Origin: Rhodopila sp.
Lineage (GTDB): Bacteria; Pseudomonadota; Alphaproteobacteria; Acetobacterales; Acetobacteraceae
Direction: 5' to 3'
Length of the DNA stretch: 42,000 bases
Assembly: GCA_025355085.1 (NCBI GenBank)
Contig: JANXLQ010000114.1
Span: forward strand, 1-42,000
A program made the translations under genes and the position numbers. The notes below the pieces were generated by a model. It was not told the DNA's origin. It searched no databases and saw only the letters and a list, made by a program, of their open reading frames with translations. Positions 1 through 42,000 of this stretch are shown here, piece after piece. Numbering within the stretch: the first letter of the stretch is position 1; the number at the start of each line of letters is the position of its first letter.

Positions 1-1
1 T

Positions 2-307
2 GCCGTATTGTCCGGCGGCAAGCCCGGTCCGCATCCAATCCAGGGCATCGGCGCCGGCTTCGTGCCGGACATCCTGAGCACCGAGGCGATCGACGAGGTC
101 ATCCAGGTCACCAACGACGAAACCCTCGCCACCGCACGGCGTTTGGCTCGCACCGAAGGCATTCCGGGCGGGATTTCGTCAGGCGCCGCGCTGGCAGCGG
201 CGTTGAAGCTGGGCAAGCGTCCGGAATACGCCGGCAAGCGGATCGTCGTGATTATCCCGTCGTTTGCGGAGCGTTACATCACGACCGTGTTGTTCGAAGG
301 ACTCTAA
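2..307 (+). CDS. cysK: Cysteine synthase A, C-terminal part (5' end outside window)
   Basis: Frame open from window start; [22 protein letters not shown] and GISSGAA motifs typical of O-acetylserine sulfhydrylase; stop at 305-307. Confidence 0.93.
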
Positions 308-317
308 GCAACCGCTC

Positions 318-361
318 GGTTACCCGCGACCTGCGATGCTTAAGCAAGGCCGCGGGTAACC
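318..361. terminator. Hairpin after cysK, 11-bp perfect stem GGTTACCCGCG/CGCGGGTAACC
   Basis: Arms 318-328 and 351-361, starts 10 nt after the cysK stop; no obvious T-tract. Confidence 0.5.
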
Positions 362-416
362 GGGAAAGCCCCGTGAGCGTAAAGCGATAGCCGGAGGCGG
401 ATTTTCTTCGATCGTA

Positions 417-502
417 ATGGCCGGTCTTATGCCGGCCATCCACACACCGGCCATCCACACACCGGCCGTTCGTGTGCAGATGGCCGGGCCTGTCCCGGCC
501 AT
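417..502. repeat. Pair of REP-like palindromes flanking a short direct repeat (CCGGCCATCCACACA)
   Basis: ATGGCCGG-N7-CCGGCCAT (417-439) and ATGGCCGGG-CCTGT-CCCGGCCAT (480-502), with two tandem CCGGCCATCCACACA units between. Confidence 0.7.
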
Positions 503-608
503 AATGGTGAACACACGACCGAACTTAATAGTATCCGGCCTCGCTTAATCTAAACCCCGGGGGCCGGAACACCATGTCACAAATAGAACAACAGTAGGTA
601 ATTCGCAG

Positions 609-1628
609 TTAAGTCCCAATCTTTCCGGTATATTTTTCCAACACAGACCAGGCATCGGCGCCGTATTTCGCCTTCCACTTGTCGTAGAACCCGGCCTTGA
701 TCAGCACCTGCCGGAACGCCTCGGGATCAGGATCATTGAAGATAATCCCTTGCTTTTCCAACATTGTGTGGAACGTTCCATCCGAATTCGCATAATCCGC
801 GCGCTGATCCTCCGCCGACCCGTTCAGATTCTTCGAAATCACCGCCTGCACATCCGGCGGCAGGCTTTTCCAGTTTTTCCCGTTCGCCAACATGATAAAC
901 CCGTCCCACATATGCCGGGTCATCGAGATATACTTCTGCACTTCGTACAGTTTGGCGGTATGGATATTGACCAGGGGATTTTCCTGCCCCTCGACAATCT
1001 TCGTTTGCAGCGCGGAGTAAACCTCGCTGAAATTGATGCTCGCGGGCGCCGCGCCGAACGCTTCGAACATGCTGGTCCACAGCGGACTGACCGGCACGCG
1101 GATCTTGTAGCCCTTCAGATCGTCCGGGCTGCGGATCGGATGCGTGCTGCTGCTGATCTGGCGGAAGCCGTTGTCCCAAACTTTCTCAAACCCATACAGG
1201 CCGGACTTACCGATCGAATCACGAATCATCGTACCCAGGTCGCCGTCAACCGCAGCCCAGACCTTGCTGTAGTCCGAAAACGCGTAACCAATCCCGTAAA
1301 TTGAGCTCAATGGCGTGAACGTCGAAAGGATCAACCCCGACAACGTCATGAACTCCAGCGCACCGGACCGAAGCTGCGACAGCATGTCGGTATCGCCGCC
1401 AAGCTGGTTGTTCGGGAACACCGAAATCTTCACCCGGCCATTTGTTTCCTTCAGAATACGCTCCACCGCTTCCTGCTGGCGAATGGAGTTCGGGTGCGAC
1501 ATGGGGTTGTCGTTTCCCATTTTCATTTCGAATTCCGGGGTGTCGCCGCGGGCGCGAATTAAGCCGGGAAGTGGCAGCACCGCGGCGGTCGTGCCGAGCA
1601 GCAGGCGTCGTGTCACCAGACTAACCAT
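609..1628 (-). CDS. TRAP transporter substrate-binding protein, DctP family
   Basis: Signal-like N-terminus MVSLVTRRLLLGTTAAVLPLPG; NPMSHPNSIRQQEAVERILKETNGRVKISVFPNNQLGGDTDMLSQLRSGALEF and GYKIRVPVSPLWTSMFEAFGAAPASINFSEVYSALQTKIVEGQENP are DctP hallmarks. Start at 1628 chosen over the ORF start because GGAGGAAACGTT precedes it. Confidence 0.9.
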   Translation of the reverse strand: MVSLVTRRLLLGTTAAVLPLPGLIRARGDTPEFEMKMGNDNPMSHPNSIRQQEAVERILKETNGRVKISVFPNNQLGGDTDMLSQLRSGALEFMTLSGLILSTFTPLSSIYGIGYAFSDYSKVWAAVDGDLGTMIRDSIGKSGLYGFEKVWDNGFRQISSSTHPIRSPDDLKGYKIRVPVSPLWTSMFEAFGAAPASINFSEVYSALQTKIVEGQENPLVNIHTAKLYEVQKYISMTRHMWDGFIMLANGKNWKSLPPDVQAVISKNLNGSAEDQRADYANSDGTFHTMLEKQGIIFNDPDPEAFRQVLIKAGFYDKWKAKYGADAWSVLEKYTGKIGT

Positions 1629-1775
1629 AACGTTTCCTCCATTCGCCGGGTCGTTGCCGCCCGTGCTGACCGAAACCTGTCGGCGCCTCGACATAAGGTC
1701 AAGTGGGGATTGAAGCGATAGCTGTGATCGCTAAGCCAGACGTGATATGCTACGGAATTCAGGCACAGGGGTGGC

Positions 1776-2489
1776 ATGAGCAAACAGTTTACCGTGTGGC
1801 ACCACGACCAGATCGGGTCCACCAACGATGAGGCTCGGAGGCTTGCCCTGGAAGGCGCGCCGCACGGCACGGTCGTCCATGCCGATGAGCAAACCGCCGG
1901 CCGTGGCCGCCTGTCCCATACGTGGTTCAGTCCGCCCGGAAACCTGTATTTGTCTATTGTGTTGCGCACCGGGCAACCCGCATCGCGCAGTTCGGAACTC
2001 AGCTTCCTGGCAGCCCTGGCCGTTGCGGACACGGTGGAAACACTGTTGCCGCGCCAGATACGCGCCATGCTGAAATGGCCCAACGACGTGCTGGTGAACG
2101 GCGCCAAGATCGCCGGAATCCTGTTGGAACAGGTGGACGACGCGATAATCATGGGCATTGGGCTGAACGTGCTGGAGGCACCCTCGAACACCGCATACAA
2201 GACCACAACCGTGGTCGCGAATGCTGGCATCGCCACGGTCGATGGCGCCCGCGACATCCTGCTGGACCGGTTGGCATACCATCTGTCGTCCTGGCACACC
2301 GACGGCTTCCCACCGATCCGCGAACAATGGCTCAACCGGTCCTATCCGGTCGGGGCGGCAATCCGGGCAAACGCCGGCGGGCAGCCGGTCGCCGGTCATT
2401 TCGCGGGCCTGGACGACGACGGGGCGCTGCTGCTCGACACAAACCAGGGCCGCCAGCGGATCGTGGCGGGCGAGGTGCTGCCGGGGTAA
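1776..2489 (+). CDS. birA: Biotin--[acetyl-CoA-carboxylase] ligase
   Basis: TNDEARRLA, ADEQTAGRGRLSHTWFSPPGNLYLSIVLR, LKWPNDVLVNGAKIAGILLE motifs of BirA/BPL. Confidence 0.93.
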   Translation: MSKQFTVWHHDQIGSTNDEARRLALEGAPHGTVVHADEQTAGRGRLSHTWFSPPGNLYLSIVLRTGQPASRSSELSFLAALAVADTVETLLPRQIRAMLKWPNDVLVNGAKIAGILLEQVDDAIIMGIGLNVLEAPSNTAYKTTTVVANAGIATVDGARDILLDRLAYHLSSWHTDGFPPIREQWLNRSYPVGAAIRANAGGQPVAGHFAGLDDDGALLLDTNQGRQRIVAGEVLPG

Positions 2490-2718
2490 GTCGATCGTTG
2501 TCATCCACCGGCTCGATACAGCGGCCCGTCTGTGGGGCAGCTTGTCCGCACGAAACCGATGCCCAGCGTTTGACCGGGGCTTCCGCGAGTGGGAGCATCC
2601 ATCGGGAACGTCAGTAACAAGAGCAAATCCGCATGGGTAAGATCGTCTCGCCTTTAACAGTAATCTGGCGAATGGCACCTTCCAAGCGCCATACAGCGTG
2701 TTGGTCGAGGGTATAATC

Positions 2719-5058
2719 ATGCCCCTGTCAAGATTTCGGATAGTGCAGATCGGGTCAGGCATCGCATTGGATTATTGCGGAAAGCTGTTCGCCGATTTCG
2801 GCGCCGATGTCGTGAAACTGGAACCACGCGAAGGCGATGCGTTAAGGTCGTTCCCCCCGGTCCTGGAGAACGGCGAGAGCGGCGTGTTTGCGTGGTTGAA
2901 CACGAACAAACGCAGCGTGACCGAAACAGCGGACGCGATGAATGCGTTGTTGCCGGGGGCCGATTTACTGCTTGATGGCCGCGCCCCGGGTTCATTGCCA
3001 CAGGCGGATGTTTCAACAACGGCGATCTCCTGGTTCGGCGATCACGGTCCCTACGCAGGCTTCGCCGCGACAGAAGCAACAATCCGGGCACTCGGTGGAC
3101 TTGTGGCGTTGACGGGCCGGGCAGACGGGCCGCCGACACTCGCGACCGATTGCCAGTCCGGCATCGTCGCCGGTCTGGCCGCCTTCATCGCGTCCTGCGC
3201 CGGCCTGTTCGACCGCAAATCCGGCAGCCGCCGCTTTTCCCTCAGCATCCACGAAACCGCCGTCAATATCGCGGAATATGAGGCTGCCGTCGCCTGGGAT
3301 TCGGGATTCTCCCGCAAGCGCCCCGGCGTCAACCGTTTCGGACGCAACTACCCCGTCGGCATCTACCAGACCAAAAATGGTCTGATCGGCGTAACCATCG
3401 TCACCCCCGGCCAATGGCGCGGCATCTGCGGAATGCTCGGTATGCCGGAACTCGCCAAAAATTCTCGTTACGCGGTAAGCACGGATCGGCTGGCCCACGC
3501 GCAAGAGATCGATGCGCTGTTTCAGCCGGTCTGGGAAACCCGAACCGCGACCGAATGGTTCGAACTCGCATTGGAATACAAACTGCCGATGGCGGTGGTC
3601 CCGACCATGGCCGAACTGTTGGAACAATCCGTCCACCGCGCACGCGGCGCCTTTGTGCCGGTCCGCATCGGCGACGTGGCGTTCGAGGCACCCGTCCTGC
3701 CGCAACACCTGCTTGCAACCCCACCCCGCACCGGCGGCACCGCCCCTATGGCCGGCGAGGACCATGCCGTGTGGTTCGTTCCTGGATCGGATAACCCTGC
3801 CGAACCGGCGCCCACTGGATCGTTGCCGTTGCAAGGCATACGCATCATCGACCTCACCATGGGTTGGGCCGGCCCCACCGCCGCTCGGCATTTAGGGGAA
3901 CTCGGCGCGGAGGTCATCAAAGTAGAGGCCTGCCAATACCCCGACTGGTGGCGCGGCACCGATTTGCGCGCGGCGTTCATCGCGGCACAAAACTATGAGA
4001 AAATACCCTGGTTCCAGCTTATGAACCGCAACAAGCTGGATGTTACCCTGGACCTGACCCAACCAGACGGCGTCGCCTTGTTAAAACGGCTTGTTGCCGG
4101 TGCCGACGCGGTCATTGAAAATTATTCGTCGGAAGTGCTAACGAAACTCGGCCTCGATTACCGCGTATTGAAAGAGGTGAAGCCAGATCTGGTCATGCTG
4201 TCGATGCCCGCCTTCGGGTCGAATAACGCCTGGAGCGCCTGTCGCGGTTACGGTTCGACGCTGGAACAAGCATCCGGTCTGCCAACGATCACCGGCTTTC
4301 CAGAAGACCCGCCGACGATGAACCAGACCGCATACGGCGACCCCATCGGCGGCTTCAACGCGGCGGCCTCGCTGATGGTCGCCCTGTTGCACAAACAGGC
4401 AACAGGCCAGGGCCAGAACATCGACCTTTCGCAGGTGGAGTGCATGCTACCCCTGGTCGCCCCGGCCCTGATCGAGCAATCCGCCACCGGACAGACACCT
4501 CCCCGCATCGGTAACCGGCATCCGCTGTACGTGCCGCAAGGCTGCTTTCGGTGCGCCGGCGAAGATGCCTGGATCGCGATTTCCGTGACCGGCGATACAA
4601 TGTGGCAGTCGCTGTGCCGGGTGCTGAACAAGCCGTCGCTTACGGACCTGACGGCAACGGAGCGGCGGGAGCAGCAGGGAACCCTGGAAACAGCGATCGG
4701 TGACTGGACGTTGGATCGTGACCCGGATGCTGCCATGGCCACGTTGCAAGCCGCAGGCATCGCCGCCGGGGCCGTTCGCACGCCGCTGGCACTGACCGGC
4801 GACTCGCACCTGCTCGCCCGCGGATTTTGGCGCAGTCTGGACCGTCCGTTCATCGGGCTGCACTGGCAATCCTCCGCGCCGTTTCGGGAAGGCCCTGACC
4901 CATACCCGGTGCGTCGCGCCGCGCCCACCCTCGGTCAGGATAACGACGCCATCCTGGGCGGGCGCCTGGGCCTGGATCGCGAAGAAATCGACCGCCTGAC
5001 CGCCGCCGATGTGATAGGCACGATACCGAAGCCCAGACGAGCACAGAGCGACCAATGA
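2719..5058 (+). CDS. Tandem-duplicated CaiB/BaiF (family III) CoA-transferase
   Basis: Two successive CaiB/BaiF domains ([31 protein letters not shown]... and [32 protein letters not shown]...). ATG at 2719 preferred to the TTG at 2698. Confidence 0.9.
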
Positions 5059-6266
5059 ACACGCCCCTTCAACGGACCGAAGTGAAATCCCTCGCTCTGA
5101 TCTGCGCCGCGCATCTGGTTAGTCATTTTTACTACCTCGTGCTGGTGCCGTTGTTTCCAATGCTGAGAGACCGCCTTGGCCTGGGATTCGTAGAGCTTGG
5201 CTTTGCACTCACACTGTTCAACATCGTCGGCGGTATTGTGCAGACCCCGATGGGGTACGTCGTAGATCGTTTCGGTGCCCGGCGCGTCCTGGTCGCCGGA
5301 CTGATCCTGGGCGGCGCCGCATATGTGTCCATCGGATTTTTCCCGTCCTATCCCTGGATTCTATGCGCGATGGTCCTCGCCGGTATCGCCAACGCGGTCT
5401 ATCATCCCGCCGACTATGCCATCCTGGGCGCCGTCATAGAGCCAAGCCGGCTGGGCAAGGCGTTTTCATTCCACACCTTCGCCGGCTTTCTCGGCAGCGC
5501 CATCGCCCCGATCCTGATGCTGCTGGGCGCCCGGGTTTTCGGCTTTCAGGCTGCCATCATCGCCGCCGGCGTGTTGGGGATTATCGTGGCCATTCCGCTG
5601 GCGATGGCGGGGTGGTTGGATGTCCATGCGGCTTCTCGTGCGCCAGCCGCGACAACACCGCATATTCCGATGCGAAAGCTGCTGACACCGGCCGTGTTGG
5701 GGCTGGTGGGTTTCTTCGCCCTACTCAGCCTGAGCAGTGGCGCACTGACCAATTACTCGGCGGTCGCGCTGGTCAGCGTCTATGGCGTGTCGCTGTCGTC
5801 GGCAAACCTCGCGCTGTCGGCGTTCCTGTTCATGTCGGCCATCGGAGTTCTGGCCGGGGGCATCATCGCGGACAAGACGACCCGGCACGGCGATGTCGCG
5901 GCGTTCGGTTTCGGCGGCGCCGCGGTTCTGATCCTGCTTGTCGGAACCATCGACCTCGGCGCCATCCTGCTAGTGGCGGCAATGGGTATGGCCGGCTTTC
6001 TGTCCGGTATGATCTCCCCATCGCGCGATATGCTGGTCAGGGCAGCCTCCCCGCCCGGTGCGTTCGGCAGGGTATTCGGTATCGTAACGACAGGCTTTAA
6101 CATCGGCGGCACCGTCGGACCGCTGATCGGCGGCTGGATCATGGATCACAACCTGCCGCGTTGGGTGTTCTTCTCATCGGTCGCATTCATGGCCATGACA
6201 TCCGTGATGGCACTCGCCAGCGGCTGGCGCACCCGCCGACGGTCCTCGCAGGAGATAACGGTATGA
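5055..6266 (+). CDS. MFS transporter
   Basis: About 12 hydrophobic segments, [13 protein letters not shown] loop motif; 4-bp ATGA overlap with the upstream CoA-transferase. Confidence 0.88.
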
Positions 6267-6718
6267 GCTTACCCGCCGCCGGCCCCGAAACGAAGGCCTG
6301 GTTTATCGCTTGGCTGGAGGGCTTTTCCGCCCATGTCCGCGCTGTGGATTATGCGTCGGCACGTCCGTTGTTCCACCCCGAGATTCTGGCATTCGGCACC
6401 CATAAGGACGTGCTGCCAAGCCTGGAGGCATGGGTGAACGCCCAATGGGACAACGTGTGGCCGCGCACCGAGGATTTCCGCTTCACCATCCCGGAAACGC
6501 ATGTCCTGGTCTCTGACGATCGCAGCATGGCAGTCGTGGTGGCCCCCTGGACCAGCACCGGCTTTCACCCGGACGGATCGGCATTCGATCGACCCGGCCG
6601 AGCAACAATCGTGTTCCATAAGTCCGCCGGCGTCTGGATCGGCGTGCATTCGCATCTATCGTTGAACCGAGGCGTGCCGCAGACCAGCCACGGAACCCGC
6701 CCGGTCAAGGCGCGCTGA
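6263..6718 (+). CDS. NTF2-like/SnoaL-type nuclear transport factor family protein
   Basis: [38 protein letters not shown] ... [37 protein letters not shown] pattern; ATGA overlap with MFS stop. Confidence 0.7.
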
Positions 6719-6881
6719 CCGGGATCACATCGTCATGGCGCGTGCAGGGTCGCATCTGCGCTTCGCCGTGCTTGTTCGTACAAAGACGGGAAGGCAGATA
6801 TTCACGTACCATGACGGGTCAGGACATAAGGCTGTTGGTATCGCTCCCTCGATAATGGAACCGAGAGTTGCACGACGGATA

Positions 6882-9431
6882 TCAGACCGAATGTAATACC
6901 GAGATCGGACTGTCCGCCAACAACGACCCAATCGAAAGCGTCGGGTCCAGAGTAATACCAACGCCATCAGTCAACAGCCGTTTGCACCGGCGCCCCTGCA
7001 GATCGGTTGGAACCGACAAGCTATTATTCTCCAGGCAGCGGGGATCGAGTGAAAGTGCGTCCCCCTTCTGCAACAGCCGATAAACCATGCGCGGTACAAC
7101 AACAATAACTATAGAATCGCCCCGGATACGGGCAAATGAAACTATGTGATTGTTCAGCGGCCCATTCACCTCCAGCGGCAGGTAGTCGCCGCATGCGAAC
7201 AGTTCGGGCATTTGACGGCGTAGTCCGAGGATTTCCTGTATCATCGCCTGTTTTATCCTGCCGTCTCGCCATGTCCTTCGGCGATCCGCCCAATTGCTGC
7301 GTTCATGCAGAGCGGCACGCCGCATTTCATAATCGACCGGCCGGCGGTTATCCGGATCGACCAGACTGAAATCCCAGAATTCAGACCCTTGAAAGAAATC
7401 AGGCATCCCCGGCACAGTCATTTTCAGCACAGCCTGCGACAACCCATTCACCGCACCGGCCGGCGCAATCCTATTGACGAACGATCGGGCAAGCGGCAGA
7501 AAATCTCCGCCGAGCGCCAGAAGGTCAGTCAAAAAATCCCGGGCGGTATTCTCGTATTCTTCGTTGGGCGTGGTCCAGTCTGTGCGCAGTTTTGCTTCGC
7601 GGAGGGCTTTTTCCTGCCAACCCGCCAGCCGTTCAGCGAACGCCTGCACCTCCGGTTCATCCGACATCGTCAGATGCGGCGGCCAGGCCCCGACGATCAT
7701 CTGATACAGCATAACCTCATCGGCCGGGTCGGGGCGCGTGGCGTCTATCGTTCTGCACTGAGCCAGGAAGGCCGCCCACTCATCGGGGATCTCACTGATG
7801 ACGGCCAAACGGGCACGCAGATCCTCACCGCGCTTGTGATCGTGCGTGGCGGTCGCCAACATCGCATCCGGGAATGTAGCCAACCGATCGCCGCACGAAC
7901 GATGGAAATCCGCGATAGACGCGCCGAGACGCGCGGCATCGAAACCAACATCGTTACGAGAAAGCAGTCTGCCGTATCGGTAGAATGCGGTGTCTTCAAC
8001 GGCCTTTGCCGCAACGGGTGCGCTAAGTTGCTGAAACCGGGTTCCGGCGACCTTGTCTCCGGGGTCACCTCCCAGCCATCGATCGAGTTGATCCAGAATG
8101 GCATGCATTGATGCTGGCGATGACTGTTTCGCGGCGGCCAGGCCTTTCGCGAACGATGCTTCGTCCGTCGCCGATCGCTTCGATCCGGCATTGTAACCGC
8201 GATATACCGGAAAATGCGACAGCAGTGCGGTCAGCGCCCGTTGGATGGCGGCGGCCGAAAAGTCTCGTGTGTTACGATCCGATCTTGCGACGCGATGCAA
8301 CGCCGCCGTGACCGCATTCAGTTGAGCACTGAACCCACGTTGCAGGATTTCCAGGCGAGCGGCCGATTCTTCGTCCTCGAAGGCGGCGGGTCGTTGCGTC
8401 AGGTCGTGCCACAGGCGGCCGAGTATCGCTGCATTGGAATCGTCATGTTGCAGCGCGCTGACTTCATTCATGAAATCGTAGCCGCTGGTGCCATCGACAC
8501 CCCAGTCGGCCGGCAGCGATTCACCAGCGCCCAGAATTTTCTCGATCACCAGATAAGCACGCTTGCCGGGCGCCAACTCATCCAGGCGTTGGCGCAAGCG
8601 GCGACAATAGCCGGGTGGATCCGACAGTCCATCGACATGGTCCACCCGGAAACCGTCGATCAAGCCTTCTTCGTAAAGGCGAAACAGCGTCGCATGGGTT
8701 TCTTCGAAGACGGCCGGCACTTCGATCCGCAATCCTGCCAGTCCATTGATATCGAAGAAGCGCCGCCAGTTGATTTCGTCCCCCGCCACAGCCCACCAGG
8801 CAAGTCTATAATGCTGCGCCTCCAGCAGAGTATGGAGATGACAGCGGCCGCCGTCCGTCTCCGGATCGAAGGACTCGGTGCCGCTTTCGCAGATAGTGCT
8901 GTAATGATTTGGATCGATCGGAAATTCGCTGTCGAAGTAGCGGATCACCGGCTCCCCCAACGCGGTCTGCCCCAGTCGGATTTCGCCGGCGTCCAGCGCC
9001 TCTCCGTACGGCCGCCCAAGAAATGGGGCGAGTATTTTACCCCGTAGGTCCGGGTCCGGCGTTTCCCAGTCCACGTCGAAAAATTCAGCGTACCGGCTGG
9101 CCTTTCCGTACCGCAACAGGTCGGTCCACCACGGATCGTCCGCCCCACCGACTGCCATGTGGTTGGGAACGATATCGACAATCAGGCCCAGGCCGGCTTT
9201 GCGCAATACTGCCACAAAGGCGCGCAATCCCGCTTCTCCGCCAGGTTCCGGATTGACCGAGGTTGGATCGACCACATCGTAGCCATGGATCGATCCCACC
9301 CGAGAAGTCAGTATTGGAGAAGAATAAATGTGACTGATTCCTAAATCGGCCAGGTAAGGGACCACGGCAGCAGCATCGGCGAAGGTAAAGCCCTTGTGCA
9401 GTTGCAACCGCATGGTCGCGCGTGGGGTCAC
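6882..9431 (-). CDS. treY: Malto-oligosyltrehalose synthase
   Basis: RATMRLQLHKGFTFADAAAVVPYLADLGISHIYSSPILTSRVGSIHGYDVVDPTSVNPEPGGE; VDIVPNHMAV; GFRVDHVDGLSDP; KMTVPGMPDFFQGSEFWDFSLVDPDNRRPVDY. GTG start overlaps malQ stop (GTGA); an ATG at 9413 is an alternative. Confidence 0.96.
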   Translation of the reverse strand: MTPRATMRLQLHKGFTFADAAAVVPYLADLGISHIYSSPILTSRVGSIHGYDVVDPTSVNPEPGGEAGLRAFVAVLRKAGLGLIVDIVPNHMAVGGADDPWWTDLLRYGKASRYAEFFDVDWETPDPDLRGKILAPFLGRPYGEALDAGEIRLGQTALGEPVIRYFDSEFPIDPNHYSTICESGTESFDPETDGGRCHLHTLLEAQHYRLAWWAVAGDEINWRRFFDINGLAGLRIEVPAVFEETHATLFRLYEEGLIDGFRVDHVDGLSDPPGYCRRLRQRLDELAPGKRAYLVIEKILGAGESLPADWGVDGTSGYDFMNEVSALQHDDSNAAILGRLWHDLTQRPAAFEDEESAARLEILQRGFSAQLNAVTAALHRVARSDRNTRDFSAAAIQRALTALLSHFPVYRGYNAGSKRSATDEASFAKGLAAAKQSSPASMHAILDQLDRWLGGDPGDKVAGTRFQQLSAPVAAKAVEDTAFYRYGRLLSRNDVGFDAARLGASIADFHRSCGDRLATFPDAMLATATHDHKRGEDLRARLAVISEIPDEWAAFLAQCRTIDATRPDPADEVMLYQMIVGAWPPHLTMSDEPEVQAFAERLAGWQEKALREAKLRTDWTTPNEEYENTARDFLTDLLALGGDFLPLARSFVNRIAPAGAVNGLSQAVLKMTVPGMPDFFQGSEFWDFSLVDPDNRRPVDYEMRRAALHERSNWADRRRTWRDGRIKQAMIQEILGLRRQMPELFACGDYLPLEVNGPLNNHIVSFARIRGDSIVIVVVPRMVYRLLQKGDALSLDPRCLENNSLSVPTDLQGRRCKRLLTDGVGITLDPTLSIGSLLADSPISVLHSV

Positions 9432-11470
9432 TGCCTTGGTCTCTCCGCCGCGACGAAATCTATGCGGCGGGCGACGGCTTCGTCCTGCAACACGGCGTCG
9501 GCCGGCATCGGCAATCTGCGGCGCCAGTTTGGATGTTCGGACACCGTGCCCGGCAGGTTGGGCTGTTCGACCTGACCCAACAAATCCTCAAGCGGGATCA
9601 AAGACAACGGCACTTCCGTTTTTGCAACAAAACGAACGGCGGCATCGACCACGCGATCTGTTTCTTCCGGACCCGGGACAGCTCCCTCTCCAACGTGTTC
9701 CCGCACGAACGCGTTCCACAGGCGGGGGCGGTCCTGTTCACGTTCATGGCGCACGGTGTCCGGATCGACGCCCTCACCCAGACGGCCGAACCGATGGCGA
9801 ACATCGATATCGTTGCCCTTCCACCAACCGGCGACCGTCGGCAGGTCGTGGGTGGAGGTCATCGCCACATCGGTGCTTCCCCAGCCCCGGGACGGAACAA
9901 ACCCGGTATGGGAGTCACGTTCGAACCACAGGACGCGCATGCCATGGATACCGCTTTGTTCAAGCATTTCGTGGAAACCCTCGGGCACCGTTCCAAGGTC
10001 TTCGCCTATCACGACCACGTTGTGACGCACCGATTCCAGGGCGAGCAGCCGCAATAAATCGGCCACCGGATAATTGAGATAAGCGCCATCGGCCGGTGAT
10101 GCACCTTCTGGGATCAGCCATAGCCGCGCCAAACCCATTGCGTGATCGACGCGGATGCCGCCCACGTTGCACATTGCCGCGCGCAGGGTCGCGAGGAACG
10201 GTGCAAATCCGTTTTCCTCCAGCGCGCGGGGGGAAAATCCGGTCAGTCCCCAATCCTGCCCGTTCGGGTTCAGCAGGTCTGGCGGCGCGCCGATGGTCAA
10301 ACCAAGCAAGATGTCGCTCTGCCTGCTCCAGGCATGGCTGCCGTTCGGGTCCATGCCCACGGCAAGGTCACCAATCAAGCCGATGCGCATGCCCGCCTGC
10401 CGCGCTACGTTCTGTGCCGCCGCCACGGACCTGTTGGAAATCCATTGCAGGAATTGGTGAAACAAAACCTCGTCGGGTTGCGAGGCGGCAAAGAACGCAA
10501 CGGCGGAGCCTCTTGGATCGCGCAGATCCCCGGGCCATGACCGCCAGTCCCGTTGCGGCATGCGCGTGGCTTGTAATGCCTCAAAACACGCATGTTCCAG
10601 CAGCAATGCGCCGCCATCCGCCCGGAACCGCGCAAAATCCGCGCCCAGCGGTCCGTCCCAGTCTGGTCCGTCCAGGAATGAATCGAACAGTTTTCGCAAC
10701 AGGGCGTATTTGGCCGGGGATGCTGCCGGCCAGTCGATCAGACCGTTCGATGGCGGCGCTTCGTCACCGGCGCCCTGTCCGAACACCAACTTCGGCGCCG
10801 CATGCAGTGGGTTAAGAAACAACCGGCTGGAAGGCGCGTAGGGGCCGAACCGGGTGGGGTCGGCCGCGTACAGGGCATGCATCGGGCTCAGCGCAATGGC
10901 GTCGGCGCCTTTTGAACCGGCCGCCCTCGCCAAATCCGCCGCGCCGGCCAAATCGCCGATGCCGACATCTCCGGGATGACTCAACCCATAGAGTTGCGCC
11001 GACAATCCCCATAGTCGAGCATCCGGAACGACATCCTCTATCGACCGGCATCGTGCAGGCGACACGGCCAAGACGATTTCACGGTCTTCAACCCTCAGCC
11101 GGTGGTAGCCAATTTCTGCAATCGCCGGTATACGCAACCGCCCCCTTGCCGGCAACAGCACGATTTGCCGGGTTTCGCCGCGTTCCAGCAGCAGTTCCGC
11201 CGGTTGCGACTGATTGCCCCCCACATCCAGGCGTGTCGGACGTCCCGCAACCGCGGTTACCAGCGGCGGCAGGTCCGCCAGGCTACTGCGCCTGGCCAGC
11301 AACCGGCGACTGAAGGACACTTCGCGGCTGGTATCGGCGGGCAGCCCAAGCGCGGCCAGGACACGCTTCAACACCTCTACCGTAACGACCCGAGGGCGTC
11401 CCGCGTAATCCTGCCATTCCACGGCAATTCCAGCCCGCCGGGCCAGATCTTTCAGGACTTCGTCGCTCAT
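9428..11470 (-). CDS. malQ: 4-alpha-glucanotransferase (amylomaltase)
   Basis: GGIRVDHAMGLARLWLIPEGASPADGAYLNYP, VVIGEDLGTVPEGF, TSTHDLPTVAGWW motifs. Confidence 0.95.
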   Translation of the reverse strand: MSDEVLKDLARRAGIAVEWQDYAGRPRVVTVEVLKRVLAALGLPADTSREVSFSRRLLARRSSLADLPPLVTAVAGRPTRLDVGGNQSQPAELLLERGETRQIVLLPARGRLRIPAIAEIGYHRLRVEDREIVLAVSPARCRSIEDVVPDARLWGLSAQLYGLSHPGDVGIGDLAGAADLARAAGSKGADAIALSPMHALYAADPTRFGPYAPSSRLFLNPLHAAPKLVFGQGAGDEAPPSNGLIDWPAASPAKYALLRKLFDSFLDGPDWDGPLGADFARFRADGGALLLEHACFEALQATRMPQRDWRSWPGDLRDPRGSAVAFFAASQPDEVLFHQFLQWISNRSVAAAQNVARQAGMRIGLIGDLAVGMDPNGSHAWSRQSDILLGLTIGAPPDLLNPNGQDWGLTGFSPRALEENGFAPFLATLRAAMCNVGGIRVDHAMGLARLWLIPEGASPADGAYLNYPVADLLRLLALESVRHNVVVIGEDLGTVPEGFHEMLEQSGIHGMRVLWFERDSHTGFVPSRGWGSTDVAMTSTHDLPTVAGWWKGNDIDVRHRFGRLGEGVDPDTVRHEREQDRPRLWNAFVREHVGEGAVPGPEETDRVVDAAVRFVAKTEVPLSLIPLEDLLGQVEQPNLPGTVSEHPNWRRRLPMPADAVLQDEAVARRIDFVAAERPRQ

Positions 11471-13179
11471 GCGGCAACCTCCAGATACGCGGCTGTCATC
11501 GGCCCGGTTTGACCAGTCGAATACAGCAAGCGTCCGGCCGGTGGGTCCACCGGCACGGTCTCCGATCCTAAATTTGTTACGATCGTTAGTTTGGCGCCAT
11601 CACCCATTAACCACCTGGCCAGAACAGCTTTCGGCCCGATCGCATCGGCCCCTATAGATCTGGCACCCGGCAACCGAGGCACCACTTCCTTCATGCGAAG
11701 CGCGATCAGGTGCTGATAAAATGCAAACCGTTCCGGCGAGTCCGGTCGCGGAATGGAATCCGTGAACGTTGCGGCAGCATTCGGGTCCGGGATACGTTCG
11801 CGGTGTTCGGGATCGGTGAAGTGGGCAAATCCCGCGAACTCCTGCCGCCGTCCCTCGCGCACCGCATCCGCCAGTTCGTCATGATGATCGGTAAAGAACA
11901 GGAATGGGGTCCGCGATCCGAACTCCTCCCCCATGAACAGCAGAGGTATCTGCGGACACAGTATCTGGAGTGCAATCGCCGCGTCCATCTCCTTCGCCCC
12001 CGCCAACGACGTCAACCTTTCCCCAAATGCCCGGTTGCCTGTCTGATCATGGTTTTGGAGAAACAAAACGTGAGCATAAGGTGGCAACGCGCCGCTGGGT
12101 TCGCCACGCGGTCCCTTCAGGTAGGATGAGTGCTCACCTTGAAAAACCCAACCCTCCGCCAGGACGCGCGCCAGTTTCGCGGCCGGATCGTCGATGTAAT
12201 CGGCATAGTAACCACCATCCTCACCGGTCAATAACACATGCAGCACGTTATGGCCGTCATCATTCCACTGTGCATCGATGGATTTGCGCAACAGCGAAGC
12301 AGCGTTGTGGTGTTCCATGACCAGATGCACATGCCGGTCGCAGGCCGCCCGCACCGCCGCTGCCATTTCCTCCACCCAATCCTGCTCTTGAATGGCATGC
12401 AAGGCGTCGAACCGCAGACCGTCGAAGCGATATTCCGTCAGCCACATCAGAACGTTGCAGGTAAAAAAATCGCGTACTTCTCGCCTACGGAAGTCTATCG
12501 CCGGCCCCCAGGGCGTGTTGACGTCAGCACGGAAGAACTGCGGCGCGTACGCTCCCATATAATTTCCATCGGGACCAAAATGGTTATAGACCACATCGAG
12601 GAATACCATCAGACCCAGGCCGTGGGCGGTATCGATTAAAGCTTTCAGGTCGCTTGGCGATCCATAGGTGCGATCGGGCGCATAGGGCAGAACTCCATCG
12701 TAACCCCAATTGCGTTTGCCGGGAAAATCGGCGATCGGCATTAGTTCGACTGCCGTAACGCCCAGGGCATGAAGCCGAGGCAGATCTTCGCGCAGCGCGG
12801 AAAAGCCCCCGGCAGCACCGACGTGAATTTCGTATATCACAACCTCGGTCCAGGGGCGTCCGCGCCAGCCGGGATGCTTCCACTCGTAAGCACCGGTGCC
12901 GACCACGCTCGCGTCATGAACATCGCCCGCCTGTCCGGCCGATGCCGGGTCTGGCACCATCGATCCGTCGGCCAGCCGGTATTTGTAACGTGTTCCATCC
13001 GGCACGCGGGCCGTCGCCTCGAACCAACCATCGGTGGATCGCTGCATTGGTGCCAGGTCACCGCCCTCAAACGCGACAGACACTGTTTCCTGGGCCGGCG
13101 CCCAGAGCCTGAATCTGACGGAACCGTCAGGCAGCCGGCTGGCGCCAAATCCGCAGGCGGAGTTTAATACATGCACCAT
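11467..13179 (-). CDS. treZ: Malto-oligosyltrehalose trehalohydrolase
   Basis: CGFGASRLPDGSVRFRLWAPAQETVSVAFEGG; GLRFDALHAI; FLQNHDQTGNRAFGERL; LFMGEEFGSRTPFLFFTDHHDELADAVREGRRQEF. Internal ATG at 13179 preceded by AGGAAGGCGGAT chosen over the ORF start at 13302. Confidence 0.95.
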   Translation of the reverse strand: MVHVLNSACGFGASRLPDGSVRFRLWAPAQETVSVAFEGGDLAPMQRSTDGWFEATARVPDGTRYKYRLADGSMVPDPASAGQAGDVHDASVVGTGAYEWKHPGWRGRPWTEVVIYEIHVGAAGGFSALREDLPRLHALGVTAVELMPIADFPGKRNWGYDGVLPYAPDRTYGSPSDLKALIDTAHGLGLMVFLDVVYNHFGPDGNYMGAYAPQFFRADVNTPWGPAIDFRRREVRDFFTCNVLMWLTEYRFDGLRFDALHAIQEQDWVEEMAAAVRAACDRHVHLVMEHHNAASLLRKSIDAQWNDDGHNVLHVLLTGEDGGYYADYIDDPAAKLARVLAEGWVFQGEHSSYLKGPRGEPSGALPPYAHVLFLQNHDQTGNRAFGERLTSLAGAKEMDAAIALQILCPQIPLLFMGEEFGSRTPFLFFTDHHDELADAVREGRRQEFAGFAHFTDPEHRERIPDPNAAATFTDSIPRPDSPERFAFYQHLIALRMKEVVPRLPGARSIGADAIGPKAVLARWLMGDGAKLTIVTNLGSETVPVDPPAGRLLYSTGQTGPMTAAYLEVAA

Positions 13180-13250
13180 ATCCGCCTTCCTCGCCCAAGC
13201 TGCGGAACCCATTGCCGTTGGGTCCCGGTTCGTTTTCGTCAAGCACTGAC

Positions 13251-13260
13251 AACAATTGTT
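13251..13260. promoter_or_regulatory. Perfect 10-bp palindrome AACAATTGTT in the glgB-treZ gap
   Basis: Directly read; lies in the 168-bp gap, the largest spacer within the operon after the first gene. Confidence 0.3.
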
Positions 13261-13347
13261 CGTCCCTTCCGTTCCTTTGGTCGAAACATATTCTCGCAGC
13301 ATCTCCGAAAGCGGTACGAATAAATCCGGACGGCAGAAAATGTATGG

Positions 13348-15542
<2,195 letters not shown>

Positions 15543-15546
<4 letters not shown>

Positions 15547-18500
15547 GCAACAGCCTCAGGTCCAAGCAGAAGCCGTGTCCGGCGTGCCAATCCATGCAGC
15601 GGAACATCGATCCAGGCCGGCCTGTTGGCTGCCTCATAGACCACCTCGTACGCTGCCTTCTCGATCAAGAACAAATCGAGCAACTCCATTTTGACCGTAA
15701 TAAGCGCCTGCTCCCCATCCGATGCAACCGCTTCTCGATAACCCGTCAGAAACGCCTCGGTTGCCCGTTCGACGAAACCCTCCAGGAACAGGCTCACCTG
15801 CTCATCCGCCAGATGGGCGTGGCTGGCCAGGCTGCGCCGCTTGACCATGGCGGCGGCATAATCGAACGACCGGATCATGCCGGCGACATCGCGCAACGGA
15901 TGGTCTTTGCGGCGGCGAAGTTCCACCGGTTTGACCGGTTCGCCCTCAAAATCGATGATGGCGACGTCGCCGCCGCACACCAGCACCTGACCCAGATGCA
16001 TGTCGCCATGGATACGGCTCAGACCGGTTCCGGAGGCACCTTGCGCCAGTGCGGTCAGAGTATCGAACAGGGCCGGCCTGGCACCTTGCATGAACGCGCG
16101 GTCTGGCTCTTCCGTCGCCTCCATGACCTGATACGCCGCCACCAATTGGTTTCGCGCGCGTTCGGCGAAAGACGCTGCCGTTGCGTCGGTTGCGGTTTCC
16201 GGGGCGAAGTCGGGGTTAGAGGTTGGGCGGCCCAAAACCAAATGCATTTCGCCGATGCGCTGACCCAGCAGCGCCGCGAAACGCACATAATCGACGTGGT
16301 TGGCGGCATCGGCGGCCGCTGCCTCGTCGCCGCTGTTGATATCGGACAGGCCGCGCAACAGCAAATCCGTCGTCCAGGTCCAGGCATCGCCCTGGTTGCG
16401 GAGGAACGCCTGCGCTATGGCCAGCGCATGGCGGGTGCCGTCCGGATCGATGCGCACCACCTCTCCCAACAAAGCCGGGGTGTTGGCGAAGCCCTGGTCG
16501 GTCAGATACCTTCCCATCTCGGCTTCCGGGTGTGGACCATCCGTCACCAAGCGGAACATTTTGATGATTGCGATGTCGCCAACGATGACCGACGAATTCG
16601 ATTGTTCCGCCGACACCCAGTTCATTTCAACACCGTCCGGCACGCTGATGTCCGCCATCCGCGCCGTCGGTTCGAACCGGATCGTGCCCCGATCGGTGGC
16701 GACGATGTCGTTCCGCGCCAGACCGGACAACACCACCCGAGGAAACGCGGGCAGCGCGAAGGCGTCGGTCAATAGTCCGACGATGGCACCGCGACGCACG
16801 CGGGCGAGGGCAAGCTGCGATTGCAACGGCGGCGCGGTTGTATCGCCCCAGGCAATACCAAGCGGCAACAGCCAGCGTGAGATACCGGAAGCCGTTTCCG
16901 TTTCGATTTCCATTAGAACCGCGTCGTTGGACGGAACCCGGGTCAACAGCGCGATGCGTACCGACAGCAGAACCTGGTCCTTCATCGCGAACCAGCGCCG
17001 TTTGGCGAGATATTGCGGCAGCACGTCTCGTTCGATCACGGCCCGGGAGGCCAGTATTGCGTCGAACAGGGAATGACGCATGACAATTGTCTGGTATTCA
17101 GGCATGGGTTCCGGCGCGGGTGTATGAAGGGATGGCCAATCGTCGGCCTCTGACAAAAGGAACCAATAGAAACCGTACGGGGGCAGCGTCAGCAAGTAAG
17201 GCAGTTGCCCGATCGGCGGAAATTGTGAATGTCCGTCGAGTTCGATTGGAACCCGCGCCTGGAACTCCGACAAGTCGAGTTCGACTGCCTGCGGTGTGCG
17301 CGACAGGTTGGCGACACACAGGATCGTAACATCCTCAAATGCGCGCAGATAGGCAAGGATCTTACGATTTTTCGGATACAGTTGGCGGTATGACCCGCGC
17401 CCGAAGACTTTGTATTGCCGCCGGATGGCAATGGTGCGCCGCATCCACATCAATAACGAATGTTGGTCGGATGCCTGGGATTCGACGTTGACGGTTTGAT
17501 AGGCGTAAAGCGGGTCCATCACCATCGGCAGCACCAACCGGGACGGATCGGCAACGCGCGAAAACCCGCCGTTACGGTCGGGCGACCACTGCATAGGCGT
17601 CCGCACCCCGTTTCGATCGCCGAGGTGGATGTTGTCCCCCATGCCAATTTCATCGCCGTAATAGATAACCGGCGTGCCCGGCATAGACAGCAGCAGGTAA
17701 TTCATCAATTCAACGCGCCGGCGGTCATGTTCCAACAGCGGGGCGAGGCGGCGGCGGATGCCGAGGTTAATCCGGGCGCGCCGGTCCGCGGCGTAGGTTT
17801 CCCAAAGGAAGTCGCGTTCGGACTCGGTAACCATCTCCAGCGTTAGCTCGTCATGATTCCGCAAGAAGATGGCCCACTGGCAGTTCGCGGGAATATCGGG
17901 TGTTTGCCGCAGTATATCGGTGATCGGAAACCGATCCTCCCGGGCGATGGCCATGTACATCCGCGGCATCAGCGGAAAGTGGAATGCCATATGGCATTCG
18001 TCGCCATCGCCAAAGTAATCCTTGGTATCCTCGGGCCACTGATTGGCCTCCGCCAGCAACATCTTGTCCGGATACAGTGCAGTCATTTCCGCCCGGATTC
18101 GTTTTAGAACCGCATGAGTTTCCGGCAGGTTTTCGTTGTTGGTACCTTCGCGTTCGACCAGATACGGCACGGCGTCCAGGCGTAGCCCGTCGATCCCCAG
18201 TTCCGCCCAGTAACGCAGCACCGACAGGATTTCACGCATCACACGCGGGTTGTCATAATTCAGGTCGGGCTGGTGATGGTAGAACCGGTGCCAGTAATAG
18301 GCCTTGGCAGTTTCGTCCCAGGTCCAGTTGGATCGTTCCGAATCGACGAAGATGATGCGGGTCCCGGCGTATTTACGGTCGTCCGTGGACCAGACGTAGA
18401 AATCCCGATACATTGACCCGGGCTTGGACATGCGGGCCCGCTGGAACCATGGATGCTGGTCGGACGTATGGTTGACCACCAACTCAGCGATCACCCGGAT

Positions 18501-18821
18501 GCCTTTATCATGCGCGGCCGCGATGAAACGCTTCACATCGGCCAACGTCCCGTAATCCGGATGCACCCCGCGATAGTCGGCGATATCGTACCCATCGTCC
18601 AGTCTGGGGGAAGGATAAAACGGCAAGAGCCAAATCGTGTTCACCCCAAGTTCCGCGATGTAGTCAAGGCGCGCGATCAGGCCGGGGAAATCGCCTATTC
18701 CATCGTTATTGCCATCGAAAAAAGATTTTATATGAAGCTGGTAAATAATGGCATCCTTATACCATAACGGATCAGCATCGGTATCGGCCAGTATCTGAGG
18801 ACGCGGATGCAGCACGTTCAT
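15543..18821 (-). CDS. treS: Trehalose synthase fused to maltokinase (TreS-Mak/Pep2)
   Basis: [59 protein letters not shown]-terminal kinase-like [57 protein letters not shown] at 18821 follows glgE TGA by 1 nt. Confidence 0.95.
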
Positions 18822-18822
18822 G

Positions 18823-21800
18823 TCAAGGCGCCTCAAGCCGCCATATATTGAACGGTAGATCGGCCGGGTCCAGACGGATACGTTGATATTTGCCGAACCA
18901 CATGAATTTTCCCCCGCGCATCAGGTTTGTCACCGAAATCGGTGCGTCGTCCGGCAATCCAAACGCCCACAGAGGCACCTCGATATCCGCTTCCTGTACG
19001 ACATGGGGATCGAGGCTGACGGCCACCAGGACCATACTGCCGTCTATTGAATCACATTTTCCGTACAGAATGACCTGATCGTTGTACGCCGGATAGAACG
19101 TCAGGCCGAGATGCGATTGCAAAGCCGGATGTTGCCGCCTGATCCGGTTCAACGCAGCGATTTCCGCAACAATGTTATTAGGCTGGACGTAGTTCCTCGG
19201 CCTGATCTCATACTTCTCAGAATCCAGGTATTCCTCCCGTCCCGGCAGCGCCGCCGCCTCGCAGACCTCAAACCCCGAATAAATCCCCCATAAACCCGAC
19301 AACGTCGCAGCCAGCGATGCTCGGATCAAAAAACCGGGCCGGCCAGAAGTCTGAAGGAAAACCGGATTGATATCAGGCGTATTGACGAAAAAATTCGGCC
19401 GGAAAAAATCCGCCGCCGGCAGGGTGGTAAGTTCGGTGAGGTACTCGGTGATCTCCTGTTTGGTAATGCGCCAGGTAAAATAAGTGTAGGACTGCGAAAA
19501 TCCGATCTTGGCGAGCCGGTACATCAGCTTGGGACGGGTAAATGCCTCCGAGAGAAACAACACATCCGGATGCCGGCCTTGAATGCCGGCAATCATCCAT
19601 TCCCAGAAAGGTAACGGTTTTGTGTGCGGATTATCCACGCGGAATATTTTTACCCCCTGATCGACCCAGAACTGGACCGTATCCCGCAACGCTATCCATA
19701 CGGCGGGGAAGGAGGCGTCTCCGTAGAAATCCGGATTGACGATGTCTTCATACTTCTTGGGGGGATTCTCGGCGTATCGCAAGGAGCCATCGGGTCGCCA
19801 GCGAAACCAATCGCGGTGCTGGACCACCCAGGGATGATCCGGGGCACACTGGATGGCGAAATCGAGTGCCAGTTCCAGTCCGTGGCGGCCGGCGGCATGC
19901 AGCAATACCCGGAAATCATCCAGGGTTCCCAAAGCGGGATGAATAGCATCGTGGCCACCTTCGGCACCGCCGATGGCATACGGGCTGCCAACGTCAGACA
20001 GTTCCGACTTCAGATTATTGTTGCGGCCCTTGCGATTGACTTTCCCAATGGGATGGATCGGCGGAAAATACAGGACGTCGAAGCCCATGCTTCGAATCCG
20101 CGGCAATTGGCCGATAACTGACCGGAGTGTGCCGTGGACGCCCGCATCATGTGTGGCTGACCTGGGAAATAATTCGTACCAACTGGCAAACTCGGCTGCC
20201 GGCCGATCGACCCGGACGGTGTGGACTGCGCTCCTGGCGGCGAACGGCCGTGTATCGGCACGCTGCATTTCGGCGGCCAGGTCCGCCGACAGCAGCCCCT
20301 CATGGGTCGCCTGACCAGATCGTCCCAAAGTCACCTGAACCAACTGCCGGCCTTCCAGGAGTTCCAGTGTCACATCCTGGCCCGCTGCGGCCTTGGCATG
20401 CAGATCGTAGGTGAATGTGCCCCATCGATCCCACCAGCCTTCGACCGCGTATTGAAACAAACCGATGCGGTCAGGGCGTAGCGAGGCCGCCCACCGGTCG
20501 TTCGTCAGTTTTCGCATAGGCACGCGTTGCCAGCCGGCTTCGTCCAACGGTCTCCACAGCAAATCGGCGGCCAGCACGTCATGACCGTCACTAAAGATAT
20601 CGGCACTGACATTGAAATCCCGGCCCACAACGGTTTTGGCGGGAAAATCGCCACCCGGAAGCACTGCTTCGACAGCGATGCGAGCTGACTCCGCCCACTC
20701 ACGGATCAGTTCCCGGCCACGGCTCGTGACATCCGGTTTGCGGTGGCATTGCAAAATACGAACCTCTCCGGGTCGTAACGGTCCGTCGCCCCCGTCTTCG
20801 GCGGACAATGCCGCACCGGCCGCCGCCGGCAACGGCGCCAGGGGAAAGTCGATCGTGGCCGAATGAACAATGTCGGGGTTGATCAGCACCAAGACGTCCG
20901 ACCGCATCAGGGCCGAGACCGCTGCCGCCGGCCCGGTGATCGGGCGCAGCGTTTCAACCGGCGGCAAATCCGTCGTCAGACGAATGGCGGCCGCGATATC
21001 CTGCGACAGGTCGGCTGCCCCAGCCTGCTGCGCTGCGGTAAAATCGGCTGGACCCGCCCGCGACGCATCGAAGCGGCGATTGGTGGCGAACTCAAACCCC
21101 ATTGGCAGGAACAAGCCGGAACCGGTCGCAGCGGCAATGCCAAGGGCTAAACGATACGCTTGCGCTACATCTGTATCGGGGGGCAGGTGCTGGGCCAATC
21201 GGTCGAGGAACGAGGCTTCCGGTGCGGCCAAGGCTGGAGCCACATCGCGCAGTGACTGTTCGTCGCGGAACCACGACGCCCGGTCGTCCCATTTTCCCGC
21301 AGCCGCACAAGTCAAATCGAATCCGGCGCCGACGAAATCCTCCAGATCGGCCACTCCCGGGGTCCAGGCCAGAAACAGCGCCTCCGGGAACGCGGCCGTC
21401 AGGCGGCGCCAAAACGATGCCGGGACACGATCGAGAGTCAGACAGCGAAACCCGCCGATACCAGCCGCAGTCAGCCGTTCGATAAGGACTATCCACCATT
21501 CCGTTACCGCATCCGCCACCGCGGTCTCACCGAACCGCGGCACTGCGACATCGGTCCTGTGCTGCGGCCGTCTCGGGTCGGCCATCCAACCGCCGCCGGG
21601 CGAACCGAACCAGTCGGGGTGCCGCTGGTGCAAAGGCGAGCCGATCGCCACCTGACCGGGGGCGACATCCAACATCAGCGTCAGTCCGGCGCGATCGGCC
21701 ATGTCCGCTGCCCGAGCAATGCCTTGATCGGCGGAACCGGTAAATCTAAGCGCCGGGTGCAGGCGGTCGAACGTTGCATGAACAAATATATCGCCCTGCT

Positions 21801-22011
21801 GGCCCGGCTCGAACGGCGGGGCGAGGCACACATGGCTGAAACCCATCGTGGCAATGCGGGCAAAAGCGGTTGCCCACTCGTCAAGCGGACCGGCAGCCAA
21901 TGGATGCAAATGATAAATGTTCGCAACAGCGCCACGGTCATGCCGAGGCGTTTCAGGAGCGAGCGTGCCGGACCTGAGGAGATTCATCACGCCAGAACTA
22001 ACGCCCGACAT
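18823..22011 (-). CDS. glgE: Alpha-1,4-glucan:maltose-1-phosphate maltosyltransferase with extra N-terminal GH13-like domain
   Basis: RVDRPAAEFASWYELFPRSATHDAGVHGTLRSVIGQLPRIRSMGFDVLYFPPIHPIGKVNRKGRNN; QGVKIFRVDNPHTKPLPFWEWMI; VLFLSEAFTRPKLMYRLAKIGFSQSYTYFTWR. About 427 extra N-terminal residues. Confidence 0.95.
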   Translation of the reverse strand: MSGVSSGVMNLLRSGTLAPETPRHDRGAVANIYHLHPLAAGPLDEWATAFARIATMGFSHVCLAPPFEPGQQGDIFVHATFDRLHPALRFTGSADQGIARAADMADRAGLTLMLDVAPGQVAIGSPLHQRHPDWFGSPGGGWMADPRRPQHRTDVAVPRFGETAVADAVTEWWIVLIERLTAAGIGGFRCLTLDRVPASFWRRLTAAFPEALFLAWTPGVADLEDFVGAGFDLTCAAAGKWDDRASWFRDEQSLRDVAPALAAPEASFLDRLAQHLPPDTDVAQAYRLALGIAAATGSGLFLPMGFEFATNRRFDASRAGPADFTAAQQAGAADLSQDIAAAIRLTTDLPPVETLRPITGPAAAVSALMRSDVLVLINPDIVHSATIDFPLAPLPAAAGAALSAEDGGDGPLRPGEVRILQCHRKPDVTSRGRELIREWAESARIAVEAVLPGGDFPAKTVVGRDFNVSADIFSDGHDVLAADLLWRPLDEAGWQRVPMRKLTNDRWAASLRPDRIGLFQYAVEGWWDRWGTFTYDLHAKAAAGQDVTLELLEGRQLVQVTLGRSGQATHEGLLSADLAAEMQRADTRPFAARSAVHTVRVDRPAAEFASWYELFPRSATHDAGVHGTLRSVIGQLPRIRSMGFDVLYFPPIHPIGKVNRKGRNNNLKSELSDVGSPYAIGGAEGGHDAIHPALGTLDDFRVLLHAAGRHGLELALDFAIQCAPDHPWVVQHRDWFRWRPDGSLRYAENPPKKYEDIVNPDFYGDASFPAVWIALRDTVQFWVDQGVKIFRVDNPHTKPLPFWEWMIAGIQGRHPDVLFLSEAFTRPKLMYRLAKIGFSQSYTYFTWRITKQEITEYLTELTTLPAADFFRPNFFVNTPDINPVFLQTSGRPGFLIRASLAATLSGLWGIYSGFEVCEAAALPGREEYLDSEKYEIRPRNYVQPNNIVAEIAALNRIRRQHPALQSHLGLTFYPAYNDQVILYGKCDSIDGSMVLVAVSLDPHVVQEADIEVPLWAFGLPDDAPISVTNLMRGGKFMWFGKYQRIRLDPADLPFNIWRLEAP

Positions 22012-22103
22012 GCCAAGCGGTTCCGTCGCCCGGCAATTAATCCAGGATTAGAATACCGTTAAATTCACGTTAACGCTCCCTGAGCGATGCCGAAGCGGTG
22101 GCA

Positions 22104-22289
22104 CTACTCCGCTGCGATCGATATTGGAACGAACCCGGCGTCGCGATGCATCAGATGTTCGCGGTCCAGGGCCCTGATTTCCCGGTAGATCGAATCGGTG
22201 ATCTCTCGCGGTGAGAGGGCAAACCAGGCCTGATTGTCGTGACGGCCACGCACACGGGCGTAGGCATCCTGGAAAGTATGTTCGCTCAT
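22104..22289 (-). CDS. Small 61-aa hypothetical protein, first ORF of the glgE operon
   Basis: ATG-initiated MSEHTFQDAYARVRGRHDNQAWFALSPREITDSIYREIRALDREHLMHRDAGFVPISIAAE; compositionally coding-like, co-directional and 92 bp upstream of glgE; no competing ORF. Confidence 0.6.
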   Translation of the reverse strand: MSEHTFQDAYARVRGRHDNQAWFALSPREITDSIYREIRALDREHLMHRDAGFVPISIAAE

Positions 22290-22342
22290 ATAACCCCCCG
22301 CCTCGTTTCGATCGTTCCGGCGCCCTATTGCGTGGAATGATA

Positions 22343-22386
22343 TTGACGTTAGACGAAATGCTAATACAACGTTAAAAAAACGTCAA
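22343..22386. promoter_or_regulatory. Overlapping divergent promoter candidates with inverted repeat TTGACGTT-N28-AACGTCAA
   Basis: Plus strand TTGACG (22343-22348)-N16-TACAAC (22365-22370) toward mucR; minus strand TTGACG (22386-22381)-N17-TAGCAT toward the glgE operon. AT-rich island; central AACGTT at 22368-22373. Confidence 0.5.
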
Positions 22387-22416
22387 AGCTTCATTTTTGC
22401 ATAGGAACTGACACGA

Positions 22417-22926
22417 ATGTCTGGCCACACTCGATACCTGCTCGCACTGTCTGCCCAAATCGTTGCTGCGCATGCCCGTCATAACGAAGTCCACATGGAC
22501 GCAATAACTGATTCTATCCGGAACGTTTACAATACGTTGGCAGATATCAGTCCGGCCGGTTCGTGGACAGCGGCGCCCGCATCCCACATGCATTCCGGAC
22601 ATAATGGCCTTCAGCACGACCACGCCGAACACTCGCATCGCCCGGCCGACAACACATACGTACATCCCACCTATGGTCAGACGGTGTTCGGCGACCATCT
22701 GGTTTGCATGGAAGACGGGCTGAGCATGAAGATGCTCAAGCGTCATCTGCTGACGGTGCATAACATGACGCCGGACGAATACCGGGCGAAATGGGAATTG
22801 CCGGAAAGCTATCCGATGGTCGCCAGGGAATACGCGAAACTGCGCTCCAGCCTGGCATTGCAGAGCGGTCTTGGCCTGAAGCCCGATGACCGGTCGCCCA
22901 AGGGCCGCAAAGGCCGGATGGGCTAA
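22417..22926 (+). CDS. Ros/MucR family transcriptional regulator
   Basis: VCMEDGLSMKMLKRHLLTVHNMTPDEYRAKWELPESYPMVAREYAKLRSSLALQSGLGLK, the Ros/MucR zinc-finger core. Confidence 0.92.
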   Translation: MSGHTRYLLALSAQIVAAHARHNEVHMDAITDSIRNVYNTLADISPAGSWTAAPASHMHSGHNGLQHDHAEHSHRPADNTYVHPTYGQTVFGDHLVCMEDGLSMKMLKRHLLTVHNMTPDEYRAKWELPESYPMVAREYAKLRSSLALQSGLGLKPDDRSPKGRKGRMG

Positions 22927-23052
22927 AATCCGGCATCCAGGATGGGCTGAACCGCCTCGGTCCAGGCACCGCGGACCGGTGGCGAAACAGACGGGCGGTC
23001 GGGTACTAGGGCTGCCGGTTCGTCGCAGCAGCCATCGCCAATCGGGATTGTA

Positions 23053-23071
23053 CGGCAGCATCAAGCTGCCG
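23053..23071. terminator. Hairpin CGGCAGC-ATCAA-GCTGCCG
   Basis: Perfect 7-bp stem, 5-nt loop in the convergent mucR/TPP-enzyme gap. Confidence 0.4.
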
Positions 23072-23088
23072 GGCTTGGCCGGCGCCCT

Positions 23089-23140
23089 TGCCAGATGGGC
23101 GACGGCCGTATCGCGGCATACAGCCGCCGCCCATCTGGCA
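23089..23140. terminator. Long hairpin between convergent genes, 13-bp perfect outer stem
   Basis: TGCCAGATGGGCG (23089-23101) and CGCCCATCTGGCA (23128-23140), extendable inward after one mismatch; starts 10 nt after the stop codon at 23150 (minus strand). Confidence 0.55.
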
Positions 23141-23149
23141 GGCGTTCGT

Positions 23150-24910
23150 TCAACCGCGCTTCTTGGCCGGAGACACGCGATGCACCGGCGCGGCGACCCG
23201 TTTGGCCTTAGGTGCGGGTTTCGGTGGAGTCTTACCAGCCCGAAGATCGGCAATTGTTGCCCGCGTGGTGATCTGATCGGGGTTGGTGCGCAGCTCGATC
23301 AGTGCCGGCTTGCCGCTTTCGACCGCACGGCGGAAGGCGGGGCCGAATTCCTCGGTGGTGGTGACGACTTCGCCGTGGCCGCCGAACGCCTCGATGTATT
23401 TGCAGAAGTCGGGGTTGGTCAGCGCGGTGCCGGACACGCGCCAGGGGTAGGCTTTTTCCTGATGCATACGGATCGTGCCGTACATCTGGTTGTTAAACAC
23501 CATGATGATCGGGGCGACGCCGTGGTGAAAGGCGGTGGCGATCTCTTGCCCCGTCATCATGAAGCCGCCATCGCCGACCATGCCGACGACCATGCGATCC
23601 GGAAACGCGATCTTCGCACCGACTGCAGCCGGAACGCTGTAACCCATCGCGCCGTTGGTCGGCCCGATGTAGCGCTGGCCTTCCTTAAAGTTCAGGAATC
23701 GAGTCGCCCAACCCGCGAAATTGCCGGCGTCGGTGGTGACGATGGCATCCGGGGTCAGCATCGTTTCCAGTTCGCGCATCACCGTGCCGAGGTTCAAATT
23801 GCCCTCATAATTCGGCACGGCGCGCTGGGCTTCTCTTAATGACCGCAGTTCCTGCGTCCATTTGCCCCAAACCGGCTTCACCGGATCAAGGCCCGCCGCC
23901 GCGATGGCGAACGTATTCAGGTCGGACACAATCCCCAGGGCGGTGCGGAAAACCCGGCCGATATCGGCCCCGTCCGGTAGAACCTGAACGATCGGCGTAC
24001 TACCCGCCATATCCAGCAGTGTGTACCCTTGTGTCACTGCGTCACCGAGCCGGCTGCCGATGGCGAGGATAAGGTCGGCTTCTTGCAGCTTGCCGATCAA
24101 CCCCGGGTCCGATCCGACGCCCAAATCTCCGGCGAAATTATCCTGACTGCCGTCGTAGTGCGCCTGACGGCGGAACCCGACCGTCACCGGAACATTGTTT
24201 TCCAACAGGAATGTGTGCAACGCCGCGCGGCCGGCCTGCGTCCAGCAGGAGCCGCCAACGATGGCGATCGGCTTCTTCGCTTTGGTGAGTAAAGACCGCA
24301 TTTTCAGCATCGCCGCCGGATCGGGGAAGGCGGGGCTGACGTCGCCTCGGGGCAGGTCCGGGATTTGCACCTGGTCTTTCTGCATTTCCTCCGACAGCGC
24401 GATCACCACCGGGCCGGGGCGTCCGCGGGTCGCGACATCGACCGCATGGGCAACGACCTCGGGGATGCGTTTGGCGTGGTCGATTTGGGTGACCCATTTC
24501 GCCAGCGGGGCGAACATCTGGCGGTAATCGACTTCCTGGAAGGCGTCGCGGCCGGTGTCCATGTGGGGGATTTGCCCAACAAACAACAGCATCGGCGTGC
24601 TGTCCTGGAACGCGACATGGACCCCGATCGCGCCATGACAGGCACCCGGGCCGCGAGTCACCATCGCCGCCGCCGGCCGTCCGGTGAGTTTGCCGTAAGC
24701 GTCGGCCATATTGACCGCCCCAGCCTCAAACCGGCACGTCACAAGTTTGATTTTGCCGCCCTGGTCATAAAGACCGTCGAGCGTATCGAGGAAGCTTTCG
24801 CCCGGTACCTCAAACACATGGTCGATGCCTTGCGCGACGAGTGCGTCCGCGAGCACTTTTCCGCCGTGCCGCAAAACGGTCTGCGCTTTCCGCGCCTTGG
24901 TAAGGTCCAT
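23150..24910 (-). CDS. Thiamine pyrophosphate-dependent enzyme (acetolactate synthase-like large subunit family)
   Basis: GIDHVFEVPGESFLDTLDGLYD, MVTRGPGACHGAIGVH, VTTDAGNFAGWATRFL, MVVGMVGDGGFMMTGQEIATAFHHGVAPIIMVFNNQMYGTIRMHQE (GDG...NN TPP motif). ATG at 24910 preceded by GGGAGAAAACATCAG. Confidence 0.9.
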   Translation of the reverse strand: MDLTKARKAQTVLRHGGKVLADALVAQGIDHVFEVPGESFLDTLDGLYDQGGKIKLVTCRFEAGAVNMADAYGKLTGRPAAAMVTRGPGACHGAIGVHVAFQDSTPMLLFVGQIPHMDTGRDAFQEVDYRQMFAPLAKWVTQIDHAKRIPEVVAHAVDVATRGRPGPVVIALSEEMQKDQVQIPDLPRGDVSPAFPDPAAMLKMRSLLTKAKKPIAIVGGSCWTQAGRAALHTFLLENNVPVTVGFRRQAHYDGSQDNFAGDLGVGSDPGLIGKLQEADLILAIGSRLGDAVTQGYTLLDMAGSTPIVQVLPDGADIGRVFRTALGIVSDLNTFAIAAAGLDPVKPVWGKWTQELRSLREAQRAVPNYEGNLNLGTVMRELETMLTPDAIVTTDAGNFAGWATRFLNFKEGQRYIGPTNGAMGYSVPAAVGAKIAFPDRMVVGMVGDGGFMMTGQEIATAFHHGVAPIIMVFNNQMYGTIRMHQEKAYPWRVSGTALTNPDFCKYIEAFGGHGEVVTTTEEFGPAFRRAVESGKPALIELRTNPDQITTRATIADLRAGKTPPKPAPKAKRVAAPVHRVSPAKKRG

Positions 24911-24967
24911 CTGATGTTTTCTCCCGGTTGGTCTCGATTGCGGCAAGATAGGCGAGCGGCCCCGCCG

Positions 24968-25081
24968 CGTCACGCCCGCCTATCATCGTCACGCCCGCCT
25001 ATCATCGTCACGCCCGCCTATCGTCGTCACGCCCGCCTATCATCGTCACGCCCGCCTATCGTCGTCACGCCCGCCTATCAT
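24968..25081. repeat. Tandem repeat, six copies of 19 bp (CGTCACGCCCGCCTATCRT)
   Basis: Units start at 24968, 24987, 25006, 25025, 25044, 25063; only the ending alternates (CAT/CAT/CGT/CAT/CGT/CAT). Confidence 0.97.
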
Positions 25082-25085
25082 CGTC

Positions 25086-25107
25086 ATGGTGGGCGAAGGC
25101 CCACCAT
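25086..25107. repeat. REP-like palindrome ATGGTGGGC-GAAG-GCCCACCAT
   Basis: Perfect 9-bp stem, 4-nt loop, immediately after the 19-bp tandem array. Confidence 0.6.
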
Positions 25108-25272
25108 CCACGCCTTGCGGTGCCGGTTTCGGTGAAGTCGGCGGTGGAGGGCGCAACCGTCTCTGACATCGACATAATCGGCCCCGCTATCGCCCCCACC
25201 GCTCCTCGCGTTAACATGCTAACCGCAGGGGCGGGTTACGATGACCGCCGGTCCGGATACCAGGAGGCAACG

Positions 25273-25530
25273 ATGCGAGCGATCTTCGTGCAGATCAAAT
25301 GCGAGATGGGGCAGGCGTATCGCGTGGCGCGGGAGGCCGCCGACACAATCCCCGAAATGTCGGAGTTGTTCTCTACATCCGGGCAATACGATCTGCTGGG
25401 GAAATTCTATCTGGAGGCGGATCAGGACATTGGGCTATTCGTGACCGAGAAGGTCCAGACGTTGCCGGGGGTCAAGGACACCTACACGCTGATCGCGTTC
25501 AATGCGTTCGGTGGAGGTGGCGGGCGGTAG
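25273..25530 (+). CDS. Stand-alone Lrp/AsnC ligand-binding (RAM) domain protein
   Basis: MRAIFVQIKCEMGQAYRVAREAADTIPEMSELFSTSGQYDLLGKFYLEADQDIGLFVTEKVQTLPGVKDTYTLIAFNAF; RBS AGGAGG; no HTH region. Confidence 0.85.
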   Translation: MRAIFVQIKCEMGQAYRVAREAADTIPEMSELFSTSGQYDLLGKFYLEADQDIGLFVTEKVQTLPGVKDTYTLIAFNAFGGGGGR

Positions 25531-25688
25531 GCGGCAACGCCGTTGCGGCGACTTATTTTGGGCGAGACGGACCTTCGCACCGGATTATCGCACGCCTCAG
25601 ACCGCTGATTTTGACGAAGCACACTTCGCTGTGGAATTTTTGAATCGGCCACCTAAATCGATAACAGACTGCTGACAAGGACCTGTTA

Positions 25689-27005
25689 TCAGTCTGCTTG
25701 CAAACTGATCTCGGCCTTTGGTTCGGAACCAACGGCATCGCGGATATCCAGGCAGAACGCCGCGATCAGAGCTGAGATCAGGCCGAGTAGGGCAAGTCCA
25801 AACAAACCACCGGCGTAGCTGCCGGTAACATCCCGGATCACGCCAACATACCAGGGGCCGAAAAATCCGCCGAGGTTGCCGATGGAATTGATCCAGGCGA
25901 AAGAAGCGGCGGCTGCGCTGCCGGTCAGGAACATCGGCGGCATCGCCCAGAACGGGCCTTTCGAGCCATAAAAACCGATAGCCGCGATCGACATGCCGAC
26001 CAGCGCCCACCAGGTACCCATGGTCAATCCAGCGACAATCAGGCCAACCGTGGACACAACGCAGGCACCAAGCAGGTTCCAGCGGCGTTCCTTCATTCGG
26101 TCGGATATGCGGCCCCAGACAACCAGGCTGACACCGCCGCAAAGGTAGGGCAGCGTGGTCAGCCAACCGACAGTCATGTTGTTGGTGACACCTATCGACT
26201 TAATGATCTGTGGAATGAAGAACAACATGCCAAGACTGGCGGTAACAATACCAAAATAGTTTAGGGACAGCAAAAGAACCTTGGGGTCGAACATCCCCTG
26301 CAACACGCTGAACGTCCGAACGGCTTCCTTGGCCTGTCGTTCGGAATCCAGTTTGGCCTTAAGCCACGCTTTTTCCTCAACGGTCAGGAAACTGGCTTGC
26401 TCCGGCCGGTCGGTCATCACGAATAGCGTTGCAATGCCGAATAAGACGGTGGGAACAGCTTCGGCGATATACATGATCTGCCAGCCTCGCAGCCCGAACA
26501 GTCCGTCAAGACTAAGAAGGCCGGTGGAAATTGGCGCACCGCCGGCTACTGCCACGACAAATCCCGCCAGAATACCGGAGACGATGCGCGCGTGATGGTA
26601 GGCCGGGAACCAATAGGTAAAATACAACACCATCCCGGGGAAGAAACCAGCCTCGGCGACGCCCAGCAGAAAGCGAACGGCGGCGAAGCTGACCGGGCCG
26701 GTGACCAGCGCGGTCAATCCGGCGAGGATGCCCCAGGTGATCATGATCCGTGCGATCCAAAGGCGCGCGCCAACCTTTTCCATAATGATATTGCTGGGAA
26801 CCTCGAACAGGAAATAGCCCCAGTAGAATGTGCCGACCGCGAATCCGAAGGCTGTGGCGGACAGGCCGAGGTCGCCCCGCATGGTAAGGCCGGCAAATGT
26901 GACGTTGATTCGGTCGATATAGCAAAGACTATAGGTGATAAAGGCAAACGGAAGCAGCCTCAGGTAGATCTTCCGCATTGCGGATTTCTCGATTGCGTCA
27001 ACCAT
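25689..27005 (-). CDS. MFS transporter (anion:cation symporter-like)
   Basis: RKIYLRLLPFAFITYSLCYIDRINVTFAGLTM, GVAEAGFFPGMVLYFTYWFPAYHHARIVSGI, AWINSIGNLGGFFGPWYVGVIRDVTGSYAGGLFGLA. Start at 27005 preceded by a purine-rich RBS. Confidence 0.9.
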   Translation of the reverse strand: MVDAIEKSAMRKIYLRLLPFAFITYSLCYIDRINVTFAGLTMRGDLGLSATAFGFAVGTFYWGYFLFEVPSNIIMEKVGARLWIARIMITWGILAGLTALVTGPVSFAAVRFLLGVAEAGFFPGMVLYFTYWFPAYHHARIVSGILAGFVVAVAGGAPISTGLLSLDGLFGLRGWQIMYIAEAVPTVLFGIATLFVMTDRPEQASFLTVEEKAWLKAKLDSERQAKEAVRTFSVLQGMFDPKVLLLSLNYFGIVTASLGMLFFIPQIIKSIGVTNNMTVGWLTTLPYLCGGVSLVVWGRISDRMKERRWNLLGACVVSTVGLIVAGLTMGTWWALVGMSIAAIGFYGSKGPFWAMPPMFLTGSAAAASFAWINSIGNLGGFFGPWYVGVIRDVTGSYAGGLFGLALLGLISALIAAFCLDIRDAVGSEPKAEISLQAD

Positions 27006-27162
27006 GCCGCCCCCCTTTTGCTCCGGCCCCCCTTTTATGGAAGGTCGCGGAATACTCAAAAATCAAAACGTGTTCATCGATTCTATGTCTCGCTATGCTG
27101 ACGTTTTCCGCACGGTCAGGCAACTGAATTCAACAGCAGCGATATCGCTGACTGGTTGGATT

Positions 27163-27224
27163 GAACAGCCCGGGCTTAGTCGAACAGCCTGAACTTAGTC
27201 GGACAGCCCGGGCTTAGTCGAACA
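27163..27224. repeat. Tandem repeat, 3.3 copies of 19 bp (GAACAGCCCGGGCTTAGTC)
   Basis: Units at 27163, 27182 (variant GAACAGCCTGAACTTAGTC), 27201 (GGACAGCCCGGGCTTAGTC), then partial GAACA. Confidence 0.9.
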
Positions 27225-27317
27225 AATGCAGATCGGACAGATGATGGCCCCTTCCTTGAATGTAAATGGACGGCGTTGCGGGTTCGCCGTCATCCGTCGT
27301 GTCGTGCTTCCACACAA

Positions 27318-28460
27318 TCATCCTATCACCTTCTCGTCACGCAACGACCGCAGGCGTTCGGCATCATATCCCAGCAGCCTGCCCAAAACCTCGTCCGTAT
27401 GCTGGCCCGGGGTTGGCACCGGTCCCACCCGGCCCGGCGTATGCGACATTTTCACCGTCACGCCCGGCACATAAACCTCACCGGCAACCGGATCGTCCAT
27501 CTTCACCATCATCTCGCGCGCCCACATGTGCGGGTCTTTCACGACTTCGGGAATGGTCCGCACCGGCGCAACCGGCACACCGAGTTCAAGCAACGTCGTA
27601 ACAATTTCATCAACCGTCCGAGACGCGCACCACGCATCCAGCGCGGCTCGGCGCGCATCGGCGGCGGCGGGAACGATCGGGCTCGTATCGGCTCCGGGGC
27701 CTGAAACCAATGTCATCAGCCGCGTCGCCATCTCACGCCCCACAGCGGAAATCACCACATAGCCGTCCTTGGCGCGATAAGGGGGGCGGCCGGTCTCGCC
27801 GCCCTCCTCACCCGTCGAAAGATAGTAAGAGCTTGGAATCTCAACCATCGTCAGCGCGGAATCCAGCAGGCAGACATCCACCATTTGGCCCTCGCCGGTG
27901 CGGTCGCGATGCCGCAGCGCAGCCAGCGTGCCGATGGTCGCGTGCAGCGCGGTGTATCGATCGACGACCGAGGACGCGACGCCCAGGGGCTGCCCAACCG
28001 GCCTGCCGGTTAGGTCCATCAAACCACTCATGGCCTGACCCAAAGGGTCGAACGCCGGCCGTTCGGTGTAAGGACCGTATTGGCCGAAGCCCGAAACCGA
28101 CGTCAGGATGATGCCGCTGTTGATCGCCTTCAGCGATTCATAGCCAAACCCCATCGCCGCCATCGTGCCGGGGCGAAAGTTTTCCAGCACCACATCGGAT
28201 CGCCTGACCAGATCGGTGAAGATCGCCTTGCCCTCGGCGCTGCGCATGTCGAGGCAAATGCTTTTTTTGCCACGGTTATAGACGCTGAAATAGATACTTT
28301 GGCCCCGCACCATGGGCGGGTTTTTGCGCGTTTCCTCGCCGCCGATCCGCTCGATTTTGATCACCTCCGCGCCGAGGTCGGACAAGATCATGCCGCCGCG
28401 CGGCCCGGCCTGATAGCGGGCCAGTTCAAGCACGCGTATTCCGTCGAGACTGAGGGTCAT
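27318..28460 (-). CDS. CaiB/BaiF CoA-transferase family protein
   Basis: LDGIRVLELARYQAGPRGGMILSDLGAEVIKIERIGGEETRKNPP; YFSVYNRGKKSICLDMRSAEGKAIFTDLVRRSDVVLENFRPGTM; SSVVDRYTALHATIGTLAALRHRDRTGEGQ. Confidence 0.93.
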   Translation of the reverse strand: MTLSLDGIRVLELARYQAGPRGGMILSDLGAEVIKIERIGGEETRKNPPMVRGQSIYFSVYNRGKKSICLDMRSAEGKAIFTDLVRRSDVVLENFRPGTMAAMGFGYESLKAINSGIILTSVSGFGQYGPYTERPAFDPLGQAMSGLMDLTGRPVGQPLGVASSVVDRYTALHATIGTLAALRHRDRTGEGQMVDVCLLDSALTMVEIPSSYYLSTGEEGGETGRPPYRAKDGYVVISAVGREMATRLMTLVSGPGADTSPIVPAAADARRAALDAWCASRTVDEIVTTLLELGVPVAPVRTIPEVVKDPHMWAREMMVKMDDPVAGEVYVPGVTVKMSHTPGRVGPVPTPGQHTDEVLGRLLGYDAERLRSLRDEKVIG

Positions 28461-28709
28461 GGTTTCCTCCCGAGTTTGGGATCATGAAGAACCACCGGGC
28501 GGGTTGGCGCAAGCTTTCTCCGGGATCGCCGATGCGGCAACACGACGAACGCATCGGTCGCTCAAGAAATAAGATGGTCCATCGTGACCCTCCGACATTC
28601 GGGCCAAACCGAGCTTGTGCCTTTCGCGGCAGTAACCGATAGTTGGGCGATGCGGAGGGCATACGTGCTCGGTAAGCACAACTGATCTACTGTGATGGAG
28701 CCAAACACC

Positions 28710-29729
28710 ATGCAAGGATCGTTTCGGAAATATGCGCTCGCTGCGGTGCTGTCGCTGTTCGCCCTGGCCATGACGCCGCAGGTAAGGGCCGAAGCCAACC
28801 AGGTACGCATCGTCATGCCGTACGGGCTGGGCTACCTTCCCACGTATGTCGCGGTTGACCGTGGCCTGATAGAGAAGCACGCCAAAGCCGCCGGCCTGGG
28901 CGACATCAAGGTTACGCTGATGCACATGGCCAGCGGCCCGGCGAGCAGCGACCTTCTGCTGGCTGGCGACGCCGATCTGGCAATGGGGGGCTTCGGTCCC
29001 GCCTTCGTCTTGTGGGACAAGACCCGGGGCGCTGGCAAGGTGCGGGTCGTCACGCCATTATCCAGTTCGCCCATATTGCTTCTGACAAACGACCCGCGCA
29101 TTCACAGCATACGCGACTTCGGCCCCAACGATCGTATCGCCGTCAGCGCGATCAAGGTCACGGCCCAGGCACTGACCCTGCAAATGGCCGCAGCCAGGGA
29201 ATACGGTTGGGAAGAGCGGTTTCGGTTGGATCCGAATATGGTTTCGATGTCCAATCCGGACGGCTTGGCAATGCTGTTAAGCGGCGCCGGGCCAATACGG
29301 TCCCAGGCCGCGATAATTCCGTTCAGCGTCGAGGCGCTGGAGTCCGGAAAGGTTCATCAGGTGTTGAGTTCGGCAGACTATCTGGAGCACGGTTCCTCCA
29401 TCTCCGTCCTGTACGCCGGCGCCGGCTTCCACGACAACAATCCGAAGCTGTACGCCGCCACCGCCGCCGCGTTCGAAGAGGCGTTCGACTTCATCCATCG
29501 GCACCCCCGCGAATCAGCCGAACTCTACGTCGCGCGCGAACCGCAGAAGCACAATCTGGCCTGGATCGAAGCGATGATCGTCGATCCCCGGACGATCATC
29601 TATAGTTCCACCCCGCGCGGACTAAAAAAGCATGCCGACTTCATGTATGCCGCCGGCACGCTCAAGACCAAACCCGAGAAATGGCAAGATTTAGTGTGGG
29701 ACAACCTGTGGACCAAAGACGGCAGCTAG
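28710..29729 (+). CDS. ABC transporter substrate-binding protein (NitT/TauT-like)
   Basis: Signal peptide-like MQGSFRKYALAAVLSLFALAMTPQVRAEA; VRIVMPYGLGYLPTYVAVDRGLIEKHAKAAGLGDIKVTL. Confidence 0.82.
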   Translation: MQGSFRKYALAAVLSLFALAMTPQVRAEANQVRIVMPYGLGYLPTYVAVDRGLIEKHAKAAGLGDIKVTLMHMASGPASSDLLLAGDADLAMGGFGPAFVLWDKTRGAGKVRVVTPLSSSPILLLTNDPRIHSIRDFGPNDRIAVSAIKVTAQALTLQMAAAREYGWEERFRLDPNMVSMSNPDGLAMLLSGAGPIRSQAAIIPFSVEALESGKVHQVLSSADYLEHGSSISVLYAGAGFHDNNPKLYAATAAAFEEAFDFIHRHPRESAELYVAREPQKHNLAWIEAMIVDPRTIIYSSTPRGLKKHADFMYAAGTLKTKPEKWQDLVWDNLWTKDGS

Positions 29730-29740
29730 CCGCAACGATC

Positions 29741-30541
29741 TCAGCCCGCCGTCAAACCGCCATCGATAACAAGTTCGCTGCCGGTCACCCAGGATGCTTC
29801 GTCAGACGCGAGATACAGGCAGCCCATGGCGATATCGATGGGCTTGCCGAAACGACCCAGCGGCGTGGCTTCCATGCGCGCCTTGCCGCTCTCATTGCCC
29901 AGCAATCCCGGACGCGCCATCGGCGTATCGACAAATCCGGGATGGACCGAGTTCACCCGGATCTGGTCCTTGGCATACTGGATCGCCGCGGATTTGGAGA
30001 AGATGCGGACCGCGCCTTTTGAAGCATGATAGGCGGCGTTGGCGAACGACCCGACAATGCCGCAAATGGACGAGATATTGATCACCGAACCCCCACCGGC
30101 CCGTTGCATCGCCGGGATGACGCTCTTTGTGCCCAGGAACACGCCCGTCGCATTCACCGCCATGATGCGGTTCCAGTTCTCCAGTGTTTGTTCCGTCAGC
30201 GGCGTGCCGGCGATGTTGCCGGTTTGAACGGTCATTCCGGCGGGTCTGCCAGAGATGCCGGCAATGTTCCCCAACACGTTCACCTTACCGTATTTCCGTT
30301 CGGTATCGGCCACAATAAAGAGCCAGCGATCCTCATCGCAAACATCCAGCGTGTGGTATTCGGCAACACCGCCGGCATCGGTAATCTCCTGTGCCACTCC
30401 GTGCCCAAGTTCGTCTTGCAGGTCGCACAAGACGACGCTGGCACCGTGCGCGGCAAACAAGCGTGCCGTCTCGGCGCCAATGCCGGAAGCGCCGCCGGAA
30501 ATAATCGCCACTTTATCGAGAAGTCGTTTTCCAGGTTGCAT
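29741..30541 (-). CDS. SDR family oxidoreductase
   Basis: KVAIISGGASGIGAETARLFAAHGASVVLCDL; NIAG; SVINISSICGIVG; YHASKGAVR; VNSVHPGFVDTPM. ATG at 30541 preceded by GGAGGAAACAGAC. Confidence 0.93.
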   Translation of the reverse strand: MQPGKRLLDKVAIISGGASGIGAETARLFAAHGASVVLCDLQDELGHGVAQEITDAGGVAEYHTLDVCDEDRWLFIVADTERKYGKVNVLGNIAGISGRPAGMTVQTGNIAGTPLTEQTLENWNRIMAVNATGVFLGTKSVIPAMQRAGGGSVINISSICGIVGSFANAAYHASKGAVRIFSKSAAIQYAKDQIRVNSVHPGFVDTPMARPGLLGNESGKARMEATPLGRFGKPIDIAMGCLYLASDEASWVTGSELVIDGGLTAG

Positions 30542-30599
30542 GTCTGTTTCCTCCATGTTCGCGGGTTATGCTGCTCCGAATCCCGGGCCTACTCAACCG

Positions 30600-32015
30600 C
30601 TACCGAACCGCCGAGCGATAGAGTTCGGTGCTGAAATCCGGTGGTACATCGCCGTTCATGCGATTGCGCAGTATGGTCAGGTCATCGTGGAACAGATCGG
30701 CGCTGATTCGGCTGACAATCACCGGAATATCTCGCTTCATACTCGGGACATCGCCGATTGGCAGTCCGAAGCTCAGGAACCCCGCCGGATTCTGCACATG
30801 GATGTGCTTTAGCAAGGGCGATGCGCCGGGCGTTTTTTCCAGGAATTCGTGCCCTGCACCCAGATAAGGGTAAAAACCGAGCATTTCGTCGCGTTCGGCT
30901 TGGGGTGGCAGGAAACGATCGCGCCAAAGCAGGATATGGTTGGCAAAATCGATCAATTCTGGCCGCGATGCCAGGCCGGGGGAATAGCCGGTGCCGGCGA
31001 TCACGAAATCAAAACGATAGGATTCACCATTTATCGTTGTCTCGGTTGCGTCGTTGCGTTCTGTCGCATTCGCCCAGAGCGCCGCGAGGTGCAAATGAAA
31101 ATTGGGAAATTTCACAGTGCGCTCGATCGCGTCGGTCGTTGGCGTCGAACCGAAGCGGAAATACCGCATCGCCTGATGCCACCGGTCGGCGTCGGGAAGC
31201 TGGTAGTAGTTGTCATAAGCACCGGGAAAGCCGCGGGATCGGGTTATCGGCGTCGCGGCGATGGTGTCGCGCCGGGCGAACAGATGAACGGCGGCGGCGC
31301 CATGCTCCAACGCGACTCCAGCGGCGTCGAAGGCCGCGGCGGCACCCCCGATCACAGCGACAGTCCGGCCGCGCAGCGCGGTGAAGTCGATCGCGTCTTC
31401 TGTGTGGGCGTACAATGCGGGTGAAAGGTTAGCCGTCAGTACATCTGGAACGAACTTGCCGCCGCCGCCAAAGAAACCCGTGGCCAGGACGATCTTTCTG
31501 GTCGTTTCGGTCGTGACCCCATTTGGGCCATCAAGGTGCAACCGAAAATGATCCGTAAGCGGTTCAATCCGCGTCAGGCGGGTCGCATAGCGCGGATTGA
31601 TACCAAGGAAATGCTTATACCAACGGATGTAATCAGCCCAATCGGTCCGTTTGATACGGTCGATCCCGGCGTAAGCCTGCTGCCCGTGGCGCGCTTCGTA
31701 CCATGCCTGGAAACTGAGCGCCGGAATGCCGAGTTCCGGGCCCGGCAGTGCTTTCGGCGTCCGCAACAGGTTCATGCGCGCGGCATTCAACCAGATGCCG
31801 GCCCGTTGCTCGTTCGGTGCCGCTTCCAGCACAGTGACCTTGCCGATCCCGGAGCGCCGCAATGCAAACGCCAGCGCGCATCCGGTTTGTCCGCCGCCGG
31901 CGATCGTGACGTTGTGATCGATGCCCGGACGATCAGGCACCCAGTTGGCTGGATCGGGACCCAGCAGGCGAAGTGCTGTCCGGGCATCCGTGTCCGGATC
32001 GTGCGGCTGGGTCAT
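30600..32015 (-). CDS. FAD/NAD(P)-binding flavoprotein (monooxygenase-like)
   Basis: NVTIAGGGQTGCALAFALRRSGIGKVTVLEAAP; KIVLATGFFGGGG; GRTVAVIGGAAAAFDAAGVALEHGAAAVHLFARR; FVIAGTGYSPG. Confidence 0.85.
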   Translation of the reverse strand: MTQPHDPDTDARTALRLLGPDPANWVPDRPGIDHNVTIAGGGQTGCALAFALRRSGIGKVTVLEAAPNEQRAGIWLNAARMNLLRTPKALPGPELGIPALSFQAWYEARHGQQAYAGIDRIKRTDWADYIRWYKHFLGINPRYATRLTRIEPLTDHFRLHLDGPNGVTTETTRKIVLATGFFGGGGKFVPDVLTANLSPALYAHTEDAIDFTALRGRTVAVIGGAAAAFDAAGVALEHGAAAVHLFARRDTIAATPITRSRGFPGAYDNYYQLPDADRWHQAMRYFRFGSTPTTDAIERTVKFPNFHLHLAALWANATERNDATETTINGESYRFDFVIAGTGYSPGLASRPELIDFANHILLWRDRFLPPQAERDEMLGFYPYLGAGHEFLEKTPGASPLLKHIHVQNPAGFLSFGLPIGDVPSMKRDIPVIVSRISADLFHDDLTILRNRMNGDVPPDFSTELYRSAVR

Positions 32016-32116
32016 GTGTTCTTTCCTCTACAGTTCGGTCGTTCCGTTGTCTGCCAACAACATCGGTCGCCAGCCGGCGGCCTCGCCGGCACCAGCATTC
32101 GGCGCTAACCGGCGCG

Positions 32117-32395
32117 CTAATCGAACATCGGCACCGTGCGTGCCATCTCGCCCACCCGCATGCTGGTAATGTCGGCACCCACCGCCTCGACCACGCCGGC
32201 GCCTTCGTGACCCAGTACGAAGGGCAGGTCCATGGGATAGCGGCTCAGTCCGTCCACGACGTGCAAATCGCTGTGACACACGCCGGTGGCAGCGGTACGG
32301 ACCAGCACTTCCCGGCCTCGGGGTTTGTCGATGTCCACGGTTTCGATCGTCAGTGCTTCGTGGACCCGGCGAAAGATGGCGGCGCTGCTTTGCAT
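32117..32395 (-). pseudogene. Truncated zinc-type alcohol dehydrogenase (GroES-like N-terminus only)
   Basis: AAIFRRVHEALTIETVDIDKPRGREVLVRTAATGVCHSDLHVVDGLSRYPMDLPFVLGHEGAGVVEAVGADITSMRVG, then a 10-residue unrelated tail and stop; no NAD-binding domain follows. Confidence 0.8.
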
Positions 32396-32548
32396 GATGC
32401 TCGCTCCCTTATTGGTTGCGGCAAGTATAGCGCTCGCGCCGGGGTAGGGAAGATGCCGGCCAGGATACGAACGCTTCGGCCGGGAACGCCCGCCATCGCC
32501 AGTCCGTCTGCCATGCGCTATTCTGCTGGAAAGCAACGGGAGAATTCC

Positions 32549-32908
32549 ATGCCGGCCACCAATCGTGTCGCATTGATCACCGGTTGCGGCAAACCTGTTG
32601 GTATCGGCAACTCCACCGCCCTCGTGCTGGCAGCTTCGGGCATCGCCGTGGTTGTCGCCGACCTCGCACCGTTCGGCATCACCGTCAACGCGGTGCTTCC
32701 CGGTCCGATCCGGACGACGCGGGCGATCAGCACCAATCGGCGCGAATACGGCGATGACCTGGAGGCCGGTTTCAGGGAGCGTGCGAAGGACATTCCCGTC
32801 GGTCGCTTCGGCTCCCCGGAGGAGGTCGCGGCGACCATCGCGTTCCTGGTTTCGGACGGGGCGAGCTTCGTCACCGGCCAGGCAATCGGTGTCGATGGCG
32901 GCTGGTAA
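32549..32908 (+). pseudogene. Internally deleted SDR (Rossmann start joined in frame to C-terminal part)
   Basis: RVALITGCGKPVGIGNSTALVLAASGIAVVVADLA joins directly to PFGITVNAVLPGPIRTTRAI...SPEEVAATIAFLVSDGASFVTGQAIGVDGGW; the NNAG and S/YxxxK regions are missing. Confidence 0.82.
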
Positions 32909-33114
32909 GCCGATGGTGCAAGCGCCGTCGCTGGCGCCGAATCCGCCGTCATGCTCTACGCGATGCGGCTGATCGCCAATGGGCCGTTTAACCGCGGCCA
33001 TAATGGTGACCAGCGCCGTTTGATCGGCTACGTATTGACCCCCACCACCTGACCGATGCCAATCGCGCATCGCCGGGTTATTCCGCAGAACCCACACCAC
33101 GGGAAAACGATCCT

Positions 33115-34332
33115 ATGCCTGGCATCCTGAGCGACCTTCGCATCGTGGAAGTGTCCGCCTTTATCGCGGCCCCATTGGGCGGCATGACCCTCGCGCAGCT
33201 CGGTGCCGACGTCATTCGTATCGATCCCATCGGTGGCAACATCGACGCAAAGCGTTGGCCCTTGGCGCCCGATGGCACCAGCCTGTACTGGGCCAGCCTG
33301 AACAAATCCAAGCGTTCGGTCTGCCTCGCGCTAAATACGCCGGAAGGGCAGGAGATCGCCCAGTCGCTGATCCGCGCACCGGGACCGAATGCGGGCATTC
33401 TGCTGACCAACCTGCCGGCGGGTAAATGGATGGGATACGATGTGCTGAAGCAGGGCCGCGAAGACCTGATCGTCCTGCGCCTGATGGGCAACTCCGACGG
33501 CGGCGCCGCCATCGACTACACCGTCAACTGCGCCAGTGGTTTTCCCTTCGCCACCGGCCGGGGCGGGGAACCCGTCAACCACGTCCTGCCCGCCTGGGAC
33601 ATCGCCACGGGCCTGTATCTCTCGACCGGTTTGCTGGCGGCGGAACGCGCCCGCCATCGCACCGGGCATGGCCAGGAGGTGACGCTGGCGCTGTCCGACG
33701 TGATGCTAGCCTCGGTCGCCAACCTTGGCTATGTCGCTGACGTTCAGGTTAACAACGCTGTGCGCCCGCCGCTGGGCAACGACCTGTACGGCGCGTTTGG
33801 CCGGGATTTTGCCACATCGGACGGACGCCGGATCATGCTGACCGCGATCTCCAACCGCCAATGGCGGGCGATCGGCAAGGCTACCGGCCTAACGGACAAG
33901 CTGGCGATGATCGGGCCGATGCTGGACCTCGACCTGGACACCGAAGGCGGGCGTTTCGAGGCAACAGACGCCATTTGCGCCGTGCTAAAGCCGTGGTTCG
34001 CCCGGCGCACGCTGGCCGAAATTCACGCGGCCCTGGATGGCAGCGGCGTGCTGTGGGGGCCGTATCAGGATTTTGGCCAATTGGTGCATGAAGACCCGCG
34101 CTGCTCGCTGGCAAACCCCATGTTCGGCGAAATAGACCAACCCGGAGCCGGCCGGATTTTGGCCAACGCCGTGCCATTGGCATTCAGCACCGACATCCGC
34201 CCGCCGGCGGCTCGGGCGCCGCGCCTGGGCGAGCATACCGAAGCCGTTCTGACCGGCCTGTTGGGCCTGTCGTCCGCCCAATACGGCAAGCTGCACGATG
34301 CCGGCGTCGTCGCCGGCCCCACAAATCGATAG
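33115..34332 (+). CDS. mct: CaiB/BaiF CoA-transferase, probable 2-methylfumaryl-CoA isomerase (mesaconyl-CoA C1-C4 CoA transferase)-like
   Basis: LRIVEVSAFIAAPLGGMTLAQLGADVIRIDPIGGNIDAKRWPLAPDGTSLYWASLNKSKRS; GGAAIDYTVNCASGFPFATG; VNHVLPAWDIATGLYLSTGLLAAERARHRTGHGQEV; GNDLYGAFGRDFATSDGRRIM; resembles Mct over its length as remembered. Confidence 0.75.
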   Translation: MPGILSDLRIVEVSAFIAAPLGGMTLAQLGADVIRIDPIGGNIDAKRWPLAPDGTSLYWASLNKSKRSVCLALNTPEGQEIAQSLIRAPGPNAGILLTNLPAGKWMGYDVLKQGREDLIVLRLMGNSDGGAAIDYTVNCASGFPFATGRGGEPVNHVLPAWDIATGLYLSTGLLAAERARHRTGHGQEVTLALSDVMLASVANLGYVADVQVNNAVRPPLGNDLYGAFGRDFATSDGRRIMLTAISNRQWRAIGKATGLTDKLAMIGPMLDLDLDTEGGRFEATDAICAVLKPWFARRTLAEIHAALDGSGVLWGPYQDFGQLVHEDPRCSLANPMFGEIDQPGAGRILANAVPLAFSTDIRPPAARAPRLGEHTEAVLTGLLGLSSAQYGKLHDAGVVAGPTNR

Positions 34333-34344
34333 GACATAGCGAAC

Positions 34345-36000
34345 GTGTCGAACGCACAAGAAGCACTGTTGGGTCTCTGCGGCAGCGCAATGACGCTGGC
34401 GGAACAGTTGGTTGAGGCATCGCGTCGCGCCGTCTCCCTGCTGGTGACCGAGAACGGCAAGCCGAACGCAGCATTGATCGACGTGCATCAACTGGCGGCG
34501 CACGGTTTCGCCTGGCAGGCCACCTATATCGAGGCGCTGCGTCAGGCGCTGCGCTGGGCCAACGGCCTGCAGGCGGCTGGTAATTTTACGGATATCGAAG
34601 CGGCGATCCTGCGCTTGGGTTTTGCCGAGTATCTCTCGCAACTGGCGGGCGGTATCCCGATCAGCCAGACGGAGATGGTCCGCCCATCCGATATCGGTAT
34701 TCCCCCCGAGGTGGCGCTCGGTCTTCTGACCAGCCCAATAATGGCGCGCCTGTCCGATCCCGCCGCATTGAATGCCGCCCGTCAGTGTCTGGCGAGCGCC
34801 TCGATAGACGGCCGCTTCGGCGACGTCGGCATCGAAGATGAAACGATCGCGGCCATTCGCGAACAGTTCCTGCGCTACGCGGCAACCGAGATCGCACCGC
34901 ACGCCCAGGGCTGGCATCAGCGCGACGAACTCATCCCCATGCCGGTTGTTCAGCAACTGGCCGAGATGGGTGTCTTCGGTCTGACGGTGCGCGAAGAGGA
35001 CGGCGGCAGCGGCCTGGGCAAGATCGCCATGTGCGTCGTGTCCGAAGCACTCAGCGGCGGCTACATCGGGGTCGGTTCACTGGGCACCCGAGCGGAAATC
35101 GCTGCCGAACTGATAGGCATTGCCGGGACAGCGGAGCAAAAGACACGCTGGCTCCCGAAGATCGCCTCCGGTGCGATTCTGCCCACGGCGGTGTTTACCG
35201 AACCGAACACCGGTTCCGATCTCGGCAGCCTGCGCACCCGCGCGGTGCGGGATGGCGACTACTACTATGTCACCGGGGCAAAAACCTGGATCACCCACGG
35301 ATCGCGCTCCGACCTGATGACATTGCTGGTCCGCACTGACGCCTCGGCGCCGGGCTATCGTGGACTTTCGATGCTGCTGGCGGAAAAGCCGCGTGGCACT
35401 GACGAAAATCCATTCCCGGCCGAAGGTATGAGTGGCAGCGAAATCCAGGTCCTGGGTTACCGAGGGATGAAGGAATACGAGATCGCCTTTGAAAACTTCA
35501 AAGTTCCGGCCGCCAACCTGCTCGGTGGCGTAGAAGGCCAAGGCTTCAAGCAGTTGATGGAGACGTTCGAAAGCGCCCGCATTCAAACCGGCGCCCGCGC
35601 CCTGGGTGTGGCGCAGAATGCACTGGAACTCGGCGCGGCCTATGCCAGGGACCGTAATCAATTCGGCAAGGCGATCATCGGCTTCCCGCGTGTTGCCAAC
35701 AAAATCGCCTGGATGATGACCGAAACCATGTTCGCCCGCCAACTGACCTATTTCGCCGCCCGCCAGAAAGACAGCGGCCAACGCTGCGATATCGAAGCCG
35801 GCATGGCGAAACTGTTGGCCGCTCGGGTGGCGTTCTCCAACGCCGACAGTGCGTTGCAAGTCCATGGCGGCAACGGCTACGCGGTGGAATACCCGATCAG
35901 CCGCGTGCTGTGCGATGCGCGTATTCTCTCGATTTTTGAGGGCGCGGCCGAGATACAGGCGCAGGTGATCGCGCGTGGATTGATGGGACGCCAGAACTAG
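34345..36000 (+). CDS. mcd: Acyl-CoA dehydrogenase, probable (2S)-methylsuccinyl-CoA dehydrogenase
   Basis: 551 aa with the ~150-aa N-terminal extension characteristic of Mcd (LIDVHQLAAHGFAWQATYIEALRQALRWA...LGFAEYLSQLAGGIPISQTEMVRPSDIGI), then VFTEPNTGSDLGSLRTRAV, ESARIQTGARALGVAQNALELG, QVHGGNGYAVEYPISRVLCDARILSIFEGAAEIQAQVIARGLMG. GTG start. Confidence 0.83.
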   Translation: MSNAQEALLGLCGSAMTLAEQLVEASRRAVSLLVTENGKPNAALIDVHQLAAHGFAWQATYIEALRQALRWANGLQAAGNFTDIEAAILRLGFAEYLSQLAGGIPISQTEMVRPSDIGIPPEVALGLLTSPIMARLSDPAALNAARQCLASASIDGRFGDVGIEDETIAAIREQFLRYAATEIAPHAQGWHQRDELIPMPVVQQLAEMGVFGLTVREEDGGSGLGKIAMCVVSEALSGGYIGVGSLGTRAEIAAELIGIAGTAEQKTRWLPKIASGAILPTAVFTEPNTGSDLGSLRTRAVRDGDYYYVTGAKTWITHGSRSDLMTLLVRTDASAPGYRGLSMLLAEKPRGTDENPFPAEGMSGSEIQVLGYRGMKEYEIAFENFKVPAANLLGGVEGQGFKQLMETFESARIQTGARALGVAQNALELGAAYARDRNQFGKAIIGFPRVANKIAWMMTETMFARQLTYFAARQKDSGQRCDIEAGMAKLLAARVAFSNADSALQVHGGNGYAVEYPISRVLCDARILSIFEGAAEIQAQVIARGLMGRQN

Positions 36001-36061
36001 CGGCCCGATCCCAACGCTTACGTCCCGGGCGTTGGTCGAATCGTCTGCCAAATCAATGGTT

Positions 36062-36103
36062 AGTGGTAAAATATGAGGGTTCTTGCCGTTAGATTTTACC
36101 ACT
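36062..36103. promoter_or_regulatory. Perfect 11-bp inverted repeat AGTGGTAAAAT-N20-ATTTTACCACT
   Basis: Arms 36062-36072 and 36093-36103, AT-rich, between mcd and the HIBADH-type gene. Confidence 0.55.
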
Positions 36104-36221
36104 GGCGCGTTCCAGTACCAGGCCGCACGATGGCTCAACCGGAGAAGGCGGCAACCTTGCGGGGCCGGCTTCAACCGTAACGCGCAAAAAGCCTAAACAA
36201 AATCATAAAGGGAAACGGACC

Positions 36222-37127
36222 ATGGACAAACCTCGCATCGGCTACGTTGGCCTCGGCGTGATGGGTGGCGCGCTTGCCCGGCGTCTGCTGCGTGAGCACA
36301 AACTGACCGTCTTCGACCTATCGCCGGAACGGTGCGCCGACTTCGCTGCATTGGGCGCGACAGTGGTCGGTTCGCCGGCCGAGGTGGGCGCGGCGTCCGA
36401 TATCGTCATGACCTGCCTGCCGACATCGACGCAGGTGAGGGAGGTGATTTTCGGTGATAATGATGGGTTGATCCGGGGCCTGCGACCGGGCGGCCTGATT
36501 GTCGATCAAACCTCTGGCGCAACCGCGGCCACACGGGCGATGGCAGCGGAACTGGAAGGGACCGGTATCGAATTGATCGACGCCCCGGTCAGCGGCGGGG
36601 CGCCGGGCGCGGACGCCGGCACGATCGCGATCATGGTTGGCGGCACACCGGAACAATACGCTCGTGTAGCGCCGGTGCTGACAGTCATCAGCCCGAACAT
36701 CGCGCATGTGGGGCCGCTGGGTGCGGGTCACACGCTGAAGGCAGTGAACAACATGATGTCCGCCGCCAATCGGCTGCTGGCGTTCGAAGCCGTCAGCATC
36801 GCAGCCGCCAACGGGCTCGATCCCGCCATCGTGGTGGACATGATCAACAAGTCCTCCGGCCGCAACAGTGCAACCCTGGCGGTGTTTCCGAACAATATAT
36901 TCTCCGGCAATTTCGAAGCCCGGTTCAGCATGGCGCTGATGGAAAAGGACGTGGCGCTGGCGGCGGAACTGGCGGGAAACGGGTTCGAACATTTGACGCT
37001 GACGCCGCTGATCCTGCGCAATTACCGCATGGGCATCGAACGGTTCGGCCGCAATGGCGATATTCACGAGATGGTGCGGTTTTATGAAGAGGCCGCCGGA
37101 GTGAAGATCGCGAAAAAGACCGCTTAA
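36222..37127 (+). CDS. NAD(P)-dependent oxidoreductase, 3-hydroxyisobutyrate dehydrogenase / 2-hydroxy-3-oxopropionate reductase family
   Basis: IGYVGLGVMGGALARRLLREHKLTVFDLSPE; DAPVSGGAPGADAGTIAIMVGG; GPLGAGHTLKAVNNMM. Confidence 0.93.
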   Translation: MDKPRIGYVGLGVMGGALARRLLREHKLTVFDLSPERCADFAALGATVVGSPAEVGAASDIVMTCLPTSTQVREVIFGDNDGLIRGLRPGGLIVDQTSGATAATRAMAAELEGTGIELIDAPVSGGAPGADAGTIAIMVGGTPEQYARVAPVLTVISPNIAHVGPLGAGHTLKAVNNMMSAANRLLAFEAVSIAAANGLDPAIVVDMINKSSGRNSATLAVFPNNIFSGNFEARFSMALMEKDVALAAELAGNGFEHLTLTPLILRNYRMGIERFGRNGDIHEMVRFYEEAAGVKIAKKTA

Positions 37128-37288
37128 ATCCAAATCGCGAGCGGTTTCGCAGGCCGCTGCTCCATCGCACGCAACATCGAGTAGCGTCAGGGCGGCGGTC
37201 GCAGTGGTGGTCATGCTCGCGTGCAGTCGCCGCGCGGGTGCAGGCAATTCATGCCGATCGGCATGCCGGGCGCAGGAACCGCCGGGTT

Positions 37289-38608
37289 CTATTCCACCGC
37301 GAAACCTTGCCTGCGTATTGCCGCCAGTGCGGTCCGAGCCGCGGTTTGCCCACTGAGCCATGCGCCTGCGACAGTCCCGGCGAACGGCACATGGCACGCC
37401 TCGCCCGCGAACATCAGGTGGCCATCGGACACTGGCTCCGCCAACGTATCGCGGGCGTGCGCCGATCCCGGGACCGCATAGCAGTAGGCACCCCGCACCA
37501 GGGGATCGGCATCCCAGTGCGTCACCAACGACGCCCCACCGGCGAATAACCGGTCCACCCGGCCACCGAATGCGCGGCGTAAATAGGACAGGGCGAAGTC
37601 CACGGCGGCGGCTTCTCCGGCCTTTGCCAGGTCCAGGGCGACGGACCCGCCGATCCAGCCCTGCACATAGTCGCGCCCGAACGGCCAACACTGGAACGGC
37701 ATCAACGGCTCCCCCTGACGTTCAAGGATGCGATCCACCGAACAGTGCAACGGCAGGTCCAACCGGTCCGGACCGGTGGCGCGCAGGGCGACCTTCATCG
37801 CCAATCCCATGGGCAGGGACTGCACCGCATTCAGTACGCGTGCCGGCAGCACCGGGTCGAACGCCAGCATGCCGGAGGCCAGCACGCCGGTAGAAACTGT
37901 AACGATGCAGGCTCCGGCGGAGATCGATCCGGCCGGAGTTTCGACCGTGACCCGTCCACCCGCCCCGCCCCGGGACACCCGCGTGACCGGTGTGTTCAAC
38001 CGGATAGCCAGGCCCCCGGTCAGCCGCCGCTGGACGAACGCCCCGATGCCGCCGTCCGGCACCAGATTGCTGCCGCCCAACGCATTGCGCCGCCAATCCA
38101 ATGCACTGAACCGGCCGGCATCGACCGCGCAGATCACCGGGCCTTCCCATGCCTCGATGGTCGCCGCCCAAGGGTCATTGGGGCGTTGCCGCGTCACCTC
38201 GGCCAGGGAGGCATCGCCCCTTGACGCGATCAGCGCGTCGGCCGCCGCCTCGTAATCGGCCCATGCGTTGCCAAATGCCGCCAGTTCGGCCGGGTTCGCG
38301 AGGCGATTGCCGATAAAGGTGCGCTCCTTGCGGATTTCATCCGATCGCAACAGCGTGTCGCCCGCAGTCCGGGCAATCGGCACCAGCGGGTTGTGTTCCG
38401 CGTCGTGGAACCAGATCGCCCCCATATCGAACCAAACACCGCCAAGCGCCGCCGGATAATCCGTCCACGCCCGGCCGCCGACGCGGTTCGAGGCTTCGAG
38501 CACGACGGCACGCCGGCCCGCGTCGCGCACGGCCGCAGCCGCACCCAGGCCCGCAAGGCCGGCCCCGATGATGACGATGTCGGTTTCGGTCAACTGGCAC
38601 TCCTTCAT
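37289..38608 (-). CDS. Flavin-dependent amine oxidase
   Basis: TDIVIIGAGLAGLGAAAAVRDAGRRAVVLEASNRVGGRAWTDY; C-terminal GHLMFAGEACHVPFAGTVAGAWLSGQTAA. Confidence 0.93.
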   Translation of the reverse strand: MKECQLTETDIVIIGAGLAGLGAAAAVRDAGRRAVVLEASNRVGGRAWTDYPAALGGVWFDMGAIWFHDAEHNPLVPIARTAGDTLLRSDEIRKERTFIGNRLANPAELAAFGNAWADYEAAADALIASRGDASLAEVTRQRPNDPWAATIEAWEGPVICAVDAGRFSALDWRRNALGGSNLVPDGGIGAFVQRRLTGGLAIRLNTPVTRVSRGGAGGRVTVETPAGSISAGACIVTVSTGVLASGMLAFDPVLPARVLNAVQSLPMGLAMKVALRATGPDRLDLPLHCSVDRILERQGEPLMPFQCWPFGRDYVQGWIGGSVALDLAKAGEAAAVDFALSYLRRAFGGRVDRLFAGGASLVTHWDADPLVRGAYCYAVPGSAHARDTLAEPVSDGHLMFAGEACHVPFAGTVAGAWLSGQTAARTALAAIRRQGFAVE

Positions 38609-38769
38609 GTCGGGCCAACATCCGCACCATCATGGTTCGGCATGATGGGGGTTTAGTGCGTCCAACATGGCAAGTGCCGGGTGGCCGGGGCAAGGCCCGT
38701 CCGCATCGGGAAAAGCGGCGGCGGGAGCGATGACCCGGCACGTTTGGGTGCGGGTCCGAGGCTAGGCGT

Positions 38770-38814
38770 GGGTCCGGGTCCGGGTCCGGGTCCGGGTCCG
38801 GGTCCGGGTCCGGG
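38770..38814 (+). repeat. (GGGTCC)7-GGG hexanucleotide tract, G-quadruplex prone
   Basis: Seven perfect GGGTCC units 38770-38811 followed by GGG; eight G3 runs separated by 3 nt. Confidence 0.97.
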
Positions 38815-38943
38815 CGTGGTTGCGGAGCCGGGCGTGGGCGTAGGCGCGGGTCGGGCGCGGGGCCGGCGATGATGGGGAAGAGCGGGCTGTGGCGGTCGTG
38901 ACGGAGAAGGCCATACTCCGTCGCTTACCGATTGCGGTCCGCC

Positions 38944-39489
38944 CTACCGGACTACCTTCAACCCCGATCGAAACGTCTTGGCCAGTTCGCGATACACCTT
39001 TGCGTTGCGGTCGAAGCGGGTGCGTTCCTCGGTGTCCATCACGCGGCGCAGCTTGGCGGGGGCGCCGGTCCATAGTTCATTCGGGCCGATCACCTTGCCC
39101 GGAGTCAGCAGGCCGCCGGCGCCCAGCATGCCGCCTTCCTCGATCACCGCGCCGTCCAGCACCGTCGCGCTGATGCCAACGAAAGCTCGGTTTTTCAATG
39201 TGCAGGCGTGGATCACCGCGTTGTGGCCGACCGTCACGTCGTCGCCGATATGGGTGTCCATGCCGCCGGAGTCGAGATGGATCACCGTTCCGTCCTGGAT
39301 GTTGGTGCGGGCGCCGATGCGGATGATGCCCATGTCGCCTCGGACCAGGCAGTGAAACCACACGCCGGTTTCCGATCCGATCACCACGTCGCCGATGATC
39401 GCGGCGGTGGGGGCGATGAAGGCGTCCTCGGCGATGATGGGTGTGACGCCGTTCAGGGAAAAGACGGTTCCGTATGGCCAGCTAGACAT
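38944..39489 (-). CDS. Gamma-carbonic anhydrase family protein (left-handed beta-helix hexapeptide)
   Basis: [51 protein letters not shown] ... [67 protein letters not shown]. Confidence 0.94.
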
Positions 39490-40429
39490 TCATCAACTCC
39501 CGCGCGCCGACGCCGGTGTGGAGACCGAGCATTAAGGCGATGTTTTGGACGGCGGCGCCGGAGGCACCTTTGCCGAGGTTGTCCAGGCGCGCGACCAGGA
39601 TCGCCTGCCGGTGTTTCTCGTTGACGGCGACATACAGTTCGAGGCGGTCGCTGTCGTTCAGGGCCTCGGGTTCCAGTTTGCCGCCGGCGGGGGAGGGCAC
39701 GACGCGGACCAGATCGCAGCCGGCATAGCGGGCTTCCAGCACGGCGCGCAGGTCGGCGCCGGTGGGTTTGCCGGGCAGGGTGTCCAGGTGCAGCGGGACA
39801 GAGACCAACATGCCCTTCATGTAGTGCCCGACGGAGGGAACGAAGATCGGCCGGCGGGTCAGGCCGCCATACAGTTCGGTTTCCGGCACATGCTTGTGCT
39901 CCAGGCCGAGGCCGTAAAGCTCGAACGCCGGGCCGTGTGTGGCGTCGTGGGCCTGGATCATGGCCTTGCCGCCGCCGGAGTAGCCGGAGACGGCGTTGAT
40001 GGTGATGGGGTAGTCAGCCGGGATCAGGCCGGCATCGACCAGCGGGCGGATGAGGCCGATGGCGCCGGTCGGATAGCAGCCGGGGTTGGAGACGTTTTGC
40101 GCGGCGGCGATGCGCCCGGCCTGTCCGGGGAGCATTTCGGCGAACCCATAGGCCCAGTCGGGGGCGACTCGGTGGGCGCTGCTGGCGTCCAGCACTTTTG
40201 GTGCGGCGTTACCGAGGGAAGCGGCCATGGCGGCGGATTCTTTGGCGGCATCGTCGGGCAGGCACAGAACGATCAGGTCCACTTCCGCCATGATGTCACG
40301 TCTGGCCCCGGGATCGCGGCGCCGGTCGAACGGCAGGCTTTTCAGCATGACCGCCGGAATTGCCTCCAGGCGTTCGCGGATGCCGAGTCCCGTGGTGCCG
40401 GACTCGCCGTCGATGAAGACCGATGTCAT
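39482..40429 (-). CDS. argC: N-acetyl-gamma-glutamyl-phosphate reductase (short form)
   Basis: [83 protein letters not shown] at 40429. Confidence 0.95.
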
Positions 40430-40514
40430 GCGTTTTTTCCTTTCCTCGGGGCGGAAAGTCGCGGGGTGAGAGGAGAAAAGCAAGAGGGGGCTGCGCGGGG
40501 CAGGTCTGTTGCGC

Positions 40515-40543
40515 TTGACAGGAGGGGGAGGGGCAACTACCAA
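40515..40543 (+). promoter_or_regulatory. Sigma70-like promoter candidate for rpmJ (TTGACA-N17-TACCAA)
   Basis: TTGACA 40515-40520, TACCAA 40538-40543, about 40 nt upstream of the rpmJ ATG. Confidence 0.45.
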
Positions 40544-40581
40544 CCGGCCCTTCGAGTTTGACCAGGATAGTAGCGCGTATC

Positions 40582-40707
40582 ATGAGAGTCCGTAACAGCC
40601 TGCGTTCCGCCAAGGTCCGCGACAAGAACTGCCGTGTGGTCCGTCGCCGCGGGCGGGTTTATGTGATCAACAAGAAGAACCCGCGCATGAAGTGCCGGCA
40701 GGGGTAG
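40582..40707 (+). CDS. rpmJ: 50S ribosomal protein L36 (41-aa type)
   Basis: Manual translation [41 protein letters not shown]; matches the L36 signature; below the ORF-track length cutoff. Confidence 0.95.
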
Positions 40708-40823
40708 GCTTCGCCACCTTCTTTGTTCGGGTCCGGCGATTGGTTTTGTTGGACGCATTGCTTCTACCTCATTGTTCCCGGGCTTGATTTGGGGATGCAG
40801 TCCAAAAGACTGGATATGCACGG

Positions 40824-40846
40824 ATCGCCGGACCAAGTCCGGCGAT
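40824..40846. repeat. REP-like palindrome ATCGCCGGAC-CAA-GTCCGGCGAT
   Basis: Perfect 10-bp stem, 3-nt loop, downstream of rpmJ. Confidence 0.7.
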
Positions 40847-40905
40847 GACGTGTTTGGGGTTCTTCGCTCGATTTTCGGGTCCAGCCCTCTTGGATGCGCT
40901 GGCGT

Positions 40906-42000
40906 TTATCCGCTTCCAGGCGTCCGGGTATTTTGCGCCGATAGCAGTAAATCTTCCAGCTTCGCCGACTGAATGTGCGCGTTCAGCGTCGATGCCGCGT
41001 GTCTGAAGCCGGCTGCGCCCAGGCGAGCGCCCAACGCCACATCTTGCGAGACGCGGTGCATGGCGACAGCCAAAGCCTCGACATCGCCGGGCGGGACTAA
41101 CAGGCCGGTCGTGCCGTCGATGATGGTCTCGGCGATGCCTCCTTGATCCGATCCGATGACCGGACAGGCCTGAGCCATTGCCTCTGGAATCACACTCGGC
41201 AGCCCCTCGGCATCCCCATCGGTTGCCACCACGCTTGGGACCACCAGAGAAACGGCATTCGTCATGCGGGCGCGGACGGCGTCGGGTGTTAGCCAGCCGG
41301 TCAGGGCGATGCCCGGGATTTCGCGGGTCAGGGTCTCCAGCAAGGGGCGCAACGGGCCATCTCCGACACAGACCAGCGGGGTCATGTCACCCGCCGCCCT
41401 TAGACGCCGCATGGCACCGGCAAGGACGACGATCCCCTTCTTCTCCACGAACCGCCCCACGAACAGATGGGCGCTTGGGCGCCTGATCGCGGGATCGTTG
41501 GGGATTTCTACGCCGATGGGCAACACGACCAGCTTTTCGGGGGGCACACCGTGCGACATCGCGATCTCGGCGACGGCGGCGGAGACGCAAACGAAGCATG
41601 CAACTTCCCGCAGCATCGCCGGCCAGCGTTTGGCCAGCACGGTGCCGTCCCAGTTCTTGCGCTTGCTGACGTCGCCGCCATGGAGGGTGACGACCATGCG
41701 CAGGCCCAGGTGGCGGGCCAGCGGCAGGGCCAAGGCGCCGCCGCGGGCGAACTGGGCGTGCAGGACGGGTGCGAGGCCGGGGATGCCAAGCGATGGGACC
41801 AGCCCGAAGTGTCGGAACAACAGGCGATGGATCGGGCCGAACGGAGGGCCTCCACCGAGCAGCCGTGTGTCGGGGCTGATTTCGGCGGCATCGGGCAGTA
41901 AGGTGCGGCCGATCCAGACGGGATGCAGCCGGCTGAACCCGACATATTGGCGCCGTAGGAACCCGATCTCCGATGGGGCGCCGATGCGGTCGCGGTAAAC
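40906..42000 (-). CDS. Glycosyltransferase family 4-like (N-terminus outside window)
   Basis: Frame remains open to the window edge; LVVLPIGVEIPNDP, HLFVGRFVEKKGIVVLAGAM, LVCVGDGPLRPLLE, VVPSVVATDGDAEGLPSVIPEAMAQACPVIGSDQGGIAETIIDGTTGLLVPPGD. Confidence 0.92.
   Translation of the reverse strand, partial: VYRDRIGAPSEIGFLRRQYVGFSRLHPVWIGRTLLPDAAEISPDTRLLGGGPPFGPIHRLLFRHFGLVPSLGIPGLAPVLHAQFARGGALALPLARHLGLRMVVTLHGGDVSKRKNWDGTVLAKRWPAMLREVACFVCVSAAVAEIAMSHGVPPEKLVVLPIGVEIPNDPAIRRPSAHLFVGRFVEKKGIVVLAGAMRRLRAAGDMTPLVCVGDGPLRPLLETLTREIPGIALTGWLTPDAVRARMTNAVSLVVPSVVATDGDAEGLPSVIPEAMAQACPVIGSDQGGIAETIIDGTTGLLVPPGDVEALAVAMHRVSQDVALGARLGAAGFRHAASTLNAHIQSAKLEDLLLSAQNTRTPGSG

Follow-up and report, generated by a model that had tools for sequence, protein, structure and literature searches.

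Methylsuccinyl-CoA dehydrogenase (Mcd) and 2-methylfumaryl-CoA isomerase (Mct) catalyze reactions known from two different pathways, the former from the ethylmalonyl-CoA pathway of organisms such as Paracoccus and Rhodobacter, and the latter from the second half of the 3-hydroxypropionate (3HP) bi-cycle, as in Chloroflexus; both pathways depend on a member of the MM_CoA_mutase family, a cobalamin mutase (Ecm and/or Mcm). Another setting is the itaconate/methylsuccinate cluster of Pseudomonas and Cupriavidus, which includes Ict, Ich, Ccl, a C4-type Mcd, and Msi (PMC12290011); its dehydrogenase uses the C4 ester, so that Mct is not needed there, and the Pseudomonas-type pathway also comprises an MmgE/PrpD isomerase. 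An intramolecular CoA transferase encoded together with acyl-CoA dehydrogenases is found in ThnP and ThnO/ThnT of anaerobic naphthalene degradation (PMC11659651), a system that by its description resembles the one considered here, but is anaerobic and acts on another substrate. Finally, the mml pathway for 4-methylcatechol/4-methylmuconolactone yields methylsuccinyl-CoA and acetyl-CoA (PMC6449761), and is a possible upstream feeder. No description of the Mct–Mcd combination, made of known kinds of enzymes, was found in the open-access literature searched.

The window, a stretch of 42,000 nucleotides from the draft genome of a Rhodopila sp. (471 contigs, estimated completeness 100%) that was queried family by family, carries an mct-like gene followed on the same strand, after a gap of 12 bp, by an mcd-like gene; in contrast to Pseudomonas and Cupriavidus, the locus combines Mct with a dehydrogenase that belongs, by its residues, to the C1 type. 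The pair is probably a stand-alone catabolic module that would convert methylsuccinyl-C1-CoA to mesaconyl-C1-CoA and then to mesaconyl-C4-CoA, with feeders other than the ethylmalonyl-CoA pathway. The features are as follows:

33083-36001, plus strand: two-gene block common to congeners, at its largest extent (blastn, 12 relatives)
33115-34332, plus strand: mct-like gene, ATG start, 405 aa; intramolecular CoA transferase homologue (TIGR04253, structures, tree)
33241-33243, plus strand: Mct Ile43 codon, the Leu/Ile position that constricts the tunnel of intramolecular CoA transferases (PMC9813914)
33253-33255, plus strand: Mct Arg47 codon, predicted mesaconyl carboxylate ligand
33517-33519, plus strand: Mct Tyr135 codon (Tyr136), predicted second mesaconyl carboxylate ligand (PMC9813914)
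33598-33600, plus strand: Mct catalytic Asp162 codon, equivalent to Asp165 of Roseiflexus/Chloroflexus Mct (PMC9196870, PMC9813914)
34345-36000, plus strand: mcd-like gene, GTG start, 551 aa; (2S)-methylsuccinyl-C1-CoA dehydrogenase homologue with an N-terminal extension of ~170 aa
35089-35091, plus strand: Mcd Arg249 codon (Arg252), first of three carboxylate-binding arginines (PMC5798300)
35461-35463, plus strand: Mcd Arg373 codon (Arg376), by alignment
35596-35598, plus strand: Mcd Arg418 codon (Arg421), by alignment
35938-35940, plus strand: Mcd catalytic base Glu532 codon, equivalent to Glu535 of PdMCD (PMC5798300)

The product of the first gene matches TIGR04253, the model of 2-methylfumaryl-CoA isomerase, over its full length (5.7e-147) and the Mct crystal structures 7xkg and 8apq (1.8e-146 and 1.5e-141), to which it is 55–57% identical along the whole chain. 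Its score of 489.9 bits lies below the curated TIGR04253 cut-off of 725 bits, and the protein is filed as a putative sister subfamily rather than an equivalog; the genome contains 44 matches to the CaiB family PF02515, the runner-up of which reaches 117 bits on the Mct model versus 490. In the tree of Mct proteins, obtained by a quick search with SH-aLRT support and containing two long outgroup branches, the window protein is located within a 50-row clade (support 100); in 37 of these rows Mct adjoins Mcd, and the rest include Brevibacterium/Arthrobacter copies adjoining a Meh-like gene. The Chloroflexus/Roseiflexus proteins and the copies linked to mch and mcl form another clade beside it, and the window gene also differs from the 3HP-type genes in being paired with mcd rather than with mch/mcl.

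The likeness to Chloroflexus Mct extends to the catalytic Asp, Arg47, Tyr136, and the Leu/Ile43 constriction: alignment to known Mct shows that D162, R47, and Y135 are retained in the window protein, and D165, R47, Y136, N100, and I/L43 are identical or equivalent in all 38 paired-clade homologues, position 43 being Ile in each. Leu or Ile at this position is held to mark intramolecular transferases (PMC9813914). In contrast, the “cork” residues that contact the CoA adenine in Chloroflexus Mct are replaced (F101 by L, R75 by N/D, R104 by S/G; L100, N74, and G103 in the window protein). All 38 paired Mct have Leu in place of F101, and R75 and R104 are gone in nearly all, the two arginines being variable among 3HP-type copies as well; on this alignment the altered CoA-adenosine clamp is a real difference from Chloroflexus Mct. 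The loss of these three residues, which seal the Chloroflexus active site with CoA, would suit an enzyme acting mainly as an intermolecular transferase that activates free methylsuccinate or mesaconate, with Mcd supplying or using the ester, as would the lack of another linked dedicated activating enzyme in the window. This alternative is nonetheless very unlikely, since Ile43, Arg47, and Tyr136, taken as marks of intramolecular transfer (PMC9813914), are invariant in the paired clade, and Azospirillum, Brevibacterium, and Paraburkholderia have separate CoA transferases beside the pair or beside Mct.

The product of the second gene matches Mcd of Paracoccus (6es9) with a value of 9.2e-203 and 60% identity, the N-terminal extension of ~170 residues included. 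It retains the substrate-specificity residues named in PMC5798300, that is R252, R376, and R421, their partners E380, S248, and T418, together with F287, the base E535, and the alanine of the C2-methyl pocket (A285), and is judged by these residues to be an Mcd of the C1 type. The whole set (S248, R252, A285, F287, R376, E380, T418, R421, and E535) is identical in 49 of 49 Mct-linked Mcd, and equally in all 9 Mcd sequences from the Ccr-linked group and its neighbours. The Mct-linked proteins are phylogenetically distinct from Mcd of the ethylmalonyl-CoA pathway: the window protein falls in a clade of 28 (support 100) whose members all adjoin Mct, and Paracoccus and Ccr-linked Mcd are placed elsewhere.

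The invariant pocket bears on the proposal that the pair acts on another CoA-activated dicarboxylic acid, branched or alicyclic, in the style of ThnP with ThnO/ThnT. The same pairing of enzymes in naphthalene degradation is a precedent (PMC11659651) and the Mct cork residues are altered; moreover, some members of a second, divergent set of pairs, found on plasmids of Sphingobium, Sphingomonas, Ancylobacter, and Sinorhizobium, are located in larger beta-oxidation clusters. However, the full methylsuccinyl pocket, including the alanine of the C2-methyl cavity, does not vary, and elsewhere the pair is accompanied by Meh- and citramalyl-CoA-lyase-like genes, so that a different substrate is unlikely. 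As to the divergent pairs, 4 of 5 have Pro at position 43 of Mct, which makes intramolecular transfer less sure for them.

At the level of sequence both family matches are confirmed as far beyond chance, and most of what the preliminary description had read from the letters is borne out: the two same-strand reading frames 12 bp apart have exactly the coordinates given, the motifs IDYTVN, HVLPAWDIATG, and GNDLYGAFGRDF all occur in the first, its assignment to Mct agrees with the model and the structures, the 6es9 match spans the Mcd-type extension and core assigned to the second, and the trees place the CaiB protein inside the Mct family and the acyl-CoA dehydrogenase inside the Mcd family.

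The same description had seen in the pair a junction in which Mcd serves the ethylmalonyl-CoA pathway and its product is diverted by Mct to the second half of the 3HP bi-cycle. Both reactions are indeed known from those pathways, a few pair-bearing genomes, such as Bosea, also have Ccr, and the genus also has Mct of the 3HP type. However, the PF01642 (MM_CoA_mutase) profile has no match in the genome, so that Ecm and methylmalonyl-CoA mutase are both missing, and Ccr is not found in it either (best score 81 bits versus a cut-off of 378.55). As the mutase is lacking the bi-cycle is absent, and with Ccr lacking too neither pathway can run. Moreover, the window Mcd is outside the Ccr-linked clade, the paired Mct clade is distinct from 3HP Mct, and Bosea holds both Mcd paralogues, a second one lying 2–7 kb from Ccr and being distinct from that linked to Mct. 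Among the other congeners with paired-type Mct, 9 of 10 have no PF01642 match, the exception being a genome 86% complete with 7% contamination in which the match is on another contig; PF01642 is instead present in all three congeners with 3HP-type Mct (55% identical), whose copies (L092, L192, and L193) are located close to mch and mcl homologues. Ccr is missing from 25 of the 30 Mct-bearing genomes. The junction is largely refuted for this genome and, as a reading of the pair, highly improbable.

The pairing was surveyed in about 80 Mct loci from named genomes and annotated plasmids, with tblastn counts and with neighbourhood genes taken as mechanical ORFs picked by conservation. Of 42 loci whose Mct is at least 65% identical to that of the window (itself included), 38 have Mcd close by on the same strand, versus 2 of 39 below this value; one of the four loci without Mcd is cut off by a contig end, and in one Azospirillum group mct and mcd are separated by 2 kb that contain LysR and SDR genes. 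When the last 17 kb of the window are compared by blastn with 12 relatives, the pair aligns (33083-36001 at most) and its flanks do not, so that the pair occupies differing neighbourhoods in the congeners; apart from the pair, alignments are limited to 70 bp within a different CaiB gene and to two short segments around 25.1 kb. In the genus Mct is patchy, occurring in 14 of 33 genomes, in 11 of them as the paired type by identity. On the trees the mct–mcd pairing is one that has been gained or lost repeatedly, with at least 10 changes for Mct, and the best reading is that of a module which may be transferred between genomes and fed via differing upstream routes.

The gene clusters of other bacteria suggest what may follow mesaconyl-C4-CoA and which feeders may precede the pair. 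On pSHV1 of Sphingobium herbicidovorans a single run holds mct, mcd, MaoC, and a gene of the citrate-lyase family, the lyase scoring 266 bits against RipC/Ccl (cut-off 375), and in Sinorhizobium mexicanum mcd and mct share a span of a few kilobases with homologues of meh, ccl, and ETF. Azospirillum canadense clusters meh, RipC (390.6 bits, above the cut-off of 375), CaiB, acyl-CoA dehydrogenase, mct, and mcd; Brevibacterium has CaiB, class I fumarase, acyl-CoA dehydrogenases, meh, and mct. In Paraburkholderia sp. D15, meh, a CoA-ester lyase, ETF, an acyl-CoA dehydrogenase, mct, and a CoA transferase occur with an intradiol dioxygenase and a maleylacetate reductase close by. The pair of Sphingomonas sp. 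ERG5 is carried by the MCPA plasmid pCADAB1, and is not mentioned in the searched text of the paper on this plasmid.

In the proposed module the Mcd-like enzyme would oxidize (2S)-methylsuccinyl-C1-CoA to mesaconyl-C1-CoA, and the Mct-like enzyme would then move CoA from C1 to C4 within the molecule via an anhydride/aspartyl-CoA at Asp162. Hydration of mesaconyl-C4-CoA would give (S)-citramalyl-CoA, whose cleavage would yield acetyl-CoA and pyruvate, avoiding the route in which the C1 ester is hydrated and then cleaved to glyoxylate and propionyl-CoA. Methylsuccinyl-C1-CoA would be supplied by routes outside the ethylmalonyl-CoA pathway, the likely feeders in relatives being a 2-oxoglutarate dehydrogenase (OGDH)-like E1 with a methyl-2-oxoglutarate as its substrate, a CoA transferase using methylsuccinate, and the thiolysis of a methyl-3-oxoadipyl-CoA. 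As regards the last, PMC6449761 derives methylsuccinyl-CoA from 4-methylcatechol by thiolysis of 4-methyl-3-oxoadipyl-CoA. The preliminary description holds in the identities, the family placement, the notion that gene 1 acts on what gene 2 produces, and the citramalyl-CoA direction, which agrees with the clustering of the pair elsewhere with Meh-like and citramalyl-CoA-lyase genes; the pathway junction falls, and its second suggestion, salvage of C5 acids, is nearer the mark.

The OGDH-like E1 (~850–900 aa) is encoded in 18 of the 42 loci with Mct of at least 65% identity; its gene and mct overlap by 4 bp in L026, L029, and L051, and in the close congener L018 it is located upstream of mct at a distance of 25 bp. 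The cluster E1 is 40–45% identical to the canonical E1 of the window's genome and retains His260 and His298 of the E. coli enzyme, presumably ligands of the substrate carboxylate. In comparison with three canonical sequences, it has Met for Ala/Pro259 and Pro for Lys296 in 19 of 19 cases, Pseudorhizobium included. From the chemistry and the gene context, oxidative decarboxylation of 3-methyl-2-oxoglutarate would yield methylsuccinyl-C1-CoA, the Mcd substrate. The clusters of Bosea and Azospirillum add genes for a TRAP transporter, an FAD-linked 2-hydroxyacid oxidase-like protein, and an aldehyde dehydrogenase, together with HIBADH or ketopantoate-reductase-like genes. It is tentatively proposed that the E1–mct–mcd clusters may encode an undescribed pathway, in which E1 (on 3-methyl-2-oxoglutarate), Mcd, Mct, a C4-hydratase, and citramalyl-CoA lyase lead to acetyl-CoA and pyruvate. 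The window holds the E1-less version of the two-gene core, and a dedicated E1 was sought in its genome and not found; the single E1 match (45%) was rejected as such, as it sits with E2 and E3 genes.

No Ict, Ich, or Ccl is linked to the pair within the window, and for the hydratase and the lyase this genome offers candidates only. Contig 91 encodes a Meh-like protein that shares 48% identity with that of Bosea, and a Meh-like gene is found in 24 of 24 Mct genomes; in a control with 78 relatives most Mct-negative congeners carry such a gene too, and for this reason it is left out as evidence for the missing hydratase. None of the seven HpcH/HpaI loci of the genome is a clear citramalyl-CoA lyase; the best candidate is a CitE-like gene on contig 52, which adjoins an Smt-like CaiB and scores 166 bits for RipC versus 375. 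The downstream gene of the HIBADH family (36222-37127) was considered because Bosea has a HIBADH gene near its own pair, and was rejected as a pathway member, being 38% identical to that of Bosea and outside the block shared by congeners.

The locus represents a separate clade of C1-type Mcd paired with Mct in genomes unable to run the ethylmalonyl-CoA pathway, and points to the breakdown of branched five-carbon acids by an undescribed route. If this is true, Mct would gain a catabolic role beyond CO2 fixation, and taking mct or mcd alone as a sign of the 3-hydroxypropionate bi-cycle or the ethylmalonyl-CoA pathway would misannotate such genomes. The module would also provide a fate for methylsuccinyl-CoA from methylated aromatics, a relevance suggested by its occurrence on pCADAB1, a plasmid for MCPA degradation, and on a plasmid of S. 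herbicidovorans, where homologues of meh and ccl accompany the pair.

Immediately 5' of mct, which encodes the Mct-like intramolecular CoA transferase, the region 31973-33100 contains an apparent SDR gene on the forward strand that is devoid of its middle and, on the reverse strand, an apparent 5' fragment of a gene encoding a zinc alcohol dehydrogenase; these pieces are apparently leftovers of a rearrangement. The other window genes considered here, the first of which is not conserved alongside the mct/mcd pair in the congeners compared, are the following:

36222-37127, forward strand, 3-hydroxyisobutyrate-dehydrogenase family gene, 221 bp 3' of mcd
2698-5058, forward strand, tandem CaiB-CaiB fusion (two CoA-transferase family III domains in a single 786-aa protein), followed by an MFS transporter gene
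6882-22011, reverse strand, glycogen/trehalose cluster (GlgE, GlgB, alpha-amylase-like, 4-alpha-glucanotransferase)

Related genes are also carried by plasmids. In the conjugative IncP plasmid pAKD34 (L126), an Mct-like gene (53% identical) and an acyl-CoA dehydrogenase gene overlap by a few bases and have transposase genes on both sides. In the Novosphingobium plasmids L217 and L127, a MaoC gene is located directly 3' of the Mcd-like gene, which no Mct gene adjoins. The Pseudorhizobium flavum plasmid (L218) bears divergently oriented genes for Mcd and a 2-oxoglutarate dehydrogenase (OGDH)-like E1, adjoined by an MmgE/PrpD family gene, and Mct about 17 kb away.

A family of OGDH-like E1 paralogues is found in mct/mcd clusters (L018:7345-9975, L040:3482-6166 and 16 further loci). 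In this clustered family, Met259 and Pro296 (E. coli numbering) stand beside the substrate histidines.
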